Part shown: positions 1-64,000 of the stretch, piece by piece | How the letters are laid out: each line of letters opens with the position of its first letter | Numbering within the stretch: position 1 is the first letter of the stretch | Origin: Nitrospira sp. | Lineage (GTDB): Bacteria; Nitrospirota; Nitrospiria; Nitrospirales; Nitrospiraceae | Direction: 5' to 3' | DNA: 64,000 nucleotides | NCBI GenBank assembly: GCA_036984305.1 | Contig: BQWY01000001.1 | Span: 744,001 to 808,000 of the forward strand | Translations under genes and position numbers: made by a program | The notes under the pieces: model-generated | Told to the model about the DNA's origin: nothing | The model's database searches: none | Seen by the model: only the letters and a program-made list of their open reading frames with translations

Positions 1-486
1 TACGTGGTGTCTGAAGTGCATGATTCGAAGGGGCGGGTGCTGGCGCAAATGGGACCGCAGTTGCGGAGACAGGTCGTATCGCAGGCCACCGCACAAGCCA
101 TGACCACGATCCTGGAAGGTGTGGTGACCGACGGCACTGGCACGAAGGCGGCTGTTCCTGGCATTCGAGTGGCGGGAAAGACCGGGACGGCGCAAAAGGT
201 CGATCCTCGGACCGGTGCCTACTCATCGACGATGGTGGTCGGCTCGTTTGTGGGCTTTGCGCCAGCCGAGGATCCACGTGTCACCATCGTCGTCGTTGTC
301 GATGAACCGCAGGTCGATGCCTGGGGCGGTGCCGTCGCCGCACCGGCATTTCGTCGGATCGCCGAGCAGGTCCTGCCGCATCTTGGCGTGACCTCCAGTC
401 CGATTGTGAAAATTGCCATGGCGACGACCGAGTCGCCTCTCTGTTCAGGGATGGGAACGCAGGGTGACCGCTGCCGAGTTGATTGA
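1..486 (+). CDS. ftsI: Division-specific penicillin-binding protein (FtsI/PBP3), 3' end only
   Basis: Cut off by the left edge; frame 1 is open from base 1 to the TGA at 484-486, giving the last 161 residues of the transpeptidase domain. The active-site KTG triad lies in KTGTAQK (KTG codons 178-186), followed by the usual SFVGFAPAEDPR segment. The enzyme cross-links septal peptidoglycan on the outer face of the inner membrane. Being directly upstream of murE at the head of a dcw cluster identifies it as FtsI rather than another class B PBP. There is no C-terminal PASTA domain in the visible part. The 3' end overlaps murE by 23 nt if murE starts at the GTG at 464. Confidence 0.93.
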   Translation, partial: YVVSEVHDSKGRVLAQMGPQLRRQVVSQATAQAMTTILEGVVTDGTGTKAAVPGIRVAGKTGTAQKVDPRTGAYSSTMVVGSFVGFAPAEDPRVTIVVVVDEPQVDAWGGAVAAPAFRRIAEQVLPHLGVTSSPIVKIAMATTESPLCSGMGTQGDRCRVD

Positions 487-1969
487 GCCGATTGAAGCAG
501 ATTTGAGAGTCGTGAGTCGGACGGGCAGTCTTGCCGTGCCCGTCGCGAATCTTACCGACGATTCCAGGCGCGTATCGCCGGGGACGCTGTTTGTTGCCGT
601 GAAAGGCGAGCGTGTCGATGGGCATCGTTTCATCCCGCAGGCGGTACGGGATGGCGCGGCCGCGATTGTGGCGCAGGACGACCCGGGGCGGCTGACGATT
701 CCCGTCGTTCGCGTGGCCGACAGCCGGCGCGCGGTGGGTCTCTTGGGAAGCAGCTACTTCGGAAATCCATCGGCCGGGTTGCGCATGATCGGTGTGACGG
801 GAACGAATGGGAAGACTACGATTACCTACCTCTGTCGTGCGATTTTGGAATCGATCGGTCGCCGAGTCGGCGTGATCGGCACCGTCGCGTACGAAATCGG
901 CGGGGAGCGGGTACCGGCTTCACACACGACGCCGGGTGCGTTGGAACTCCAGCAACTTCTGGCGCGAATGGTGAGCGCCAATCTAGATAGCGTGGCAATG
1001 GAAGTGTCGTCGCATGCACTGGCTCTGGATCGCACCATCGGATGTGAATACGACGTCGCGGTATTTACGAATTTGACGCAGGACCATTTGGACTTTCATC
1101 GGGACATGGACGACTACTTTGCCGCCAAACTCCGTTTATTCACCGGCTTGCACGATCAGGGGCGCAAGCCCAAGACCAAGCGCGCGATCGTCAACCTGGA
1201 CGATCCCCGCGGCGTCCGCATCAAACAGGCGGTCACGGTCCCTGTATGGACCTATGGACTTAACCCGGCGGCGGATTTGCGAGCGGAAGACGTGCAGCTT
1301 TCGGTCTCCGGCACCACCTTCTCCCTCGTGACGCCGGTCGGGCGCGCACGGGTCATGAGCAACCTGGTCGGAGAGCACAATATTTACAACGCATTGGCGG
1401 CGATCGGCGTCGGTCTGCACGAGGGGATTTCTTTGGAGGCCGTGTGTCGGGGTGTGGCGGCGGTCGGCAATGTGCCGGGGCGCTTCGAGCGGGTCGATGC
1501 CGGGCAGGCGTTCACCGTCGTGGTGGACTACGCGCATACCGAAGACGCGTTGGTGAATCTCCTGGCGGCGGCGCAGCGCCTCAAGACTGGACGGATCATT
1601 ACTGTGTTCGGCTGCGGCGGGGATCGGGATCGTACCAAACGCCCGAAGATGGGACGGGCTGCGGTGGAGGGGAGCGATGTGGTCGTCCTGACGTCTGACA
1701 ATCCGCGTACCGAGGATCCCGACGTCATCCTGCGCGACGTTGAAGTCGGGGTCAAGGAAGCGCTTCACCGTGCACCGCACGTCCACTATCGCATGGTTGC
1801 CGACCGTCGAGAGGCGATCCACGCGGCGGTACGGGAAGCGCAACCGGGCGACATGGTGCTGATCGCGGGAAAAGGCCATGAGGATTATCAGATCATCGGA
1901 ACCACGAAGCATCACTTCGACGATCGCGAGGTGGCACAGGACGCGATTCGGTCGATCAGAGTGTGGTAG
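464..1969 (+). CDS. murE: UDP-MurNAc-tripeptide synthetase (meso-diaminopimelate-adding)
   Basis: ATP-dependent cytoplasmic ligase that adds the third stem-peptide residue to UDP-MurNAc-L-Ala-D-Glu. The Mur-ligase P-loop GTNGKTT begins near residue 113, with the middle-domain lysine in YFAAK and the C-terminal DNPR motif near residue 412. DNPR marks meso-diaminopimelate-specific MurE rather than the lysine type, so the organism should have DAP peptidoglycan. I chose GTG 464 because it has a GGGA-type Shine-Dalgarno about 7 nt upstream and gives 501 aa, close to the usual 490-500. An in-frame ATG at 413 would add 17 residues but has no ribosome binding site. Confidence 0.95.
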   Translation: MTAAELIEPIEADLRVVSRTGSLAVPVANLTDDSRRVSPGTLFVAVKGERVDGHRFIPQAVRDGAAAIVAQDDPGRLTIPVVRVADSRRAVGLLGSSYFGNPSAGLRMIGVTGTNGKTTITYLCRAILESIGRRVGVIGTVAYEIGGERVPASHTTPGALELQQLLARMVSANLDSVAMEVSSHALALDRTIGCEYDVAVFTNLTQDHLDFHRDMDDYFAAKLRLFTGLHDQGRKPKTKRAIVNLDDPRGVRIKQAVTVPVWTYGLNPAADLRAEDVQLSVSGTTFSLVTPVGRARVMSNLVGEHNIYNALAAIGVGLHEGISLEAVCRGVAAVGNVPGRFERVDAGQAFTVVVDYAHTEDALVNLLAAAQRLKTGRIITVFGCGGDRDRTKRPKMGRAAVEGSDVVVLTSDNPRTEDPDVILRDVEVGVKEALHRAPHVHYRMVADRREAIHAAVREAQPGDMVLIAGKGHEDYQIIGTTKHHFDDREVAQDAIRSIRVW

Positions 1970-1997
1970 CGCGATGATCTACGGAGTCTGCGAATTT

Positions 1998-3449
1998 ATG
2001 GGAACAACCCTGTTTACGGTTGAAGAAATGCTCGAGGTCGTCAGCCCACGCGTGTTGGCGGGAGACCTGACGGCCTTGGTTCGAGCCCCAATCAAGCGTC
2101 TCTGGACCGACTCGCGCACCGTCCGCAAGGGGGATTGCTTTGTCGCGTTGCAAGGCGAACGGTTCGATGGTCATGCCTTCGTGCCCGAGGTCTTCCGCAA
2201 GGGTGCGACAGTGGCGCTTGTCGACGAGACCTACCGAGTTCCGGCCGATCTCCTCCGGCGCGGCCACGCGCGTCGGCCGGCCCTTATTTTTGGTGTCCGG
2301 GACACGCTGGCGGCGTTTCAGCACCTCGCGACGCATCACCGCCAGCGATTTCGGATTCCGATCGTCGCGGTCACGGGTAGCAACGGCAAGACGACCACGA
2401 AAGAGATGACCGCAAGCATTTTTGCCACGCGATGGCCGACGCTGAAGACAGAAGGCAACCTGAACAACCGCATCGGCGTGCCGCAGATGCTGCTGCGCCT
2501 CACCGGGCGACATCAAGCTGCCGTGATCGAAATGGGCGTGGATGCGCGTGGGCAGACGACCAAGCTGTGCGAGATGGTCAAGCCGACGCTCGGAATCATT
2601 ACAAACATCGGAGCCGATCATCTTGAATTTTTCGGAGATCTCGAAGGCTCGGCGCAGGCTAAGGCCGAACTGCTGGATATGATGCCGCCGGACGGCGTGG
2701 TCGTTTTGAATGCCGACGATTCCTATTTCGATTATCTCGCCGCGCGGGCACATGGGCGTGTACTGTCCTTTGGCTTGTCGCCCCGGGCCGACGTCCGGGC
2801 CACCGACGTGGACAATCGAGGAAAGAACGGCGCGACCTTCAAGTTACATATACCGGGCCGGCTTCGCCCGGTCTCGGTGTCGCTCCGAGTCTACGGTGTG
2901 CACAACGTCATCAACGCGCTCGCCGCGGCAGCAACAGGATGTGCCGTCGGTTTGAGCAGCGCCCAGGTGGCGAAGGGATTGGGTGAATTTCGGCCCGCGC
3001 TCATGCGCTCGCAGGTGGCCGTCGTGCGCGGAGCGCGAGTCATCAACGATTGCTACAACGCGAATCCGTCTTCCATGAAGGCGGCGATTCAATTACTGGC
3101 TGAAATGGGGCAGGGCGGGCGCACCATCGCGGTCTTGGGAGACATGTTGGAACTCGGTCCACGGAAGGAAGAATTTCATCGCGATATCGGCGCGGTTGTG
3201 GCGCAACGTGGGATTGGCGAGCTGATCGCATGCGGGTCGCTGGGACAGGCCATCGCGCAGGGGGCGCGGAAGGCCGGCATGCCGGCCGGCCGCATCCGTG
3301 AAGTGCCGGATGCGGCCGCGGCCGGCGCGTTGCTCAAGCCGATGTTGAAATCAGGCGACACGCTTCTGGTCAAGGCATCACGTGGAATGAAGTTGGAGCG
3401 TGTGCTGGAGATACTTCAGGGTCGCGTGCGGATGGCTGCCGGTGCCTAG
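1998..3449 (+). CDS. murF: UDP-MurNAc-pentapeptide synthetase (D-Ala-D-Ala-adding)
   Basis: Adds D-Ala-D-Ala to UDP-MurNAc-tripeptide, completing the cytoplasmic pentapeptide precursor. Visible features are the N-terminal TDSR...FVALQGERFDGH segment shared by MurE and MurF, the P-loop GSNGKTT near residue 127, and the MurF-typical NDCYNANPSSM in the C-terminal domain. The length is 483 aa from ATG 1998, which has GGAG upstream. The frame stays open further and ATG 1974, just after the murE stop, is an alternative adding 8 residues. It lies between murE and mraY in the dcw order. Confidence 0.95.
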   Translation: MGTTLFTVEEMLEVVSPRVLAGDLTALVRAPIKRLWTDSRTVRKGDCFVALQGERFDGHAFVPEVFRKGATVALVDETYRVPADLLRRGHARRPALIFGVRDTLAAFQHLATHHRQRFRIPIVAVTGSNGKTTTKEMTASIFATRWPTLKTEGNLNNRIGVPQMLLRLTGRHQAAVIEMGVDARGQTTKLCEMVKPTLGIITNIGADHLEFFGDLEGSAQAKAELLDMMPPDGVVVLNADDSYFDYLAARAHGRVLSFGLSPRADVRATDVDNRGKNGATFKLHIPGRLRPVSVSLRVYGVHNVINALAAAATGCAVGLSSAQVAKGLGEFRPALMRSQVAVVRGARVINDCYNANPSSMKAAIQLLAEMGQGGRTIAVLGDMLELGPRKEEFHRDIGAVVAQRGIGELIACGSLGQAIAQGARKAGMPAGRIREVPDAAAAGALLKPMLKSGDTLLVKASRGMKLERVLEILQGRVRMAAGA

Positions 3450-3489
3450 CGGTCGGCACCCGTTCAATCGGTGACTCCTCAAGGCGTCC

Positions 3490-4566
3490 ATGCTGTACAA
3501 CTGGCTCTATCCACTCCATACCGAGTTTTCGTTCCTGAATGTTTTTCGGTATCTGAGTTTTCGCATCATTTACGCGGCGGTGACCGCATTCCTCATCGCG
3601 TTTGTGCTGACACCGTGGCTGATCCACAAACTGCAGGAAATCAAACTAGGTCAGCAAATTCGAGACGACGGGCCCAAGCGCCACTTGGCCAAGAGTGGCA
3701 CGCCGACAATGGGTGGAATCCTTATTATTGGCGCGGTCATGTTGTCCACGCTCCTCTGGGCGGACCTCACCAATCAGTACGTCTGGTTGGTCGTGCTCTC
3801 GACCTTGGGGTTCGGGTTCATCGGGTTCACGGACGACTATCTCAAGTTCATCAAAGCCCAATCAAAAGGGTTGACCGCCACGCAGAAATTCCTTTGCCAG
3901 TTCGCCATCGCGATTGTAGTGGGGGTCGTACTCTATTCGGTGACTGGCTTCTCCACCAAGCTGAACGTACCCTTTTTCAAGAACTTCACACCTGACTTGA
4001 GTTGGCTGTATGTGCCATTCGTGGTGTTGGTCATTGTCGGTGCGTCGAATGCAGTGAATCTCACCGACGGATTGGACGGCCTCGCTATCGGACCCGTCAT
4101 GATCGCCACGATGGCCTATACGATCGTCGTGTACATGGCGGGACACAAACTGTTTGCGGATTACCTGCTGATCCCCTACGTCGAAGGAGCCGGCGAGGTC
4201 GGTGTTTTCACGGCGGCCATCTTCGGCGCCAGTTTGGGATTTCTGTGGTTCAACACCTATCCGGCGTCGGTGTTCATGGGGGATGTAGGATCGCTGCCGC
4301 TCGGTGCAGCACTCGGGACGGTGGCGGTGATCAGCAAGCACGAGCTACTGCTCATCCTGGTCGGCGGCGTCTTCGTGATCGAAGCGGTGTCCGTCATCTT
4401 TCAGGTGTTGTCCTTCAAGTCGCGAGGGAAGCGCATCTTCCTCATGGCGCCAATTCACCATCACTTCGAAATGAAAGGGTGGGAAGAGCCCAAGGTCGTC
4501 GTGCGGTTGTGGATTATCGCGATTCTACTGGCATTGCTCAGCCTGAGTACGTTGAAGCTTCGATGA
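3490..4566 (+). CDS. mraY: Phospho-N-acetylmuramoyl-pentapeptide transferase (MraY)
   Basis: Integral membrane enzyme that transfers phospho-MurNAc-pentapeptide to undecaprenyl phosphate, making lipid I. The 358-aa product has the normal MraY length and about ten hydrophobic segments. Family motifs are visible: DDYLKF in the first part, [10 protein letters not shown] near residue 190, the Asp-containing [13 protein letters not shown], and PIHHHFE near the C terminus. Its stop TGA overlaps the start ATG of murD (ATGA), consistent with translational coupling. Confidence 0.96.
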
Positions 4567-5984
4567 TGACGATGGTGGCAAGGATGGGGACCTATCCCGA
4601 GGTGGCCGGAAAGCGCGTGACGGTGGTGGGGATGGCGCGAAGCGGCGTCGCGGCAGCCAATTTGCTGACCCGTCTCGGCGCACATGTCACCGTGGCCGAC
4701 CAGAAAGACGAGCGCGAATTGGCCGGACCACTTGCCAAACTCGACGCTCCTCGCGCGCACTTGGCGCTGGGTGCCCGATACGAAACGGCATTCGCCGATC
4801 CCGATTTCGTGGTCATCAGCCCCGGAGTTCCCTCACGGACCGAGACGTTGGAAATCGTGCGGCGGCGGGGAGGGCGCGTCATTGGCGAGTTGGAGTTGGC
4901 GACGCAGTGCTTCAGCATGCCGATCGTGGCCGTCACCGGCACGAACGGCAAGAGCACGACCGTGACGCTGATCGGCAAGATGCTCCAGGAGCAGGGGACG
5001 CCGTCGTTTGTGGGAGGCAATCTCGGGACCGCGCTCTCGGAAGCCGCCTTGGCAGTGTATGAGGCGGAGCGCGCAGGAATGCCGGTGCCCTTCCAGTATA
5101 TCGTGGCCGAAGTGTCGAGTTTCCAGCTCGAAACGATCGAGAGGTTCAAACCCTTCGTGGCCGCCTTGCTCAATATCACCACCGATCACATGGACCGGTA
5201 CACGTCGATCGATGACTACATTGCGGCCAAGGCGCGCCTATTCGAAAATCAGGGCGCGGCAGACTATTCGCTCGTCAATCTCGGAGACGCGCGCGTCTCG
5301 GATATGAGCCGGCGGAGCCGAGCAGCTCGACTGGCCTTCACGCGCGGTCCGGCGCTGCCGGCCGACTTTGCGGGCGGGGTCTATCTCGACGGCGAGCGTG
5401 TGACGGTCTCGTTGCAGGGTGTGCAAACCATCTGCAACCGGACCGAGTTGAGGTTGTTAGGAGCGCACAATGTCGACAATGCCATGGCGGCGTCAATCAT
5501 CGCACGGCTGTGCGGCTGCTCGATCGATGCGATTCGCCGGGTTCTTCTCACCTTTCCGGGGCTGGAGCATGCCCTGGAACTCGTGCGGGAGCGACGTGGT
5601 GTGCGATTCGTCAACGATTCCAAAGGCACGAACGTCGATGCGACGCTCAAGGCATTGGAAGGGCTGGACCAGCCGGTGTGGTTGATTGCCGGCGGGAAGG
5701 ACAAAGGCGGCGACTTCAGTCGTCTCACGGAGGCGATGGCTCGTCGCACCAAGGGGGTCGTCCTGATCGGCGAGGCTGCCCGACTGATCGAACCGGCGAT
5801 TCCGTCCGGCACGAAGACGTACCACGCCGGTTCCCTCCGTGAGGCCGTCCGCACGGCGGCCGACCATGCCGTGAAGGGCGACATGGTCTTGCTCTCACCG
5901 GCCTGTGCCAGCTTCGACATGTTTCTCGACTATCAGGATCGGGGGCGACAATTCAAGGCGCTCGTCCACGCGCTTCCGGAGTGA
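4563..5984 (+). CDS. murD: UDP-MurNAc-L-Ala D-glutamate ligase
   Basis: Cytoplasmic ligase adding D-glutamate to UDP-MurNAc-L-Ala. After an N-terminal Rossmann-like GMARSG stretch there is the P-loop GTNGKSTT near residue 126 and, later, the NDSKGTN and AGGKDKG motifs diagnostic of MurD. ATG 4563 overlaps the mraY stop and gives 473 aa; the reading frame is open for 187 codons further upstream, but that part lies inside mraY and is not MurD-like. In-frame ATGs at 4566, 4572 and 4584 cannot be excluded. Confidence 0.95.
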
Positions 5985-5988
5985 ATGA

Positions 5989-7227
5989 ATGCGTGCGCGT
6001 ACCTCACACGGTGGCTTCGATACGGTGATGGCCATGGCGGGGAAAGCGACAGGGACCTTGAGCTTACCGTGGCCCTCCGTGGTGCATCGGGCACGGAAAC
6101 TGGTGGCGATGGATCACACCCTCCTGATCGTGACGTTGGCGCTTTCGCTGGTGGGGCTGGTCATGGTGTTCAGCGCGAGTGCAGTCGTGGCCGGCAATCG
6201 GTTCCATGATCAAAGCTATTTCTTGAAACGGCAGCTTGCGTGGTTGGTGATGGGACTGGTCTTGATGCACGTGGTCTCTCGCATCGACTACACCCTGTGG
6301 CGAAAGCTGGCCGTGCCCTTTCTGGTCGTGACGGGCGGACTGTTGGTGTTGGTCCTATTGCCGTCCATCGGCGTGATGACTAAGGGCGCGCGGCGTTGGC
6401 TTCGCCTGGGTCCGACGCTTCTGCAGCCCACCGAAATCGTCAAAGTGGTGATCGTCATATATATCGCCGCGTACCTGGCCAGGAAAGGTACAAGAATTTC
6501 GCACTTCCTCTCCGGCTTGTTGCCACCGTTGTTGGTGGCCGGGGTCCTGTGCGGGTTGATCCTGCTCCAGCCCGACCTCGGCAGTGTGGTCGTGATCGGC
6601 GCGGTCATCATGACGCTGTTGTTTCTGGCCGGTGCCCGATTCAGCCACCTTCTCGGCATCGCGCTCTGCGCCCTGCCGGTCGTAACTGTCTTGATCCTGC
6701 GCTCTCCCTACCGGCGTCAGCGACTTCTAACGTTTTTGACGCCATGGAAGGATGCGGCCGACTCGGGATTTCAGGTGACGCAGTCATTTCTGGCTTTTGG
6801 AAGCGGAGGACCATTCGGGGTTGGGCTCGGCGAAGGGAAGCAGAAGCTCTTCTTTCTCCCGGAAGCGCACACGGATTTCGTGCTGGCGTTGGTCGGCGAG
6901 GAGTTAGGTCTGGTCGGGACGACGGCGATTATGCTCTTGTTCGTCGTGCTCGTCCTGCGCGGATTTCACATCGCCGAACGAGCCCGCATGCCGTTCGGGT
7001 ACTACCTTGGGACGGGGATCACCTTGCTGATCGGGGTGCAAGCCCTCATCAATGCCGGAGTGGTGACAGGGTTGTTGCCGACCAAGGGGCTGACGCTGCC
7101 GCTCGTCAGTTACGGAGGATCGTCCCTGGTGGTCAGTTTGATCGCGATCGGCGTGCTGCTCAGCATTTCGCGGGATCGTTATGCCGGCCGCGGAGCCGCT
7201 GGGTCGCGGACTGATTATGGGACGTGA
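5989..7227 (+). CDS. ftsW: Septal peptidoglycan polymerase (SEDS family) FtsW
   Basis: SEDS-family glycosyltransferase that polymerises lipid II at the septum together with FtsI. It is 412 aa with about ten membrane segments and the SEDS landmarks FSAS, RRWLRLG, LQPDLGS, a GLGEGKQK...PEAHTDF loop, GEELG and LPLVSYGGSS. The N terminus has about 35 cytoplasmic residues before the first membrane segment. It begins 5 nt after murD and its TGA overlaps the GTG of murG. FtsW rather than RodA is inferred from its position in the dcw cluster. Confidence 0.94.
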   Translation: MRARTSHGGFDTVMAMAGKATGTLSLPWPSVVHRARKLVAMDHTLLIVTLALSLVGLVMVFSASAVVAGNRFHDQSYFLKRQLAWLVMGLVLMHVVSRIDYTLWRKLAVPFLVVTGGLLVLVLLPSIGVMTKGARRWLRLGPTLLQPTEIVKVVIVIYIAAYLARKGTRISHFLSGLLPPLLVAGVLCGLILLQPDLGSVVVIGAVIMTLLFLAGARFSHLLGIALCALPVVTVLILRSPYRRQRLLTFLTPWKDAADSGFQVTQSFLAFGSGGPFGVGLGEGKQKLFFLPEAHTDFVLALVGEELGLVGTTAIMLLFVVLVLRGFHIAERARMPFGYYLGTGITLLIGVQALINAGVVTGLLPTKGLTLPLVSYGGSSLVVSLIAIGVLLSISRDRYAGRGAAGSRTDYGT

Positions 7228-8357
7228 GCAAGGAGATGAACATCGTCATCGCAGCAGGCGGAACGGGCGGACACCTGTATCCCGCCATTGCGCTGGCCAA
7301 GGAGTTTCAGCAGCGACGGCCGGGAACGGCGGTCTTGTTCGTCGGGACCACCAGAGGGATCGAATCCCGCGTGGTTCCTCACGAAGGATTTCCGCTTCGA
7401 CTTATTACAGCCAAGCCGTTCATGGGGATGGGTCGGCTGGGGGCGCTCAAAGCTTTGCTCGTGCTTCCGGTCGGCATCCGGCAGGCGTGGCAGACGCTCC
7501 GAGCGCAGCGGGCCGGGTTGGTCATTGGCGTCGGCGGCTACACGACCCCGGCGGTGTTGATTGCCGCGTGGCTGGCGCGGGTACCGCGGGTGATTCTCGA
7601 GCCCAATTCGTATCCAGGTCTGGCCAACAAAATCGTGGGGCCGTTCGTCGATCGTGTGTTTCTCGCGTTCGAGACCACGGCGACGTTTTTTCCATCAACG
7701 AAGGTATCGGTGGTCGGTACGCCGATCCGGCGGGAGTTCTTTGAGCCGGAGGGGGCGCCGTCACGTGGGAAGGGAGCGTGGGCCGTGCACTTGCTGATTT
7801 TCGGGGGGAGCCAGGGCGCTAAAGCAATCAACGGGGCGATGGTCGCGGCACTGCCATTGCTTACCGACTTGCGAGACCGGTTGCTCATCACGCATCAGAC
7901 GGGCGAGGCCGATCGAAGCGAGGTCGCAGCAGCCTATCAGGCGCGTGGCTTTAAGGCCGACGTCCAGGCGTTCTTTTTCGACATGCCGATAGTCTTGCGC
8001 GCCGCCGACTTGGTGATCGCACGATCCGGCGCCATGACGATCGCGGAGTTGACGGCGTGCGGCTGTCCGGCCGTACTCATCCCGCTCCCACAAGCCATCT
8101 ACAATCATCAAGCCAAGAATGCCGCGGTCATGGAGGCCGCCGGCGCGGCCCTCGTGATATCCCAATACGAACTTTCCGGTGAGCACCTGGCGGCCACTAT
8201 CCGCGAGTTGGTGTCGGACCCCGTGCGCTTGCAGCAGATGCGGGAACGCAGCGCGAGTATGCGGCGCATCGACGCCGCGGCGCGCATCGTGGATGAGTGT
8301 CTGAGCCTGGTGGGGGAGGCACATGAAACCAACAGTGCTACTGGAGCAACGACGTGA
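7224..8357 (+). CDS. murG: Lipid II synthase: UDP-GlcNAc transferase MurG
   Basis: Peripheral membrane GT-B glycosyltransferase that adds GlcNAc to lipid I to form lipid II. The N-terminal [10 protein letters not shown] loop and the [10 protein letters not shown] loop of the second domain, both MurG hallmarks, are present, as is the later SGAMTIAEL stretch. Length 377 aa. GTG 7224 overlaps the ftsW stop; ATG 7236 sits directly on an AAGGAG and is too close to it to be preferred. The 3' end overlaps murC by 35 nt. Confidence 0.95.
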
Positions 8358-9801
8358 AACCACGGAACGGACGGGTGCGAACGGACAACCAACGACGGCA
8401 CTGACGCGGCGCGCGATGTTTCGCAAAACGCAACACATTCATCTGGTCGGCATCGGTGGCTCAGGTATGAGCGGCATCGCCGAGGTGTTGCTGACGTTAG
8501 GATACAAAGTGACGGGCTCCGATCTGGCGGCCTCTGATACGACGCGCCGGTTGGAGGAACTCGGTGGCAAGATCTTCATCGGGCATCGCGAGTCGAATGT
8601 CGGCCCCGCTCAGGTGGTCGTCATCTCGTCGGCGGTTTCGCCGGACAATCCAGAGGTGCTGGCGGCCAAGGCCAAACCCATCCCTGTCATCCCGAGGGCC
8701 GAGATGCTGGCCGAGCTGATGCGGCTGAAGTACGGCGTCGCGATCGCGGGCGCGCACGGCAAGACCACGACCACGTCGATGGTCGCCAGCGTGCTGGCGG
8801 AAGGCGGACTCGATCCCACCATGGTGATCGGCGGGAAGGTCAATGCCTTGGGAAGCCATGCCCGGTTGGGCCGCGGCGAACTGCTGGTCGCCGAGGCGGA
8901 CGAAAGCGACGGCTCCTTCCTGCGACTCTCTCCGACAATTGTTGCCGTGACCAATATTGATCGCGAGCATCTCGATCACTACGGATCGATGGAGCAGGTC
9001 GAGGCGAGCTTCCTCGAATTCATCAACCGTATTCCCTTCTACGGATTGGCCGTACTGTGCTCGGACAACGAACGACTTCGGACGCTCGTGGGGCGCGTCG
9101 TGAAGCGGTACTACACCTATGGTCTGCAGGAGATCCCGGGTACGGCGGAACCGGATTACCGTGCGACGGACATTGCGCTCAAGGAATGGGGATCAGAATT
9201 TCGAGCGTTTTTTCGGGGCCGGGCCTTGGGTCCATTCCGATTGGCCATCCCAGGCATCCACAACGTGTCCAACGCGTTGGCGGCGATCGCAATCGGGTTG
9301 GAACTCGACGTGCCTGTCGATCTCATCCGACGTGGGCTGGCGGCGTTCTCGGGAGTCGAACGGCGGTTTCACCTGCGGGGAGAAAAACAGGGAATCATGG
9401 TCGTCGACGATTACGGCCACCATCCAACGGAGATCAAGGCCACCATTGCCGCGGCGAAGCAGGGATGGTCACGCCGCCTCGTCGTCCTTTTTCAGCCGCA
9501 CCGGTACACGCGCACACGGGACCTGATGGACGACTTCGCGCAGGCCTTCTCGCAGGCGGACGTGCTGTTCGTCACCGACATTTATCCGGCGAGTGAGCGG
9601 CCCATTCCAGGGGTGGACGGGGAAGCGCTGGCCGACCGAATCCGTCGCGCCGGACATCCCAACGTGATGTGGGTGGCGCAGAAGCAGGACCTCCCTGATC
9701 AGGTGACACCGATGCTGCAGGCCGGTGACTTCGTCTTGACCTTGGGGGCCGGAGACATTTGGAAAGCCGGCTTGGGAATTCTGGATCGTTTGCCGACGTG
9801 A
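8323..9801 (+). CDS. murC: UDP-MurNAc L-alanine ligase
   Basis: First Mur ligase, adding L-Ala to UDP-MurNAc. The N-terminal [12 protein letters not shown] dinucleotide-fold loop, the P-loop [10 protein letters not shown], and [10 protein letters not shown] in the C-terminal domain are all present. With ATG 8323 (preceded by GGGGGAGG) it has 492 aa and a 31-residue leader before the conserved core; ATG 8416 (residue 32) starts immediately before the core and matches the usual MurC N terminus, so the true start is uncertain. Confidence 0.95.
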
Positions 9802-9810
9802 GCCGACGCG

Positions 9811-10785
9811 ATGATGCAACACGGTGGGCGAAAGTCGACGGCTCGTCCGTCCGCGCGAGCCGAGACGTCCAGGCGGCTCGCCCGCGCGCTCGAGGGCGTG
9901 CGTGGCGCCGTCACATTCGACGCCTCTTTGAAGGCGCTCACGTCGTTCAAGATCGGCGGCATTGCGGAGGTGCTGGTGAAGCCCGCGGACGAAACCGACG
10001 TCGCCCGCGTCTGCCGCCAATCGCACGACGCGCGGTTGCCCGTCTTCGTACTCGGCGGTACCAACGTGCTCATCAGAGACGGCGGGATTCGGGGTATCGT
10101 GGTCAGTCTGAGCAACCTCAAGGGGATCCGGAATGACGCGGAAGGAGTGGTGTACGCCGAGGCCGGAGTCGGCATGCCGACGCTGCTCAAGCATGTCATC
10201 AAGCATGGACTGGCAGGGTTGGAGTGGGCGGCTGGCATCCCTGGGACCGTGGGAGGTTGTGTTGTCATGAATGCGGGGACGCGGTTGGGGGAAATGAAGG
10301 ATTCGCTGAAGGCGGTGCGGATGGCCGAGCCGGATGGATCGATTCGGGACTATCTTCGCACCGAGCTCCAATTCGAATACCGACGGACGCATCTGCCTCC
10401 GGGGATCGTCGTGGGGGCGTGGTTGCAACTGAAGCCAGCCACACAGAGCGACGTCGGTCACGCCATCAAAGACTATTTGCGCTATCGGAAAGCGACCCAG
10501 CCCTTGACGCAACCAAATGCCGGCTGTGTGTTCAAGAACCCAAGTCCTCGCTCCGCTGGCCACGTGATTGAGGCCGCGGGGCTCAAGGGGTTGCGGGTGG
10601 GCGATGCGCAGGTGTCGACCAAGCATGCCAACTTCATCGTGAATCTCGGCAAGGCGTCGGCAGCCGATGTGCTCGGACTCATTGCCGAAGTGCAGCGACG
10701 GGTCAGGGATCAGTCCGGCGTGGAGTTGGAACTGGAACTCAAGGTGATCGGCGAGACGACGAGGAAGGGGCGGCGACACGTATGA
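9811..10785 (+). CDS. murB: UDP-N-acetylenolpyruvoylglucosamine reductase
   Basis: FAD-dependent reductase that converts UDP-GlcNAc-enolpyruvate to UDP-MurNAc. FAD-binding features typical of MurB are visible: TSFKIGG, LGGTNVLIRDGG and WAAGIPGTVGG, followed by AGCVFKNP with the catalytic-region signature of the short type II MurB. Length 324 aa, with a 25-30-residue basic N-terminal extension. It begins 9 nt after murC and overlaps ddl by 4 nt (ATGA). Confidence 0.95.
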   Translation: MMQHGGRKSTARPSARAETSRRLARALEGVRGAVTFDASLKALTSFKIGGIAEVLVKPADETDVARVCRQSHDARLPVFVLGGTNVLIRDGGIRGIVVSLSNLKGIRNDAEGVVYAEAGVGMPTLLKHVIKHGLAGLEWAAGIPGTVGGCVVMNAGTRLGEMKDSLKAVRMAEPDGSIRDYLRTELQFEYRRTHLPPGIVVGAWLQLKPATQSDVGHAIKDYLRYRKATQPLTQPNAGCVFKNPSPRSAGHVIEAAGLKGLRVGDAQVSTKHANFIVNLGKASAADVLGLIAEVQRRVRDQSGVELELELKVIGETTRKGRRHV

Positions 10786-11762
10786 GCGAACGCGCTCCGT
10801 TGACCCAGGGCCGCATCGGGGTTCTCATGGGCGGCCGGTCGGCTGAGCGCGACGTTTCCCTCCGGACCGGGCAGGCGGTGTACCAAGCCTTGTTGCGGCG
10901 TGGCTACGATGCCGTGACAATCGATGTCGGTCCCTCGATCGTTGACGAGTTGCGCAACAAGAAGATCGACCTGGTGTTTATTGCTCTGCATGGGCCCGGC
11001 GGTGAAGACGGCACCATTCAAGGGCTCCTCGAAACGTTGCGCCTACCCTATACAGGGTCGGGTGTGCGTGCCAGTGCCGTCGCGATGCACAAGGTACTGA
11101 CAAAAACCGTGCTGGCGGCAGCCGGTGTCCCCGTGCCTCGCGGCGAAGTCGTTGTGGCAGGGCGGGTGACACGACCTTCCCTGCCGAAGGGTCTGAAATG
11201 GCCAGTCATCGTGAAGCCCGCGACGCAGGGGTCCACGATCGGCGTCAGCATCGTCAGAAAGCCGGCCGAGTGGACGGCCGCCCTCGCCGCAGCGCATCAA
11301 TACGATACCGAGGCCGTGGTCGAAGCATTCGTCCCCGGCCATGAACTCACCGTCGGGGTGCTTCGTTCTGAGGGAAAGACCGACGTGTTGCCGGCCGTAG
11401 AGATCGTCGCCCCGTCGGGCTTCTACGATTTTTCGGCCAAGTATCAGAAGGGGAAAACCCAGTATGTGTGTCCGGCACCGATATCGGCCAAGACCGCCAA
11501 GACGCTACGCGCACTGGCGGCATCCGCGTATGACGCACTCGCGTGCGAAGGGGCGGCCCGCGTCGATTTTCGTGTGACGCCGCGGGGCGCCGCCTATGTG
11601 CTCGAAGCCAATACGATTCCCGGGATGACGGAAACAAGCTTATTACCGATGGCCGCGGCCAAGGCTGGCATCGATTACGATTCCTTGGTCGAGCGAATTC
11701 TCGATTCGGCGCTGGTGCGACAACGGGTGATGGCGACCTCGGTTGCGGAGGCTCCTCGATGA
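10782..11762 (+). CDS. ddl: D-alanine--D-alanine ligase
   Basis: ATP-grasp ligase making the D-Ala-D-Ala dipeptide used by MurF two genes upstream. Typical elements are GGRSAERDVSL at the N terminus, LHGPGGEDGTIQG, the VKPATQGSTIGV ATP-grasp strand, and EANTIPGMTETSL at the C terminus. Length 326 aa, normal for DdlB. ATG 10782 overlaps the murB stop and its own stop overlaps the ftsQ start. Confidence 0.95.
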   Translation: MSERAPLTQGRIGVLMGGRSAERDVSLRTGQAVYQALLRRGYDAVTIDVGPSIVDELRNKKIDLVFIALHGPGGEDGTIQGLLETLRLPYTGSGVRASAVAMHKVLTKTVLAAAGVPVPRGEVVVAGRVTRPSLPKGLKWPVIVKPATQGSTIGVSIVRKPAEWTAALAAAHQYDTEAVVEAFVPGHELTVGVLRSEGKTDVLPAVEIVAPSGFYDFSAKYQKGKTQYVCPAPISAKTAKTLRALAASAYDALACEGAARVDFRVTPRGAAYVLEANTIPGMTETSLLPMAAAKAGIDYDSLVERILDSALVRQRVMATSVAEAPR

Positions 11763-12604
11763 CGCGTCGGCGACAAGAACGGGCACAGGGACCGCGGCAA
11801 AACCATCGCCGAGGTCCGGGGAGTTCCGAAGGTCCCCCAAAGAAGGGTCGGTTGGGCCGCCTCCTCCGAGGAATCGGGAAATGCGTGGCGTTCGTCGCAG
11901 TCAGTGTCGGAGTCGTCTGGGGCGGTCTCATCGCGTGGCAGCAGGGTGGACCTTGGCTCGCCGAAGCCCTTCGCGTGAAGGAAATTTTCGTCACTGGTAG
12001 CAGCCACGTGACGCGCGCAGAGGTGATCGCAAAGTTACGGTTGGACAAGCGTGCGACGTTGTACGGACTGGACACCAAGCCGTTAGTCGATCGTGTGAAG
12101 ACCCTTACCTGGGTCAAGGAGGCGACGATCACGCGTGTGCCGTTCCATGCGCTGGAAGTTGAGATCGCGGAGCGACAACCGGCCGGAGTCATTCAGGGCG
12201 TGCATGCCAACGTATTGGTAGACGACGAGGGAGTCATTCTCAAGTGGATCGGACATACGACAGATGAGCGGCTGCCGCTCGTGACCGGGGTGGACATCAA
12301 GCGGATGTCGCAGCCCGGGAGCCGCGAGCGACGGACTGTGAAGGAGGCATTCGAACTGGCGTCGTTGATCCGGCAAGCAGAAGGACAGCGGGTCCAGGTG
12401 GACGGCAGCAATCCCATGAATCTGGTCGTGTCCGTCAATGACACGCGCGTGTCCTTCGGTCAGTCGCCGTTTCAGGACAAATGGACGCTCTATCAACAGT
12501 TGAAACCCGTGTTGGTGGCCGAGCATGGCGCATCGCTGGCGCAGCGACCTGTCGACGTGGATCTTCGATTTGTCGATCGGGTGATCGTTCGAGAAAGGGG
12601 GTAG
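11759..12604 (+). CDS. ftsQ: Cell division protein FtsQ
   Basis: Bitopic divisome protein of the FtsQBL complex. ATG 11759 overlaps the ddl stop (ATGA) and gives 281 aa. A strongly basic cytoplasmic tail of about 45 residues is followed by one membrane segment ([19 protein letters not shown]) and then a POTRA-type domain beginning VKEIFVTGSSHVTRAEVIAKL and continuing with the FtsQ-type WVKEATITRVPFHALEVEI. The frame is open upstream inside ddl, but that part is not FtsQ-like. Confidence 0.9.
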   Translation: MTRRRQERAQGPRQNHRRGPGSSEGPPKKGRLGRLLRGIGKCVAFVAVSVGVVWGGLIAWQQGGPWLAEALRVKEIFVTGSSHVTRAEVIAKLRLDKRATLYGLDTKPLVDRVKTLTWVKEATITRVPFHALEVEIAERQPAGVIQGVHANVLVDDEGVILKWIGHTTDERLPLVTGVDIKRMSQPGSRERRTVKEAFELASLIRQAEGQRVQVDGSNPMNLVVSVNDTRVSFGQSPFQDKWTLYQQLKPVLVAEHGASLAQRPVDVDLRFVDRVIVRERG

Positions 12605-12607
12605 CGC

Positions 12608-13846
12608 GTGCCCAAACGTGAGCAAATTTTAGTGGGCCTGGATATCGGCACCACCAAGATCTGCGCCATCGTCGCGGAAGTCGCCGAAGGCGGCACGCTG
12701 AGCGTCATCGGGGTGGGATCAAGCCCCTCGCGCGGTTTGCGCAAAGGAGTGGTGGTCAATATCGAGAGCACGGTCGAATCCATCAAGAAGGCTGTCGACG
12801 ACGCGGAATTAATGGCCGGGGTCGAAATTCACTCGGTCTATACCGGTATCGCCGGAGGTCACATCGCCGGTGAGAACTGCAAAGGCGTCGTGGTGCTCAA
12901 GCGGCAAGAGGTTTCGCGGGAGGACGTGCAGCGAGCCGTCGACAGCGCCAGGACGATGGCGGTGGTCCCGCACGAACGGCGCGTGCTGCACGTGTTGCCG
13001 CGCGAGTTCATGGTCGATGATCAGGACGGGGTCCGCGATCCGATCGGCATGTCCGGCACACGGTTGGAGGTCAACGTGCACGTCATTACGGGCGCCGTGA
13101 CGTCCGCCCAGAATTTAGTCAAGAGCGTCAATCGAGCCGGGCTCGACGTGGTGGACATCGTGCTCCAGCCGCTGGCGTCCAGCGAGGCCGTGCTGAGTCC
13201 CGAAGAGAAAGAGTTGGGCGTGGCCATGGTCGATTTCGGCGGCGGCACGACGGATCTGGCGATTTTTCTCGACGGAAGCGTGCGCCATACCGCGGTGTTG
13301 CCGATCGGGGGGCAGAATCTCACGAAGGACTTGGCCATCGGTCTGCTGACGTCGCAAAGCGAGGCGGAGAAGATCAAGGTCCAATACGGGATCGCCCGAG
13401 TGGATCTCTTGCAAGGACATCAAGTGGTAGACGTGCCGTCGGTGGGCGATCGTCCACCCCGGACCTTCACGCGGCGCGATATCGGGGACATCCTTGAACC
13501 TCGGGTGGAAGAGATGTTCGAGCTCGTTCGGCGTGAAATCTCCAGGGCGGGGTACGAGGGGATGCTGGGGGCTGGGGTCGTCTTGACGGGCGGCACGTCG
13601 CTCCTCGAGGGCATGCCGGACGCTGCGGAGCGCCTGCTCAATCTCCCCGCGCGCCGTGGAGCGCCCGGAGGTGTCGGCGGGCTTCGCGATATCGTGAGCA
13701 ATCCGATCTACGCGACGGGCGTGGGCCTCCTTCTTCATGCCCGACAACATGCGGACGAGCAGGACCTGGCGGGCATCGGAAGCGGCCGACCATTGGGAAG
13801 GATGTTGGACCATATGCGGGCGTGGGCGAAGGAAATGTTCTTCTAA
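12608..13846 (+). CDS. ftsA: Cell division protein FtsA (actin-like FtsZ membrane anchor)
   Basis: Actin-fold ATPase tethering FtsZ filaments to the membrane. The phosphate-1 loop GLDIGTTK lies near residue 10, phosphate-2 DFGGGTTDL near residue 210, and [13 protein letters not shown] further on. The C terminus ends in a basic/amphipathic segment ([14 protein letters not shown]) that fits the membrane-targeting helix of FtsA. Start GTG 12608 lies 3 nt after ftsQ. Length 412 aa. It is followed by a hairpin before ftsZ. Confidence 0.95.
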
Positions 13847-13856
13847 CCTTACACAG

Positions 13857-13880
13857 CGAAAGCCTCGTTCCAGGCTTTCG
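13857..13880 (+). promoter_or_regulatory. Perfect hairpin in the ftsA-ftsZ intercistronic gap
   Basis: Arms CGAAAGCCT (13857-13865) and AGGCTTTCG (13872-13880) are perfectly complementary over 9 bp with a 6-nt loop. It occupies most of the 50-nt gap between the ftsA stop and the purine-rich ftsZ ribosome binding site. There is no T tract, so it is not a standard terminator. An mRNA-stability, processing or translational element is inferred. Confidence 0.6.
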
Positions 13881-13896
13881 GGAGGGAGGGGGCCCT

Positions 13897-15090
13897 ATGT
13901 TTTCCTTTCAAGAAGATCTTGTGTCTCCCGTGCACATCAAGGTCGTCGGATGCGGCGGAGCCGGATGCAACGCGGTCAACACAATGATCAACTCGGGACT
14001 GAGTCGCGTGGAGTTCATCTCCGCGAACACGGATCTCCAGGCGCTTGATCGATCGTTGGCGGCCTTTAAGATCCAGCTCGGACCGGAGCGGACGCGCGGA
14101 CTCGGAGCCGGCGCGAGACCGGAAATCGGTAAGGATGCGGCGCTCGAGAGCAAAGATCAAATCCGCGACGCCCTGGAAGGCGCCGACATGGTATTCGTGA
14201 CGGCCGGAATGGGCGGTGGGACGGGTACAGGGGCCGCTCCTATTGTCGCCAGTGTGGCGCGGGAATTGGGCATTCTGACGGTCGGAGTCGTGACGAAGCC
14301 CTTTCAATTCGAAGGGCATCGTCGGATGAGTCATGCCGAAGAGGGAATCCGTGATCTGCGCCGTCACGTCGATACGCTGCTGGTCATCCCCAATCAACGC
14401 TTGCTCGCGATTGTCGACAAAGCGACTCCCTTGCTGGATGCGTTCAAGGTGGCAGACGACGTCCTGCGTCAGGCTATTCAAGGGATCGCCGACGTGATCA
14501 CCACCACGGGGCACGTCAATGTGGACTTTGCGGACGTCCGGACCGTCATGGCCCACAACGGACGAGCCGTGATGGGGATGGGCCGGGCCCAGGGTGCCAA
14601 TCGCGCTATTGAGGCCGCTCAAAAAGCCATCAACTCGCCGCTGCTCGAGGACGGGACGGTGGAAGGTGCACGCGGGGTCCTGCTCAACATTACGGGCGGA
14701 GCGAATCTCTCCTTGCACGAGGTGGATGAGGCAGCCTCCATTATTAAGGAAGCGGCAGATCCCGAGGCGAACATCATTGTGGGGCAAGTCATCAATACCG
14801 ACATGGGCGACGATCTCGTGGTCACCGTCATTGCGACCGGGTTCGATCGCGGCGACGAAGTGATCAAACCGGCGCCGGCGGAACGCCCGACCGCGAAGCC
14901 CGCCGTACGCTCCGGACAGCAGGTCTTGGCCGGAGTGTCCGCCGGTCAAACTGAACGGCCGGCGCGGGACCTGGATCGGCCGGCGTTTTTGCGCAGGTTG
15001 AGCGAGCAACGGGAGGCCAAGGAGCGGGTTGGTCTCCTGCCCGATGACGAATGGGACGTGCCCACGTTTCTTCGGAAGCAAGCGGACTGA
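13897..15090 (+). CDS. ftsZ: Cell division GTPase FtsZ
   Basis: Tubulin-like GTPase forming the Z-ring. The N-terminal [13 protein letters not shown] loop, the tubulin signature GGGTGTG near residues 105-111, and [11 protein letters not shown] are present. After a roughly 60-residue Pro/Ala/Arg-rich linker the protein ends in [14 protein letters not shown], the conserved C-terminal peptide that binds FtsA and other partners. ATG 13897 follows GGGAGGGAGGGGG and gives 397 aa; an upstream in-frame start at 13822 would overlap ftsA and cross the hairpin, and is not conserved sequence. Confidence 0.97.
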
Positions 15091-15166
15091 CCGGGGAATC
15101 CGATCGGGCTCGACGAGGAAAGGCCAAGGTGTTGGCGGCGGCGGCCGCTCGTGGCACAATCGGGAT

Positions 15167-15943
15167 GTGACAGATCTGGGAGTCATTACGCTGGCTGGCT
15201 TCGCCTCGGAATCCGAGGGAATCCTGCATTTCTTCGGGACGCGCCGCGCGGGCAGTCTTCCTCCGGGAGAGCACGGGAACCGAGACGTCGCCAGTGCCGA
15301 GCGGCACCTCACGAGTCGTGACTCGCCGCTTCGCGAGGTGATCGCCGGGTGCCGAATCGCATCGGTCAAACAGGTGCATGGGACCGATGCGCTCGTCATG
15401 GATGCAGACGGTCCCTCGCCAGATGTCTTCGAGCGGGGGTGGGATGCACTGGTCACCGACCAGCCAGGTCTCTGTGTGACGGTTAAGACCGCAGACTGCG
15501 TGCCCGTGCTCCTCTACGATCCGATTCGTGGCGTAGTCGCCGCGATTCATGCCGGTTGGCGTGGAGCGGTCGGGGGCATTCTTCCGAAGACGCTTTCCCT
15601 CATGCAGCAACGGTTCGGTAGCGTCGCGCGGGACGTCCGGGTCGGCATCGGGCCGGCCGCCGGAGTCTGTTGTTACGAAGTCGATGGGCCGGTGCTGGCG
15701 CGCCTGCAGGAAGCATTCCCCGAATGGGAGGCGGTCGTGCGCGAACGGGACGGCGATCGAGGGAAGCTTCACCTGCACGCCCTGCTACGACGGCAAGCGA
15801 CCGAGATAGGGGTGGATCAGGCGGGCATTCGGACCGCCGAGTATTGTACGATTTGCCGGGCCGACCTGTTTTATTCGCATCGCCGCGAGGGAACGGTCCG
15901 TGGCACGATGGTGAGCGGCATCGTCATGACCGCGCGCGGGTAG
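15167..15943 (+). CDS. pgeF: Peptidoglycan editing factor / multicopper-oxidase-like YfiH (DUF152)
   Basis: Member of the PgeF/YlmD laccase-domain family. In E. coli the family member removes peptidoglycan precursors carrying the wrong amino acid; purine nucleoside phosphorylase activity is also reported for relatives. The zinc-ligand pattern is visible: His in KQVHGTD (about residue 71), Cys in TADCVPV (about 111) and His in IHAGWRG (about 128), then GPAAGVCCYEV. GTG 15167 gives 258 aa, normal for the family; the frame is open upstream but is not conserved there. It starts 76 nt after ftsZ and leads a small operon. Confidence 0.85.
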   Translation: MTDLGVITLAGFASESEGILHFFGTRRAGSLPPGEHGNRDVASAERHLTSRDSPLREVIAGCRIASVKQVHGTDALVMDADGPSPDVFERGWDALVTDQPGLCVTVKTADCVPVLLYDPIRGVVAAIHAGWRGAVGGILPKTLSLMQQRFGSVARDVRVGIGPAAGVCCYEVDGPVLARLQEAFPEWEAVVRERDGDRGKLHLHALLRRQATEIGVDQAGIRTAEYCTICRADLFYSHRREGTVRGTMVSGIVMTARG

Positions 15944-15953
15944 CGAGGTCGTG

Positions 15954-16670
15954 ATGGTCGATGGAAACGGGGAGAACATCGGCCGCCGGATCGAAGCGAT
16001 TCGGGCAGCTCTGCGTGCGGCCGCTCGTCGCGCAGGGCGGGATGCATCCTCGGTTCGGCTACTGGCGGCCACAAAAACGGTCTCCGTTGATCGCGTGCGC
16101 ACGGCGTTGGCAGCCGGGCTCCGGCTGTTCGGCGAAAATCGCCTGCAGGAAGCGATGCCGAAGATCGAGGCGCTGGCCTCCGAACCGATCGAATGGCATT
16201 TCATCGGGCGCCTTCAACGGCGCAAGGTCAAACAGGTGGTCGGTCGTTTCGCGCTGATTCATTCCGTGGACAGCGTCGAGCTGGCTGAGGAGATCAATCG
16301 ACGGGCGGAGGGGGCAGGCCTCATACAGCCGGTGTTGTTGGAAGTCAATGTGGCCGGAGAGGCAAGTAAGGGGGGATTTGCCCCTCATACGGTTGCGGAG
16401 ATTCTCCCCGCTCTGGCCGCGATGCCGCATCTCTCGGTCCGTGGATTGATGACGATCCCACCCTATACGGAAGATCCGGAGGGCAGCCGGTCGGCCTTTC
16501 GTTCGTTGCGGGCATTGTCGGTGGAACTGTCGCGGAAGGGTATGGCGGGGATGGCGTTCGACGAACTGTCGATGGGGATGTCGAACGATTTTGCCGTGGC
16601 GGTCGAGGAAGGCGCGACGATCGTCCGCATTGGAACGGCGCTGTTCGGCGCGCGGCCGCAAACGGAGTGA
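15954..16670 (+). CDS. yggS: YggS/PLPBP family pyridoxal-phosphate homeostasis protein
   Basis: Single-domain PLP-binding TIM-barrel protein of the YggS/YlmE/PROSC family, implicated in vitamin B6 and amino acid homeostasis. The PLP lysine is in LLAATKTV near residue 39; FGENRLQEA, WHFIGRLQRRK, EVNVAGEASKGG and the MGMSNDF motif towards the end are all family features. ATG 15954 has GAGG 5 nt upstream; GTG 15951 is an alternative adding one residue. About 238 aa. Together with proC next door it forms the common yggS-proC-yggT arrangement. Confidence 0.92.
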   Translation: MVDGNGENIGRRIEAIRAALRAAARRAGRDASSVRLLAATKTVSVDRVRTALAAGLRLFGENRLQEAMPKIEALASEPIEWHFIGRLQRRKVKQVVGRFALIHSVDSVELAEEINRRAEGAGLIQPVLLEVNVAGEASKGGFAPHTVAEILPALAAMPHLSVRGLMTIPPYTEDPEGSRSAFRSLRALSVELSRKGMAGMAFDELSMGMSNDFAVAVEEGATIVRIGTALFGARPQTE

Positions 16671-16673
16671 TCG

Positions 16674-17483
16674 ATGAGTCTGGGTCAGCGCATCGCCTTT
16701 GTCGGAGCCGGCCAGATGGCGGAGGCGTTCATCGGCGGGCTGCTGAAGTCCGGCCTGTGCGACCGGACGCAGGTGCGTGCGAGCGATCCGAGTGCGGCGC
16801 GGCGAAGCCTGATGCAGCAGGAGTATGGAATCGATGCCGGGGTCGATAACGCTGCGATGGCTTCGTGGGCCGACATCATTGTACTTGCGGTCAAACCACA
16901 AATTTGCGAATCGGTCTTGGCCGGACTTCAGTCAGTACTGACTCGCCAGCTCGTGATCTCGATCGCGGCCGGTCTTCGACTCGGCTGGATTTGCGCTCGT
17001 GTACCGGAAGGGGTGCGCGTCGTTCGTGTGATGCCCAATGCGCCGGCGCTGGTGGGGGCCGGGATGTCGGCCGTGGCGGTGGCAGGCAGTGCGACGCCAG
17101 CCGACATGGACGTGGCCCTCCGTCTCTGTCGCGCCGTCGGTCGCGCCGAATCGGTGGAAGAGGATCTGTTGGATGCTGTGACCGGTCTCAGTGGGAGCGG
17201 GCCTGCGTTTGTGTTCGCGGTCCTGGAAGCGATGGCCGACGGAGGAGTAAAAGTGGGGCTTCCCCGGCAGCTTGCCGATCGCTTGGCAGTATTATCCGCG
17301 CTGGGAGCGGCTACCATGGCGCTTCAGTGCGGGACGACGTCGTCCGGCTCATTCGATGCGTGGGAACCGTCGCGAGAACCGATGCGTGCGGGATCGACGG
17401 TGCTGCGAGAAGGAGCCATGTCACTGATCGTGGCGCACGCGGTGGAAGCGGCCGCTCGACGATCACAGGAGCTTGGAGGCTGA
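16674..17483 (+). CDS. proC: Pyrroline-5-carboxylate reductase
   Basis: NAD(P)H-dependent last enzyme of proline biosynthesis. The N-terminal Rossmann loop is FVGAGQMAEAFIGGL; MPNAPALVGAGMS and TGLSGSGPAFVF are ProC signatures, and the C-terminal helical dimerisation domain carries an AGSTVLREGAM motif. Length 269 aa, normal. It begins 3 nt after yggS with CGGAG upstream and shares one base with the start codon of yggT. Confidence 0.94.
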   Translation: MSLGQRIAFVGAGQMAEAFIGGLLKSGLCDRTQVRASDPSAARRSLMQQEYGIDAGVDNAAMASWADIIVLAVKPQICESVLAGLQSVLTRQLVISIAAGLRLGWICARVPEGVRVVRVMPNAPALVGAGMSAVAVAGSATPADMDVALRLCRAVGRAESVEEDLLDAVTGLSGSGPAFVFAVLEAMADGGVKVGLPRQLADRLAVLSALGAATMALQCGTTSSGSFDAWEPSREPMRAGSTVLREGAMSLIVAHAVEAAARRSQELGG

Positions 17484-17779
17484 TGTTCGTCATGGGAAAC
17501 GTATTGCAAGGCGTCGCGACGGTGCTGGATGCTCTCCTCTGGCTCTACCAGTGGATCATCATCGCACGCGCCCTGATTTCCTGGGTCAATCCGGACCCGT
17601 GGAATCCGATCGTGCAGTTTCTGGAGCGCGCGACGGAGCCCGTGTTGGCGCCCATTCGGCGCATGATCGGTTGGCGGATGGGGATCGATCTCTCTCCCTT
17701 GATTGCCATCTTTGCCATCGTGTTCTTACAATATGCTGTGGTAGGCACACTCAGAGACTTGGCGATCCGAATGCACTGA
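17483..17779 (+). CDS. yggT: YggT family integral membrane protein
   Basis: Small (98 aa) membrane protein with two hydrophobic segments flanking the conserved WVNPDPWNPIVQFLERATEPVLAPIRR stretch, recognisable in parts such as NPDPWNPI and EPVLAPIRR. The family (YggT/YlmG/CCB3) is linked to division, osmotic tolerance or cofactor assembly in different organisms; the mechanism is unknown. ATG 17483 overlaps the proC stop (TGATG); ATG 17492 is an in-frame alternative. Confidence 0.88.
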   Translation: MFVMGNVLQGVATVLDALLWLYQWIIIARALISWVNPDPWNPIVQFLERATEPVLAPIRRMIGWRMGIDLSPLIAIFAIVFLQYAVVGTLRDLAIRMH

Positions 17780-17801
17780 CACTATCGAGCGAGGCATTCC
17801 C

Positions 17802-18314
17802 ATGAAATTGACGCCCTTGGAAATCCAGCAGATGGTCTTTCAGGTTCGCATGCGAGGCTATGACCGGGACGAGGTGAATCGGTTTCTGGAAGAGGTTGCT
17901 CAATCCGTCGAGGCGGTCAACAGGGACAACGCGGCGCTGCGTGAGCGCGTGCTGCTGATGGAGCAGCAGATTGCCGATCTCCGACGGAACGAAACTACCC
18001 TGTCAAATACGCTCTTGTCGGCGCAGTCAATGGCGGACGACGTCAAGAAATCTGCCCAGCGCGAGGCCGACCTCGTCATGAAAGAGGCCGAACTGAAAGG
18101 CTCCGAACTGCTCCGGCAGGCCCGATTGGAACTGGGCGAAACGCAACGGGACATCTCCGAGCTCCGCAAACAACGACTGTTGATGATCGAGCGGCTTCGT
18201 GCGACGGTACACACCTTTGAGCGCATGCTCGAAATCGAAGAGACCGACGAGGATGAGGCCCCGGAGGCCGCTCCGTCGGGAGAAATGTCCGGCGAGCCCG
18301 GGCGATATCCGTAG
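17802..18314 (+). CDS. divIVA: DivIVA-domain coiled-coil protein
   Basis: 170 aa. The N terminus has the DivIVA membrane-binding and curvature-sensing domain (LTPLEIQQMVF then GYDRDEVNRFLEEV), followed by a long heptad-rich coiled coil to about residue 150 and an acidic tail. In Gram-positives DivIVA marks poles and septa; roles in Gram-negative lineages are less defined. It is 22 nt downstream of yggT and just past the dcw region, so a function in division or polar organisation is likely but inferred. Confidence 0.88.
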   Translation: MKLTPLEIQQMVFQVRMRGYDRDEVNRFLEEVAQSVEAVNRDNAALRERVLLMEQQIADLRRNETTLSNTLLSAQSMADDVKKSAQREADLVMKEAELKGSELLRQARLELGETQRDISELRKQRLLMIERLRATVHTFERMLEIEETDEDEAPEAAPSGEMSGEPGRYP

Positions 18315-18392
18315 ACGCGACCGCATTCATTCAATTCCCGCCGATGCGCGTGTTCGCGCTCCGGCGATCCACAACTTCCACTTGTACCCCGT

Positions 18393-19535
18393 ATGACACA
18401 GGTGCGTTCCGTCGCCGCGGTGCTGCAGGCTGGCGTCGACGAGGGCGTCTTTCCTGGCGCGGTTCTGCATGTCCGGCGAGCGGGGAGGGTGGTCTTCGAG
18501 CAGGCCGTCGGACGCATCACGTACGCCGTCGACGCGCCGATGGTCTCGCCGGCCACGGTGTACGATCTTGCCTCACTCACCAAACCCCTTGCAACCACGA
18601 CAGCGGTGCTGGATGCGATTGAACGGGGACGACTCGAGCTCGCGCAGCCGGTCGGCGACGTCTTGAGCGAACTCCGTTCCACGCCTGTGGGGGCGGCCTC
18701 GATCGAACACCTATTGGCGCATGCCTCGGGGCTTCCGGCATGGCGGCCCTATTACGAACGTCTTGCCCGCGAGCCCGGGTCGGTAGACTTGCGCCTCGAT
18801 CGCACGTGCGCGGCCCGTTGCGTGTTGGAGTGGATTGGAGCGGAGCCGCTCGAGCGGCCGATCGGGACCGGCAGCGTGTACAGCGACCTCGGCTTCATAC
18901 TGCTGGGGTTCGTCATCGAGCGGCTTAACGGGAGTCCATTGTCGCACTGGTATCGCGGGTTCCTCCAGCGGGACCTGCCGGCCTGTGGTCTGGATTTCAT
19001 CGACGGCTCCGCGGTGGCACGATCAGTATTCGGGCCAAACGTGACGGTGGCACCCACCGAACAGGATTCGTGGCGCAGCCGCCTGCTGTGCGGTGAAGTG
19101 CATGATGAAAACGCCTGGGCACTCGGTGGGACGGCCGGCCACGCGGGATTGTTCGGCACGGCCGAGTCGGTAGGGCGAATGGCTCAATGGTGGCTCCATG
19201 GTGTGACGGACGAGCCGGTACATGGTCGGTCGTCGCTGAGGAGACGATTCGTCTCGCGTGTGACAGCGGTACGCGGAACCAGCCGTGCGCTCGGATGGGA
19301 CACCCCCTCCGCGCCGTCGTCGGCGGGGCGGTACTTTTCGCCGGCGTCATTCGGACACCTGGGATTTACGGGGACGTCGCTGTGGATCGATCCGAGTTGC
19401 GAGGTGATCGTCGTGTTGGTGTCGAACCGCGTCCATCCCACCAGGGCGAACGACAAAATCAAAGACTTTCGGCCGCGTTTACATGATGCAGTATGGGAGG
19501 CGTGGGGTCGAGGACGGGGAGATCAGTCGGCGTAG
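18393..19535 (+). CDS. Serine hydrolase of the beta-lactamase class C / PBP4* family
   Basis: 380 aa. The SxxK catalytic motif is SLTK within VYDLASLTKPLATT (about residues 66-69). The second motif is Y-S-D in VYSDLGF (a Tyr-x-Asn equivalent), and HLGFTGTS takes the place of the KTG/HxG motif. There is no clear signal peptide, so a cytoplasmic esterase or DD-peptidase-like role is possible; the substrate cannot be told from sequence. The start ATG 18393 lacks a good Shine-Dalgarno. The 3' end overlaps the convergent minus-strand gene by 13 nt. Confidence 0.8.
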   Translation: MTQVRSVAAVLQAGVDEGVFPGAVLHVRRAGRVVFEQAVGRITYAVDAPMVSPATVYDLASLTKPLATTTAVLDAIERGRLELAQPVGDVLSELRSTPVGAASIEHLLAHASGLPAWRPYYERLAREPGSVDLRLDRTCAARCVLEWIGAEPLERPIGTGSVYSDLGFILLGFVIERLNGSPLSHWYRGFLQRDLPACGLDFIDGSAVARSVFGPNVTVAPTEQDSWRSRLLCGEVHDENAWALGGTAGHAGLFGTAESVGRMAQWWLHGVTDEPVHGRSSLRRRFVSRVTAVRGTSRALGWDTPSAPSSAGRYFSPASFGHLGFTGTSLWIDPSCEVIVVLVSNRVHPTRANDKIKDFRPRLHDAVWEAWGRGRGDQSA

Positions 19536-19834
19536 TCGATCCAAGTTTCCTTTTCGGCAAGGTAGCGCTTACCTCGAAAGTTGAGCCGCGTCCGCATACG
19601 GCGAAATCCGAGGTTCCGCAACTGTGTCACCACGTCGGTTACCGCGTCCGTCACGGTCTTCTGCGGCCGGCCGTCCACGACCAGCGCCTCGTACATGACG
19701 GTGGCGTAATAGCCGTTTCCACCTCGATTGACGGCGATCGATCGGTTGAAATAACGATCGCTCGGATCCATGCCCTCGATCTGATGGCGCTCGACCAATC
19801 CTTCCTTCCTCAACGACAACGGTAACGTGCTCAT
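19523..19834 (-). CDS. Conserved small protein of unknown function
   Basis: 103 aa from ATG 19834, which has an ideal GGAGG 5 nt upstream (GGAGGATCGC). A longer in-frame start at 19906 is possible but has no such site. The product is basic, without a signal peptide, cysteines or membrane segment, and is rich in Arg and Tyr towards its C terminus (FRRMRTRLNFRGKRY). I do not recognise a domain. It is convergent with the serine hydrolase gene, overlapping its end tail-to-tail. Confidence 0.6.
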   Translation of the reverse strand: MSTLPLSLRKEGLVERHQIEGMDPSDRYFNRSIAVNRGGNGYYATVMYEALVVDGRPQKTVTDAVTDVVTQLRNLGFRRMRTRLNFRGKRYLAEKETWIDYAD

Positions 19835-19953
19835 GCGATCCTCCGGCCTGTCTGCCCCAAGCGATGAGGCGGGGTCATTATAGAGAGGACCGTCCAACCG
19901 GCGCAACCGTGCGCTGCGCGGTCACGTCGCCCCGCGATCGTGCCTCGTTCCGG

Positions 19954-19982
19954 TTGACAGTCGATTCCCCCCTTCCTATCAT
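19954..19982 (+). promoter_or_regulatory. Sigma-70 promoter upstream of pgsA
   Basis: TTGACA (19954-19959), 17-nt spacer, TATCAT (19977-19982): a near-consensus housekeeping promoter. Predicted transcription starts about 50 nt before the pgsA ATG at 20039. Confidence 0.7.
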
Positions 19983-20038
19983 GCCGCCTTTCCCAACCGG
20001 TCTGATCTGTGCGTCTTCCGGAATGGGAGAGGGGCGGC

Positions 20039-20575
20039 ATGAACCTTCCGAATAGTCTGACAGCGTTACGAATCCTCATGATTCCGGTCTTCGTGGGTCT
20101 TCTCGTGTATGATCAGCCGGACCGTGCGTTGATCGTGCTCGTTCTCGCGGGCATCACAGATGCCTTGGACGGCGCCATCGCTCGCGTCACCAACCAACGG
20201 ACCCCGCTTGGAGAAGTGCTCGACCCACTCGCCGACAAGTTGCTGCTGGTCGCGGGCTTTGTCACCCTGTCCGTGTTGCACATGGTTCCGTCGTGGGTGG
20301 CCATCGTGGTGGTGAGCCGGGACCTGATCCTCATCATCGGAACCATGGTTGCGCGCCTGACCGATTCTCCCCTGGACATTAAGCCGACTATTCTGGGAAA
20401 GGGGACCACGGCCCTCCAACTGCTCTATCTCGTCTTGGTTCTGTTGGTGGCGTCCGGCGGGTACGATATTGCCTACCTCAATCCGCTGCTGTTTCTGATG
20501 GTGCTCGTCACCCTTTCGTCTGGTTTTCATTATTTGTACCGTGGGTTTCTTCGAGGAGGCACGCGCGAGGCCTGA
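20039..20575 (+). CDS. pgsA: CDP-alcohol phosphatidyltransferase, probable phosphatidylglycerophosphate synthase
   Basis: Membrane enzyme that most likely condenses CDP-diacylglycerol with glycerol-3-phosphate, the committed step to phosphatidylglycerol. The signature D-x2-D-G-x2-A-R-x8-G-x3-D-x3-D is complete, from DALDGAIAR to LDPLADK. About five hydrophobic segments; 178 aa from ATG 20039, preceded by GAGAGGGG. NLPNSLTALRI at the N terminus is typical of PgsA. A related CDP-alcohol acceptor cannot be excluded by motif alone. Confidence 0.88.
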   Translation: MNLPNSLTALRILMIPVFVGLLVYDQPDRALIVLVLAGITDALDGAIARVTNQRTPLGEVLDPLADKLLLVAGFVTLSVLHMVPSWVAIVVVSRDLILIIGTMVARLTDSPLDIKPTILGKGTTALQLLYLVLVLLVASGGYDIAYLNPLLFLMVLVTLSSGFHYLYRGFLRGGTREA

Positions 20576-20668
20576 GGAGGCCTCTTGGCGATGGCCTCGT
20601 TCCATTCCTCATTGTTTGGCCTCAGTGCAGAACTCCTATCGTGGCGCCCGGCGAAAAATGCATTTGTT

Positions 20669-20697
20669 TTGACAGGTTTTGACCCCCCCTTTAGACT
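20669..20697 (+). promoter_or_regulatory. Sigma-70 promoter upstream of pilC
   Basis: TTGACA (20669-20674), exactly 17 nt, TAGACT (20692-20697). It lies in the 193-nt gap after pgsA and gives a leader of about 65 nt before the pilC ATG at 20769. The rest of the gap holds nothing I can identify. Confidence 0.65.
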
Positions 20698-20768
20698 CGC
20701 CTGAGCAGCCTAGAACCGGTTGAATACGGCGGAATGCCGCAATCGATCTCAACCTCTGAGGAACTCCC

Positions 20769-21974
20769 ATGGCAACCTTTGCCTACGTCGGTCGAACCAA
20801 ACAAGGCGCGGTGCGAAAAGGTGAAGTCAGCGCGAAGAGCCGCGAGGAAGCGGTCGAGCAGCTCAAGAAGCAGAACCTGACCGTCACGACCTTAGAGGAG
20901 AAAGCCGGATTTAGTCTCAGTCTCGGGGGTGGTGTCGGCGACAAAGATATCGTCGTCTTCACGAGGCAGTTCGGCACGATGATCAACGCCGGCTTGCCGC
21001 TCGTGCAGTGTCTCGACATTCTGGCCAATCAGTCCGAAAACAAAGTGCTCTGCAAGGCGGTCGGAGAGACGAAGCTCGCCGTCGAGGGCGGAGCCACTCT
21101 TGCGGACGCACTGCGGAAACACCCGAAGGTCTTCGACGACCTGTACTGCAACATGATTCATGCCGGAGAGATGGGCGGCTTATTGGACACGATTCTCAAC
21201 CGGCTCTCGAAGCACATCGAGAAGGCCATGAAGCTCAAGGGACAAATCAAGAGCGCCATGGTCTACCCGGCGTCCATCATCGGTGTGGCCGTGATCGTCA
21301 TCAGCGTACTCATGATCTGGGTCATCCCCATTTTCGCCAAGATGTTCACGGAGCTGTCGGGGGGCAGGATGGGTCTGCCGGGACCGACGCAGCTCGTGAT
21401 CAATGTCAGCAACTTCATGCAGAGCTATTTTCTCTTTATCATCGCCGGTGCGGTGGCGATCGGATGGGCGACTAAGAAGTACTATGCCACGGCCCAGGGA
21501 AAGCTCTATATCGATACGTTCCTGCTGAAATTGCCGATCTTCGGCGATCTCATTCGCAAGGCGTCCACCGCCAAGTTCACGCGCACGCTGGGGACACTGA
21601 TTTCGAGCGGGGTGCCGTTGCTCGAGGCCTTGACGATCTGCGCCAAGACATCCGGCAACAAGGTGATCGAGAACACTCTGCTGGATGCGCGAGTGAGTAT
21701 CAGCGGGGGGAAAACCATCGCCGAGCCCCTGATGAAGGGCAATGTCTTTCCCAAGATGGTGACCCAGATGATCGCGGTCGGCGAATCCACCGGAGCGTTG
21801 GACGCCATGCTTGGCAAGATCGCCGATTTCTACGAGGAAGAGGTCGACCAGGCGGTGGCCGCGCTGACGTCGTTGTTGGAACCGTTGATGATGGTCTTCC
21901 TCGGGACGATTATCGGCTTTATCGTCGTCGCGATGTACTTGCCGATCTTCACCATGGCCTCGGCCATCGGATAG
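20769..21974 (+). CDS. pilC: Type IV pilus inner-membrane platform protein PilC (GspF family)
   Basis: 401 aa with the duplicated GspF/PilC domain: a cytoplasmic N-terminal part (FAYVGRTKQGAVRKGEV), a first T2SF domain starting at FTRQFGTMINAGLPLVQCL, two membrane segments near the middle (VIVISVLMIWVIPIFAKMF), a second T2SF domain at FTRTLGTLISSGVPLLEAL, and a C-terminal membrane segment. PilC couples the cytoplasmic ATPases to pilin assembly or retraction. The following genes pilS-pilR support pilus rather than type II secretion, although no pilin gene is in view. Confidence 0.92.
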   Translation: MATFAYVGRTKQGAVRKGEVSAKSREEAVEQLKKQNLTVTTLEEKAGFSLSLGGGVGDKDIVVFTRQFGTMINAGLPLVQCLDILANQSENKVLCKAVGETKLAVEGGATLADALRKHPKVFDDLYCNMIHAGEMGGLLDTILNRLSKHIEKAMKLKGQIKSAMVYPASIIGVAVIVISVLMIWVIPIFAKMFTELSGGRMGLPGPTQLVINVSNFMQSYFLFIIAGAVAIGWATKKYYATAQGKLYIDTFLLKLPIFGDLIRKASTAKFTRTLGTLISSGVPLLEALTICAKTSGNKVIENTLLDARVSISGGKTIAEPLMKGNVFPKMVTQMIAVGESTGALDAMLGKIADFYEEEVDQAVAALTSLLEPLMMVFLGTIIGFIVVAMYLPIFTMASAIG

Positions 21975-22141
21975 GCGGCAGGTGATCAGACCACAGTGTC
22001 CGGTCCTGGTACGGTCGTTGTTCGGAGGCGACCACTCGACTGGGAGGCGGCTCAGTGCCGCGGTCCCGCCTTGTGTCGCGGGCATTGGGCCGTGCGCCTC
22101 GTCTCGCATTCCATTTCGCTACGTCAAAGGGTGTCCAGACC

Positions 22142-23833
22142 ATGGAAACCATGAAGGCGCGCCTGTATTGGTTGATGGGCCTTCGGGTGGTCGTGGTCAC
22201 GCTCCTGCTCGGGTTGTCTCTTGGGCTGCAGATTACCAGGGGCGAGCGGGAGGGGATGTTTTATGGCCTGATTGCCTTCGCCTACGGGGTGACGGTTCCC
22301 TACCTCTGGATCCTGTCTCGAATCAAAAGCGATCGCTGGTTGGCCTGGTTGGCGTACAGCCAGGTGGCCCTGGACCTGACCCTCGAAACGATGCTCGTGG
22401 CGAAGACGGGAGGGATCGAAAGTCCATTTGTGGTGCTCTACATCATCTCCGTGAGCCTGGGGAGTTTGGTCCCGGGGCGCAGTGTGGCCCCCATGGCGGG
22501 TGCAGCCGCGCTGGTGCTCTTTGGACTGGTCGCGCGGATGCAGGTCGCGGGGGATCCGGCTCCCGACTGGCTGATCCCCGGCCGAGTGCCGGGAGAGGAT
22601 GCCTGGCGCGTATGGGGACTGAACAGCGTCGCCTTTCTGGTCGTTGGTCTGTTGAGCGGCGCGCTGGCGGATCAACTCCGGCAGGCAGACCGAACGTTGC
22701 ACGAGAAGGCGGAGGGTCTGGCGCAACTGCAGGTCTTTCACCAGAACGTCATTCAGAGCATCAGCAGCGGGGTGTTCACGACGGACGAGCGAGGCTGCGT
22801 GACGACGTTCAACCGGGCGGCGCTCGAAATCATGGGGTATGGTTGGGATGACGTGCGCGGACGGGACTGGCGGGACCTCTTCAACTGGCATCCTGCGTCT
22901 GACTCGATGGAACCAGACGCGCTGTCGGCCACGACGCGATTCGAGGTCGAGTGCAAACGCTCCGATGGCGCGAGGCTGATCCTCGGCGTGACCATGGCGC
23001 CGTTGCACGAACGTGGCGTTCAAACAGGGCAAGTGGGGGTGTTCAAAGATCTGACGGAACTCCGCGATCTCGAAGAGCAGATGCGGCGAAAGGAGTGGTT
23101 GGCGAAGTTGGGAGAGATGTCGGCGGGGATGGCGCACGAGATCCGCAATCCGCTCGGGGCGCTCGCCGGCGCGATGCAGATTCTACGAAAGGATGCGAGC
23201 GCCGATGAGGGAAACCGGCATCTGATGGACATTGCCGTCCGTGAGGCCCGCCGACTCGATGAAATCATCACGGCGTTTCTCCAATACGCCAAGCCACCGG
23301 CACTGAATCTCGGCGAGGCGGATGTGAATCACCTGCTGGCCGATACCTTGGAACTGATCCAGCACGAAGCCCGCAGTCGGAAACGAATCACGATCGCGAC
23401 ACAGCTCAGCACGGGGCCGTTGCCCGCACAGGTCGACGCGAATCAGATGAAGCAAGTGTTCTGGAACCTGGCGACCAACGCGTTCGATGCGATGAAGAAG
23501 AAGGGCGGGCGGCTGACGATCGTGACCGGGCACCGATGGATCGAAACTCGCGAACGCAGCGGAGACGTCGTCGAGATTGCATTTGAGGACACCGGCGAGG
23601 GAATCGACAAGGAACACTTGGACAAGATTTTCTTGCCGTTTTTTACCACCAAACAGACGGGATCCGGGCTGGGACTGGCGGCCGTCCATCGCATCGTCGA
23701 TCAGCACGGTGGCTGGATTCGAGTCGAGAGCCAAGCCGGCACGGGGTCCCGGTTTATCGTCTGCCTGCCGCGGGCGGCGGATGGGCCGAGACTCTGGCAC
23801 GAAGGTAGGGAGCCGTGGAAAAAATACTCGTAG
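22142..23833 (+). CDS. pilS: PilS-type sensor histidine kinase
   Basis: 563 aa from ATG 22142; earlier in-frame starts back to 22055 lack support. About six N-terminal membrane segments (to about residue 180) are followed by a short coiled coil, a PAS domain, a HisKA domain with the phospho-accepting His in MAHEIRNPLGALAGA (H332), and an HATPase_c domain with N, G1 (DTGEGI) and G2 (TKQTGSGLGL) boxes. This NtrB-like layout with a polytopic N terminus matches PilS, which in Pseudomonas senses pilin levels in the membrane. Overlaps pilR by 19 nt. Confidence 0.88.
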   Translation: METMKARLYWLMGLRVVVVTLLLGLSLGLQITRGEREGMFYGLIAFAYGVTVPYLWILSRIKSDRWLAWLAYSQVALDLTLETMLVAKTGGIESPFVVLYIISVSLGSLVPGRSVAPMAGAAALVLFGLVARMQVAGDPAPDWLIPGRVPGEDAWRVWGLNSVAFLVVGLLSGALADQLRQADRTLHEKAEGLAQLQVFHQNVIQSISSGVFTTDERGCVTTFNRAALEIMGYGWDDVRGRDWRDLFNWHPASDSMEPDALSATTRFEVECKRSDGARLILGVTMAPLHERGVQTGQVGVFKDLTELRDLEEQMRRKEWLAKLGEMSAGMAHEIRNPLGALAGAMQILRKDASADEGNRHLMDIAVREARRLDEIITAFLQYAKPPALNLGEADVNHLLADTLELIQHEARSRKRITIATQLSTGPLPAQVDANQMKQVFWNLATNAFDAMKKKGGRLTIVTGHRWIETRERSGDVVEIAFEDTGEGIDKEHLDKIFLPFFTTKQTGSGLGLAAVHRIVDQHGGWIRVESQAGTGSRFIVCLPRAADGPRLWHEGREPWKKYS

Positions 23834-25212
23834 TCGACGATGAGCCAAGTTTGCGCGACGTGCTGAGCATCATGCTCAAGAAGGCCGGGTATGCCACCAA
23901 TACGGCGTCCGATGGCGAGGAGGCCGTCACGCAAATCGGCAAGGAGATCTACGATCTCGTGATCACGGACTTGAAGATGCCGGGTATGGGCGGCATGGAC
24001 GTGTTGAAAGCCGTGAAATCGTCATCGCCGGACACCGTGGTGCTCGTGGTCACGGCCTTCGGCTCGGCGGAGTCGGCCGTCGAGGCGATGAAGCTGGGGG
24101 CCTACGACTACCTGACGAAGCCGTTCCAGATCGACGAAGTGCAACTGACGATCCGGAACGCGCTGGAGAAACGTCGCCTGTCCACCGAGAACATGCTCCT
24201 CAAACGAGAAATGGCGAGCCACTCGTCGCTGTCGAGCATCATCGGACAAAGCGACGCGATGCAGAAGGTATTCGACGTCATCGTCAAGGTCGCCGATACG
24301 CGTAGCAACGTGTTGATCTGCGGTGAAAGCGGCACCGGAAAGGAATTGGTGGCACGCGCGATCCATTACAATAGTTCCCGCGCGCACATGCCCTTCGTCG
24401 CGGTCAACTGCAGCGCCATGCCGGAGACGTTGCTGGAGAGCGAGCTGTTCGGCCACATGAAGGGGTCGTTCACCGGAGCCGTGTCGAACAAGGCGGGGCT
24501 GTTCGAGGTCGCCAACGGCGGCAGCATCTTCTTGGACGAAATCGGCGACATGTCGATGCCGACGCAGGTGAAGCTCTTGCGCGTGATCCAGGAGCGGGAG
24601 TTCCGACGGGTCGGAGGGACGCAGGATGTGAAAGTCGACGTGCGGATCATCGCGGCCACCAATCGCGATCTCGAGCGGGCCGTGGCGGAAGGGACGTTCC
24701 GGGAGGATCTGTACTATCGTCTCGACGTAATCCCCATTCGGCTTCCCCCCTTGCGGGTCCGTACCGGAGATATTCCCCTGCTGGTGCAGCATTTCCTCGA
24801 TCAGTTCGCCAAGGAGAGCGGCAAGCCGGCTCCGAGCATTGCGCCGGATGCCGTACAGGCGCTCCTCGCTCACGAGTGGCGCGGCAACGTCCGGGAACTC
24901 GAAAACCTGATCGAACGGGCCGTGGCGTTTTCGAGCGGCGGCACGATTACGGCCACGGACGTCCGCGGCTGGCTCCACCGTCCCGCGCCGACCCAGGCTG
25001 CCAGTCCGACCGAGCTGCCTCCGGAAGGGTTGGATTTGGAAGGCTTGATCTGTAAGATAGAAAAGGATTTGCTGCTCAAGGCCCTGGAGCGCACGGGCTG
25101 GGTCAAGAAAAAGGCCGCTCGGCTGCTGCAACTTAACACGCGATCCTTCCGCTATCGCCTCGAAAAATACGGCATCAAAGGTGGACAGGACGAGCCGAAC
25201 GACCCCGACTGA
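23815..25212 (+). CDS. pilR: PilR-type sigma-54-dependent response regulator
   Basis: 465 aa NtrC-family activator. The receiver domain has the phospho-acceptor D52 in VITDLKMPG and the conserved Lys in LTKPF. The AAA+ domain has Walker A GESGTGKE (about residue 168) and the sigma-54-contacting loop as GSFTGA, a common variant of GAFTGA. The C terminus is a Fis-type helix-turn-helix. GTG 23815 lies inside the end of pilS. The expected target is a sigma-54 promoter of pilin genes; none is visible in this window. ispE begins inside its 3' end. Confidence 0.9.
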   Translation: MEKILVVDDEPSLRDVLSIMLKKAGYATNTASDGEEAVTQIGKEIYDLVITDLKMPGMGGMDVLKAVKSSSPDTVVLVVTAFGSAESAVEAMKLGAYDYLTKPFQIDEVQLTIRNALEKRRLSTENMLLKREMASHSSLSSIIGQSDAMQKVFDVIVKVADTRSNVLICGESGTGKELVARAIHYNSSRAHMPFVAVNCSAMPETLLESELFGHMKGSFTGAVSNKAGLFEVANGGSIFLDEIGDMSMPTQVKLLRVIQEREFRRVGGTQDVKVDVRIIAATNRDLERAVAEGTFREDLYYRLDVIPIRLPPLRVRTGDIPLLVQHFLDQFAKESGKPAPSIAPDAVQALLAHEWRGNVRELENLIERAVAFSSGGTITATDVRGWLHRPAPTQAASPTELPPEGLDLEGLICKIEKDLLLKALERTGWVKKKAARLLQLNTRSFRYRLEKYGIKGGQDEPNDPD

Positions 25213-26113
25213 CACGGCCACTCTGGCGAAGGTCTCATCGCCGGCCAAGGTCAACCTGGTCCTTCGCATCCTCGATCGCCGGCCGGACGGGTACCACAAC
25301 CTCTGGTCCCTCATGCAGACCGTCGGATTGGCCGACGATCTCTTCATCAGTCTCGATCCGTCATCGACGGACATCCATCTCTCCTGCGCGCATCCCGAGG
25401 TTCCGCTTGGACCGACCAATCTGATCCATCGGGCCGCACGGGCGGTCCTCGACCGGGCCGGGATCGAGATCGGGCTGCACATCGAACTCGAGAAGCGCAT
25501 TCCGATGGGAGCGGGCCTTGGAGGCGGCAGCAGCAACGCGGCCGCGACGGTGCTGGGGTTGAACCGGCTGCTCGGTCTCAAGTGGACGGCCGCTACGATG
25601 ACGGAGGTCACCGCCTCGCTTGGGAGCGATATCCCGTTTTTCTTCTCCGCTCCCACCGCGATTATTTCGGGACGGGGAGAGCGGGTGACTCCCCTGCGCA
25701 TGACGGGCAGCCGGACGCTCCTGCTCGTCAATCCAGGGTTCGGCGTGGAAACCGCGTGGGCGTATCGAACCCTTGCGGCCGGTCGATCGCAGTCGCCTCG
25801 GCTTGCCGAATCCCTGCAGCGCCTCACCGATTCAACGACAGTGGATTGGGGAACCCTCAGCCCGCTCATGGAGAACGATTTCGAGCCGGTCGTCTTTGCC
25901 GCGCATCCCACCCTGGCAGCGATCAAGGCCGCATTGCTCGCTGCCGGAGCCGAATCGGCGTTTCTGTCCGGTACCGGAGCGACGGTGTTCGGCGTGTTCC
26001 AGAGCAAAGAGTCGGCGGCCTTGGCCCTCGAACGCCTTGAGATTCGGCCGGAATGGAAGGCCTGGGTCGTCCCGACCGCCGCGAGCCCGCTCGCCGTTCA
26101 GGCCGTGTCCTGA
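25181..26113 (+). CDS. ispE: 4-diphosphocytidyl-2-C-methyl-D-erythritol kinase
   Basis: GHMP kinase of the MEP (non-mevalonate) isoprenoid pathway. [10 protein letters not shown] at the N terminus, the ATP-binding [15 protein letters not shown] loop and the C-terminal SGTGATVFG are typical of IspE. GTG 25181 overlaps pilR by 32 nt and gives 310 aa. The next gene, prs, has its own promoter. The commonly found tRNA between ispE and prs in other bacteria is not present. Confidence 0.93.
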
Positions 26114-26146
26114 GACGGATCGGCGCGCTCGCTTTCCGCTCCAGAG

Positions 26147-26176
26147 TTGACAGTTCTCCACGTACTTCGCTACATT
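26147..26176 (+). promoter_or_regulatory. Sigma-70 promoter upstream of prs
   Basis: TTGACA (26147-26152), 18-nt spacer, TACATT (26171-26176), 34 nt after the ispE stop. The predicted leader of about 80 nt carries a GGGGAG ribosome binding site before ATG 26266. Confidence 0.6.
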
Positions 26177-26265
26177 GCCCTGTTCTTTTCGTTGTCCTTC
26201 CGCTGGGATCGGGGCGTCGGCCTCATTATCGCGATTCATCGGCAGGGAGCAGGGGAGCAACGGCC

Positions 26266-27231
26266 ATGGGAAGAAGTTACCAGGGCGTGATGCACGGCGA
26301 CCTGAAATTGTTCACGGGCACGGCCAATCCGGCGCTCGCACAAGAGATTTGCCAGTATTTGGGCATCCCCGTCGGCGGGGCGACGGTCTCCGCCTTCAGC
26401 GACGGCGAAATTCGGGTGCGATTGGACGAAAACGTCCGGGGGGCGGACGCGTTCGTGGTCCAGTCGTGTTGTCAACCGGTCAATACGTCGATCATGGAAT
26501 TGCTGATCATGATCGATGCGCTGAAGCGCTCGTCGGCCTCGCGCATTACGGCCGTCATTCCATATTTTGGCTATTCCCGTCAGGATCGAAAGGATCAGCC
26601 TCGAGTCCCTATTTCAGCCAAGCTGGTTGCCGATCTGATTACCACGTCGGGTGCCGATCGTGTGTTGACGATGGATCTTCACACGGGACAGATCCAGGGG
26701 TTTTTCAACATCCCGGTCGACAACCTCTACGCGATGCCGGTGTTGTTGGAATACATCTCGAAGAAAAAGATTCCCGATTTGGTCGTCGTCTCGCCGGACG
26801 CGGGCGGCGTGGAGCGGGCTCGTGCGATCGCCAAACGGTTGCAGGCGAGTTTGGCCATCATCGACAAGCGGCGCGAGGGCCCGAATCAGGCGCAGGTCAT
26901 GAACATCATTGGGGACGTCCAAGGCATGAGCGCGCTGTTGTTGGACGACATGATCGATACGGCCGGAACGATCGTGCAGGGCGCCGAGGCGTGCGCGGAA
27001 AAGGGTGCCCGGGAAGTGTGGACGGCTTGCACGCACGGCGTTCTGTCGGGGCCGGCCCTGGAGCGCTTGCAGCAATCGGTTTTATCGGAGGTTGTCATGA
27101 CCAATACGATTCCGACAAACGGGAAAGAATTGGTGTGCAGTAAAATACGCGTCTTGTCGGTCGCGCCGATCTTGGGCGAGGCCATTTCGCGGATACACGC
27201 CGAAGAGTCGGTGAGTTCGTTGTTTGCCTAA
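26266..27231 (+). CDS. prs: Ribose-phosphate pyrophosphokinase (PRPP synthetase)
   Basis: Makes PRPP from ribose-5-phosphate and ATP for nucleotide, His and Trp synthesis. Family motifs are [25 protein letters not shown] (ATP loop), [23 protein letters not shown] and the PRPP-binding [14 protein letters not shown] 26266 gives 321 aa; the open frame upstream to 26053 runs through the promoter and is not coding. ATG 26290 is an in-frame alternative. Confidence 0.95.
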
Positions 27232-27278
27232 CACAGAGCATGAATGCCGGACGCGAGGTCAGGTAAGGGGGAATCGCC

Positions 27279-28040
27279 ATGAAGTTTGAGATGGAAGCGG
27301 ACATCAGAGAGGGATCGGGAAAAGGGGTCGCGAGAAAGCTACGCCAGAGTGGCAAGATCCCCGCGGTGCTCTACGGCCAGGGTGAGTGCGTGCTGTTGAC
27401 GATCACGCCGGATATCGTGGCCAAGATCGTCAAGTCACATGCCGCGACCACCGGCTTGATTACCGTAAAGGTGACCGGCGGCAAATCCCGCACGGCCTTG
27501 TTGCGCGACTTCCAAGTCGACCCCGTCTCCGGTCAAGTTCTCCATGCCGACCTCTTCGAAGTCTCCATGGATAAAGCGATCCGTGTGAAAGTACCGGTAG
27601 GTCTCACGGGCGGACAGCCGATCGGGCTGAAAGAAGGCGGCGTGCTCCATCATAATCTGCGCGAGTTGCACGTCGAGTGTCTGCCGTCGGCGATTCCCGA
27701 CACAATCACGATCGACGCGTCGGGTCTGAATATTGGGCAGGGTATTCACGTCAAGGAAGTGCCGGCCGTCGCCGGAGTTCGATTCCTCGACGATCCGGAT
27801 CTCATGGTCGTGAGCGTCGCCGTCCCGATGACCGAGGCGAAGCTGGAATCGTTGTTGACTACCGGGGCCGGGGCGGAGCCCGGGAAAGAGCCCGAGGTGC
27901 TCGCGAAGGGCAAGGAAGCGGTTGCGGGCAAAGAGGGGGCGGCACCGGCGGCGGGCGAGAAGGCTGCAGCGCCGGCGGCTGGCGGTGAGAAGAAAGAAGC
28001 GGGTAAGCCTGCCGGGAAAGAGGCTGAGAAGAAGAAGTAG
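27279..28040 (+). CDS. rplY: 50S ribosomal protein L25/TL5/CTC
   Basis: 253 aa two-domain (CTC-type) L25 that binds 5S rRNA. The N-terminal L25 domain (REGSGKGVARKLRQSGKIPAVLYG) is followed by the TL5 beta domain, ending near residue 185. The last roughly 60 residues are a low-complexity Ala/Gly/Lys/Glu-rich tail, longer than in most homologues and probably disordered. Start ATG 27279 follows AAGGGGGA. It is 2 nt upstream of pth, a frequent rplY-pth pairing after prs. Confidence 0.94.
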   Translation: MKFEMEADIREGSGKGVARKLRQSGKIPAVLYGQGECVLLTITPDIVAKIVKSHAATTGLITVKVTGGKSRTALLRDFQVDPVSGQVLHADLFEVSMDKAIRVKVPVGLTGGQPIGLKEGGVLHHNLRELHVECLPSAIPDTITIDASGLNIGQGIHVKEVPAVAGVRFLDDPDLMVVSVAVPMTEAKLESLLTTGAGAEPGKEPEVLAKGKEAVAGKEGAAPAAGEKAAAPAAGGEKKEAGKPAGKEAEKKK

Positions 28041-28042
28041 CG

Positions 28043-28627
28043 GTGCACCTGATTGTTGGGCTGGGCAATCCGGGCGCCGATTATGCCCAGACTCTGCACA
28101 ATGCCGGCTGCTGGGTGATCGAGCGGGCGTCGGCCCGGTGGTCGATCAAGCTTCATCGAAAGGGCGTCGCCGTCGTGGGCTCGGGACGACTCGGGTCCGA
28201 AGCGATCGAGCTTGCGGCGTGCCTCGATTGGATGAACGTGAGCGGGCCCCCGTTGAAGGGCTTGCTCCGCAAATTCGATCTTACTCCGGACCATCTCATC
28301 CTCATTCACGACGATCTCGATCTCGAGCCCGGCCGACTCCGCCTGAAGCAAGCCGGTGGGCACGGCGGTCACAACGGGATCAAGTCGGTCATCGAAGCCC
28401 TGGGAACGTCCCAGTTCGTGCGGGTGAAGATCGGCATCGGCCGGCCCGCGCCAGGCCAGGACGCGGCCGACTATGTCCTGGAGGACGTCAATCAGGAGAC
28501 GCTCGACCAAATCGAACCGTGCTTGGACCGGGCCGTCGACGCGTTGGAATGCCTGATCCATCGGGGCGTGAGCGTCGCGATGAATCAGTTCAATGTGAGA
28601 GAACGCGAATCAACGGAAGAGGAGTAG
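28043..28627 (+). CDS. pth: Peptidyl-tRNA hydrolase
   Basis: Cleaves peptidyl-tRNA released from stalled ribosomes. The N-terminal LIVGLGNPGADYAQTLHNAG has the catalytic His (residue 19) and Asn; HDDLDLEPGRLRLK holds the catalytic-region Asp near residue 90, and GGHGGHNGIKSV is conserved. GTG 28043 gives 194 aa. It probably shares a transcript with rplY. Confidence 0.94.
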   Translation: MHLIVGLGNPGADYAQTLHNAGCWVIERASARWSIKLHRKGVAVVGSGRLGSEAIELAACLDWMNVSGPPLKGLLRKFDLTPDHLILIHDDLDLEPGRLRLKQAGGHGGHNGIKSVIEALGTSQFVRVKIGIGRPAPGQDAADYVLEDVNQETLDQIEPCLDRAVDALECLIHRGVSVAMNQFNVRERESTEEE

Positions 28628-28638
28628 TGCAAGTGGTT

Positions 28639-28691
28639 AGTCCTGAGGTATCTGTCTCTGGAAAGGCGTTGCGACCTCCTACCTCAGGACT
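28639..28691. repeat. 12-bp inverted repeat between pth and ychF
   Basis: AGTCCTGAGGTA at 28639-28650 is the perfect reverse complement of TACCTCAGGACT at 28680-28691, with a 29-nt loop. The right arm runs into TAGCACTCAGCACTAAG. No T tract follows, so it is not a classic terminator, and the element ends only 24 nt before ychF. It may be an interspersed REP-like repeat. Confidence 0.6.
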
Positions 28692-28714
28692 TAGCACTCA
28701 GCACTAAGAACGCG

Positions 28715-29806
28715 ATGGGTCTGTGTTGCGGCATGATCGGCTTACCGAACGTCGGCAAGACGACGGTGTTCAATGCCCTGACGGGCGGCGGGGCCCTGGC
28801 GGCGAACTATCCCTTCGCCACCGTGGACCCCAATACGGGCATTGCGCTCGTGCCGGATCCACGGTTGGTCAAGCTGACCGACATCTTTTCCTCCAAGAAG
28901 ACCACGTACAGCACGTTGGAAGTGCGGGACATCGCGGGATTGGTGGAAGGGGCGAGCAAGGGCGAAGGCCTCGGGAATCAATTCTTGGGTCATATCCGCG
29001 AAGTGGATGCCCTTCTGCACGTCGTGCGGTGTTTCGAAAGTTCCGACGTGGTGCATGTGAGCGGCGGGATCGACCCGCTGCGCGACATTTCCACCATCGA
29101 GACCGAGTTGATGCTCTCCGATCTCGAAACGCTCGAGCGGCGGAAGCAAAAGACGGAAAAAAAAGTACGAGCGGGTGAAAAAAAAGCCGCGGCCGAGTTG
29201 GAGTTTCTCGGCCGGCTGATGACGATGCTCGACAAGGGCGAATGGTTGGGGAACCTGACTTACTCGCCGGACGAGCGGGTGATGCTGACGGAGTTTCAGC
29301 TCCTCGCGGCAAAGCCGGTCTTGTTCGTTGCCAATGTGTCCGAGCAATCGGCGGCGGACGAGCCGCTCGTCACAAAAGTCCGCGAGTTCGCCGAGAAGCG
29401 CGGCGCGCGGGTCGTGACGATCTGCGGCCAATTCGAAGCCGAACTCTCTTCCCTACCCGAGTCGGAACGGGCCGATTTCCTCAAAGAGGTCGGCTTGACC
29501 GAATCCGGGCTCGTGCGTCTCACCCGCGAAGCCTACCAACTCCTCCGCATCGTCACCTTCTTCACCGCCGGCGAAACCGAATCGCGCGCCTGGCCGATCC
29601 TCGAAGGTACGAAGGCGCCGCAAGCGGCGGGCAAGATCCACTCCGATATGGAACGCGGCTTCATCCGTGCCGAGGTCTATCACTACAACGACCTGCTCGC
29701 CTGCGGGTCGGAGGCCAAGGTGAAAGAGAAAGGGCTGTTCCGGTTGGAGGGGAAGGAATATGTGATTCGAGAGGGCGATGTCGTCTTCTTCCGTTTCAAC
29801 GTTTAG
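28715..29806 (+). CDS. ychF: Ribosome-binding ATPase YchF (OLA1 family)
   Basis: 363 aa TRAFAC-class P-loop NTPase that prefers ATP. GLPNVGKTTVFNAL is the P-loop and DIAGLVEGASKGEGLGNQFL the G3 region. NVSE replaces the GTP-specific NKxD, the known basis for ATP use. A coiled coil (about residues 130-165) and a C-terminal TGS domain (FFTAGETESRAWPI to VVFFRFNV) complete the family layout. The final base of its TAG stop is the first base of a 130-bp repeat element. Confidence 0.95.
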   Translation: MGLCCGMIGLPNVGKTTVFNALTGGGALAANYPFATVDPNTGIALVPDPRLVKLTDIFSSKKTTYSTLEVRDIAGLVEGASKGEGLGNQFLGHIREVDALLHVVRCFESSDVVHVSGGIDPLRDISTIETELMLSDLETLERRKQKTEKKVRAGEKKAAAELEFLGRLMTMLDKGEWLGNLTYSPDERVMLTEFQLLAAKPVLFVANVSEQSAADEPLVTKVREFAEKRGARVVTICGQFEAELSSLPESERADFLKEVGLTESGLVRLTREAYQLLRIVTFFTAGETESRAWPILEGTKAPQAAGKIHSDMERGFIRAEVYHYNDLLACGSEAKVKEKGLFRLEGKEYVIREGDVVFFRFNV

Positions 29807-29935
29807 CAGGTTGCTGAAAAACGCCCCCAACTGCGTTCTCGGTCACCTGCCTCCTTGCGACGTACCGAAAAGCGCGTACGCCTCAGTCGCCAGGCTCCCT
29901 GCGGCCTTGTTGGATGACGCTTTTGAGCAACCTGC
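29806..29935. repeat. MITE/REP-like 130-bp element with terminal inverted repeats
   Basis: The left end GCAGGTTGCTGAAAA (29806-29820) is mirrored by TTTTGAGCAACCTGC (29921-29935) with one mismatch. Internally there is a CGTACC...GCGTACGCC partial palindrome and CTCCCTGCGGCCTTG. The pattern matches a dispersed noncoding repeat that I recall from Nitrospira genomes (recollection, not a search). The open frame 29778-30059 across it is an artefact of the repeat. Confidence 0.7.
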
Positions 29936-30000
29936 GGGACCTAATTTAGCCTCGGGGTCCGCACTCCCTGCGGCCTCGCTGAAGGCCATTTTGAGCCTCC
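29936..30000. repeat. Partial second copy of the right half of the repeat element
   Basis: The stretch around CTCCCTGCGGCCTCGCTGAAG followed by ATTTTGAGCCTCC aligns with CTCCCTGCGGCCTTGTTGGAT then CTTTTGAGCAACC in the preceding element. Only the right half is recognisable, suggesting a decayed tandem insertion or slippage. Confidence 0.5.
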
Positions 30001-30022
30001 GGCGGTCGAGGTCTGGGTCGCA

Positions 30023-30110
30023 AAGGTTTCAAATAGCCGCTCTACAACCTTGCAATTAGCCGATACATAACATTGCAATCAGCCGCTGCCTAAGGTTACG
30101 ATTAGCCGAC
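30023..30110 (+). repeat. Four 23-bp tandem repeats abutting a start codon
   Basis: Units start at 30023, 30046, 30069 and 30092; the first three are 23 nt and the last is 19 nt before the ATG at 30111. The shared core is TTGCAATTAGCCG-like (variants TTTCAAATAGCCG, TTGCAATTAGCCG, TTGCAATCAGCCG, TTACGATTAGCCG). Spacing of about two helical turns would suit a DNA-binding protein, but function is unknown. Confidence 0.65.
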
Positions 30111-31358
30111 ATGCCTGGCGAGCGATTGTACACGCGTTACGCAGAGCCGCGGCTCAAAGAGGCCTTGGCGGATAGTCCTGTCGTTCTCGTTCATGGACCG
30201 CGCCAGTGTGGAAAGACAACGCTGGCACGTATGGTTGGAGAGGCGCTAGGGCAGACTTATTTTAGCCTTGACGACGACGTGATACGAGGGGCAGCTGAAG
30301 CCGACCCCGCAGGTTTTGTGGCAGACCTGCCAGATCGCGTCATTCTCGACGAGGTCCAACGAGCACCGCAACTGTTCACCGCTATCAAATTAGCTGTAGA
30401 TCGGGAGCGTAGGCCAGGACGCTTCCTGCTCACGGGCTCATCCAACGTTTTCTTGTTACCCAAGCTTGCGGATTCTATGGCAGGGCGGATGGAGATACTT
30501 CGGCTTCATCCTCTGGCCCAGTGTGAACTGGAACGACATATTTCCACGTTTCTTGATGCCTTGTTTAACGCCACATTCACCGCGAAAAAATGGGGCCGCC
30601 TGGGAAAGGGGTTGGCTGAGAAAATTGTCGGTGGAGGGTACCCTGCGGCGCTCGTTCGCCCGACGAGCCGCCGTCTTGCTGCCTGGTACCGCGATTACAT
30701 CGATACCATTGTCCAAAAAGACGTGCGCGACCTCGCTCGTATCAGCTCGCTGGAAATTTTGCCACGATTGCTGGCGGCCGCAGCCAGTCAAACCGCGCGA
30801 TTGCTCAACGTCAGTGACCTGGCGGCTCCCTTTCACGTGAGCCGCCCGACGGTACAAGACTACATGACCCTCCTCAAGCGGGTATTCGTGCTCGAGGAAC
30901 TTCCCCCCTGGCATACCAATCGGTTAAGCCGACTGGTCAAGACGCCCAAATTGCACCTCGGAGATACGGGGGTCGCCTGCACGCTGCTCGGGGTCAATGC
31001 GTCATCGTTGTATGATGATCGGAATCTACTTGGGCAGTTAACCGAAACGTTTGTGTATCAAGAAATGCGACGGCAGGCGAGTTGGTACGAGGAAGATGTG
31101 CGCTTTCATCACTTCCGCGACAGGGATGGGCTGGAGGTGGATATGGTGCTCGAAGGTGAGGGTGGTAAGATTGTCGGCGTCGAAGTGAAAGCCTCCGCGA
31201 CCGTGACGTCGGCCGACTTCCGAGGTCTGCGAAAGCTCAAGGGCGCGAGCGGGAAGAGGTTCAGTGCGGGTGTGGTGGTGTACGACGGGGAATCCAGCGT
31301 TGGTTTCGGGGACGGTCTGTTTGCGGTACCGATCCGAGCGCTATGGGAGATTCAATAA
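30111..31358 (+). CDS. AAA_14 / DUF4143 family ATPase
   Basis: 415 aa. An N-terminal AAA_14 P-loop domain with Walker A GPRQCGKTT (about residues 29-37) and Walker B RVILDEVQ, a winged-helix-like middle, and a C-terminal DUF4143 domain (LHLGDTGVACTLLG, then the restriction-nuclease-fold-like DGLEVDMVLEGE...VGVEVKAS). Such proteins are widespread in mobile or defence-rich regions; their biochemical role is not established. No Shine-Dalgarno is visible because the 23-bp repeats run up to the ATG. Slightly lower GC than the neighbours and the flanking repeats suggest acquisition. Confidence 0.85.
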   Translation: MPGERLYTRYAEPRLKEALADSPVVLVHGPRQCGKTTLARMVGEALGQTYFSLDDDVIRGAAEADPAGFVADLPDRVILDEVQRAPQLFTAIKLAVDRERRPGRFLLTGSSNVFLLPKLADSMAGRMEILRLHPLAQCELERHISTFLDALFNATFTAKKWGRLGKGLAEKIVGGGYPAALVRPTSRRLAAWYRDYIDTIVQKDVRDLARISSLEILPRLLAAAASQTARLLNVSDLAAPFHVSRPTVQDYMTLLKRVFVLEELPPWHTNRLSRLVKTPKLHLGDTGVACTLLGVNASSLYDDRNLLGQLTETFVYQEMRRQASWYEEDVRFHHFRDRDGLEVDMVLEGEGGKIVGVEVKASATVTSADFRGLRKLKGASGKRFSAGVVVYDGESSVGFGDGLFAVPIRALWEIQ

Positions 31359-31473
31359 CAATCGAGGAATGCGGTGCCATTGGCCCGACCAGCGCCCGAA
31401 TGAGTCCCAACCTATGGCGGCTCGGGCTTCGCCCTCTCTGCGACAGGAAGGTCAACACTATCAGAGGTGATGT

Positions 31474-31692
31474 ATGAGAGCACAATACGATTTCTCCAAG
31501 ATGAAGGGCGAGCGAAATCCCTACAGCAGCCGGCTCAAGCAGCCCATTACGATCCGCCTCGACAAAGCGACGGTAGCGTATTTCAAGGATCTGGCGACAG
31601 AGATCGGAATGCCCTACCAAAATCTGATCAATCTCTATCTGAGAGACTGTGCGCTCCATCGAAAAAAGCTGGAACTGAAATGGGCGTCCTAA
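31474..31692 (+). CDS. BrnA/CopG-type antitoxin, apparently orphan
   Basis: 72 aa. YDFSKMKGERNPYSSRLKQPITIRLDKATVAYFKDLA is the characteristic start of a family of type II antitoxins (BrnA/CopG ribbon-helix-helix), with PITIRLD forming the DNA-binding strand and PYQNLINLYLRDCA the following helices. AGAGGTGATGT precedes the ATG. The expected BrnT-like toxin, normally directly upstream, is absent: the 115 nt between the ATPase stop and this gene contain no plausible toxin frame. It may regulate the neighbouring ATPase or be a remnant. Confidence 0.8.
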   Translation: MRAQYDFSKMKGERNPYSSRLKQPITIRLDKATVAYFKDLATEIGMPYQNLINLYLRDCALHRKKLELKWAS

Positions 31693-31699
31693 TCAAGGG

Positions 31700-31718
31700 C
31701 CTCCGCAATGCACGGAGG
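31700..31718 (+). terminator. Weak hairpin after the antitoxin gene
   Basis: CCTCCG (31700-31705) pairs with CGGAGG (31713-31718) over a 7-nt loop, 8 nt after the stop codon. There is no T tract, so terminator function is uncertain. Confidence 0.3.
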
Positions 31719-31831
31719 GCAGCGGGTTGTCTGCGGGCCGCGCTGGAAGAGTCGGCTTAAGGTGAATGCGTCAACGCAAGACCTGACCCTTTTTCATAGG
31801 CCCCCACATTGAGGTGGAGGTGGATTCTTAG

Positions 31832-32383
31832 TCAAAACGGGCTGGCTTTGTCCTTGGCGGCGACGAGTTCCTGAAGATGCGCGAAGGCTTTCACGATGCG
31901 TTCGGCGCTGCTGGCGCCACGGAAGAAGATGGAATCGACCCTGACTTGTACGCGTCTCTGTGAGACGTCCCCCACACAGAACGTCAGCTTCTCGATGCAG
32001 GGCGTCTTCCCTCTACAGGTGACCCGCACGCTTTGATACGTCCTGGTTTGGTCGACCTGCTCCGCTCCGCCCTCCTCGATGCTGGCGATGTCGTGAAGAT
32101 CGAAAATCGTCCGACCGATGCGCGATAACCCCGTCCCATGGTTGAGCTCGACCAACCCGAGGTTGGTCCCGGTTGGGATCGCGGCATAGACCTCTGTCGT
32201 AAGGGTCAGGCGTTCGCCGTCTTCGGGGTGACAGCTCGGCGCGCGGACAATTCCCTGCTTGCCGATAAACTTCGTGAGGAAGGTGACGGTTTCGTCCAGG
32301 GACTGGCCGAAGCTCCACGATGGAGCCAGCCCGCCTAGGAGCAGCCCTCCGAGCACTACATTGATCAGTCGGATGTGCGACAT
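31832..32383 (-). CDS. Secreted protein of unknown function
   Basis: 183 aa with a clear signal peptide (LINVVLGGLLLGGLAPSWSFG, cleavage probably after SFG). The mature part has four cysteines (SCHPEDGER, TCRGKTPC, FCVGD), enough for two disulphides. DLHDIASIEEGG and the overall beta-rich pattern do not match a family I know. It is followed by nothing on the same strand and has its own promoter upstream. Confidence 0.7.
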   Translation of the reverse strand: MSHIRLINVVLGGLLLGGLAPSWSFGQSLDETVTFLTKFIGKQGIVRAPSCHPEDGERLTLTTEVYAAIPTGTNLGLVELNHGTGLSRIGRTIFDLHDIASIEEGGAEQVDQTRTYQSVRVTCRGKTPCIEKLTFCVGDVSQRRVQVRVDSIFFRGASSAERIVKAFAHLQELVAAKDKASPF

Positions 32384-32408
32384 TGCGTCATCGTGAGATC
32401 CTCAGCGT

Positions 32409-32437
32409 ACCCTACCGAATCAGCCGTATGGTTTCAA
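32409..32437 (-). promoter_or_regulatory. Putative sigma-70 promoter of the secreted-protein gene
   Basis: On the minus strand TTGAAA (32437-32432), 17 nt, TAGGGT (32414-32409), about 25 nt before the ATG at 32383. Confidence 0.45.
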
Positions 32438-32512
32438 TGGCGAGACGATGGTCGGACAGGTTGGGGAAAAGTGCTCAATGCACGGCGGAGCGTGCCGGTT
32501 TTGGTTTGCGCG

Positions 32513-35500
32513 TCATGCCTCGGCATACCAGGGGCCGGTTCCTTCGAAATTCGTGGCCTCGTGTTTGTCGGTGCTCTCCGGGGACAATAGGTAGAGCGTG
32601 GCGACCGTGAAGGTCGCGACGCCGAATTGTTCCTCCACTAAACCACGCAAGAGATACGCTCGGTCGGTGGCGAGCAGGTGACAAGAGCGCCGGTAGACGT
32701 CCGGAAAGAGCGTGGCGTCGTACAGCGCGGTCGTGTCTTCGAACGTAGCGAATTCCATCAGAAGCCCGTCTTTGGTTTCGACGGCTTTCTCCGTGACCAG
32801 CACGCCGACCATTGTGATGCGGCGGCCCACATAGGCCGGCATGGCCGAGGCGGGGACCCAGTCGATCCGACGGAGTTGAGGGTGGTACAGCTCCAGCGGA
32901 TGGCGGCTGAAAAGCAGCCCCAAGGTTTCCATCTCATGGGCTAGTTTGCGCCTCAGCGGATAGTCGTCGGGCACCGGCAGATTGACGGAGCCCGCGCGGG
33001 CGCCGGCATAGAGCCGCCAGAGCAGGGCGGGTCTGGTCAGCTCGCCGGCAATCGAATCGCAACAGCCCGATCGCACGAGCGAACGGGCGTGGCGGGTTTC
33101 CATTGGCACGCGTGCGAGGAGGTCCTGAAACGAGTGGTAGACACCGTTGGCCGTACGCTCCTCGACGATCTTTTTGCCCACGGTTTCCGGGAAGGATTTG
33201 ATCTGCATCAGTCCGATCCGGATCGTGCGGTCGCAGCCCGTGTAGGCCCATTCGCTGGCGTTCACGTCTGGCGGCGCGATGGTCAGGCCCATGCGCCGGG
33301 ATTCCGACATATACGCGTAGGCGGAATAATAGCCGCCCTGGTTGCTGATCACCGCGGCCATGAACTCCGCAGGGTAATGCGCGCGAAGATAGGCCGATTT
33401 GAACGAGACCTGCGCATAGCTCGCCGAATGCGGCTTGCAGAAGCTGTAGCCCGCGAAACTCAAGATCATCTGCCAGATCTGCACGATGGTGTCCGGGTCG
33501 GCGCCGTTCTTGGCCGCGCCTCGGCAAAATTGATCGCGATAATCCCGGAGCTGTTTTTCCTTGTGCTTCTTGCTCAGCACTTTTCTGAGTTGGTCCGCGT
33601 CTTCCACCGAAAAGTCCGCCAGCGCCATCGCCACCTTCGTGACGTCTTCCTGATAAACCATGATGCCGTGCGTCTCGTCGAGAATGGTGGCGAGCCGCGG
33701 GTGCCATGGACGATACGGGGCACCCTGCGCGCGGCGGACGAATTCGTCTACGAAACGGATGGCGGCCGGCCGGACCAACGACGAGACCATCACCAAATAT
33801 TCGAAGACGTCGAGTCGGGCCTTCCGATCGGGCGGCATGCCGCCCCAGAGTTTCCTCAAGAGCGAGCGCGTGGCCGGCGATTCAATGTAAAAACAACCCA
33901 TGGTATTCCCCTGCCGGATCAGCTCCTGCGTGGCCGAATCGGTCAGCGGATTCCAGGCGGCATACTCGATGGTGCGGCCGGTGTTGTCCGCCACGGCCCG
34001 GAGCGCGTCGCGAATGACGGCGAGCGAGCGGTTGCCGAGCAGATCGATCTTGACGAGGCCGGCCTCTTCGGTTTGCTCCTTTTCCCATTGAATGACCGGC
34101 ACGCCTTTCGCGGCGATTTCGACCGGCACGTAGCGGCGAATTTCGTCCGGCACGATGACGACTCCGCCGCAATGGAGCGACAGGTGCCGGAGCCGGCCTT
34201 CCACGCGTACGGCTGCACGCAGGATGTCCGGCCACGGCTCCCGCAGTGCGAGCGACCGGCTCACGCGCTGCGCCCAGACGTCGGCCGTCGGCGGTCGATC
34301 GAACGTCACGAAGTGCTGGCGCCGAAGAATCAATGACGATACCCGGCCGATTTCCGTCGCGGGGATGCCATAGACCTTGGCGACCTCCCGAATGGCCGCG
34401 CGGATGCCGAGCGTATTCTGGTTGGCGACCATGGCGGCTTGCGACGCGCCGTAGCGTGTGAAGACCCAATCGAGAATGTCGTCGCGTTCGTCCCAGGGAA
34501 AGTCGATGTCGATGTCGGGCGGGTCTTTCCGGCCAGGATTCAAGAACCGCTCGAAAAACAGATTGTGCCGAAGCGGATCGACGTGGGTGATCTCCAGGCA
34601 ATAGGACACGATGGAGGCGGCCACCGATCCACGACCGCAGGTCCGCGGCGCCTGGCGGACGATCTCCTGCACGACCAGAAAATAGTCCGCGAAGCGCTTG
34701 TCCTGGATGATCGCCAATTCGTGCTCGATGCGCGCGCGGATCGTCGGCGAGACCTCGCCGTAGCGCTTGGTGGCTCCGGCATAGGTGTGCTCGCGCAGCA
34801 ACGTGAAGGCCGCCTCGCTCGAGAGTTGGCGAAACGCGGGGAAAATCGTCTCGCCGAAGCGCCAATCGGTATGGCACGTCTCGGCGATATGCGAGGTGTG
34901 CTCGATCGCCTCCGGGCAATGCGGGAACTGCCGTGCCATCCGCTCGGGCGGCATCAGCCAGTGCGTCGGCCGGCAGCAGGCCGAGGCGGGGAGGCGCGAG
35001 AGCGTCGTGTTCAACGCGATCGCGCGCAGCAGGCGATGCACGGAGAACTCGTCCGGCCGCACGAAATGCACGCGATTGGTGGCGACCGGCGGCAGGTGTG
35101 CGCGACGGCTGAACAGGAGCGTCTGATGCATGGCCGGTCCCGGCGTCAACTCGACATAGAGATCTTCCCGTGAATCGTTCGCCCAGGCGGCCAGCGCCGG
35201 TTCGTCGTCGCTCAGCACGATCACGCCGTCGCGATGCCGGGCAACGGCATCGATAAACGAAAAGCCGGGATCGCTGTGACGCGCCGACAGCAGGCGACAG
35301 AGGTTGGCGTATCCTTCGGGGGTCTTGGCCAGCAAAACGGCTCGGTGCGACTCCGTGGTCAGCTCGGCGCCGAGGATCGGCCGAAGCCGCGCTTGTCGCG
35401 CGACCGTGAGAAAGCGCACGGCGGTATAGAAGCCGTTCGTATCCGTCAATGCAAGCGTCCGCGCGCCATGCGCACGCACCGCGTCGCACAGAGCCTGCAG

Positions 35501-35563
35501 CGGCGACACGCCCTGCATGGGCGAATACTCAGAGTGGACGTGCAGGTGGACGAAGGGCGGCAT
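32513..35563 (-). CDS. dnaE2: Error-prone DNA polymerase DnaE2 (ImuC)
   Basis: C-family polymerase alpha subunit of the mutasome used in SOS mutagenesis and lesion bypass. The 1016-aa protein begins with a PHP domain (VHLHVHSEYSPMQGVS). The palm domain carries the catalytic aspartates in PDIDIDF (about residue 350), and the FAGYSFCKPHSASYA stretch lies in the fingers region, followed by HhH and OB domains. It lacks the C-terminal extension of replicative DnaE. The start overlaps imuB by 35 nt, so the two are translationally linked. A replicative DnaE is excluded by context and length. Confidence 0.92.
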   Translation of the reverse strand: MPPFVHLHVHSEYSPMQGVSPLQALCDAVRAHGARTLALTDTNGFYTAVRFLTVARQARLRPILGAELTTESHRAVLLAKTPEGYANLCRLLSARHSDPGFSFIDAVARHRDGVIVLSDDEPALAAWANDSREDLYVELTPGPAMHQTLLFSRRAHLPPVATNRVHFVRPDEFSVHRLLRAIALNTTLSRLPASACCRPTHWLMPPERMARQFPHCPEAIEHTSHIAETCHTDWRFGETIFPAFRQLSSEAAFTLLREHTYAGATKRYGEVSPTIRARIEHELAIIQDKRFADYFLVVQEIVRQAPRTCGRGSVAASIVSYCLEITHVDPLRHNLFFERFLNPGRKDPPDIDIDFPWDERDDILDWVFTRYGASQAAMVANQNTLGIRAAIREVAKVYGIPATEIGRVSSLILRRQHFVTFDRPPTADVWAQRVSRSLALREPWPDILRAAVRVEGRLRHLSLHCGGVVIVPDEIRRYVPVEIAAKGVPVIQWEKEQTEEAGLVKIDLLGNRSLAVIRDALRAVADNTGRTIEYAAWNPLTDSATQELIRQGNTMGCFYIESPATRSLLRKLWGGMPPDRKARLDVFEYLVMVSSLVRPAAIRFVDEFVRRAQGAPYRPWHPRLATILDETHGIMVYQEDVTKVAMALADFSVEDADQLRKVLSKKHKEKQLRDYRDQFCRGAAKNGADPDTIVQIWQMILSFAGYSFCKPHSASYAQVSFKSAYLRAHYPAEFMAAVISNQGGYYSAYAYMSESRRMGLTIAPPDVNASEWAYTGCDRTIRIGLMQIKSFPETVGKKIVEERTANGVYHSFQDLLARVPMETRHARSLVRSGCCDSIAGELTRPALLWRLYAGARAGSVNLPVPDDYPLRRKLAHEMETLGLLFSRHPLELYHPQLRRIDWVPASAMPAYVGRRITMVGVLVTEKAVETKDGLLMEFATFEDTTALYDATLFPDVYRRSCHLLATDRAYLLRGLVEEQFGVATFTVATLYLLSPESTDKHEATNFEGTGPWYAEA

Positions 35564-36740
35564 AGCCCCACCTCACGACGCTGTCACCAAATCGTTCGCG
35601 CACGCGATCCAACGCGGCGGAAAGACGTTGCCGTCGCAAGCCGGCGGCCTGTTCGGGTGACGGCTCCGGAGCGAACAGCGGGAGTTGCTCCGACGGCGAG
35701 CCCAGTGCTTCCGCCCGGAGAACGAGCGTATGCAGGCGCACCCGACGTCGGAACGCGGTGAAGACCAGCGTGCTGATGGTGCCGGCCAAGTCGTGCTCCC
35801 AATACGTCGGAGCGGCCAACGTCCGGTGGGCGGAACGCTCGGTGTGATCGCTATGCCGAAGGGTCAGCACGAGACGGCGACAGACACGCTGTTGCTGGCG
35901 GAGGCGGCGGCAGAGTTCTTCGAGCAGTTCGGATGCGTGTCTCAGGACACTCTGGTCGTCGATCTCGTCGGGATCGAGCGAACGGGCGCATTCCATCGAC
36001 GGTTGTTCGATCGCCGGCTGGACCGGTGAGGGATCGATGCCGATCGACCATTCGTGCAACACCTTGGCCGCCGTCCCGAGCGCCAACTCGAGATGAACGA
36101 CGGACGTGCGGGCGATCGCGCCCAGCGTCGCAAGGTTCAGGTCTTCCAGCGTCGCGCGGATCTTCGAGCGATGGCCCGGACTCAGTCCCGGTAAGAGCGT
36201 GGTCGGAAGCGGCTCGAGAAACGTCGGTTCGGAGCCCGGCCAGATGCTCACCAACTGCGAGGGTTGGCCCAACGCCGTGGCAGCCAAATGCGAGACCAGC
36301 TTATTGCCGGCAATGCCGATGATGCCGGCTAAACTCTGGCGGGTATTGATCTCCCGCTCCAGTCTGGCAGCCGCATCGACCGTGCGGCCGTACAGTCTGT
36401 CGGTGCCGGTCAGGTCGAGATAGAAATAGCCGGGCAGGACCGGCTCCCACACCGGCGCAAAATGCGCGACAAGCCGTTGCAGGTCTTGGTGGGCGGTTCG
36501 TGTGCGCCGGGGATCGGGCGGGAGAATGCGCAGCGCGGGGCAGAGTCGTTGAGCCAGATCGACGGCCATCCCGGACACGACGCCGTCGGAGACGGCTTCC
36601 CGGGATGCCTCTATGAGCCGGGCGCGGCGCGTATGCGTCGAGGCGATTGCCACCGGCTTAGTGCGAATGGACGGATCGGCACGCCGCGCGATGGCGATTT
36701 CGAACGAAGGGATTTGGACGCACAAAATTCGGCGATCCAT
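35529..36740 (-). CDS. imuB: Mutasome Y-family polymerase-like protein ImuB
   Basis: 403 aa Y-family homologue that bridges DnaE2 to the sliding clamp. The N-terminal strand reads ILCVQIPSFEIA where active polymerases have a catalytic Asp, and the SIDEA-type motif is replaced by FYLDLTGTDRLYG, so it is presumably catalytically inactive, as known for ImuB. QLPLF near the C terminus is a good beta-clamp binding motif. ATG 36740 is preferred; GTG 36752 is possible. imuA, usually the first gene of this cassette, is not present beside it. Confidence 0.88.
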   Translation of the reverse strand: MDRRILCVQIPSFEIAIARRADPSIRTKPVAIASTHTRRARLIEASREAVSDGVVSGMAVDLAQRLCPALRILPPDPRRTRTAHQDLQRLVAHFAPVWEPVLPGYFYLDLTGTDRLYGRTVDAAARLEREINTRQSLAGIIGIAGNKLVSHLAATALGQPSQLVSIWPGSEPTFLEPLPTTLLPGLSPGHRSKIRATLEDLNLATLGAIARTSVVHLELALGTAAKVLHEWSIGIDPSPVQPAIEQPSMECARSLDPDEIDDQSVLRHASELLEELCRRLRQQQRVCRRLVLTLRHSDHTERSAHRTLAAPTYWEHDLAGTISTLVFTAFRRRVRLHTLVLRAEALGSPSEQLPLFAPEPSPEQAAGLRRQRLSAALDRVRERFGDSVVRWGYAALRPPARPL

Positions 36741-36805
36741 ACCACGCACCACACGGGAGACCGGGCGGAGAGCCCGATGTCATCAATTCGCAAACCGCCA
36801 TGAAG

Positions 36806-36822
36806 TGTAACCAATGGTTACA
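36806..36822. promoter_or_regulatory. Perfect palindromic operator candidate (LexA-type) before imuB-dnaE2
   Basis: TGTAACCAATGGTTACA: 8-bp perfect inverted arms about one central base, 66 nt upstream of imuB. It overlaps the -10 region of a minus-strand promoter with a consensus TTGACA. imuB-dnaE2 cassettes are LexA-controlled in studied bacteria, so an SOS box is the natural reading, but the LexA motif of this lineage is not known to me. Confidence 0.55.
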
Positions 36823-36842
36823 ATAAAAATATGCCCTGTCAA
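36815..36842 (-). promoter_or_regulatory. Putative imuB-dnaE2 promoter
   Basis: On the minus strand TTGACA (36842-36837), then 16 nt, then a weak TAACCA -10 (36820-36815) inside the palindrome. The consensus -35 with a -10 buried in an operator is what a tightly repressed gene would show. Confidence 0.45.
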
Positions 36843-36864
36843 GCACGTAGAAATGAGAAAGCGA

Positions 36865-36899
36865 AAGGAGCACAATGCGGGCATTGTAAGGTGCTCCTT
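36865..36899. repeat. Bulged hairpin in the divergent intergenic region
   Basis: AAGGAGC and ACAATGC (36865-36878) pair with GCATTGT (36881-36887) and GCTCCTT (36893-36899), leaving a 2-nt loop and a 5-nt bulge AAGGT. It sits in the 366-nt gap 36741-37106 between the imuB operator and the methyltransferase promoter; the rest of that gap shows no gene. Confidence 0.5.
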
Positions 36900-36997
36900 C
36901 CAACCGTGATCGATTGGCTTCGTGCCCGCTGTGCGGGACTGTGAAGAGATACATACACATCTGGGCCGGATCTTATTTCGTCGATTGCCCGCCGTCG

Positions 36998-37026
36998 TTG
37001 AGTCAACGGGGAGGCTGCGGTATCGA
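36998..37026 (+). promoter_or_regulatory. Putative promoter of the methyltransferase gene
   Basis: TTGAGT (36998-37003), 17 nt, TATCGA (37021-37026), about 80 nt before ATG 37107. The -10 is weak. Confidence 0.35.
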
Positions 37027-37106
37027 TTGTGAAGCCTCGCCGCGTGCAGTCGTTGAAGTCGAAACGCGTCGCCTCGACCCGCCTTCATGGAGGAAAGGAG
37101 GTCCCC

Positions 37107-37940
37107 ATGGATTCCGTCATCTCGTTGGAAGAAACGGTGCTCCGCACGCTCTCCGACAACGACGAAATGTATGCATGGGATAAGCGAGTGCCGGACTGGT
37201 ACTGGTATGCGGGTCAGTCGGCGATTCGCGCCGTGGAACGCTGTCTCCATGCGGTGAACATGCCGCATTCCGCTGTCCGGCGAATCCTGGATCTTCCGTG
37301 CGGCCATGGCCGCGTCTTGCGGTACTTAAAGGCTGCGTTCCCGCACGCCACCTTGACGGCCTGCGATCTTGTGAAGGACGGCGTCGATTTCTGCTGCGCC
37401 ACCTTCGGCGCCATGCCGATCTACTCACACGAAGATGCCCGACGCATTCCTCTCGAGCGCGAGGCGTTTGACTTGATTTGGGTGGGATCGTTGCTCACGC
37501 ACTTGAGCGCGGATCGGTGGTCAGGATTGTTTGACTATTTCACCGCAAGTCTTCGGCAGGGTGGCGTGCTCGTTTTCACCACAGGAGGGCGGCACGTGTA
37601 CCGGCAAATCAAGGGGTTGGAGGAACCTTACGAATACTATTTGCCGTATTGGAGGAAGACTGTCGCGTTGTATGACTTCGAGCAAACAGGATTTGGATAC
37701 GGGGACTATTGGCAGACGCATTATGGAATATCGATCGCCGACCCGAGTTGGGTCTTTGCCAAGCTGGCACAGCATCCCGAATTGAGACCGGCCTACTTCC
37801 AAGAACGTGGGTGGTGTGAAACCCAGGACGTATATGCCTGTGTGCGCTCCGCTTGTCCGAGGACCTGCGCCGTTGCCACCCCGGCGTCGCTGTATCTGAA
37901 GCATCGATTGCGGGAAATCTTGAAGCCCAGAATGGAATAG
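37107..37940 (+). CDS. Class I SAM-dependent methyltransferase
   Basis: 277 aa. Motif I is ILDLPCGHGRVLRYL (about residue 60), followed by TACDLVKDGVDFC as motif II and FDLIWVGSLLTHLSADRW as the post-motif region, the standard Methyltransf_25/11 layout. ATG 37107 follows an ideal AAAGGAGG 5-6 nt upstream; the open frame back to 37029 is unlikely to be used. The C-terminal 100 residues (Tyr/Trp-rich) are specific and may bind substrate, which cannot be identified. It stands alone between the imuB operator and rpsF. Confidence 0.82.
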   Translation: MDSVISLEETVLRTLSDNDEMYAWDKRVPDWYWYAGQSAIRAVERCLHAVNMPHSAVRRILDLPCGHGRVLRYLKAAFPHATLTACDLVKDGVDFCCATFGAMPIYSHEDARRIPLEREAFDLIWVGSLLTHLSADRWSGLFDYFTASLRQGGVLVFTTGGRHVYRQIKGLEEPYEYYLPYWRKTVALYDFEQTGFGYGDYWQTHYGISIADPSWVFAKLAQHPELRPAYFQERGWCETQDVYACVRSACPRTCAVATPASLYLKHRLREILKPRME

Positions 37941-38117
37941 TTGCTTCCCAAGGCATTCCGGGAACGCCGATTCCGGTGCCATCTTCTTGGTCCCGGGGTG
38001 CCCTGACATCTCCTATCCCTAATGCTTCGAGGATGTCGGAACGGCCAATAGCCGTCCGCTTCATTGACTCTCCGGCGGGGGCTATGTTACGGTTCCCCGA
38101 ATCGAACGGCCTCACGG

Positions 38118-38158
38118 AAGGCCCATATCCCTCGCTCCCATCTATGAATGGGGGCCTT
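38118..38158 (+). promoter_or_regulatory. Structured rpsF leader
   Basis: AAGGCCC (38118-38124) pairs with GGGCCTT (38152-38158), and inside it CCCAT (38137-38141) pairs with ATGGG (38148-38152). The structure ends 5 nt before the AGGAGG of rpsF. S6:S18 autoregulatory RNA structures are known in rpsF leaders of other bacteria; I do not see the diagnostic CCG internal loop clearly enough to name it. Confidence 0.4.
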
Positions 38159-38177
38159 TGTCCAGGAGGATCGCTGC

Positions 38178-38522
38178 ATGGAACTCTACGAGTCCCTATT
38201 CATTATTCGTCCGTCCTTGACCGATGAGGAGACCACTGCGCTCATCGACAAGATGAAGGGCGTGGCCGAGAAGTCCGGTGCCAATTTCATGAAGGCCGAA
38301 AACTGGGGCCGGCGAAAGCTGGCCTACGAAGTGAAGCGGGAGCGCAAAGGGACGTACGCCTACTTTTACTTTAAAGGTCCCGGGAATGTCGTGGGCGACC
38401 TCGAGCGTGCCTATCGGCTCGAGGATTCCATCGTCAAGTTTCTGAGCGTGCGGCTCGAGAAAGAGCCGACCGCACCGCAGGTCGCCACTCCATCGCAGGA
38501 GCACGCCGGTGAACGGATTTAA
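38178..38522 (+). CDS. rpsF: 30S ribosomal protein S6
   Basis: 114 aa from ATG 38178, which has AGGAGG upstream; an open frame back to 38148 crosses the leader hairpin. MELYESLFIIRPSLTDEE is a typical S6 start and WGRRKLAYEVKRERKGTY the conserved centre. S6 binds 16S rRNA together with S18, encoded two genes downstream. Its end overlaps ssb by 14 nt. Confidence 0.95.
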   Translation: MELYESLFIIRPSLTDEETTALIDKMKGVAEKSGANFMKAENWGRRKLAYEVKRERKGTYAYFYFKGPGNVVGDLERAYRLEDSIVKFLSVRLEKEPTAPQVATPSQEHAGERI

Positions 38523-38913
38523 TAAAGTCATTCTCATCGGGAACCTGACGCGGAATCCCGAGCTGCGATACACACCGGGAGGGACGCCGGTGGCGAGCTT
38601 TGCGCTCGCCGTCAACCGCCGGTTCCGGCAGGGCGAAGAGTTGAAGGACGAAGTCTGTTATATCGACATCGTGGTGTTCGGCAAGCAGGCAGAACACTGC
38701 GGTCAGTATTTGAGCAAGGGAAGCGGAGTGATCGTGGAAGGCCGCCTGCAACAGCGGCGATGGGAAACCGATGACGGGCAGAAGCGCAGCAAGCACGAGG
38801 TCGTGGCGCAGACCGTCACGTTCATGCCGAAGCGGCAGGATGCCGGCGGAGACACGGCCCACGGCGGCACCGACGAAGTGCCCGCGCCCTACGAGTTCGA
38901 AGAGCAATCGTAA
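38509..38913 (+). CDS. ssb: Single-stranded DNA-binding protein
   Basis: 134 aa OB-fold protein with the conserved start FNKVILIGNLTRNPELRYTPGG and the YIDIVVFGKQAEHCGQYLSKG core. The C-terminal tail is short and ends EFEEQS, acidic but without the usual DDDIPF tip that recruits partners, which is an oddity. GTG 38509 lies inside the end of rpsF. Location between rpsF and rpsR is the classic arrangement. Confidence 0.94.
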   Translation: MNGFNKVILIGNLTRNPELRYTPGGTPVASFALAVNRRFRQGEELKDEVCYIDIVVFGKQAEHCGQYLSKGSGVIVEGRLQQRRWETDDGQKRSKHEVVAQTVTFMPKRQDAGGDTAHGGTDEVPAPYEFEEQS

Positions 38914-38947
38914 CCAGTTATAGTCAGATCAACGGGAGGAGGGTCGC

Positions 38948-39190
38948 GTGGGGATGATGGAGCGAAGCGGTGGCGGGCGCATGCCGAGGCGCAAGGCCTG
39001 TCGTTTTTGTGTCGATAAGGTGCCAATCGACTTCAAGGATGTGGCGATGATCAAAGGTTTTCTCACCGAGCGCGGCCGGATTATCCCGAGGCGGATGTCG
39101 GGGAATTGCCTGGGGCATCAACGCGAATTGACCACGGCCGTGAAGCGGGCCCGTCACATCGCGCTGGTGTCGTTCGCCGAGGAACGGTAA
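38948..39190 (+). CDS. rpsR: 30S ribosomal protein S18
   Basis: 80 aa. [18 protein letters not shown] and [33 protein letters not shown] are diagnostic in parts such as IDFKD and [11 protein letters not shown] 38948 follows GGAGGAGGG; ATGs at 38954 and 38957 are in frame. Cys residues in CRFC plus a later Cys fit the zinc-binding form of S18. The TAA overlaps the ATG of the next gene. Confidence 0.94.
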
Positions 39191-39804
39191 TGGCCAATCT
39201 GTGCGTGATGAAGGGTGTCGGTTTCATGGCGTCGCACAGCGCATTGAGCTTCAATCTTTCGGAAATTTTGACGGACGGTCTCGAGGTGGATCGGGACGTA
39301 ATGCCGTCCGACCTCAGCTTAAGCGGGGAGGATGCGCGCCTGGAAGGCTCGGTACACGTTAGCGCCACGCTGCATCGCGAAGATTCGTGTGTATTGGTCA
39401 CTGGCCTGATCGACGGAACGGCAGTCCGCCAGTGCGTGCGGTGTCTGCGGTCGTTCACTGAACCATTGCTGGTATCGTTCAGCGCCGAGTATGCGAAGAA
39501 GACGCCGTCATCGGCACGCCCCAAGACCGGTAAGACGTCGGATCGGTCCGAACGCTCGGTCGAAGACGAAACCGACGTGTACGAGTTTGTAGGCGAGCAG
39601 GTTGACTTGGGGCCCATGCTGCGTGAGCAAATCATCCTCGCGGAGCCCATGCAGCCGATCTGCCGAGACGACTGCCAAGGTCTCTGCCCCGTCTGCGGAC
39701 AGGATCGCAATGCCACCTCGTGCCGTTGCCAGGAGTCGGTCGAGGGTACGCTGGCGGAGAAGCTGCGTGCGGCGCAACGAAAGCAGGGGAAGAGACGAGC
39801 ATAA
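39190..39804 (+). CDS. yceD: YceD family protein (DUF177)
   Basis: 204 aa. The DUF177 core shows C-x2-C in RQCVRCLRSF and, near the C terminus, PICRDDCQGLCPVCGQD, an expected pattern for this family, which is almost always directly upstream of rpmF. In plants and E. coli the homologue affects 23S rRNA accumulation. ATG 39190 overlaps the rpsR stop (TAATG); in-frame ATGs at 39208 and 39226 are alternatives. Confidence 0.88.
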   Translation: MANLCVMKGVGFMASHSALSFNLSEILTDGLEVDRDVMPSDLSLSGEDARLEGSVHVSATLHREDSCVLVTGLIDGTAVRQCVRCLRSFTEPLLVSFSAEYAKKTPSSARPKTGKTSDRSERSVEDETDVYEFVGEQVDLGPMLREQIILAEPMQPICRDDCQGLCPVCGQDRNATSCRCQESVEGTLAEKLRAAQRKQGKRRA

Positions 39805-39839
39805 CGTTCCTGGATTACATCCATAGGGTAAGGACTCCA

Positions 39840-40025
39840 ATGCCAAATCCGAAACACAAACATTCACGAGCCCGACGCGACAAGCGTCGGACCGCCAAGC
39901 TTCGCATGGTTCCCCCTGGCTTTTCATTGTGTCCGCAGTGCCACGAGTTGAAGCTCCCGCATCGCGTCTGCATGAACTGCGGTACCTATAAGGGCAAGGC
40001 GGTGATCGCAGTTGAAGAAGGTTAA
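39840..40025 (+). CDS. rpmF: 50S ribosomal protein L32
   Basis: 61 aa. MPNPKHKHSRARRDKRR is the typical L32 start, and CPQC...CMNC forms the zinc-ribbon of the Cys4 type, so this lineage keeps the zinc-dependent form here. GTAAGGACTCC precedes the ATG. Downstream lies a 210-nt gap before plsX with no gene and only weak GC-rich inverted repeats. Confidence 0.95.
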   Translation: MPNPKHKHSRARRDKRRTAKLRMVPPGFSLCPQCHELKLPHRVCMNCGTYKGKAVIAVEEG

Positions 40026-40235
40026 TGGCCGGTGAGCATCGCCGCCGGCGTTGTTCTCGCATGGCGGGACGACTCAACGCGGGGGAAGAGCACAACTCGT
40101 TTCTTCATCCGCCCTGGCCTCGCCGATGGGTCGCATGGTGGTCCTCCAGAGGGCGGACGGGACGAGCGGGGAGGCAACGGTGAGCCGCCTGCGGGTTGAT
40201 CGGGTCGTTTCCGTCATACCATCCCAACACACTGC

Positions 40236-41264
40236 ATGAAGATAGCCCTTGACGCGATGGGTGGGGACCATGGGCCTGGCCCCATCGTCGAAGGCGCCGT
40301 TCAGGCGGCGGCTGAATCCAACGTCGAGATTGTTCTCGTCGGCGATGAGGCGCAGGTGCGCGCGCAGCTGAAGCGGCTGAAGTGCCACGACGCGCGGTTG
40401 TCGGTGCGCCATGCTCCCCAGGTCGTGGAAATGCACGAGTCTCCGGCGCAGGTGGCGCGAAAAAAGCGCGATTCCTCCGTCTGGATTGCTACTCAATTAG
40501 TCAAGACGGGTGAGGCGCACGCGGTCATCAGCGCCGGGAACACCGGCGCCAGCATGGTCGCGGCATTCTTCGTGTTGGAACTCACCAAGGGGGTGGAACG
40601 CCCCGCCATCGCCACGGCCCTTCCCACCCTGACCGGGCATGCCGTCATGCTTGATGTCGGCGCCAATGTGGATTGCAGCGCCCAACATCTCGAGCAGTTT
40701 GGTCTGATGGGTAACGAGTATGCCAAGCAGCTCTTGAACAAGCCGAGTCCTCGCGTGGGTCTGCTCAGCATCGGCGAGGAGGATACGAAGGGCAACGAGG
40801 TGACGAAAGAAGCGTTCAAATTGCTGAAGGCCAGCCCGATCAATTTCATCGGCAACGTCGAGGGTCGCGACGTCTACAGCGGCGAGGCGGATGTGGTGGT
40901 GTGCGACGGGTTCATCGGGAATGTCGCGCTGAAAATTTCCGAAGGCGTGGCCGACACGATCAAGAAGATGCTCTTCAAGGAGATCAGCGGATCGTTCTGG
41001 GGACGGCTGGCCTATCCGCTGATTGCCAGTCCGTTGCTCAATCTGAAACGGAGGATCGACTACGCGGAGTTCGGCGGCGCACCGCTCTTGGGCGTCAACG
41101 GCATCTGCATGATCTGCCACGGCCGTTCCTCCGCCAAAGCCATCAAAAACGCCGTGCGTCGAGCGAAGGCGCTGGTGGAGAGTCGCTTGAACGAATTGAT
41201 TCGGCAAGACGTCGAGGAGAGTCTGGCTCGTCGTCCACCGCCTTCGCAGGAAGCCACCGCATGA
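40236..41264 (+). CDS. plsX: Phosphate acyltransferase PlsX
   Basis: Makes acyl-phosphate from acyl-ACP, feeding PlsY in phospholipid synthesis. 342 aa beginning IALDAMGGDHGP, with SAGNTGASM, LDVGANVDC and GFIGNVALK as family landmarks. The Shine-Dalgarno before ATG 40236 is poor. The stop overlaps the fabH start (ATGA), and the whole plsX-fab block reads as one unit with an internal promoter before fabD. Confidence 0.94.
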   Translation: MKIALDAMGGDHGPGPIVEGAVQAAAESNVEIVLVGDEAQVRAQLKRLKCHDARLSVRHAPQVVEMHESPAQVARKKRDSSVWIATQLVKTGEAHAVISAGNTGASMVAAFFVLELTKGVERPAIATALPTLTGHAVMLDVGANVDCSAQHLEQFGLMGNEYAKQLLNKPSPRVGLLSIGEEDTKGNEVTKEAFKLLKASPINFIGNVEGRDVYSGEADVVVCDGFIGNVALKISEGVADTIKKMLFKEISGSFWGRLAYPLIASPLLNLKRRIDYAEFGGAPLLGVNGICMICHGRSSAKAIKNAVRRAKALVESRLNELIRQDVEESLARRPPPSQEATA

Positions 41265-42235
41265 ACGCGCGGATCAGCGGCACCGGCTCCTACGTTCCCG
41301 ATCGGGTGCTGACCAACGTGCAACTCGAACAGATGGTGTCTACCTCCGACCAGTGGATCAGGGAGCGGACAGGGATACGGGAACGACACATTGCCGCGGG
41401 GGACGAGGCGTGCTCGGATTTGGGTGTCCATGCGGCGCGGCGCGCGTTGAAGGCGGCGGGGCTTGCCCCGAGCGACCTCGATTTCATCTTGGTGGCGACG
41501 TGCACCGGCGACAGCCCGCTCCCTTCGACGGCCTGCTTGATTCAGGATCGACTGGGCGCGCATCGCGCCGCGGCCTGCGACGTCTCGGCGGCGTGCTGCG
41601 GGTTTGTGTATGCCTTGGGCGTCGCGAATGCCTACGTGCGGACGGGGTGCCGACACGTGCTCGTGATCGGCTCAGAAGTGATGTCGTCGATCACCGACTG
41701 GACCGACCGCAACACCTGTGTGTTGTTCGGAGACGGTGCGGGAGCCGCAGTCGTGAGTGCCACGGAAGAAGGACGGGGGATCCTCTCGACTCAGCTGTGC
41801 TCGGATGGCACGATGTGGGACTACATCCACGTTCCAGGTGGTGGGTCCCGACTCCCGGCTTCCGCACAGATGCTGCAGGATCGGACACAGTACATTAAGA
41901 TGCGGGGCAACGAGACGTTCAAGGTGGCGGTCCGGACGCTGGAAGAGAGCGCCAGAGACGCACTGGCGGCCAACGGCCTTTCCGTTGGCGACGTGGATCT
42001 CTATGTACCGCACCAGGCAAACGTGCGGATCATCAAAGCGGTGGCCGAACGCATGGGCCTCCCGCTTGAGAAGGTCTACCTCAACATGGACCGGTATGGG
42101 AACACGTCCGCCGCTTCCATTCCGATTGCGCTGGATGAAGCAGTCCGGGAGGGACGGATTCGAGATGGGAGCCTTGTGCTCTTCGGCGCGTTTGGCGCGG
42201 GACTGACATGGGCGTCTGCACTCATTCGATGGTAG
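41261..42235 (+). CDS. fabH: 3-oxoacyl-ACP synthase III
   Basis: Initiates fatty acid synthesis by condensing acetyl-CoA with malonyl-ACP. The catalytic triad is C112 (SAACCGF), H251 (VPHQAN) and N281 (YGNTSAA), nearly the same spacing as in E. coli. ATG 41261 overlaps the plsX stop and gives 324 aa, the normal length; open sequence upstream in this frame lies within plsX. Confidence 0.95.
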   Translation: MNARISGTGSYVPDRVLTNVQLEQMVSTSDQWIRERTGIRERHIAAGDEACSDLGVHAARRALKAAGLAPSDLDFILVATCTGDSPLPSTACLIQDRLGAHRAAACDVSAACCGFVYALGVANAYVRTGCRHVLVIGSEVMSSITDWTDRNTCVLFGDGAGAAVVSATEEGRGILSTQLCSDGTMWDYIHVPGGGSRLPASAQMLQDRTQYIKMRGNETFKVAVRTLEESARDALAANGLSVGDVDLYVPHQANVRIIKAVAERMGLPLEKVYLNMDRYGNTSAASIPIALDEAVREGRIRDGSLVLFGAFGAGLTWASALIRW

Positions 42236-42278
42236 CGGTAATCCGGAACAAGTGGGCACAATTACGGGGATTTTCTCG

Positions 42279-42309
42279 TTGACAACCGGTCGGCTTTCCC
42301 CCATATCTT
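42279..42309 (+). promoter_or_regulatory. Promoter just upstream of fabD
   Basis: TTGACA (42279-42284) and TATCTT (42304-42309), spacer 19 nt (or ATATCT with 18). The -10 ends 7 nt before ATG 42317, so transcription would begin at or within a few bases of the start codon. Confidence 0.5.
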
Positions 42310-42316
42310 ACGGGCC

Positions 42317-43273
42317 ATGACGGGCGGAATCGGGTTGGTTTTTCCAGGTCAGGGGTCGCAGGCCGTGGGCATGGGGCAAGCCCTCTATGAGGCGTTCCCG
42401 ATCGTCCGGCAAACTTACGCGGACGCCTCCCAGGTGTTAGGGTACGACATTGCGAAGCTGTGCTTCGATGGACCGGCGGAGCGCTTGAATGCGACGGAGT
42501 ACACCCAGCCGGCTTTGCTGACGGCGAGTGTGGCCGCGTTCCGGGTATTGGATCATCCTCATCTGCGGCCTGTTGCAGTCGCCGGGCACAGCCTGGGGGA
42601 ATATAGTGCACTGGTGGCCGCCCGCGCGGTCGGGTTCACGGAGGCGGTCGCGCTGGTCCAAAAACGCGGGCGCTACATGTCCGAAGCCGTCTCCCCGGGA
42701 ACCGGATTGGTCGCGGCCGTCTTGGGTATTGGCGCGGAGGCGTTACGCGAGGTGTGCCGCGAGGCGTCGGCCGTCGGCGTCGTGGCCGCCGCCAATTACA
42801 ATTGCCCCGGCCAGATCGTCATTGCCGGCGAAAGGGCAGCGGTCGAACGGGCGATTGAGCTGGCGAAGTCGAATGGGGCGCGGAAAGCCATTGCCCTGCC
42901 CGTCAGCGTTCCGGTTCATACTCCGTTGATGAAGACCGCGGCGGATCGATTAGCAACGGATCTGGCGGCGGCACACTGGTCGAACCCGGAGAGTCCGGTG
43001 GTGAACAATGCAGAGGCCAAGGCGCTCCGAACCGGGGATGAGATACAGCCCTCGCTGGTACGACAGTTGCCGTCATCCGTGTTGTGGGAGGATTCCATCA
43101 AGACCATGGTCGGACTTGGCGTGAAGACGTTTGTCGAGGTGGGACCCGGCATGGTGCTTACGGGTTTGATCAAACGCATTGCGCCGGATGCGGCAACCGT
43201 GAACGTACACGATCCCCAAACCTTGGATGCCGCCCGCGTCGCGCTCGGATTGCCGGCGCCAGCTTCGGCGTAA
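42317..43273 (+). CDS. fabD: Malonyl-CoA:ACP transacylase
   Basis: Loads malonyl onto ACP. LVFPGQGSQ near the N terminus, the nucleophile S92 in GHSLGEYSAL, VPVHTPLM with the catalytic His and EVGPGMVLTGL are all present. 318 aa. The conserved FPGQGSQ at residue 9 fixes the start at ATG 42317, yet there is no Shine-Dalgarno in the preceding 20 nt, and a promoter -10 ends 7 nt upstream. Confidence 0.95.
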   Translation: MTGGIGLVFPGQGSQAVGMGQALYEAFPIVRQTYADASQVLGYDIAKLCFDGPAERLNATEYTQPALLTASVAAFRVLDHPHLRPVAVAGHSLGEYSALVAARAVGFTEAVALVQKRGRYMSEAVSPGTGLVAAVLGIGAEALREVCREASAVGVVAAANYNCPGQIVIAGERAAVERAIELAKSNGARKAIALPVSVPVHTPLMKTAADRLATDLAAAHWSNPESPVVNNAEAKALRTGDEIQPSLVRQLPSSVLWEDSIKTMVGLGVKTFVEVGPGMVLTGLIKRIAPDAATVNVHDPQTLDAARVALGLPAPASA

Positions 43274-43322
43274 TCCGGATGACTCCTCTAAGCATGGGAG
43301 AACACTGCAAAGGAAGGTGTGC

Positions 43323-44069
43323 ATGTCGTCCTTGACCGGGAAAGTGGCCGTCGTGACAGGAGGGGCCCAAGGGATTGGGCGGGCGATCGCGGAAGTGCTG
43401 GCCACGGCCGGGGCGGACGTGGTCGTCGCGGATGTCGACCCGAGCCGGGCGCAGGAAACCGTGGGTGTCGTGCAGGGATTGGGCCGTCGCGCCATGGCAG
43501 TAAAAGTGAACGTCGCCGACTGGAATGACGCCAAGGCCATGGTGGAGCAGGTCACAAAGGAATGGGGAAAGCTGGACATCCTGGTCAACAACGCCGGCAT
43601 TACACGTGACGGATTGTTGCTCCGCATGCGGGAGGACGACTGGAACCTCGTGCTACAAGTCAATCTGACTGGCACGTTCAATTGCACCAAGGCGGCTCTG
43701 CAGCCGATGACCAAACAACGGTACGGACGCGTTGTCAACATCGCCTCCATCGTGGGGGTGATGGGGAACGCCGGGCAAGCCAACTATGCCGCGTCGAAGG
43801 GAGCGGTCATCGGGTTCACCAAGACGGTGGCCCGTGAGTATGCCTCGCGCAATGTCACGGTCAATGCGGTGGCGCCAGGCTTTATCGATACGGCAATGAC
43901 CCAGGCGCTCTCGCAGGATGTGAAGGAGATGTTGTATAAGCAGATTCCATTGGGGCGGTTGGGGCAGCCGGCCGACGTCGCCGAGGCCGTCCGCTTCTTG
44001 GCGTCGGATGAAGCCGCCTACATTACCGGCCAAGTGCTTCACGTCAATGGCGGTATGCTCATGGTATAA
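43323..44069 (+). CDS. fabG: 3-oxoacyl-ACP reductase
   Basis: NADPH-dependent reductase of the elongation cycle, SDR family. Cofactor loop TGGAQGIGRA, NNAG motif, and catalytic S142, Y155 and K159 (YAASK). ATG 43323 follows AAGGAAGG and gives 248 aa; the upstream open frame to 43227 overlaps fabD and is not conserved. ENR (fabI/K) and fabZ are not in this cluster. Confidence 0.95.
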   Translation: MSSLTGKVAVVTGGAQGIGRAIAEVLATAGADVVVADVDPSRAQETVGVVQGLGRRAMAVKVNVADWNDAKAMVEQVTKEWGKLDILVNNAGITRDGLLLRMREDDWNLVLQVNLTGTFNCTKAALQPMTKQRYGRVVNIASIVGVMGNAGQANYAASKGAVIGFTKTVAREYASRNVTVNAVAPGFIDTAMTQALSQDVKEMLYKQIPLGRLGQPADVAEAVRFLASDEAAYITGQVLHVNGGMLMV

Positions 44070-44136
44070 CCTCGGCTTCGGGAGGAGCCGGCTGGACAGC
44101 AGAGGGAGTCATAGTCGCGGAACAGGAGGATGAGAT

Positions 44137-44391
44137 ATGGCTGATGAAGCACGGAAAACAGCGTCGATCGACGAACGGGTCAAGAAGATCATCGCCGAGC
44201 AGCTCGGGGTGGAAGAAGACGAAGTCACCCCGGAGGCGTCCTTCGTGGAGGATCTCGGCGCGGACTCGCTCGACACGGTCGAACTCGTGATGGCGCTCGA
44301 AGAGGAATTCGAGATCGAAATTCCCGACGAGGATGCAGAGAAGATCCTCACGGTGGGGAAAGCACTGGAATACATCAAGGAGAAGGCCTAG
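44137..44391 (+). CDS. acpP: Acyl carrier protein
   Basis: 84 aa, very acidic. The phosphopantetheine attachment Ser is S44 in [11 protein letters not shown]. The N terminus has a 9-residue extension (MADEARKTA) before the usual IDERVKKII start. AGGAGGATGAGAT precedes the ATG, giving a strong ribosome binding site fitting a highly translated gene. Confidence 0.96.
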
Positions 44392-44418
44392 GCCCGGCCA
44401 GCCGCAAGGGACGTGTCG

Positions 44419-45660
44419 ATGACGAAGCGTCGAGTGGTCATCACAGGGATTGGGTGCGTGACCCCCTTGGGAACGGGGGTGGACAAAACCTGGTCTGCGC
44501 TCTGTGCGGGCACCTCCGGAATCGGACGCATCTCTCGCTTCGACGTCACCAACTTCCCGGTGCAAATTGCAGGGGAGGTCAAGGACTTCGATCCCGCCCA
44601 GTACATCGAGAAAAAGGAAATCAAGAAGATGGATACCTTCATCCACTACGCCGTCGGCGCCAGCCAGATGGCGGTGGATGACGCCGGGCTCAAAGTCGTT
44701 CCGGAGCAAGCGGAGCGGGTCGGGGTCTATGTCGGCTCCGGCATCGGAGGACTCGGCTCCATCGAGCATTATGACAAGGTGCTTCAGGAGAAAGGACCTG
44801 GTAAGGTCTCCCCCTTCTTCATCCCGATGACCATCATCAATTTGGCCTCGGGGCAGATCGCCATTCGAATCGGCGCCAGGGGACCGAACTCCTGTGCCGT
44901 CACGGCCTGCGCCACGGGCAACAACTGCATCGGCGATGCCTTTCGCCTCATTCAGCACGACGAGGCGGACGTGATGCTGGCAGGAGGCGCGGAAGCAGCG
45001 ATTACGCCGCTCGGCGTGGCGGGGTTTGCGGCCTCTCGGGCGCTCTCAACCCGCAACGACGATCCAGCACGGGCCTGTCGTCCGTTCGATAAGGATCGGG
45101 ACGGCTTCGTGCTCGGCGAAGGGGCCGGGGTCTTGGTTTTGGAGGAGTTGGAGTCGGCCAGGCGGCGGGGGGCGAGGATCTATTGCGAAGTCATCGGGTA
45201 TGCGATGAACAGCGACGCGTATCACATCACGGCACCGCCGGACGACGGGGAAGGCGCCGTGCGCTGTATGGAGCGGGCAATTCGCGACGCCGGGATCGAC
45301 AAGAATGAAGTGGGCTACATCAAGGCCCATGCGACTTCGACGATGGCGGATGCGATCGAAACCCGGGCCATCAAGCAGGTGTTCGGGAAGCAGGCCTACC
45401 GCATCCCCGTCAGCTCTCCCAAATCGATGACCGGGCACTTGCTCGGTGCCGCCGGAGGCATCGAGGCTGTCTTCAGCGTCTTGGCGATTCACCGCAGCAC
45501 GCTTCCACCGACCATTAACCTGGAGCATCCGGATCCTGACTGCGATCTCGATTACGTGCCCGGCAAAGCGAGGCCGGCGAGCATTTCGGTGTGCTTGTCC
45601 AATTCATTCGGGTTCGGTGGCGTGAACGCGTGCGTCTTGTTTCGCCGTATGGACGCCTGA
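44419..45660 (+). CDS. fabF: 3-oxoacyl-ACP synthase II
   Basis: Elongation condensing enzyme. C164 in TACATGNN, H304 in KAHATST and H340 in MTGHLLGAAG match the E. coli C163-H303-H340 triad. ATG 44419 has AAGGG 8 nt upstream and gives 413 aa; GTG 44413 is an alternative. It follows acpP by 27 nt, and the 153-nt gap after it holds no recognisable element. Confidence 0.96.
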   Translation: MTKRRVVITGIGCVTPLGTGVDKTWSALCAGTSGIGRISRFDVTNFPVQIAGEVKDFDPAQYIEKKEIKKMDTFIHYAVGASQMAVDDAGLKVVPEQAERVGVYVGSGIGGLGSIEHYDKVLQEKGPGKVSPFFIPMTIINLASGQIAIRIGARGPNSCAVTACATGNNCIGDAFRLIQHDEADVMLAGGAEAAITPLGVAGFAASRALSTRNDDPARACRPFDKDRDGFVLGEGAGVLVLEELESARRRGARIYCEVIGYAMNSDAYHITAPPDDGEGAVRCMERAIRDAGIDKNEVGYIKAHATSTMADAIETRAIKQVFGKQAYRIPVSSPKSMTGHLLGAAGGIEAVFSVLAIHRSTLPPTINLEHPDPDCDLDYVPGKARPASISVCLSNSFGFGGVNACVLFRRMDA

Positions 45661-45813
45661 TTCGGGTGATGGGCGCCCGGCCCACTCTCGCCGTCCAATC
45701 CTCGTTCATCACACGCGCTGCTGAGTCGGCGCCGTCTCTTCGCCGTCAACGGATGTCGGCGTGACCTCGTTGCCGGCCCCGCTCATTCATGTGCGTTGTG
45801 ATCGGTGTTCCAG

Positions 45814-46533
45814 ATGATGGAACGTGGTGAACCGAACGCTGACATGGACGTCTCGTCGGGCTATGTCTTTCGCCGTCCCGAGTTGCGCGATCAGGCCCTG
45901 ACCCACAAGTCGTTTCTGAACGAGCAGGGGGGAGAGCCCGGATCGGACAATGAGCGATTGGAACTGCTCGGGGATGCCGTCTTGTCCTTGGTCGTTACTG
46001 ACTACCTGGTGTCGCGATTTCCCTCGCTCAATGAAGGGAATCTCTCGAAGCTCCGGGCCCGCTTGGTCAGTGAACAGTGTTTGGCGGCCGGGGCGCGACG
46101 GATTCACCTGGGTCGATTTCTTCGTCTGGGGAGAGGCGAGGAGCTGTCCGAGGGGCGTGAGAAAACGTCACTGCTGGCGGACGCCTTGGAAGCCGTGGCT
46201 GCCGCCATTTATCTTGACGGTGGACTTGAGGCGAGCCGGTCGTTTCTGTTACGGGTGTTGGAAGAGGATCTTGAGAAGCTCGAGCAGCAGGGAGTCGGTG
46301 AGGGCACGGATTATAAAACACGCCTCCAGGAACTGTGCCAACGACAATTCGACGAATTACCGCACTATCGTATGGCGGCGGAATCAGGGCCTGACCATGA
46401 CAAACGTTTCGAGATCGAGGTGCGAGTGAAGGGTCGGGTTCTGGGAGGCGGGACGGGTCGAACCAAAAAGGCCGCGGAGCAGGCCGCGGCGAAAGTGGCG
46501 CTTCAGCGACTTGAAGAGGGTCATTTCGGCTGA
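45814..46533 (+). CDS. rnc: Ribonuclease III
   Basis: Double-strand-specific endonuclease for rRNA and mRNA processing. The catalytic signature ERLELLGDAVLSL lies near residue 50, DALEAVAAAIYLDGG holds the second metal-ligand cluster, and the C terminus is a dsRBD (YKTRLQELCQ to KKAAEQAAAKVAL). 239 aa from ATG 45814; ATG 45817 and ATG 45844 are possible, as no start has a strong Shine-Dalgarno. The acpP-fabF-rnc order is common. Confidence 0.93.
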   Translation: MMERGEPNADMDVSSGYVFRRPELRDQALTHKSFLNEQGGEPGSDNERLELLGDAVLSLVVTDYLVSRFPSLNEGNLSKLRARLVSEQCLAAGARRIHLGRFLRLGRGEELSEGREKTSLLADALEAVAAAIYLDGGLEASRSFLLRVLEEDLEKLEQQGVGEGTDYKTRLQELCQRQFDELPHYRMAAESGPDHDKRFEIEVRVKGRVLGGGTGRTKKAAEQAAAKVALQRLEEGHFG

Positions 46534-46585
46534 CTATGCTCACTATCTCGAGACGGCAGATCGAAAACGGCTAAGAGGAGGACAC

Positions 46586-47188
46586 ATGTACAGACGGACA
46601 CCACGATTTGGAATCGCGCTCGCGCTCGGCATTCTGTTCGGCGGCCTCATCGGCCTGACGAGTCTGTGGGCGGCTGACTACGCCACGCCGGTGGCCGACG
46701 GCAAAAGCAACCCGCGCGCGATCATCAAGACGAAATTTGGCGACATCGAAATTAAATTGTATCCCGACATCGCGCCCAAGCATGTCGAGAATTTCATCAA
46801 GCTCGCCAAGTCTGGCTTTTACAATGGCACGATCTTCCACCGAGTGATCCCGGGATTCATGATCCAAGGCGGTGACCCGAATACCAAGGATCCGGACAAG
46901 ATAGAAAGCTACGGGATGGGGGGGCCCGGGTATACGATCAATGCCGAGTTCAGCGAGACGCCGCATAAGCGGGGAATCGTGTCGATGGCCCGGGCGGCTG
47001 ACCCGAACAGTGCCGGTTCCCAGTTCTTCATTGTGATAGAGGATTCCCGGTTCCTCGATCGCAAGTACACGGCCTTCGGGGAGGTCACGAAAGGCATGGG
47101 AGTGGCCGACAAGATCGTCAATCTTCCCCGTAACCCGAAGGATTTGCCGAACGAACGCGTTGAGATGACGGTGACGATTCTTGAGTGA
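46586..47188 (+). CDS. Exported cyclophilin-type peptidylprolyl isomerase
   Basis: 200 aa with a signal peptide (FGIALALGILFGGLIGLTSLWA, cleavage after WA) or N-terminal anchor. The cyclophilin domain shows FHRVIPGFMIQGGDP and AGSQFFIV, with the catalytic-region Arg in FHRV. It would fold envelope proteins as a PpiA-like periplasmic isomerase. ATG 46586 follows AGAGGAGG. It is convergent with the caspase gene. Confidence 0.9.
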   Translation: MYRRTPRFGIALALGILFGGLIGLTSLWAADYATPVADGKSNPRAIIKTKFGDIEIKLYPDIAPKHVENFIKLAKSGFYNGTIFHRVIPGFMIQGGDPNTKDPDKIESYGMGGPGYTINAEFSETPHKRGIVSMARAADPNSAGSQFFIVIEDSRFLDRKYTAFGEVTKGMGVADKIVNLPRNPKDLPNERVEMTVTILE

Positions 47189-47253
47189 GGCGTCGCCCCG
47201 GATGCCAGGTAGCGTCCCAGTCGGCTCACAAAAGAGCGACGAGCAAGGTCCGC

Positions 47254-49512
47254 TCAGGGTTGGACCAGAATCGAGACGGTGGCAGCCGTCCAATCTCCTG
47301 ATGCTGGAGCGGGTCTGACGTGTGAAGATTCGGTTGCTGGCGTCGCCGTGTTCGTGGCGGCTGTTGTGGAAGACGGGCTGAGTGGTGTGCTCGGAGACTC
47401 GGGCACCTGAGTGGCGGGCCCCGCACTGGCGGCTGAAAGATTGGGAGGGGTGCTCAAGACGGGAGCGACCGTGCCGGTCGGTCTTTCGTTGACCACGATG
47501 AATCCTCGGCTCGCCACCGCCGTCAATCCGCTTCGCACACTCTCCAACGGGGATGGTCCCATCCCCGGCTGACTCACGCCTGTCGCACCAGCAGCGGGCT
47601 GCCCCGATCGGCTGAGCTGGCTTCGAATCAATTCTGCCGTTTCCAAGTTGGCGGTCAGAAATACGCGGATCGTATCCTCGCCTGCCGGAGGAGTGTAATC
47701 CCAAAAAAATCCCGCTCGGTTTCCAGGCGTCAAACTATCCGGTATCAACACGGGTTGTCCTGCAGAGATTTTTCCCTCCGGATAAAAATCTGACTGTTGA
47801 TGGTCGGTGGGAAAGAGAGTATTGACCCGACCCTCCGAATCCACATCGACGATGGTCAGATAGCCTTCGGTGTCCGATTCGATTTCCAGCTGGAGGCTAT
47901 TTTCGGGCAGCCGCGTTTCGCCAGGCTTGCGGATTCGGTAGAGGGCCGGGTGTGTATCTGCGACGACGGCGATCCCACGAGCGAGGCGCGCCGGAGTCGG
48001 TCGTGCCACCTTCACCGTCACGCGAATGCGTGAGTTGGGATTGTCGAGTGACATCAATTCCGAGGTCGCGGCTGAACGCGAGATGATCCGAGCCAATTCA
48101 TCCGACCACCGGGCGTCCTTGAGCGAGAGCGAAGCGACCACAGCGCTGCCGTCGGCGCTGTAGACTCGAAGCGTGTGATCGGTGGATTCCAGAAGGAAGC
48201 GGGCGAATTCGTGCTCTCCAACAAAATCGACGGTGCCGGCTTTCAACTCCAATTCGCGAGTCAGGCGCGCGCGTATGGGCTGGGGCGTACCCAACCAGCG
48301 AATCGGTACTCGAGCATCCCGTCCGGTCAGTACGGCGATCGCGCGTGAGCCGTTCAACACGGGCGGTGCTTCTTCGCTCAGTCTCGCCAGAGCATCTTTC
48401 CCGGTCTTCTCAGTCACCGTCGCCGTTGCCACCATGCCGGTCGGGGCAAACGTCGTCTCGCCAGGCGGGTAAATGGCCCATACGGAACCGGGGGTGGCGC
48501 CAAACAGAGGGCCGTTGAGTAGGAGGATCTGGCGATCGTTGCCGGGACGTACTTCAATCCATGCTGTACGTGAGGCCGGAGACGAGTCGGTTGCTGTCGA
48601 GGCCGGATTCCCGAATAAGGGCGATTCAAGCAACTGGGGTGGCGCTTCCAACTGAGGTTCCGGCATCGAAGGCCGTCCGAAATGGGCTTGAATTCGCTTG
48701 AGCTCCTGCTCGACTCCCGAAAACACCTCCCGCGGGGTGACACTCGGACTGGCGCTGCGGAGGCTCTTGGACAAGGCGTACGAAAAGAAGCCATGGTACC
48801 GTCCTTCCACCGGACCATCGAGTGCTTGTTCATGGGCGGCCGCTCCTGTCATGAGAATGTGGCGTTGTGCCTGGAGTGGCACGACTTGACGGGACGTGAC
48901 GGCGGGACGATAGAGGTGCATGCGGGTGTCTTGAGGAACGGAACGAACCCGAATGTCAACGGATCGTGTCGCCGTGCCGGAGTGGCACGAGTCAAGGACA
49001 ATCAAGACGTGCCGGGCGCGTAGCCGGGCAAACACGACTTCGAGTTCGTCATCGGTGATATCCGGCACTCTGCCGGTTCGACCGTCCTGTGGAACCAGAG
49101 TTTCGTCGAGACCGTCCTCCTCGTCCCCGTTCAGGTCCGGCACCTGAGATCCGTGCCCGGAATAATGGATGTACACGGCGTCGTTGGGACCCGTCTCACG
49201 GACCAACTGTTCCAGGGCGTTGAATATGCCTGCGCGCGTGGCGTGTTCGTCGAGCACGGTCACGACATGCTCTTCCTTGAAACCCCATTGCTGGATCAGG
49301 CTCTGTCGCATGACTGCGACGTCATTCAGGCTGCCGTTGAGTCGTGGGACCGCCTGGTACTTGTTGATCCCGAAGAGCAGCGCGCGTCGTTCTCCGTTGT
49401 GACCGGAATCGGAGAGGGCGGCTCCGGGAGTGCCTAAACTGACGATGGTCAGAAGGATCAGTGTGAGGCATGCGATGAAAACAGCCTGGTCACCAATCCG
49501 GTGGGACGTCAT
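47254..49512 (-). CDS. Exported orthocaspase (peptidase C14) with C-terminal DUF4384 domain
   Basis: 752 aa. A signal peptide (AVFIACLTLILLTIVSLG) precedes a caspase-like domain: RRALLFGINKYQ, catalytic H120 in YSGHGSQ, the metacaspase-type GDEEDGLDETLVP segment and catalytic C176 in DSCHSG. Residues about 490-640 fit DUF4384 (GYLTIVDVDSEGRVNTLFP, IRVFLTANLETAELI), followed by about 100 residues rich in Pro, Ser, Thr and Ala. A protease cutting after Arg/Lys outside the cytoplasm is expected from the family; the target is unknown. ATG 49512 has AGGAG 8 nt upstream and is preferred to ATG 49518. Third gene of the sigma/anti-sigma operon. Confidence 0.85.
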   Translation of the reverse strand: MTSHRIGDQAVFIACLTLILLTIVSLGTPGAALSDSGHNGERRALLFGINKYQAVPRLNGSLNDVAVMRQSLIQQWGFKEEHVVTVLDEHATRAGIFNALEQLVRETGPNDAVYIHYSGHGSQVPDLNGDEEDGLDETLVPQDGRTGRVPDITDDELEVVFARLRARHVLIVLDSCHSGTATRSVDIRVRSVPQDTRMHLYRPAVTSRQVVPLQAQRHILMTGAAAHEQALDGPVEGRYHGFFSYALSKSLRSASPSVTPREVFSGVEQELKRIQAHFGRPSMPEPQLEAPPQLLESPLFGNPASTATDSSPASRTAWIEVRPGNDRQILLLNGPLFGATPGSVWAIYPPGETTFAPTGMVATATVTEKTGKDALARLSEEAPPVLNGSRAIAVLTGRDARVPIRWLGTPQPIRARLTRELELKAGTVDFVGEHEFARFLLESTDHTLRVYSADGSAVVASLSLKDARWSDELARIISRSAATSELMSLDNPNSRIRVTVKVARPTPARLARGIAVVADTHPALYRIRKPGETRLPENSLQLEIESDTEGYLTIVDVDSEGRVNTLFPTDHQQSDFYPEGKISAGQPVLIPDSLTPGNRAGFFWDYTPPAGEDTIRVFLTANLETAELIRSQLSRSGQPAAGATGVSQPGMGPSPLESVRSGLTAVASRGFIVVNERPTGTVAPVLSTPPNLSAASAGPATQVPESPSTPLSPSSTTAATNTATPATESSHVRPAPASGDWTAATVSILVQP

Positions 49513-49581
49513 CGTCATTGCTCCTGGTCCTCCGTGTGAAAAGGCTCGGCTACACGTGAGTCGTATCGGACTGGTTTGCGT

Positions 49582-50271
49582 TCATGGGTTTGCCCGCTCG
49601 GCCAATTCGACCACATTGCTCCGAGCTCGCAACACAGCCATCGATTGGTCCAGGGTTGCAGGATCGCCTCCCGGAAGCAGGACCATGTACCGACCATCCG
49701 GGCGCGGACCGTCGATAATCCGACCATGGACGTTTCCCAAGAGCGTTCGAATCTGATCCGCGGTGGTGTTGGCGTTGAACACGACTATCACCCGCGTTCC
49801 TTGGGGTGGAATACCTCGCTCCACCACCTCACCACCTGGCCCGGAAGCGGGTTGCGCCGGTGCATGGACACTGACCCACCACAGGAGTCCGGCCTGCAAC
49901 GCGATCAACACCGTTGCGAATGCGGGCACCCAGCGCGGACGAAGGAGGTTCCGAAACCACTCCTCCACGATATCGGTCGTACTCCGTGTCCGTCGTTGGG
50001 ACGGTTCCCTGGTAGGCATGGCGGCCGCCTTGACCTTGGACAGGATTGCCGGCATCAGATCGCGCGGTGGGGGCGCCTGTTCCGTATAGGCCGATCTCAG
50101 AAGATCCCGTTGCTGCGTCAGTTCGGCCAGTTCTTCCCGGCAGAGGGCGCACGATTCCACATGGATTCGCACGCGATCGCGCTCTTCAGGCGAGAGCCTG
50201 TCGGTCACGAACCAGGGGAGCAACAGGGCCGACTCGTGAACGCCGAGCTCGGATGGCGACGGTTCGCTCAT
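49582..50271 (-). CDS. Zinc-finger anti-sigma factor with propeptide-like outer domain
   Basis: 229 aa. The zinc-binding anti-sigma motif H-x3-C-x2-C is H37/C41/C44 (HVESCALC). A single membrane segment lies at about residues 114-134, and the remaining 95 residues would be periplasmic. That part (VIVVFNANTTADQIRTLL...GRYMVLLPGGD) resembles the subtilase propeptide / inhibitor I9 fold, an inference by eye. It overlaps the sigma gene by 4 nt (ATGA), so it should hold that sigma factor inactive at the membrane until a signal arrives. Confidence 0.85.
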   Translation of the reverse strand: MSEPSPSELGVHESALLLPWFVTDRLSPEERDRVRIHVESCALCREELAELTQQRDLLRSAYTEQAPPPRDLMPAILSKVKAAAMPTREPSQRRTRSTTDIVEEWFRNLLRPRWVPAFATVLIALQAGLLWWVSVHAPAQPASGPGGEVVERGIPPQGTRVIVVFNANTTADQIRTLLGNVHGRIIDGPRPDGRYMVLLPGGDPATLDQSMAVLRARSNVVELAERANP

Positions 50272-50861
50272 GGCAATTCCGCTTGCAGTTGCATCCGTTC
50301 CAACTCCCGCTTCAGGTGCTGTTTGGCGTAGAACACACGCGTCTTCACCGTGTTGATCGGTACGTGCGTGAGTTCCGCGATTTCTTCGTAGGATAATTCT
50401 TCGAAGAATACCATGCGCAGGGCCTCCTGATGTTCCACGCTCAATCGGGCCAGCGCGGTACGCGTGAGGGTCCCGAGGCGCAGGCTTTGTGCGGCGTCGG
50501 CGGGGCCGCCGGCCCGATCCGGAAGGTCGGCCGCCTCGTCGATGGGGATCGTGTGTTCGATTGGTCTGCTCAAGCGACGCACCGCATCCAAGGCCTTGTG
50601 TCGGGCAATGCCGAAAATCCAGGTCGAGGGCCGGGATGAACTCCGGAACGAGGCGGCACTGTTCCAGACCGCCAACATGACGTCTGTGACGAGCTCCTCC
50701 AGCGTCGCTTCGTTCTGGACCAACGTTCGGATGTAGTGATACAGTCGCCGCTCATAAAGACGGTAGAAGACCTCGAACGCGCGCGTATCACCTCCCGCGA
50801 TCCGGCGGATGAGATCAAGCTCATCCGGTGACGTGGGGTGTGTCGAGTTCTGGGGAGACAG
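50268..50861 (-). CDS. ECF (RpoE-like) RNA polymerase sigma factor
   Basis: Sigma-2 region (DTRAFEVFYRLYERRLYHYI to WIFGIARHKALDAVRR) and sigma-4 helix-turn-helix (LSYEEIAELTHVPINTVKTRV) are both clear. The natural N terminus would be just before SPQNSTHPTSPDELDLIRRI. No ATG or GTG exists there; CTG 50861 is preceded by AAGGAGG with 8-nt spacing and gives 197 aa, the usual ECF length. TTG 50882 and the distant TTG 51062 (264 aa) are in frame but have no Shine-Dalgarno. It heads the operon with the anti-sigma factor and a caspase. Confidence 0.85.
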   Translation of the reverse strand: MSPQNSTHPTSPDELDLIRRIAGGDTRAFEVFYRLYERRLYHYIRTLVQNEATLEELVTDVMLAVWNSAASFRSSSRPSTWIFGIARHKALDAVRRLSRPIEHTIPIDEAADLPDRAGGPADAAQSLRLGTLTRTALARLSVEHQEALRMVFFEELSYEEIAELTHVPINTVKTRVFYAKQHLKRELERMQLQAELP

Positions 50862-50995
50862 GGTTCGAACCTCCTTGGCCAAGGAGTTGGCGGGGGCCCT
50901 CGTTCGGCGGATAGCATAGCCCAAGCGATCAAGAAAATGCGAGGATACCTTGCGGCTGCAGCGCGTAGGCCTTGGTCCAGCCCGGCGTTGCGCCG

Positions 50996-51025
50996 TTGAC
51001 GTGAGCGTTCGGAGGGCCGTAGAGT
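50996..51025 (+). promoter_or_regulatory. Putative promoter of the DUF4384 lipoprotein gene
   Basis: TTGACG (50996-51001), 18 nt, TAGAGT (51020-51025), about 52 nt before ATG 51084 in the divergent gap shared with the sigma operon. I could not find a convincing minus-strand promoter in that gap. Confidence 0.4.
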
Positions 51026-51083
51026 AATGAACCTTCCCATAAGCTCGAGCGACTGACCGCAAGAATCAAGCGGAGGGCGTTCT

Positions 51084-52724
51084 ATGACACCGGCACACAC
51101 ACGGCTGGGGGGTAGATATAAGGAAGGTCTCACCACATCGAGTGCGCTCGTCTTTCTCTTGATCTCCGGTTGTGCCGCAGCTATCCCCTTCATGATCGGT
51201 CCCGCCATCGAATTTGCACGTAATCTGCTCGTTACTTCGAATTCCAACTATGGGAAAAAATATTCGGCAGACGTCAATACGCTCGTCATGGGGTTAGCTC
51301 GACCCTACGTGGCGACGCCGTATCCGTTGCGGCCACCGCCGGCAATGGCAAATCCCTCCCAAGGGGTCCCGTATGGCGGCACTGCCCAGGGCTTTGTCGA
51401 TCCGAACAATCCCCAAGGTTATTCCCAAGCCGGGGTCTACCCGGGCGGTGCAGCCCAACCCTATGGCGCGCCGCCTTACGGAGCTGCGCCGGGTTTGAAC
51501 TCAATGGGGTACTCGGCCGGAGACCCGCAGTATCAATACGGATTGCAGCAGGGTGTCTACGGTGCGCAGGGCGGTTATGGGTATCAGCAGGGGGCGTATG
51601 GCGGGTATCAAGCTCAAGGACAAGCTGCTTACGGAGGCGGATACCCAGGTACCGGTGTGCCCTATGGCACCATGCCCAACATGGGCATGCAAGGCATGCA
51701 GCCTCAACAGGCGTACCCGCTCGGGTCGGCTCCCGCGTACCCGCAGGGCCAGGGTTATGGGAGCCCAGGCGATCCCAATGTAATGGCGGGCACCGCGCCA
51801 GGGGGGTACCCACCCACGCAATACCAAGCGAATCCGTATCCCTCCGGCCAGTATCAAGCGCAATCCCCCTACCAGATGCAGCCCGGCCAGATGCAGCCCG
51901 GGATGGTGGGACAAGGGATGCCGATGGATTCCACTCAAATGCCTCCTGCGGTCGCGCAGGGAGGATATGCACCTCCCCAGTATCAGGCACCGCCGCTGGG
52001 TCAAGGCGGGGGGGTCGCCGGGAGCGGAATGATGCCCATTGCAGCCACCCCGCAGATGGTGCCGGGCGGGTATAACAGCGGAGCGGCATTCGGATTTCGT
52101 GGGGCTGACGGTACCGACACGGGCAAAGTCGCGGCGATGGCGCCGATTGAATTGGATGTGGCACTTGTGAAGCAGGTGACGACGCCCGATGGCACACGCG
52201 TTGCGGCGGTCCAGGATGGCGAGGTGTTGCATGACGGCGGCGGTAACCCTCTGGCTGGCGACCGCTTCAAGGTTGTCTTCCGCACGAATTGTGTCTGCTA
52301 TGTCTATGTCGTTTCGGTTGACGGTTCCGGATGGGTGCAACGCGTCTATCCAGCTCCCGGTTCTCAGGGAGGCAATCCGGTGGCCGCCAATCAGGAGTTC
52401 GCCTTCCCGGTAGGTAGCCAGTGGTTGAGTCTCGATCAGACCAAGGGGATCGAGACCTATTTCTTCGTGGCCTCGCCAGGACCACGGCCGGATTTGGAGG
52501 AAGCACTAAATCGCTTGGAGCAGCATGAACGCCCAACCGGAGCGATCGTCGCGAAAGTGGACGAGCCGGCCGTGATCCCCGCTGGGTTCGGGGCCAAAGG
52601 ACAGGGGCTACAGGCGATGGTGACCCGAGACGCGGAAGCTCCTGCCTACGTCGTGCCGATCAGCTATCAGGCAGGAGGGCCTGGAGAGGATGTGCGGGTT
52701 ACTCGCTGGTTCCGTCATGAGTAA
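51084..52724 (+). CDS. DUF4384 lipoprotein with a Gly/Tyr/Pro/Gln-rich low-complexity region
   Basis: 546 aa. The N terminus ends in a lipobox (LLISGC, C30). Residues about 78-340 are low complexity, built from irregular PYG, GYP, QYQ and MQPG units, resembling prion-like or spider-silk-like sequence and probably disordered. The C-terminal 190 residues fit DUF4384 (FRTNCVCYVYVVSVDGSGWVQRVYP). The same domain closes the divergent caspase, tying the two genes together. The distance to the next gene is negative (8-nt overlap). Confidence 0.8.
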   Translation: MTPAHTRLGGRYKEGLTTSSALVFLLISGCAAAIPFMIGPAIEFARNLLVTSNSNYGKKYSADVNTLVMGLARPYVATPYPLRPPPAMANPSQGVPYGGTAQGFVDPNNPQGYSQAGVYPGGAAQPYGAPPYGAAPGLNSMGYSAGDPQYQYGLQQGVYGAQGGYGYQQGAYGGYQAQGQAAYGGGYPGTGVPYGTMPNMGMQGMQPQQAYPLGSAPAYPQGQGYGSPGDPNVMAGTAPGGYPPTQYQANPYPSGQYQAQSPYQMQPGQMQPGMVGQGMPMDSTQMPPAVAQGGYAPPQYQAPPLGQGGGVAGSGMMPIAATPQMVPGGYNSGAAFGFRGADGTDTGKVAAMAPIELDVALVKQVTTPDGTRVAAVQDGEVLHDGGGNPLAGDRFKVVFRTNCVCYVYVVSVDGSGWVQRVYPAPGSQGGNPVAANQEFAFPVGSQWLSLDQTKGIETYFFVASPGPRPDLEEALNRLEQHERPTGAIVAKVDEPAVIPAGFGAKGQGLQAMVTRDAEAPAYVVPISYQAGGPGEDVRVTRWFRHE

Positions 52725-53607
52725 TGCACTCCGGATCGGTTCGTGTCTGCTGGCGGTGCTGCTGACGATCCCGCCTCCGGCAGCGGCACAATTCTTCCCG
52801 CCGCGCAAACCCTCTCCGCAGACTCCCACTTCGCCCACGCCGTCAACAGTAGTCCCCCAATCCCCGCCTGGAACGGGTGGTGGGCTCCAGGGACAGACCA
52901 AAATCGTGCCGTTCAGTGCCTTGATGGGTGGCGACTTCACCAAGTCGTTCATCGAAGTGAGCAATTTACGCAGTCCCATGGATTCGCATTTCGTCCTGGG
53001 GCCCGCCCTCCAGGGGCACTTCATGCTGGACAAGCATGAGGTGTCCGTCATGAACGGGCAACGGGCCTACTTCCATCTCAACGGTCTATCGAACCCTCCA
53101 GTCGTCTCGACGGTTGGAACGGAACTTCGATTCCAATTCACCTTTCCGACGATCAGCGTGAAGGGCTATTATAAAGACTATACGCCAGCCGGTGATTCGG
53201 CCATCCCCGATCTGACGATCGAGAAGGGGGAAGTCGAAATCTACCTGACGCCGGGGATCAATCAGCAAGGCCTCCCCATCTATCAATCCGCACGCGTGGT
53301 GTTCATCGGCTCGTTGCGGCAGCCTGACTCGTGCGGGGTGTGGTTCGATGTGATTTTCCGCCTCAACGTGTGCGATGCCGTCAGTACCTACCTGAATCAG
53401 GTTAAACCGGCGATTCAGGACGGGGTACGCGACGCCATGCACCAGCAACAGACGAGAATGCAATTCGATCAGACTGCCTGGCAGTATTTGCGCACCATGC
53501 TGTTGACCCTCCCGGGACTTCCACCGTTCCCCCCCCAGACTCAGATCCAAATCCTAGACGCTCGCTTCCAGGGCACCGATTACTCCGTGCGGTACCTGCC
53601 GCGGTAG
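52717..53607 (+). CDS. Secreted protein of unknown function
   Basis: 296 aa from ATG 52717, which overlaps the lipoprotein gene by 8 nt. A signal peptide (IGSCLLAVLLTIPPPAAA) is followed by a roughly 40-residue Pro/Thr/Ser linker, then a beta-rich domain without motifs I recognise (VPFSALMGGDFTKSF, GVWFDVIFRLNVCDAV). Two cysteines may form a disulphide. Co-transcription with the DUF4384 lipoprotein suggests a shared envelope role. Confidence 0.75.
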   Translation: MSNALRIGSCLLAVLLTIPPPAAAQFFPPRKPSPQTPTSPTPSTVVPQSPPGTGGGLQGQTKIVPFSALMGGDFTKSFIEVSNLRSPMDSHFVLGPALQGHFMLDKHEVSVMNGQRAYFHLNGLSNPPVVSTVGTELRFQFTFPTISVKGYYKDYTPAGDSAIPDLTIEKGEVEIYLTPGINQQGLPIYQSARVVFIGSLRQPDSCGVWFDVIFRLNVCDAVSTYLNQVKPAIQDGVRDAMHQQQTRMQFDQTAWQYLRTMLLTLPGLPPFPPQTQIQILDARFQGTDYSVRYLPR

Positions 53608-53779
53608 GCTCTAGCTCGTGCGGCGCGGTGATCCTGCACCATCTGGCCCATGCCTCAGGATTAGCCCCGCAAGGTAGGCACGGTCCGAACCCTGCCGGCT
53701 CGGTCCCGACCGCGCTTGAACTATTTCCGGTCAACCCACGACCTACTGCCATGTCTACGTAGCAAGGATTAGCCTGGCC

Positions 53780-53809
53780 TTGACAGACTGAGGATCGCGC
53801 AGATACCGT
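53780..53809 (+). promoter_or_regulatory. Promoter upstream of the WD40-caspase gene
   Basis: TTGACA (53780-53785), 18 nt, TACCGT (53804-53809). Transcription would start near 53816, downstream of ATG 53811, which supports ATG 53856 (with GAGGCAGG before it) as the true start. Confidence 0.5.
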
Positions 53810-53855
53810 TATGGCCCTTTCCCAGACTCACTCCGAGGGTGTGAGGCAGGCTCGG

Positions 53856-56800
53856 ATGCGACGCAGCGGGCATCACAACACGCACGCATCTCGGTGGCGC
53901 CCGCCGATCGCCGCGCGTAAGTCGCTCGCCTGGTTGCGTCATCTCGGTCTCTGTCTACTTACATTGGCCGCGCTCGTTCTTTCCCCTACGCAGCAGGGAG
54001 GAGCGGATTCGGCCGTGACGGCCCCTCGTGAGTTGGTGGGTCACAAGAACGAAGTCTTTGCCGTCGTCTTTTCCGAGAACGGACAGTTGCTCGCGTCGGC
54101 CGGAGGCGACCAGCTTATACGTCTTTGGGATCCCGCGACGGGTCGTGCACTCAAAGAGTTGCGCGGGCACCACGGAGCCGTCCATACGCTGGCGTTTTCG
54201 CCGGATGGACGTACGCTCGCGTCTGGGGGCAAGGATGGCACCATCCGATTCTGGGATATCCCCGGAGGGATCGAACGGAACACCATCAGCACCACGTTCG
54301 GCGGCGTTCGTGCGTTGGCATATGCGCCGGACGGGCGCCTCCTGGCCTCGGGTGGCGATGACGGAAGCGTGCGCTTCTGGAATCTCGAAACCAAGAAAGT
54401 GCAACGCGCCGTCCGTGGGAGCTTTGGCATCAGCTACGGGATGCGGTTCACTGCCGATGGCCGTCAACTGGCCACGGCCAACAGCGATGGAAAGGTTCAT
54501 CTTTGGGAGGTGTCGACGGGACTCCAGCGTGCGACGTTGGCCGGCAGCATTGGAGCTGTCCGTGACGCGGCCTTCTCGCCGGATGGCCGATGGGTGGCAG
54601 GTGCCGGGAATGACGGGGACATTCGCCTTTGGGACGCGGGTTCCGGGGAGGAGCACCTCCGCCTGAGCGGGCATCGCGGCGAAGTCTATGCGATTGAGTT
54701 TTCACGAGATGGCCGATCGCTGGTTTCTGGCGGAGCAGATGGGACCATCCGCGTGTGGGACGTCGCCACCGGGCGCGAGCGATTCGCGCTGGCCGGTCAT
54801 AAGGGGCCGGTCTGGTCCGTGACGATATCGCCGGACGGGCTGGTCGTGGCTTCGGGAGGCCGCGACCGGATGGTCCGTGTTCAGCCCAGCATGCCGGTGG
54901 CGCTGAGCGCCTCACTGGCCGACAAGATCAAGCAACACGGCGACGAAATCGGCGCGCCGCCGTCCCCACCGCCGCTCCCCGAGGCTGAGCTAGCCCTCAG
55001 CCCGGTCGAAGTCAAGGCTGGCGGGACACTCACCCTAAAGCTGACGGTGACCAACAAGGGGAAGGGTCCGCTCTATCGCATGCAGGCGACGACGAAGAGT
55101 TCCGACACGCTGTTCAACGGCCATCGATTTTACCTGGGGAAAATTGATGCCGGTCACGCGTCGACAGACTCGCTCATGCTCAGAGTCCCATCAGACCGGC
55201 CCGATGGGGAAGCGCCGTTCGAGCTGCTGTACGAAGAATACAATGGCTTCGTCCCTCCGCCGACGCAGGCAGTGGTCTCGCTCAAGGGACTCCCTCGACC
55301 GCGATTTGCCTACACGTACCAAGTGGTGGACGACGGCAGCGGGCAATCCGTCGGCAACGGAGACGGGCGCGTGCAAACAGGCGAGGCGGTCGATCTTCTA
55401 TTGACCATCAAGAACGTCGGCGCCGTCTTGGCTCAGAACACGACGGTGGAACTGACACCTCCGCACACACCCGGACTACGGCTCGATCGTTCGACGCTCT
55501 CATTTGGTCCGCTCCAGCCGGAGCAAACCAAAAGTGTCCGAGTCAATCTGTTTGTCCCTCACGATCAGAAAGAACCTGAGATTCCGCTACGACTCCTCAT
55601 CAGGGAGCGATCGATGAACGTGTTTTTGGATGACACGGTCGGTCTCCAGGTCGACCATCGGCCGCCTCCCGCGATCACGGTGCTCAATAAGCGTGTCCTG
55701 GTCAGCAAGCCATCGGTGACGATTTACAGCGGCGCAGGCGTCGAGACGCCGGTGTTGGCCTCGGCGACGCAGGGGCAGTCACTCGCCATCAGCGGCGAAC
55801 TCGGAGAGTGGTATCGTGTCCAAATCTCCGAATCAGAACGGGGATGGATTCCCCGGAGCCAGGTGGCGGAGGCCGCGGAACCCCCGCCAGGCGAGATGCC
55901 GGTTCCGGTGGTGGTAAGCGCTCCTGTGGTGAAGCTCTTTCAAAAGGCACCTCCGGTGATTGCATTGGCGGGGATTGTCGACAATGCCGAGGTCAGTGCC
56001 GACCGAATTTTTCTGTCGGGCGCAGTCGCGAGCGAGCGCGGCGTGGCGAAGCTAGAAATTCGTGTGAACGATCAGCTCGTCACGCAGCGCGGCGGCCGGG
56101 GAGTCGCGGTCGTGCCCGACGACCCGGGTCCGACGACGAACTTCAATTTCGCCGAACGAGTGCCGCTTCAAGAGGGCAAGAACGTCATCCTCGTCACGGC
56201 TGTGGATCATGACAACCTCTCGGCGAGCCGCACGTTGCGTGTGAACCGGACGGTCGATCGCGGCAAGATCTGGGCGGTCGTGGTCGGAATCTCCAGATAC
56301 AAGGCTGTGCAGCCGCTGCGCTATGCCGACCGCGACGCCATGGCGTTTCAAGAGTATGTCACCGAGCACCTCGGCGTGACCAAGGACAGGTTGATGCTTC
56401 TTCTGAATGAAGAGGCGACATTGACCAACCTCAAGCGCACATTGGGTACCGAACTCAAACGCAAAGCCGGAGAGAAGGACACCGTCCTGATCTACTATGC
56501 CGGCCATGGCGCTCCCGAAGCCGATGCCTCGTCGGCTGACGAGGACGGCTTAGAGAAGTACATCGTCCCGTACGATGCCGATCCCAAGGACCTGTACACG
56601 ACGGGGTTGCCCATGCGGGAGGTGGAAACGATTTTCAACCGTCTGGCACCCGAGCGGGTCATTTTCATCAGCGATTCCTGTTACAGCGGTGCCACAGCCG
56701 GTCGGACGTTTGCCACGGCTTCACGACGGGCCGTGGTGTCCGATGCCTTCATGACCCGCTTGTCGAAGGGTAAGGGTCGCGTCGTGTTGAGCGCGAGCAA

Positions 56801-57029
56801 GGCCAGCGAAATCAGCGAAGAGCGGGAAGACCTCGGTCATGGCGTTTTCACGTACTACTTCCTCGAGGGGCTAAAAGGAAAGGCCGACGGAGACGGCGAC
56901 GGCATGGTGACGGTCGACGAGGTGTACGCCTACGTGTCGAAGAAGGTCCCCGAAGTCACGGGGCAGAATCAACATCCTGTGCGCAAGGGAGAGGTCGAAG
57001 GGCAGCTGGTCCTGGGACAGGTGAGGTAA
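53856..57029 (+). CDS. Multidomain WD40 / CARDB-like / SH3 / caspase (C14) exported protein
   Basis: 1057 aa from ATG 53856; ATG 53811 would add 15 residues. A signal or anchor segment (LGLCLLTLAALVLSP) leads into seven WD40 repeats (about residues 60-354, a full propeller), then two immunoglobulin-like CARDB/NEW3-type segments (LTLKLTVTNKGKGP, DLLLTIKNVGAV), a bacterial SH3 domain (VTIYSGAGVETPVLA to GWIPRSQV), and a caspase domain from about residue 803. Catalytic H884 is in YAGHGA and C942 in SDSCYSG. DGDGDGMVTVDE near residue 1011 fits a 12-residue EF-hand loop, so calcium control is plausible. The substrate is unknown. Confidence 0.87.
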   Translation: MRRSGHHNTHASRWRPPIAARKSLAWLRHLGLCLLTLAALVLSPTQQGGADSAVTAPRELVGHKNEVFAVVFSENGQLLASAGGDQLIRLWDPATGRALKELRGHHGAVHTLAFSPDGRTLASGGKDGTIRFWDIPGGIERNTISTTFGGVRALAYAPDGRLLASGGDDGSVRFWNLETKKVQRAVRGSFGISYGMRFTADGRQLATANSDGKVHLWEVSTGLQRATLAGSIGAVRDAAFSPDGRWVAGAGNDGDIRLWDAGSGEEHLRLSGHRGEVYAIEFSRDGRSLVSGGADGTIRVWDVATGRERFALAGHKGPVWSVTISPDGLVVASGGRDRMVRVQPSMPVALSASLADKIKQHGDEIGAPPSPPPLPEAELALSPVEVKAGGTLTLKLTVTNKGKGPLYRMQATTKSSDTLFNGHRFYLGKIDAGHASTDSLMLRVPSDRPDGEAPFELLYEEYNGFVPPPTQAVVSLKGLPRPRFAYTYQVVDDGSGQSVGNGDGRVQTGEAVDLLLTIKNVGAVLAQNTTVELTPPHTPGLRLDRSTLSFGPLQPEQTKSVRVNLFVPHDQKEPEIPLRLLIRERSMNVFLDDTVGLQVDHRPPPAITVLNKRVLVSKPSVTIYSGAGVETPVLASATQGQSLAISGELGEWYRVQISESERGWIPRSQVAEAAEPPPGEMPVPVVVSAPVVKLFQKAPPVIALAGIVDNAEVSADRIFLSGAVASERGVAKLEIRVNDQLVTQRGGRGVAVVPDDPGPTTNFNFAERVPLQEGKNVILVTAVDHDNLSASRTLRVNRTVDRGKIWAVVVGISRYKAVQPLRYADRDAMAFQEYVTEHLGVTKDRLMLLLNEEATLTNLKRTLGTELKRKAGEKDTVLIYYAGHGAPEADASSADEDGLEKYIVPYDADPKDLYTTGLPMREVETIFNRLAPERVIFISDSCYSGATAGRTFATASRRAVVSDAFMTRLSKGKGRVVLSASKASEISEEREDLGHGVFTYYFLEGLKGKADGDGDGMVTVDEVYAYVSKKVPEVTGQNQHPVRKGEVEGQLVLGQVR
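56984..57027 (+). repeat. Direct repeat copy A (3' end of the WD40-caspase gene)
   Basis: These 44 nt, encoding the last residues KGEVEGQLVLGQ, recur at 63512-63554 with one substitution and one deleted base. The two copies lie in the same orientation about 6.5 kb apart and bracket the secreted-protein cassette. Confidence 0.8.
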
Positions 57030-57159
57030 CCGGGGTCCGTGGGCATGGACCAGGCGGTGAGTTTCAATTACGCGGTGACAGGAAATCCAGTCACCAAGTC
57101 GGAGAAGAAGCCATGACGAGTGGCGACTCATACCATTGCATCGATGAATCGAGGTGAGC

Positions 57160-58398
57160 ATGACGTGGGGACGTCAACTCCCGCTCCGGTTTGCTCGAAC
57201 GTTGTTATTCTTCGGGTTCGGCGTAGCACTGGCGTGCCCCACCCGAGTTATCGCGACCGATCTGCCGATCTATGGAGGCTTGGGAGGGATTGCGCTCCGA
57301 GCAGATTGCCCAATGGGGTCCTACCTGGTCGGGCTTGCGGGCAGAACCGGCGAGTGGGTGGATCGCATTGCTCCGGTTTGTGCGCCGTGGCTGCGGGGCA
57401 GTCAAACACTTGGCCCGCCGTCAATCGGTCCATCGTTCGGCACGAGCGGAGGAGGACAAGAACGCCAAGCAATATGCACCGGCGGAGGCAACAAGACGGT
57501 CACTATTCAGTCTTGGTGGATCCACGTTCTTCGATCTGACAATCACTATGTCCAGTACGTCGAGGTGTTCTGCACCTCGCTCACCATTCCTGTATCCACC
57601 GATTCCGGGTGGCGTCTGGGTTTTGGGAACAAACCGACCGACGTTGAGGAGATGGTCACCGGTGGTCCCTTTACATCGCAGCCTCCGTTTCAAGCCTGTC
57701 CTGCCGGCGAAGCCGCAGTGGGATTTCGCGTACGAGCAGGACAGTTCGTCGATGCCATCGGGTTGATTTGTGGGCCGCTACCGGCACGAGCGGGCGCCCC
57801 AGTCACGAAAGTGGATCCACGCATCGCCATGCCGCCAGTGCCGGCCTCTGACATGTTTGTCGTCGTGAAGCCTGGTTCTGGTGACAAGATGGCCCACGGC
57901 CAGCTTGTTGTGATGGCCACGGCGCCGAAAGTCGGCATGACCACCGTCACGGAACTGGAACTCAGATATCTCGACGCCCCCGCGAGTCAACAGCACGCCT
58001 ATCCCTACACCACGATCGTGTCGGTCGAGACGGGGAAGCTCCTCAACGGGTACGCTGTCTCGGAACGAGTGACCGGCGGCTATCTCGGTCGGTGGCAGGT
58101 GCGTGTGCGGTCCAGCATGAAAGCGGTGCCGGGAGCTTGGAGCCTTCCCGTGCAGTTCCAGATGGTAAAGGCGCAGCCACCGCCGCCGATGGTGCAGATG
58201 CCAATGCAAAACGCTCCGATCCTGCAAGCACCCGCTCCGAACTCGTCCATGATGCCAGTCCCTCCATTGAGTGAAGGTGGGACAACGCAGATGAGACGTT
58301 CGCCGTCGATGATCATGCCGCGTGGGGCGGACGAAAAGGAAGGAACGGTAAGGGGTGAACCCCCGACGGAGACGTTAAGACCGGACGAAAAACCATGA
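57160..58398 (+). CDS. Secreted protein with duplicated CPxG...VGxxxRxGxxVDxIxxxC motif
   Basis: 412 aa from ATG 57160, with GAGG upstream. A signal peptide (TLLFFGFGVALACP) precedes two copies of a motif, CPMGSYLVGLAGRTGEWVD and CPAGEAAVGFRVRAGQFVD, each followed by a Cys six to eight residues later; similar repeats occur in lectin-like extracellular proteins. A fibronectin/Ig-like section follows (VTELELRYLDAP, WQVRVRSSMKAVPGAWS), then a Pro/Met-rich tail. No enzyme motif is seen, and a binding role is inferred. First gene after the WD40-caspase. Confidence 0.72.
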   Translation: MTWGRQLPLRFARTLLFFGFGVALACPTRVIATDLPIYGGLGGIALRADCPMGSYLVGLAGRTGEWVDRIAPVCAPWLRGSQTLGPPSIGPSFGTSGGGQERQAICTGGGNKTVTIQSWWIHVLRSDNHYVQYVEVFCTSLTIPVSTDSGWRLGFGNKPTDVEEMVTGGPFTSQPPFQACPAGEAAVGFRVRAGQFVDAIGLICGPLPARAGAPVTKVDPRIAMPPVPASDMFVVVKPGSGDKMAHGQLVVMATAPKVGMTTVTELELRYLDAPASQQHAYPYTTIVSVETGKLLNGYAVSERVTGGYLGRWQVRVRSSMKAVPGAWSLPVQFQMVKAQPPPPMVQMPMQNAPILQAPAPNSSMMPVPPLSEGGTTQMRRSPSMIMPRGADEKEGTVRGEPPTETLRPDEKP

Positions 58399-58439
58399 CC
58401 ATCCGGCGGATTCACCTACATTTCTTGAAGGAGATGATC

Positions 58440-58883
58440 ATGCGCGACAAATCTTCAGCCGGTCCGAACATGATGAGGAAGCGCTCTTCTCCTCTTCGAT
58501 TGATGGTGCTGAGTATGATGACCATCGGCTTCACCACCCTGCCGGCGTTTGCAGTTTGTACCAGTACCAGCCAATGCCCAAGTCACATGGTGTGTATGAG
58601 TTCCGCGATTCCTGGCATCAAAGAATGCAAGCAGCAGATGTGCAATAGCGATTCGGAATGTCCTTCGGCACGCCCACGTTGCCTGAACGGCGCCTGCATG
58701 GCTCCTGCCGGAACCGGTGGAGGCACGGGCGGAGGGACATCGGGAGGTGGCACAACCGGTGGGACCTTGGGTGACGTCGGCCAGAGCTGCGGCCCCTACA
58801 AGATCGGGCAGGTCACCAAGAGTCGGGGCTGCAAGCAGGGATTGCAGTGCGTCAATCGCACGTGCCAACCGCTGGCGCGATAA
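58440..58883 (+). CDS. Small secreted Cys-rich protein
   Basis: 147 aa from ATG 58440, which has AAGGAG 6 nt upstream; ATGs at 58395 and 58434 are less likely. Signal peptide LRLMVLSMMTIGFTTLPAFA. The mature protein has two Cys-rich segments (CTSTSQCPSHMVCMS...CKQQMCNSDSECPS and CGPYKIGQVTKSRGCKQGLQC) separated by a Gly/Thr linker; the spacing recalls dickkopf-like or EGF-like extracellular modules. Probably disulphide-bonded; function unknown. Confidence 0.72.
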   Translation: MRDKSSAGPNMMRKRSSPLRLMVLSMMTIGFTTLPAFAVCTSTSQCPSHMVCMSSAIPGIKECKQQMCNSDSECPSARPRCLNGACMAPAGTGGGTGGGTSGGGTTGGTLGDVGQSCGPYKIGQVTKSRGCKQGLQCVNRTCQPLAR

Positions 58884-59025
58884 AGCTCTGAAACGTGAAC
58901 CGATGGTCCCATGCAGAATCAAACGGAGATCGGGTGTGAGGACAAATAGAGGTTAGCGGTCCATCTGTCATTCAACGGGGCGTCGTGGTCACTGTTATAG
59001 AGGCCCCATCCATGGGAGGATGATC

Positions 59026-60297
59026 ATGAGACGAAGGCTTTTGCTAGTTGCAGCAGCGGGAATTACACTCTCAGCCCTCATTCCCACGCTCACAAGCACA
59101 TTCGCGCAAGGCCCTCTCTCCGCTCCCACCCCGATTCGGCCTCTCACGAACGGAACACCCAACTTTCCTGGAAGCGACGCGCTATCGGCTGGTGACGGAG
59201 CATTCGTATCGTTCACTCACGTTAACGGAGCCACACACTACAAAATTTGTCTAATGGATCCTGGAGCAGGCGCTTGTTTCAACGGGACTACTCCGGTACC
59301 GGTTACGGCGCGCGTACAGGGCCCACCCCTCGCCCCGGGACTGACAATCACGTTTATCGTTACCGGATTGGAGACCAGGCAAGGGCAATCGATCAACTGG
59401 ACCGTCCAGGCATGTAGCGGCCCTACAAGTGCGCAATGCGGTGCTTTTTCTACGAGTCAAACAGTTATCGTGCTCCTGCCGCCAGCGACCATACCATCGG
59501 ATGTGTCACAGACAATTCCAATCGATCAGCGCGTGACCTTTCGATGGACAAATCATCCCCTTGCAAACGCAGCCCCTCAACTCATTGTCTTGCCGGATTG
59601 GACTACGACAAGGCTACAACCAATCTTCACCAGTGCGAACCCGACGGTGGTTGGTGTACCTGGCCTCAGCATCGCGGTGCCGCAAGGAGCTATAACCCAT
59701 ACGATCACGTTAGCTGATGCTTTGAAACCGGCGATCAAATGGGCTGTCGCCAATTGCAGAAACTATCCCGGTAAGGGCCGCCGGTGCAGCCAGTTGCTCA
59801 CCCCATGGAACAAGATGCGGGTGGCCAACCTGTTTATGTTCCAACTTGCATTTACCTTCAATGAAGGACGCTGCGTGAGATGTCATGCGGCGGCGGCGAC
59901 GAACTTCCAGAGTGGAGCGGTGCAGGGTTTGCCATCCAATCATCCTCCGGTCAACGCCACGACGAACACTCAGTCAACACAGAATGGCCAAGGATGCCGG
60001 TCATGTCACACCGATGCGCTCCTGCCTACTCAAGGAAGTGTCAATCCGGGATGGCACGCGCCGCCGGCCTCGATGGATTTTCGCGGTAAAAACATCGGGC
60101 AACTTTGCCAAATGGCAAGATCCCTTGGGTCGCCCATCGCGGCTTTTCGCCACCTCACTCAAGACAAATTGATTCTCTGGGCGGTCGGAGACGGCAGGGT
60201 GCCTAATGGCGCCACTCTCCAGTTAGCTGCACCCGGTTCGATCGAAGAGTGGAGGCACGCGGTCGCCCTTTGGCTGGAGGCCGGCACGCCGTGCTGA
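59026..60297 (+). CDS. Exported di-haem (two CxxCH) protein
   Basis: 423 aa from ATG 59026, which has GGGAGG 6 nt upstream. Signal peptide LLLVAAAGITLSALIP...TFAQ. The first 200 residues look like fibronectin/Ig-type domains (FTHVNGATHYKICLMD, VTFRWTNHPL). The second half holds two haem c attachment motifs, CVRCH (about residue 283) and CRSCH (about 324), with several further His. It could be an extracellular or periplasmic cytochrome; no partner redox genes are nearby. Confidence 0.75.
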   Translation: MRRRLLLVAAAGITLSALIPTLTSTFAQGPLSAPTPIRPLTNGTPNFPGSDALSAGDGAFVSFTHVNGATHYKICLMDPGAGACFNGTTPVPVTARVQGPPLAPGLTITFIVTGLETRQGQSINWTVQACSGPTSAQCGAFSTSQTVIVLLPPATIPSDVSQTIPIDQRVTFRWTNHPLANAAPQLIVLPDWTTTRLQPIFTSANPTVVGVPGLSIAVPQGAITHTITLADALKPAIKWAVANCRNYPGKGRRCSQLLTPWNKMRVANLFMFQLAFTFNEGRCVRCHAAAATNFQSGAVQGLPSNHPPVNATTNTQSTQNGQGCRSCHTDALLPTQGSVNPGWHAPPASMDFRGKNIGQLCQMARSLGSPIAAFRHLTQDKLILWAVGDGRVPNGATLQLAAPGSIEEWRHAVALWLEAGTPC

Positions 60298-60332
60298 ATT
60301 GAGAGGGCAGTGAGGACTGGATGAATTGGGAG

Positions 60333-60360
60333 AAAGGGTTCCAGGTTCCAGGAACCGTTT
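60333..60360 (+). terminator. Hairpin 35 nt after the di-haem gene
   Basis: AAAGGGTTCC (60333-60342) and GGAACCGTTT (60351-60360) pair over 10 bp with one mismatch and an 8-nt loop. Only a short T stretch follows, so it may be a weak terminator or an mRNA 3'-end structure. Confidence 0.4.
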
Positions 60361-60424
60361 CCGTTCGCGAAGTCCGGCGAGAGAGCCGTGAACCGTTCTT
60401 TATCAGGTCAATCAAGGAGGATCT

Positions 60425-61465
60425 ATGCGTCCTCATGGGCGAGTCAGCATGTTGTTGGTCGCATCAGCAATGGCTTTAGCCGGCGTCGACGCCGGCTACG
60501 CGGATGAGCAACACCAGTGTTTCTTCGAGTCGATCCAGGCAACTTTCACGGCCGAAACTTCCACCTATCATGTGGAGGCGGGCTGTATGTACTACCACCC
60601 TCTGGAGGGTCCAGTCCCAGCTCAGCGCCTTCCGATTCACTGGTCCTCTCAAGGTTCCTTCGATTCGCGCACCGGCTTGGCCACGGAAGACGTCACGTTT
60701 AAGGGAAGTAGTGGAATAGTTACCACGACTCTGTCTTGTCCAAGCGATCCTTGGCTGAATCCCTCAACGTTGCCCGGGATGATCAGATGTAAGAACCCTA
60801 CATTTAAGACGAGCGGAGTAGACCCTACCCTTGGATGGTTTCGGCATTTGCGTGAGGGATTTTATTCCCTCTCGACTATAAAAGTAGGGCCACTCCCGAA
60901 TTCCACGGGATTTCCGTACAATCGCGCGTCGTTGATCGCCCAACGCGACGCAGCGCTCAAGGCCGCAGCCGCCGAAGCGGCCGCAGCCTTGGCTAGAACG
61001 AACAAGCGCATACAGCAGGGGGTGATGAAAGGTCCGCCTGTGGTCGTCCCGACCATCTTACTGCCGACCCCCGGCCAGAGTTTCCTGAATCAGACTACCG
61101 TCCCCATCAAACTCTCGCCACCGCAAGGTTGGGCGGACACGCAGGTCGGGCTCGACGGCAAGCCGTTGAACACCGGTCGTTTGTACGCGGTGCGCGTTGA
61201 ACGCCGAGCCCCCGACGGATCCTGGATACCGCATACCACCCTCCCCGTCGGAGCCCCTCAAGCAGAGTCGGCGACGGGGTATACCGGCTTCGGTGCCGGT
61301 ACGCCTCCGGGAGGAATCACCAGCCCAGGGTCGTGGCGATTGAGCGCCCAGATGTCCTCCCCCTCACAGACCGGGTGGAGCGGATGGGTCGAGTTCCTGG
61401 TCATGGCGCCGCCGACCGGACCAAACAGCACAGTGCAGCGCGCACCGAAAATGTTCGGACCGTAA
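60425..61465 (+). CDS. Secreted protein of unknown function
   Basis: 346 aa with a signal peptide (MLLVASAMALAGVDAGYA). AAGGAGGATCT before the ATG is an excellent ribosome binding site. The N-terminal half has five cysteines (CFFES, CMYY, CPSDP, CKNP) with a beta-rich pattern; an Ala-rich helix (about residues 180-195) links to a C-terminal Ig/fibronectin-like part (IKLSPPQGWADTQVGLDG, WSGWVEFLV) similar in style to the neighbour at 57160. No known domain recognised. Confidence 0.7.
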   Translation: MRPHGRVSMLLVASAMALAGVDAGYADEQHQCFFESIQATFTAETSTYHVEAGCMYYHPLEGPVPAQRLPIHWSSQGSFDSRTGLATEDVTFKGSSGIVTTTLSCPSDPWLNPSTLPGMIRCKNPTFKTSGVDPTLGWFRHLREGFYSLSTIKVGPLPNSTGFPYNRASLIAQRDAALKAAAAEAAAALARTNKRIQQGVMKGPPVVVPTILLPTPGQSFLNQTTVPIKLSPPQGWADTQVGLDGKPLNTGRLYAVRVERRAPDGSWIPHTTLPVGAPQAESATGYTGFGAGTPPGGITSPGSWRLSAQMSSPSQTGWSGWVEFLVMAPPTGPNSTVQRAPKMFGP

Positions 61466-61484
61466 TGCTGTGGAAGGAGATTGT

Positions 61485-61958
61485 ATGATCCGAATCAGAT
61501 TGTGCCGGTTGATTGCAATGGCCGCCTGCTTCCTGACCCCGTTCGCACATTCGGTCTCCTTCGCCGCACCAACTGCCAAAGCTCCGCCAGAGCCCTGCGC
61601 ACTCCTCACCTCCGGAGAGGTGGAGCAGGTCGTCGGGAAGTTGAAGGGAACCCCGAAAGCCGACCAGGAAGGGCCCGCCAGTTGGTGCAACTATGAATTC
61701 ACCAACGAAAAAGATGCGATGGAAGTCTGGGTATTCCCGGGTGATGGCATTGATCGAGGGCGCAGGGCCTCGAAGAAGCCGGTTCACGTGAATGGACTCG
61801 GTGACGATGCCTTTATGGATCGCGGTATGCACGGCCTCGACTACGTGAACCTGTTCGTTAAGAAGGGCGGCACGACCGTCAAGCTCTCAATCAAGGAAAC
61901 GGCCGAGGACGAGGCGAAACTCAGAGCCCTTGCGCAGAAAGCCGTCGGGCGGTTCTGA
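61485..61958 (+). CDS. Secreted protein, DUF3558-like
   Basis: 157 aa from ATG 61485 with GAAGGAG upstream; ATG 61470 is an upstream alternative. Signal peptide LIAMAACFLTPFAHSVSFAA. PEPCALLTSGEVEQVVG at the mature N terminus followed by WCNYEF is the pattern of small exported domains such as DUF3558, which tend to be lipoproteins or substrate-binding modules; here there is no lipobox. Function unknown. It ends at 61958, followed by a 287-nt gap with only a short GCGGG/CCCGC palindrome near 62024. Confidence 0.65.
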   Translation: MIRIRLCRLIAMAACFLTPFAHSVSFAAPTAKAPPEPCALLTSGEVEQVVGKLKGTPKADQEGPASWCNYEFTNEKDAMEVWVFPGDGIDRGRRASKKPVHVNGLGDDAFMDRGMHGLDYVNLFVKKGGTTVKLSIKETAEDEAKLRALAQKAVGRF

Positions 61959-62245
61959 GACTGCTACTTTCTCTGCCTCCCAGATGACTGAGGGGCGACA
62001 CGAGGGCAGCATCGGTGAGGGTGGCGGGAACCCGCGCGACGATCTAGAGGACGACCGTTCTGTTCTTGGCAACTGACCAAGCCTGGGAGCGGGCCTGAGC
62101 AGCGGTAGAGGGATGCACAGTAGGCCAGGGACCGTTCGGACTTTACCGAGTGAACTTGTGCGCCGATGCGACGACACACTGAGCGTCATGCATGGAAGAT
62201 GGATTAGGTTGACGTTGCTGAAAAGGCGCTAATGAGGACCATACT

Positions 62246-63460
62246 ATGGAACAGAAGCTTTCATGCGCAAAAGAGTTTGCCGTAAGAATCTCCTTGGCAG
62301 CAACGTGCGGACTAGTACTTGCCTTTTTCGCGATGTCCATTGGATTCGCCGATGACTCGCCTCCTACCGATATCATCAATCCAATAGCGGAGAACACGGC
62401 TCCCTCGCAAAGTTCCGACCAGCCGCAGGCTGAAGACGTGCAAGAGCGAGGTGTTGTTCCAAACATCGTCAGACCTGGCCTGACCCCGCAAGTGCTCACG
62501 CCATTGCAATCGGCGCCGCTCTCTATCAGCGCATTACCTGGCAATGTTGCGATTCAGACATTTAGCGGGAAGTATCTCACGGCTGTCGGAGGAGGCGGAC
62601 GCATCACCGACGTGTTCCACACCGATGCGGCGGCGATCGGAGCATGGGAAACGTACAGGCTATTCCTTGTGCTGGGCGGGGGCGTTCCCCCAAAGTTCGC
62701 CATCCAGACGGCCAGTTCTAACTACATCACGGCCGTTGGCGGCGGAGGACGAAGCTCGGACGTCCTCCACACGGATGCAAAACAAGTACAGGCGTGGGAA
62801 ACATTCAGCTTTGGTCTCGACCAATACGGTTGGAGACATGCCATCCAGACCGTCAACGGGCATTACCTCACTGCGGTGGGCGCAGGAGGCAAGACGACGG
62901 ACGCCATCCACACCGATGCCGTGAAGGCTGATAACTGGGAGTCCTTCTACATTTGGAAGTGCGGCGATCTGGGAAGCGGCCGTCAATACACGCTCTCCTC
63001 TACCTCCGATCCATATGGATTTGTGTTCGCGTATGGCGGAGGCGGACGAGTCAATACTCGCGATGGCAATTTTATTTTTGGCGCGATCGGTGTGCTGAGC
63101 GACTACCAGAAGCGGCCAGCCTCGTTCGACAATAGCTGGCAGCGATTTCTGTTCATGCGGCAAAACGACGGCTCGTATGCGCTTCGGACTTCCAATGGAG
63201 TGAACTATCTCACCGCGATTCAAGGCGGAGGTCTCCCGGCGGGAGGAATCACCACGGACAATCTGGTCACCGATCGTACGCAGGTGCAGGCCTGGGAGAA
63301 ATTCCGCTTTATTGAGCACGGGAGCTGCACCTATGTCATTCAGACGTCGAGCGGCCATTATCTCGGGAAAAAGACGGCGACGACGGGTATCGGCAAATAT
63401 GCGACGAATATCAGCGACCTTAACCAAGCGACGAAGTTCCGGCTTGGCGTGCTGTTCTGA
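62246..63460 (+). CDS. Exported fascin-like beta-trefoil repeat protein
   Basis: 404 aa. Signal peptide SLAATCGLVLAFFAMSIGFA, a Ser/Pro-rich linker to about residue 90, then repeats of the type IQTFSGKYLTAVGGGGR...HTDA...WETY, with three close copies and two looser ones. The pattern is that of actin-crosslinking (fascin-like) beta-trefoil domains, which in bacteria are usually carbohydrate-binding or surface modules. GAGG lies 8 nt before the ATG. Last gene of the secreted cassette. Confidence 0.8.
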   Translation: MEQKLSCAKEFAVRISLAATCGLVLAFFAMSIGFADDSPPTDIINPIAENTAPSQSSDQPQAEDVQERGVVPNIVRPGLTPQVLTPLQSAPLSISALPGNVAIQTFSGKYLTAVGGGGRITDVFHTDAAAIGAWETYRLFLVLGGGVPPKFAIQTASSNYITAVGGGGRSSDVLHTDAKQVQAWETFSFGLDQYGWRHAIQTVNGHYLTAVGAGGKTTDAIHTDAVKADNWESFYIWKCGDLGSGRQYTLSSTSDPYGFVFAYGGGGRVNTRDGNFIFGAIGVLSDYQKRPASFDNSWQRFLFMRQNDGSYALRTSNGVNYLTAIQGGGLPAGGITTDNLVTDRTQVQAWEKFRFIEHGSCTYVIQTSSGHYLGKKTATTGIGKYATNISDLNQATKFRLGVLF

Positions 63461-63511
63461 AGGGTCGACCCTAGGAGAAACAAAGGGGGTCTGCCCCATA
63501 AGCTCTGTCTT

Positions 63512-63554
63512 CAAGGGTGAGGTCGAGGGCAGCTGGTCCTGGGACAGGTGAGGT
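63512..63554 (+). repeat. Direct repeat copy B (displaced caspase 3' end)
   Basis: 43 nt nearly identical to 56984-57027, carrying one A-to-T change and one deleted base, so it is out of frame. Flanking sequence on both sides shows no further similarity to the caspase gene. Confidence 0.75.
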
Positions 63555-63660
63555 GAAGACCGAAGTCGCTGGTGAATGTCGGTTCTCATTCGATCCCTAT
63601 GGACCGTCCATGAATGAGTACCAGCGACGGCTGTCTCAGATGCAAGGACAGATTGGATGA
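63553..63660 (+). pseudogene. Possible remnant of a gene 3' end before lnt
   Basis: An open frame ending at TGA 63658-63660 reads FDPYGPSMNEYQRRLSQMQG near its end, protein-like but without a credible start: upstream it enters the displaced caspase repeat. It overlaps the next start codon (ATGA), as if a decayed gene once coupled to it. A short unknown peptide gene or chance cannot be ruled out. Confidence 0.3.
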
Positions 63661-64000
63661 GCATGAGTGAGAAAGATCTGTATTCATGGCGAAGCACGGC
63701 GCTCGCCCGCATTCTCCTGTCCCTTGCCACGGCGATCCTGTTGATCTGTTCGCTCCCCGCGCCGGATCTAGGATGGCTTGCCTGGGTAGCACTGGTGCCG
63801 CTCATCGTAGCCTGCCATGGAGTCGGCTCTGGACCTGCCACCGGTCTCGGGCTCTTGAGCGGGGTGGTCGCGAGCTTCGGCATTTATGGATGGTTGTTCG
63901 AAGTACCAAGTTTCGATCTGCGGCACGCCGTCATTTTGGCACTCTATGTCGCGCTCTACCCAGCCCTGTGGTGTGCAGCGCTGGCCGTTATGCAGCGTCG
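63657..64000 (+). CDS. lnt: Apolipoprotein N-acyltransferase-like protein, 5' end only
   Basis: The frame is open from ATG 63657 to the right edge (114 codons seen); ATG 63663 is an alternative. AAGGA lies 8 nt upstream. Four or so hydrophobic segments begin with ARILLSLATAILLICSLPAPDLGWLAWVALVPLIVACHG, whose PxLGWLAWVALVPL core is typical of the N-terminal membrane part of Lnt, the enzyme that N-acylates lipoproteins. The catalytic nitrilase domain lies beyond the window, so a paralogue of other function is possible. Confidence 0.7.
   Translation, partial: MSMSEKDLYSWRSTALARILLSLATAILLICSLPAPDLGWLAWVALVPLIVACHGVGSGPATGLGLLSGVVASFGIYGWLFEVPSFDLRHAVILALYVALYPALWCAALAVMQR

Follow-up and report, generated by a model that had tools for sequence, protein, structure and literature searches.

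The closest described relatives of the system reported here are the non-canonical LexA repressors of Bacteroidetes. According to passages of PMC8565304, these proteins combine a peptidase S24 half with a phage-repressor-like helix-turn-helix (PF01381), and stand in for a missing canonical LexA. They control their own gene and error-prone polymerases, with a regulon that includes recA and with the motifs GGA-N5-TCC and CTAA-N5-TTAG. The same passages describe HdiR of Streptococcaceae, a LexA-like S24 repressor that clusters with phage repressors and has a minimal regulon of itself and a mutagenic polymerase. HdiR and UmuDAb are described there as minimal SOS regulators.

Error-prone polymerase cassettes that contain their own repressor gene are also known. 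Passages of PMC8072749 describe a Deinococcus lexA-imuY-imuB-C-dnaE2 cassette without imuA, as well as a lexA-imuA-imuB-dnaE2 cassette. Further background comes from excerpts of PMC3919608, on DnaE1 and DnaE2 in one Nitrospirae genome, and of PMC13148647, a 2026 report of a phage-type regulator in Francisella. The string “nitrospir” is absent from the text of PMC8565304, PMC12926913 and PMC3765255. The literature searched, judged by titles and the starts of abstracts, held no description of a DNA-damage regulon or chimeric repressor in Nitrospira, which are central nitrifiers.

The locus analysed here lies in a window of 64 kb (the whole stretch of DNA examined) from a Nitrospira genome. Two genes on the minus strand form a mutasome pair. 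The first, imuB (35529..36740), encodes a catalytically dead homologue of the Y-family polymerases, recognised by Pfam IMS and IMS_C. As expected of ImuB, it has other residues in place of each of the three catalytic carboxylates found in E. coli DinB. Its conserved start is the ATG at 36740; the GTG listed at 36752 lies upstream of this codon. The second gene, dnaE2 (32513..35563), encodes a C-family polymerase that passes the cut-off of TIGR00594 and scores 583 bits against the error-prone model NF004225, below the cut-off of 939. The end of imuB and the frame of dnaE2 overlap by 35 bases.

The initial annotation held that this pair lacks its usual first gene, imuA, and the profile searches bear this out. 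The NCBIfam ImuA model, NF033429, passes its cut-off in none of the 175 genomes of the family, and its sole weak match in the source genome is recA itself. Judged by this model, the imuA-less pair is family-wide and not local to the source genome. Compared with an imuA-imuB-dnaE2 mutasome, the dead Y-family active site is present and imuA is absent. The Deinococcus form is likewise imuA-less, and there too a repressor gene heads or controls an error-prone polymerase cassette. Unlike those cassettes, imuB and dnaE2 are adjacent here without a separate ImuB-C gene or an ImuA detected by NF033429, and the repressor is chimeric.

An open reading frame for 183 residues (31832-32383, minus strand) lies just 3' of dnaE2 on the same strand and has no Pfam or NCBIfam match. 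Two other frames of about 300 residues (SPLIRFGTSTWTYEGW..), similar to each other, are placed differently: one follows dnaE2 at L098:772-1719, and the other is near an operator-bearing small gene of another genome at L105:3330-4217.

Upstream of imuB lies a perfect 17-bp palindrome with 8-bp arms, TGTAACCAATGGTTACA, at 36806-36822; on the imuB strand it reads TGTAACCATTGGTTACA (36822-36806). Its perfection, and the fact that it differs from the SOS boxes of E. coli and Bacillus, had been recognised from the start. It is the only perfect odd palindrome with 8-base arms in the window. Base composition predicts 1.4 of these per window and 0.0008 per 103-bp region (36740-36842). With one seen against an expectation of 1.4 for the window, the palindrome alone is weak evidence. 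It is notable for its place and not for its existence, and the argument is carried by position and by the findings below.

The promoter proposed for imuB consisted of a consensus -35 with the palindrome across the -10. The first element is clear: on the minus strand, TTGACA occupies 36837..36842, separated by 14 bases from the palindrome (TTGAC 15 bases before it). The second is less so, as the putative -10 (TGTAACCAT) inside the palindrome matches TATAAT only weakly. The 17-bp operator thus overlaps the presumed -10.

Scanning the 4.35-Mb source genome at up to three mismatches gives three sites: the imuB site, one at C1:1590876 (one mismatch) and one at C1:51000 (three mismatches). The last lies inside an open reading frame that on visual inspection resembles a transporter gene, and was dismissed as a chance match. 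At up to two mismatches only two sites exist genome-wide, at imuB and at the sole S24-peptidase gene. This gene (G000:C1:1590892-1591434), 810 kb from the imuB palindrome, encodes a 180-residue protein, P0001; no further Peptidase_S24 protein turned up in the source genome. The site at C1:1590876 overlaps the ATG of the P0001 gene, whose promoter copies that of imuB, with TTGAC, 15 bases and then the operator.

P0001 consists of two parts. HTH_3 matches residues 6-44 (HTH_31 also matched) and Peptidase_S24 matches residues 60-173. A profile built from 23 relatives matches LexA structures over residues 54-178 (E 1e-31), and matches residues 4-45 of the 434 repressor at residues 4-45, so that the numbering is identical. 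Over its C-terminal half, P0001 shares 42% identity with E. coli LexA, 34% with UmuD and 23% with lambda CI. Ala66-Gly67, Ser100 and Lys137 align with E. coli LexA and are invariant in all 23 aligned sequences. In the predicted model (mean pLDDT 81) the N-terminal domain is built of four helices; the structures that match this model best are those of LexA, among them LexA bound to RecA filaments (8gms).

By these comparisons, P0001 is a LexA-type repressor, predicted to be competent for self-cleavage, in which an XRE/434-repressor helix-turn-helix replaces the winged helix of LexA. The kind is already known, as non-canonical LexA. Like canonical LexA, it has the S24 Ala-Gly site, the Ser-Lys dyad and, by sequence, an operator at its own promoter; unlike it, the winged helix-turn-helix (PF01726) is missing and recA is outside the regulon (eight genomes). 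Because P0001 passes the generic lexA model TIGR00498 (115.4 against a cut-off of 110.95, over residues 48-178 only), automatic annotation may hide the change of domain in proteins of this type.

The chimera may have arisen by a domain swap inside LexA, or by capture of a phage-type repressor that had a LexA-like half. A tree of C-terminal halves unites the 23 chimeras at a support of 51; the support is 96 for the group that also includes a Paenibacillus phage repressor, which sits on a long branch, and the next deeper nodes have supports of 29 and 34. These values do not discriminate between swap and capture. Searching a phage collection with P0001 by tblastn gave 35 records, and those listed were 24-42% identical (LexA, UmuD and unannotated phage proteins), with no close relative.

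The main reading, given a probability of roughly 90%, is that the palindrome is the operator of this chimeric LexA, whose gene lies elsewhere in the genome, and that the repressor keeps imuB-dnaE2 and its own gene off until DNA is damaged. We infer DNA binding, repression, RecA-triggered cleavage and induction by damage as follows. A repressor dimer would bind TGTAACC-N3-GGTTACA through its 434/lambda-type helix-turn-helix, with contacts from R28, residue 29 and R33 in helix 3 and from R39 in the loop that follows. The bound dimer would cover the -10 of the imuB-dnaE2 promoter and that of the repressor's own promoter, keeping both off. After DNA damage, RecA filaments would cause the LexA-type C-terminal half to cleave itself at Ala66-Gly67 by means of Ser100 and Lys137. 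Loss of the repressor would then allow the ImuB-DnaE2 mutasome and new repressor to be made. The recA gene itself would not be part of the circuit.

The operator is conserved well beyond the source genome. Thirty imuB loci were examined, of which 28 stand alone and two are headed by a repressor gene; every one has a single site with at most two mismatches, giving 30 sites in the 122 kb searched. TTGAC lies 15-16 bases 5' of the operator in 28 of these. For the repressor gene, 224 tblastn rows yielded 155 distinct loci after removal of 67 duplicates and two stretches with N. All eight core bases are present in 147 of them, seven of eight in 7 and none in 1. With L253, which the motif pattern missed, set aside, 154 loci remain, and TTGAC stands 15-17 bases from the operator in 153. 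No recognisable site was seen at L166 or, in the further set described below, at L300. The repressor ATG falls between one base inside the operator and two bases past it in 152 of the 154 loci; therefore, the repressor message should be nearly leaderless. Among the 183 repressor loci with enough downstream sequence (three more were too short), imuB lies directly downstream on the same strand, at 13-233 bp, in 56.

A scan of 20 genomes gave 35 sites, compared with five for a reversed control pattern. By manual count, 29 of the 35 are at repressor or imuB starts, three precede one small-protein family, two precede another and one is intragenic. In the source genome, apart from the P0001 and imuB sites and the intragenic C1:51000, there is no site with up to three mismatches before recA, uvrA or other genes. 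The recA loci of eight genomes have no site within four mismatches. Read from these sites, the regulon is small: the repressor itself, imuB-dnaE2 and two small-protein families, with recA and uvrA outside it. The exclusion of recA is unusual for an SOS repressor.

The first of the small-protein families has about 120 residues (..REE/ED..GVYLR..AVVHRVG..SGEW..), and the operator and start codon precede it at L102:3117-3514, L104:3253-3631 and L316:2726-3095. Pfam gave no match for L102 or L104, and PHROGs none for L104 or L316. Its members are candidate new damage-induced genes. The second family consists of two paralogues of about 100 residues (RPALGYxVILFARGSN..) in genome G116, at L105:2345-2660 and L106:2299-2617, which belong to no Pfam family.

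This arrangement can be set beside the two described S24 systems. The Bacteroidetes type, compared here by description only, similarly has a CI-type helix-turn-helix with S24 and controls itself and error-prone polymerase genes; it differs from the Nitrospira type, which has the operator TGTAACC-N3-GGTTACA, a regulon without recA and a C-terminal half close to LexA. HdiR, also taken from its description, shares the minimal regulon of repressor and mutagenic polymerase. In contrast to HdiR, the partner is imuB-dnaE2 and not umuC. As to the phage-repressor (COG2932) type of C-terminal half, identity places P0001 nearer LexA than lambda CI (42% against 23%), but the tree joins the chimeras with one phage repressor on a long branch. 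Nitrospira offers one more lineage for the view that silencing error-prone polymerases is the core task for which S24 repressors are recruited.

Repressor and operator vary together. Residue 29 of the repressor corresponds to Gln29 of the 434 repressor, a DNA-contact residue. Leucine at this position accompanies AT/AT at operator positions 4-5 (11 of 11), arginine accompanies GA/GA (7 of 7) and glutamine AA/AA (8 of 8). Valine, methionine and isoleucine go with AA-like operators, a class loosely defined as neither AT/AT nor GA/GA. Likewise, residue 39, part of the loop that comes next after helix 3, varies with position 7: R39 is found with C in 143 of 143 loci, and all ten loci with other residues have G or A (histidine or leucine with G in seven; methionine, valine or serine with A in three). 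In a tree of the C-terminal half only (153 loci, L166 being left out), operator positions 4-5 change five times, four of them on a branch that also has a change of residue 29; residue 29 itself changes on six of 304 branches. The co-variation rests on about five operator changes, and the counts, taken from related and hence non-independent sequences, are inflated by kin genomes.

The rules can also be used for prediction. A further set of 32 loci, three of them already seen, provided 29 new cases. For residue 29, all 20 predictions were right. The rule was silent for the other nine: five have T29 and four (L300-L303) were missed by the pattern, of which L301-L303 fit by eye and L300 has no site. 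For residue 39 and position 7, 23 of 26 predictions were right. The misses at L313 and L314 come from a search range too near the start codon, a consensus operator lying further upstream in each (whole bar the first base at L313, in part at L314); L300 is a real failure. The rule also held for a new combination, R29 with V39, whose loci carry TGTGACATTATGTCACA.

The readings that compete with a chimeric LexA differ in which protein binds and in what releases it. The initial annotation had suggested that the palindrome is the SOS box of this lineage, to be sought before lexA, recA and uvrA. The guess was right in kind, in that the site is likely the operator of a LexA-type S24 repressor, shared by its own gene and imuB-dnaE2, and a copy does precede the LexA-type gene; none precedes recA or uvrA within three mismatches, and the repressor is not canonical LexA. 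A normal winged-helix LexA that reads the palindrome and controls recA, uvrA and the rest could draw on the LexA-type C-terminal half of P0001 and its pass against TIGR00498. However, the source genome has no match to LexA_DNA_bind (PF01726). Together with the recA loci without a site, this refutes canonical LexA as owner of the site, and a conventional SOS response here is very improbable. Slightly less probable still is binding by another palindrome-reading regulator, of TetR, MerR or BirA type, with the site at the S24 gene a coincidence or cross-talk. The half-site TGTAACC may resemble those of other regulators, but the site is conserved at both genes across the family and co-varies with helix 3 and the following loop of the S24 protein.

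Another possibility accepts the repressor and its operator, and replaces RecA by some other signal or a partner protease. Precedents exist in DdrO/IrrE (in passages of PMC8072749) and in IrvR of Streptococcus mutans, which departs from the RecA rule (PMC7101444), and recA itself lies outside the regulon. Yet all 23 aligned sequences retain the Ala-Gly site and the Ser-Lys pair, the C-terminal half comes closest to LexA, a structure of LexA on RecA filaments among the matches, and recA is present in the genome. Release without RecA is therefore considered unlikely, and RecA-triggered self-cleavage of the chimeric LexA is preferred. The shared operator, the linkage of the genes, the two-domain build, the catalytic residues and the co-variation are all read directly from the sequences.

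Several repressors can share one cell. Among the 34 genomes examined that have two or three, the operator classes are all different in 33 (L300, without a site, was counted as its own class); the exception is G029. G106, G124 and G127 have three repressors each. Pseudomonas putida reportedly has two lexA regulons in one cell. Both cases involve co-resident paralogues with different motifs; Nitrospira differs in that one genome can have as many as three, and in that a residue-to-base code can be read from them.

Taken more broadly, it is fairly probable that canonical LexA gave way in Nitrospirales to a LexA-type repressor whose DNA-binding half is that of a phage repressor. Its duplicates would have re-tuned residues 29 and 39 along with operator positions 4-5 and 7, giving up to three mutually insulated, damage-inducible, recA-free circuits per cell, mostly mutasome cassettes, and a natural, readable protein-DNA code. 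The co-variation amounts to a specific XRE-type helix code that can be put to the test, as well as a case of paralogue insulation in nature.

At E 1e-3, P0001-like matches occur in 147 of the 175 genomes of the family, though part of them cover only the S24 half of other proteins. In a sample of the phylum, 115 of 395 genomes match P0001 at E 1e-25; by manual count, 101 are in the family, 11 in the order and three beyond (E 1e-29 to 1e-35). The best 80 of 204 named relatives are Nitrospira or other Nitrospirota by title, bar one labelled Nitrosospira, and include Candidatus Nitrospira defluvii, which has a chimera gene at FP929003.1:3106037-3106564 and an imuB-linked paralogue at 2201939-2202475. 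Weak PF01726 matches occur in 21 of the 175 family genomes at E 1e-3, 15 of them over the cut-off. Six of these 15 are convincing by score (G164, G165, G169-G172); the other nine are weaker, including G131 with an internal stop. Only the genera g18 and g20 of the family have a convincing canonical LexA; there, P0001 matches are weak or absent, and an operator scan of one such genome, G169, gave no site. The chimera seems to have replaced the usual LexA in the nitrite-oxidising Nitrospira-type bacteria.

Repressor and target do not always occur together, which counts against the main reading. G050 (99% complete) and G079 (99%, 380 contigs) have the operator at imuB, at L317:2809 and L058 respectively, and no repressor match. 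Conversely, in G006, G007, G091, G139, G147 and G157 the repressor is present, its own site is the only one with at most two mismatches, and ImuB matches are absent or at DinB-like scores. At L096:3390-4819, in G010, a repressor with a class-G operator is followed by an apparent dnaE2 remnant without imuB, which looks like a decayed cassette. Finally, in several genera (L087, L089, L091-L094) a stand-alone repressor gene adjoins what appear by eye to be modABC-like genes for a molybdate transporter.

Follow-up and report, generated by a model that had tools for sequence, protein, structure and literature searches.

A Nitrospira gene island encoding two exported caspase homologues and unrelated exported proteins with shared Arg-Gly tags

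Described systems closest to the island

To our knowledge, little has been established about what bacterial caspase homologues naturally cleave or do, and cell death dominates the proposals made for them. Several described systems resemble the island analyzed here. Arg-gingipains mature the fimbrial lipoproteins Mfa1 and FimA of P. gingivalis (PMC5954841). There, an Arg-specific protease of clan CD cuts exported lipoprotein precursors after an Arg in the N-terminal prosegment and so starts assembly, much as proposed for the island. Unlike the C14 enzymes of the island, gingipains belong to family C25 and are general proteases, and their substrates have no common tag across some 25 families. 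We know of no ECF regulon linked to the Arg-gingipain system.

MALT1 and the plant and fungal metacaspases (C14B) share the fold (Z 23), the catalytic dyad and the acidic S1 residues with the WD40-caspase of the island, P0007, and the predicted site is likewise Arg-Gly with a hydrophobic P4. In contrast to them, P0007 is bacterial, exported and fused to WD40 and CARDB/Ig-like domains, its Cys92-equivalent is Ala, and its putative substrates are secreted and come from neighbouring genes. The ~430-residue CARDB/SH3/Ig-like module of P0007 (residues 382-814) matches the MXAN_5808 family (TIGR03900, 1e-67); members of that family are serine peptidases, not C14 caspases.

Sorting by a protease and a tag is known from PEP-CTERM/exosortase (PMC1569441), GlyGly-CTERM/rhombosortase (PMC3237569) and MYXO-CTERM/myxosortase (PMC11980579). 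As in these systems, which were recognized by phylogenetic profiling, many unrelated exported proteins of the island carry one short tag and co-occur with a protease. In those systems an intramembrane enzyme acts on a tag that finishes with a transmembrane helix, whereas the island tag is soluble, is found at either end and has C14 proteases as its candidate enzymes. No hydrophobic segment followed the tags in the tagged proteins examined. The island combines a shared tag with a co-distributed protease and, having no such helix, is not exosortase-type in the strict sense.

The spore-coat protease YabG (PMC12445089) is also Arg-specific and clan CD-like, and it acts on many proteins of one extracellular structure within one developmental programme. 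YabG comes from endospore formers and is unrelated in sequence to the island enzymes. We are aware of no shared tag among its substrates. The literature searched contained no account of a tagged substrate regulon for a bacterial caspase, an absence that is weak evidence.

The island, its caspase homologues and its promoters

The window is the whole stretch of Nitrospira DNA analyzed, 64,000 nucleotides long. The six-gene cassette that was the starting point is one end of a much larger gene island, which spans ~791-834 kb of the contig, from ~47 kb of the window to past the window end. The original prediction ended the cassette at 63460; this end point was wrong, as exported genes run on for at least 23 kb beyond the window. 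The island contains an ECF sigma/anti-sigma pair, a C14-caspase/DUF4384 protein, a WD40-CARDB-C14 caspase, DsbA, Lnt and ~25 exported proteins. ORFs were taken by longest-ORF picking; a codon model trained on the dcw block overlooked many genes of the cassette. The features outside the cassette were:

47254..49518, minus strand: P0010, exported C14 caspase-like protease with a DUF4384 domain (Peptidase_C14 2.5e-24, DUF4384 1.9e-13)
49582..50271, minus strand: zf-HC2 anti-sigma factor (Pfam zf-HC2 2.2e-5; NCBIfam anti-sigma 4.8e-14)
50268..51062, minus strand: ECF sigma factor, real start probably near 50975 (Sigma70_r2 5.4e-16, Sigma70_r4_2 2.7e-13, TIGR02937 2.3e-27)
51084..52724, plus strand: P0009, repeat-rich DUF4384 exported protein, lipoprotein-like (DUF4384 1.1e-8)
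52690..53607, plus strand: P0008, exported, family unassigned in the profile scan
53811..57029, plus strand: P0007, exported WD40 - CARDB/SH3/Ig-like - C14 caspase of 1072 aa (WD40; Peptidase_C14 8.2e-17)
56505..56507, plus strand: codon of catalytic His899 of P0007 (YYAGHG), invariant in 26 sequences
56679..56681, plus strand: codon of catalytic Cys957 of P0007 (DSCYSG), invariant in 26 sequences and aligned with metacaspase DSC
56886..56921, plus strand: EF-hand-like loop DGDGDGMVTVDE in the caspase domain of P0007, residues 1026-1037
63657..64000, plus strand: Lnt (apolipoprotein N-acyltransferase), continuing past the window edge (TIGR00546 7.6e-82, over the cut-off)

P0007 and P0010 both belong to Peptidase C14 (caspase/metacaspase/paracaspase). 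P0010 has the catalytic motifs HYSGHG and LDSCHSG and matched metacaspase structures (E 1.1e-24). The C14 domain of P0007 was modeled as a p20 fold with a His-Cys dyad (pLDDT 88), and its best structural matches were MALT1 (Z 23.4), metacaspase 4 (Z 23.1) and GSU0716. Asp842 and Asp955 of P0007 do not vary and align with the metacaspase motifs CxxD and DSC; Asp955, just ahead of Cys957, corresponds to the L4 S1-pocket Asp and is the same in all 26 sequences. Their counterparts are the S1 acids of TbMCA2 and MALT1 (PMC4357240). Judged from this alignment, P0007 has the acidic S1 pocket of the Arg/Lys-specific Peptidase C14B, defined by one Asp on helix 1 and another two residues ahead of the catalytic Cys, and Arg specificity is predicted for the island caspases. 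The position of TbMCA2 Cys92, a residue that supports TbMCA2 activity (PMC5756287), is Ala839 in P0007, and we do not claim P0007 as a metacaspase proper. In the EF-hand-like loop, Asp1026, Asp1028, Asp1030, Gly1031 and Glu1037 were invariant in 10 orthologues, and the loop is a possible Ca2+ site.

Upstream of island genes, an unbiased de novo search for bipartite motifs yielded TGAACCT-N15-CGACnnA, a promoter of the ECF type. The motif was present in 30 of 174 island upstream regions and in 0 of 168 controls, and its sites favoured the coding strand (41, vs 4 on the opposite strand). Its A was not seeded in the search, yet it was present in 40 of the 41 sites. A PWM trained without this genome scored the following sites:

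51028..51056, plus strand: ECF-type promoter TGAACCT-N15-CGACTGA, 56 bp ahead of P0009 (PWM score 20.8)
53717..53745, plus strand: ECF-type promoter TGAACTA-N15-CGACCTA, 94 bp ahead of the WD40-caspase ORF start (PWM score 21.9)

Two features of an ECF sigma/anti-sigma regulon were observed: the sigma70 r2+r4 protein adjoins the anti-sigma factor gene, and a predicted bipartite promoter with GAAC at -35 and CGA at -10 recurs upstream of island genes. Genomes with the ECF/DUF4384-caspase pair had high promoter counts, against a count of about 0.5 in other genomes, and the predicted pairing of sigma factor and motif derives from this co-distribution. The motif precedes only ~1/5 of the exported island genes, and none was found directly ahead of the six-gene cassette; the promoter at 53717 may also serve the cassette via read-through.

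Cassette proteins and the Arg-Gly tags

As predicted, six consecutive plus strand ORFs lie at 57154-63460, and every one has an evident N-terminal signal sequence. The export heuristic scored five of the six, and the signal of P0006, ISLAATCGLVLAFFAMSIGFA↓DD, was judged by eye (arrows mark predicted cleavage). Since 99 of 381 background ORFs score as exported, six in a row is improbable by chance. The cassette features were:

57154..58398, plus strand: P0001, two probable jacalin-type lectin repeats, then a possible Ig-like region, a linker rich in Pro and a tag at the C-terminus
58312..58329, plus strand: C-type tag IMPR↓GA in P0001 (Arg390)
58395..58883, plus strand: P0002, small Cys-rich exported protein, untagged
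59020..60297, plus strand: P0003, exported, two CXXCH motifs, untagged
60425..61465, plus strand: P0004, exported, possible Ig-like C-terminus
61470..61958, plus strand: P0005, exported, DUF3558-like
62246..63460, plus strand: P0006, fascin-like beta-trefoil repeats after a tagged N-terminal linker
62438..62455, plus strand: N-type tag VQER↓GV in P0006 (Arg68), a pattern match

A duplicated Cys/Gly motif had been noted in P0001; it probably represents a pair of jacalin-type lectin repeats. Jacalin was matched by 8 of 9 P0001-family members (best 4.9e-7), while P0001 alone reached 16.4 bits vs a cut-off of 22; the family profile matched jacalin structures at 2.7e-16. The description of P0002 as dickkopf-like was not supported: it gave no DKK match, only DUF7107 at 0.015, under the cut-off. 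In P0003, noted as di-haem, matches of the two-CXXCH protein to cytochrome families were all sub-threshold. P0004 had no match in Pfam, and P0005 had a weak DUF3558-like match (0.0065), with relatives in the islands of 7 genomes. An Ig-like C-terminus shared by P0001 and P0004 had been claimed; hhalign gave E 6e-4 with a probability of 29%. The fascin-like assignment of P0006 was borne out, with DUF7910 over the cut-off and a family profile matching the Fascin domain (matched in 4 of 11 family members) and fascin structures (E 5e-4). The single-sequence structure model of P0006 was poor (pLDDT 33), so its fascin-likeness rests on profiles. By these profiles P0006 is a fascin-like beta-trefoil, which does not imply actin bundling.

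Non-homologous island proteins share short tags sited in linkers, in an N-terminal form, V-Q-E-R-[G/A]-V, and a C-terminal form, [IV]-x-[SPR]-R-G-[VI]-[ED]. Tags were found in 66 of 165 exported island proteins vs 0 of 99 exported controls, and in 1 case in reversed sequences; these raw counts are not independent because some of the island proteins are orthologues or paralogues of one another, and the strict patterns were drawn up after the data had been seen. An unbiased k-mer ranking was topped by the tags (VQER 22 vs 1, VQERG 14 vs 0, RGVEG 14 vs 0). With the tag masked before clustering, tagged proteins were spread over some 25 sequence families. In the P0001 family the linker is variable and [IVF]x[PS]RG is kept. 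In 11 fascin-like P0006 homologues, V65, Q66 and R68 are invariant inside an unconserved, otherwise unalignable linker. The P0004 family ends in IQxxPKxFG(P) and has no conserved Arg-Gly tag.

The tags resemble the cleavage consensus of the MALT1 paracaspase, LxP/SR↓G (PMC4659944). Against a processing role, the VQER tag departs from this consensus at P2 (Glu), and within the cassette only P0001 and P0006 are tagged, leaving 4 of 6 without a tag. A docking or sorting signal bound uncut, for example by an outer-membrane exporter or for surface attachment, with the caspases sensing or degrading, would suit short tags in linkers at either terminus, the more so as cleavage is so far a prediction. 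We consider this unlikely, though deserving of attention: C14B proteases cut just such a pattern, with an aliphatic P4, Ser/Pro/Arg at P2 and Gly/Ala after an invariant Arg, two C14 proteases are encoded beside the tagged proteins, and a candidate receptor common to the islands was not seen.

The rule that tags occur only with the WD40-caspase was too strict. At ECF/DUF4384-caspase loci without a WD40-caspase, 8 of 60 exported proteins (G027, G067, G008) had tags, none of them of the VQER form; the loci of G027 and G067 were among those with such tags. WD40-caspase islands contributed 32 exported proteins with the VQER form and DUF4384-only loci 0 of 60, and the tie to the WD40-caspase was narrowed to this form. 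No tagged neighbours were found within up to 10 kb of WD40-caspase relatives in Rokubacteria and other Nitrospirales. Tags where the DUF4384 caspase is the sole caspase, and a promoter that follows ECF genomes and not the WD40-caspase, agree with cutting by another envelope protease, linked to the caspases through common ECF regulation only. We regard this as quite unlikely given the distribution of the VQER form, and no further conserved protease was noted in the islands.

Proposed system, distribution and composition

On balance, we consider it probable, with moderate confidence, that the island is an ECF-controlled regulon of surface or matrix proteins matured by exported Arg-specific caspase-like proteases. 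The island, including the six genes, would be a lineage-specific Nitrospira unit acting as one system. The ECF sigma factor, restrained by the zf-HC2 anti-sigma factor, would turn on exported proteins from the TGAACCT-N15-CGACnnA promoters. The proteins would leave via Sec, some as lipoproteins, and the island-encoded Lnt and DsbA, assigned by family, may provide acylation and disulphides, respectively. Linkers of the tagged proteins would next be cut after Arg by the two C14 proteases, at VQER↓[GA]V ahead of a folded domain, at [IV]x[SPR]R↓G[VI][ED] close to the C-terminus, or at both. Export is predicted for both caspases as well as for the tagged proteins, which places enzyme and substrate in one compartment. 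Cutting may free lectin-like, fascin-like and Cys-rich proteins from a lipid anchor or propeptide, or trigger assembly, and a layer or matrix outside the cell would result. The EF-hand-like loop may let Ca2+ gate the WD40-caspase.

Nitrospira are nitrifiers that grow in aggregates and biofilms. With a tag on unrelated exported proteins, one sigma factor and two adjacent caspase homologues, the genome itself points to likely caspase substrates. Function becomes testable with peptides and terminal proteomics, and a surface-building rather than a death role is indicated. If this is true, a C14 protease joins the few systems in which a tag guides the processing of surface proteins, and a cell-surface programme of some Nitrospira is described.

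The tags might also be the donor and acceptor of a caspase-like ligase that links unrelated secreted proteins into an extracellular polymer. The C-tag (...SR↓GVEGE) would be cut, held as an acyl-enzyme and joined to the N-terminal Gly/Ala from a cut N-tag (VQER↓GV). The caspase fold would then be used in the manner of a sortase. This reading, which we find highly improbable, predicts proteins with both tags, and several such proteins exist. Discussions of bacterial C14 and WD40 proteins often turn to cell death or conflict (PMC3501461, PMC8195603), where the exported proteins would be released effectors. The caspases, their putative substrates and the helpers DsbA and Lnt are all envelope proteins, the lectin- and fascin-like modules look structural, and a toxin domain was not found in the proteins scanned, which makes such a system very improbable here.

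Genomes were compared on sampled stretches. Full-length P0007 orthologues were found in 10 of 118 sampled family genomes and the P0010-type DUF4384-caspase in 16 of 118. The cassette was found in the same genomes as the WD40-caspase (hypergeometric P 7e-13), downstream of it where the assembly permits. Synteny is not conserved in all relatives (10/118), and where the genes are present they are clustered, not scattered. Co-occurrence, synteny and tags, the last in two of the six, agree well with the suggestion that the genes encode cargo, substrates or matrix components for the caspase module. Identities were mosaic: 82% to G044 for P0006, 48% to G044 and 78% to G022 for P0004, and ~80% to all for FtsA. 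Patchy distribution and mosaic identities indicate gain, loss and reshuffling. They would also suit unrelated surface adhesins gained together and functionally separate from the caspases, for which we see only a slim chance in view of the WD40-caspase co-occurrence, tags across non-homologous proteins, common promoter and native composition.

No tRNA was found near the island in its own genome, and tRNA-anchored integration was rejected. The cassette is indeed less GC-rich than the dcw block, as predicted, but this is no anomaly, since it is the dcw block that stands out. GC of the six genes falls within genome percentiles 20-65 and GC3 within 8-51, a composition normal for the genome. Recent transfer by composition was rejected on these values, and the view of the genes as acquired adhesion factors gained no support from a composition uniform with the genome. 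Codon choice had also been called less uniform; among the six genes, atypical usage was confined to P0003.

Exported-protein genes and the extent of the island

The original prediction placed six consecutive genes for exported proteins at 57160-63460 of the window. All six (P0001 to P0006) were confirmed on the + strand, with a signal sequence at the start of each. This cassette starts 124 bp past the stop codon of the WD40-caspase gene (P0007, 53811-57029), and the spacing between its genes is tight (-4, 136, 127, 4, and 287 bp). The fascin-like identity of P0006 was upheld: DUF7910 was matched above the cut-off, and homologues matched the Fascin model and fascin structures. Other assignments held in part. 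The duplicated Cys/Gly motif of P0001 was identified as a probable pair of jacalin-type lectin repeats. P0003, predicted as di-haem, has two CXXCH motifs and sub-threshold cytochrome matches. P0002 is Cys-rich, but no model identified it as dickkopf-like. Ig-like C-termini common to two cassette proteins are plausible.

The cassette had also been considered less GC-rich and less uniform in codon choice than the dcw block. The lower GC held solely in comparison with that block; relative to a sample of 106 genes from this genome, the six ranked as ordinary (GC percentiles 20-65, GC3 percentiles 8-51). Codon profiling found P0003 unusual, but not the other five. Elsewhere in the window (32513-36752), translations indicated a mutagenesis cassette, in which an ImuB-like gene comes after a DnaE-like polymerase gene; the polymerase gene is highly atypical in its codon usage (z 9.0).

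The unit did not end at 63460, as had been supposed. The window covers positions 744001-808000 of contig 1 in this 4.35 Mb genome. Exported-protein genes run on past it to about 830 kb, accompanied by genes for a DsbA-like oxidoreductase, two Lnt-like proteins, and a radical SAM enzyme. YVTN and FecR-like proteins, whose kinds also come after the caspase in relatives, are encoded at 832-834 kb, ahead of housekeeping genes. The other flank of the cassette contains the WD40-caspase, the exported protein P0008, a DUF4384 protein (P0009), an ECF sigma factor, a zf-HC2 anti-sigma factor, and a second C14 caspase with DUF4384 (P0010). Named contigs assign these relatives to Nitrospira.

Selected island genes
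Window 63657 onward: Lnt-like N-acyltransferase gene, found by library profile match
G000:C1:819209-820885 (this genome): putative second Lnt-like N-acyltransferase gene
G000:C1:830541-831761 (L096:4541-5758): radical SAM/SPASM protein with a sub-threshold match (1.7e-34) to the dynobactin maturase DynA

Two Lnt-like genes in one island suggest that the system includes the maturation of lipoproteins. A small ORF (829775-830251) lies directly upstream of the radical SAM/SPASM gene, and together they possibly encode a ribosomally made, modified peptide at the island end. In the genome G044, a tRNA-Arg gene (L086:755-830) about 0.5 kb ahead of the WD40-caspase match is a possible island edge; no tRNA was found near the present island in the stretches scanned.

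An Arg-Gly tag in exported island proteins

Exported island proteins were compared with 381 background ORFs by ranking every 4- and 5-mer. VQER (22 vs 1), VQERG (14 vs 0), and RGVEG (14 vs 0) were at or near the top. The N-type tag (VQER|[GA]V) lies past the signal peptide or lipobox, after a linker ('...GDVQERGV...'). The C-type tag ([IV]x[SPR]R|G[VI][ED]) lies mostly 15-45 residues before the protein end ('...NAPIMRRGVEGE...', '...VRPRGVEEK...', '...FMSRGVD...'). Some proteins carry both. Strict patterns, written after inspection of the data, matched 66 of 165 exported island proteins and 0 of 99 exported controls, with signal peptides and genes called by simple rules; 2 of all 381 controls matched, as did 1 reversed island sequence. 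Since island proteins are partly orthologous between islands, counting families gives a fairer picture: some 25 families bore tags when these were masked prior to clustering.

Two of the six cassette proteins are tagged, P0001 (IMPR|GA) and P0006 (VQER|GV). V65, Q66, and R68 were invariant in 11 fascin-like proteins, and the surrounding linker was unalignable. The P0001 family keeps [IVF]x[PS]RG behind a variable linker. The P0004 family has a distinct C-terminal end, IQxxPKxFG(P), kept in homologues on L083, L079, L086, L090, L097, and L080; perhaps it is a second kind of tag.

In this genome, five of the eight matches to the VQER[GA] DNA pattern fell within one 12 kb stretch of the island; at the other three, the motif either was not crossed by any open frame found or lay in one that is doubtfully coding. 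Among family genomes, the pattern averaged 5.5 per caspase genome and about 1.6 otherwise; the genome-count tests on tag and promoter used counts transcribed by hand. The VQER form tracked the WD40-caspase (32 proteins vs 0 in loci with only the ECF sigma factor and DUF4384 caspase). Those loci had other Arg-Gly tags (VTER, IESR, IRPR) in 8 of 60 proteins. DUF4384 lipoproteins from other genomes (L160, L164, L171, and L172) contain 'EEPPVIPRGVG'; the counterpart here (window 51084-52724) reads 'DEPAVIPAGFG', without the tag-like Arg.

Promoter and distribution among family genomes

An unbiased bipartite-word search compared regions upstream of 174 exported island genes with 168 background regions. 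TGAAC-N17-CGAC occurred in 30 and 0, respectively. Seeded sites numbered 41 on the island coding strand and 4 on the opposite strand, and 800 kb of background strands yielded 3; 40 of the 41 coding-strand sites had an unseeded A two bases past CGAC. A matrix trained without this genome found sites in it ahead of P0009 (51028) and the WD40-caspase (53717), and three more beyond the window. Genome-wide, nearly all genomes had 0-2 motif matches, but most ECF/DUF4384-caspase genomes had 4-9. The promoter-rich genomes included four without a full-length close WD40-caspase orthologue (G008, G027, G031, and G067), indicating that the promoter tracks the ECF/DUF4384 pair.

Full-length orthologues of the WD40-caspase (61-65% identity) were present in 10 of 118 family genomes, and the DUF4384 caspase in all ten plus six others. 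Homologues of P0001, P0004, and P0006 were almost all in the same ten and two fragmented assemblies (G026 and G085), a co-occurrence with hypergeometric P of about 7e-13. Where assembly permits, their genes are found 3-35 kb downstream of the caspase gene and run in the same direction. Identities were mosaic: P0006 was 82% identical to its G044 homologue, P0004 48% to G044 but 78% to G022, and FtsA about 80% to all. The G044 gene, the closest P0006 relative (G044:C26:115637-116845, L007), has an in-frame TAA stop. In G001, a tagged P0006 homologue (G001:C1:2440776-2441849, L008) is separated from the island by some 460 kb and has a match to the ECF-type promoter about 0.2 kb ahead of it.

Caspase-like enzymes and a proposed working

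The P0007 caspase domain matched metacaspases by sequence (E 2.7e-12), and P0010 was an even clearer relative (1.1e-24). The structures most similar to the predicted P0007 domain model (pLDDT 88) were MALT1 (Z 23.4), Arabidopsis metacaspase 4 (23.1), and GSU0716 (22.8). Asp842 aligns with the CxxD aspartate and Asp955 lies in the DSC of metacaspases; both were invariant in 26 relatives. Ala839 occupies the metacaspase Cys92 position. The Arg-binding pocket is formed by Asp95/Asp211 in TbMCA2 and Asp365/Asp462 in MALT1 (PMC4357240); Asp842/Asp955 correspond to the TbMCA2 pair and, we infer, to the MALT1 pair. The domain also contains an EF-hand-like loop with invariant Asp and Glu ligands, so the enzyme may be Ca2+-dependent.

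C14 members other than animal caspases cleave after Arg or Lys (PMC5756287). MALT1 cleaves LxP/SR|G (PMC4659944), and inhibitors of metacaspases and MALT1 classically carry the sequence VRPR (PMC6207715). As a sequence, the C-type tag fits this preference almost letter for letter; the N-type tag has Glu at P2, at odds with the MALT1 consensus.

Exported enzymes, exported tagged proteins, a common promoter, island linkage, and Arg-pocket residues were observed. In the model built on them, the ECF sigma factor would read the TGAAC-N17-CGAC promoter, the caspases would cut the tags, and cutting would release or assemble extracellular proteins of lectin-like, fascin-like, and Cys-rich types. The two caspases may divide the work between them. 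The closest working precedent is Arg-gingipain processing in Mfa1/FimA fimbriae, where cleavage of a lipoprotein precursor after Arg precedes its polymerisation (PMC5954841).

Residues 382-814 of P0007 (window 54954-56252) form a CARDB/SH3/Ig-like module shared with MXAN_5808-family serine peptidases (TIGR03900, 1e-67). The module thus occurs on two unrelated protease types, a C14 caspase and a serine peptidase.
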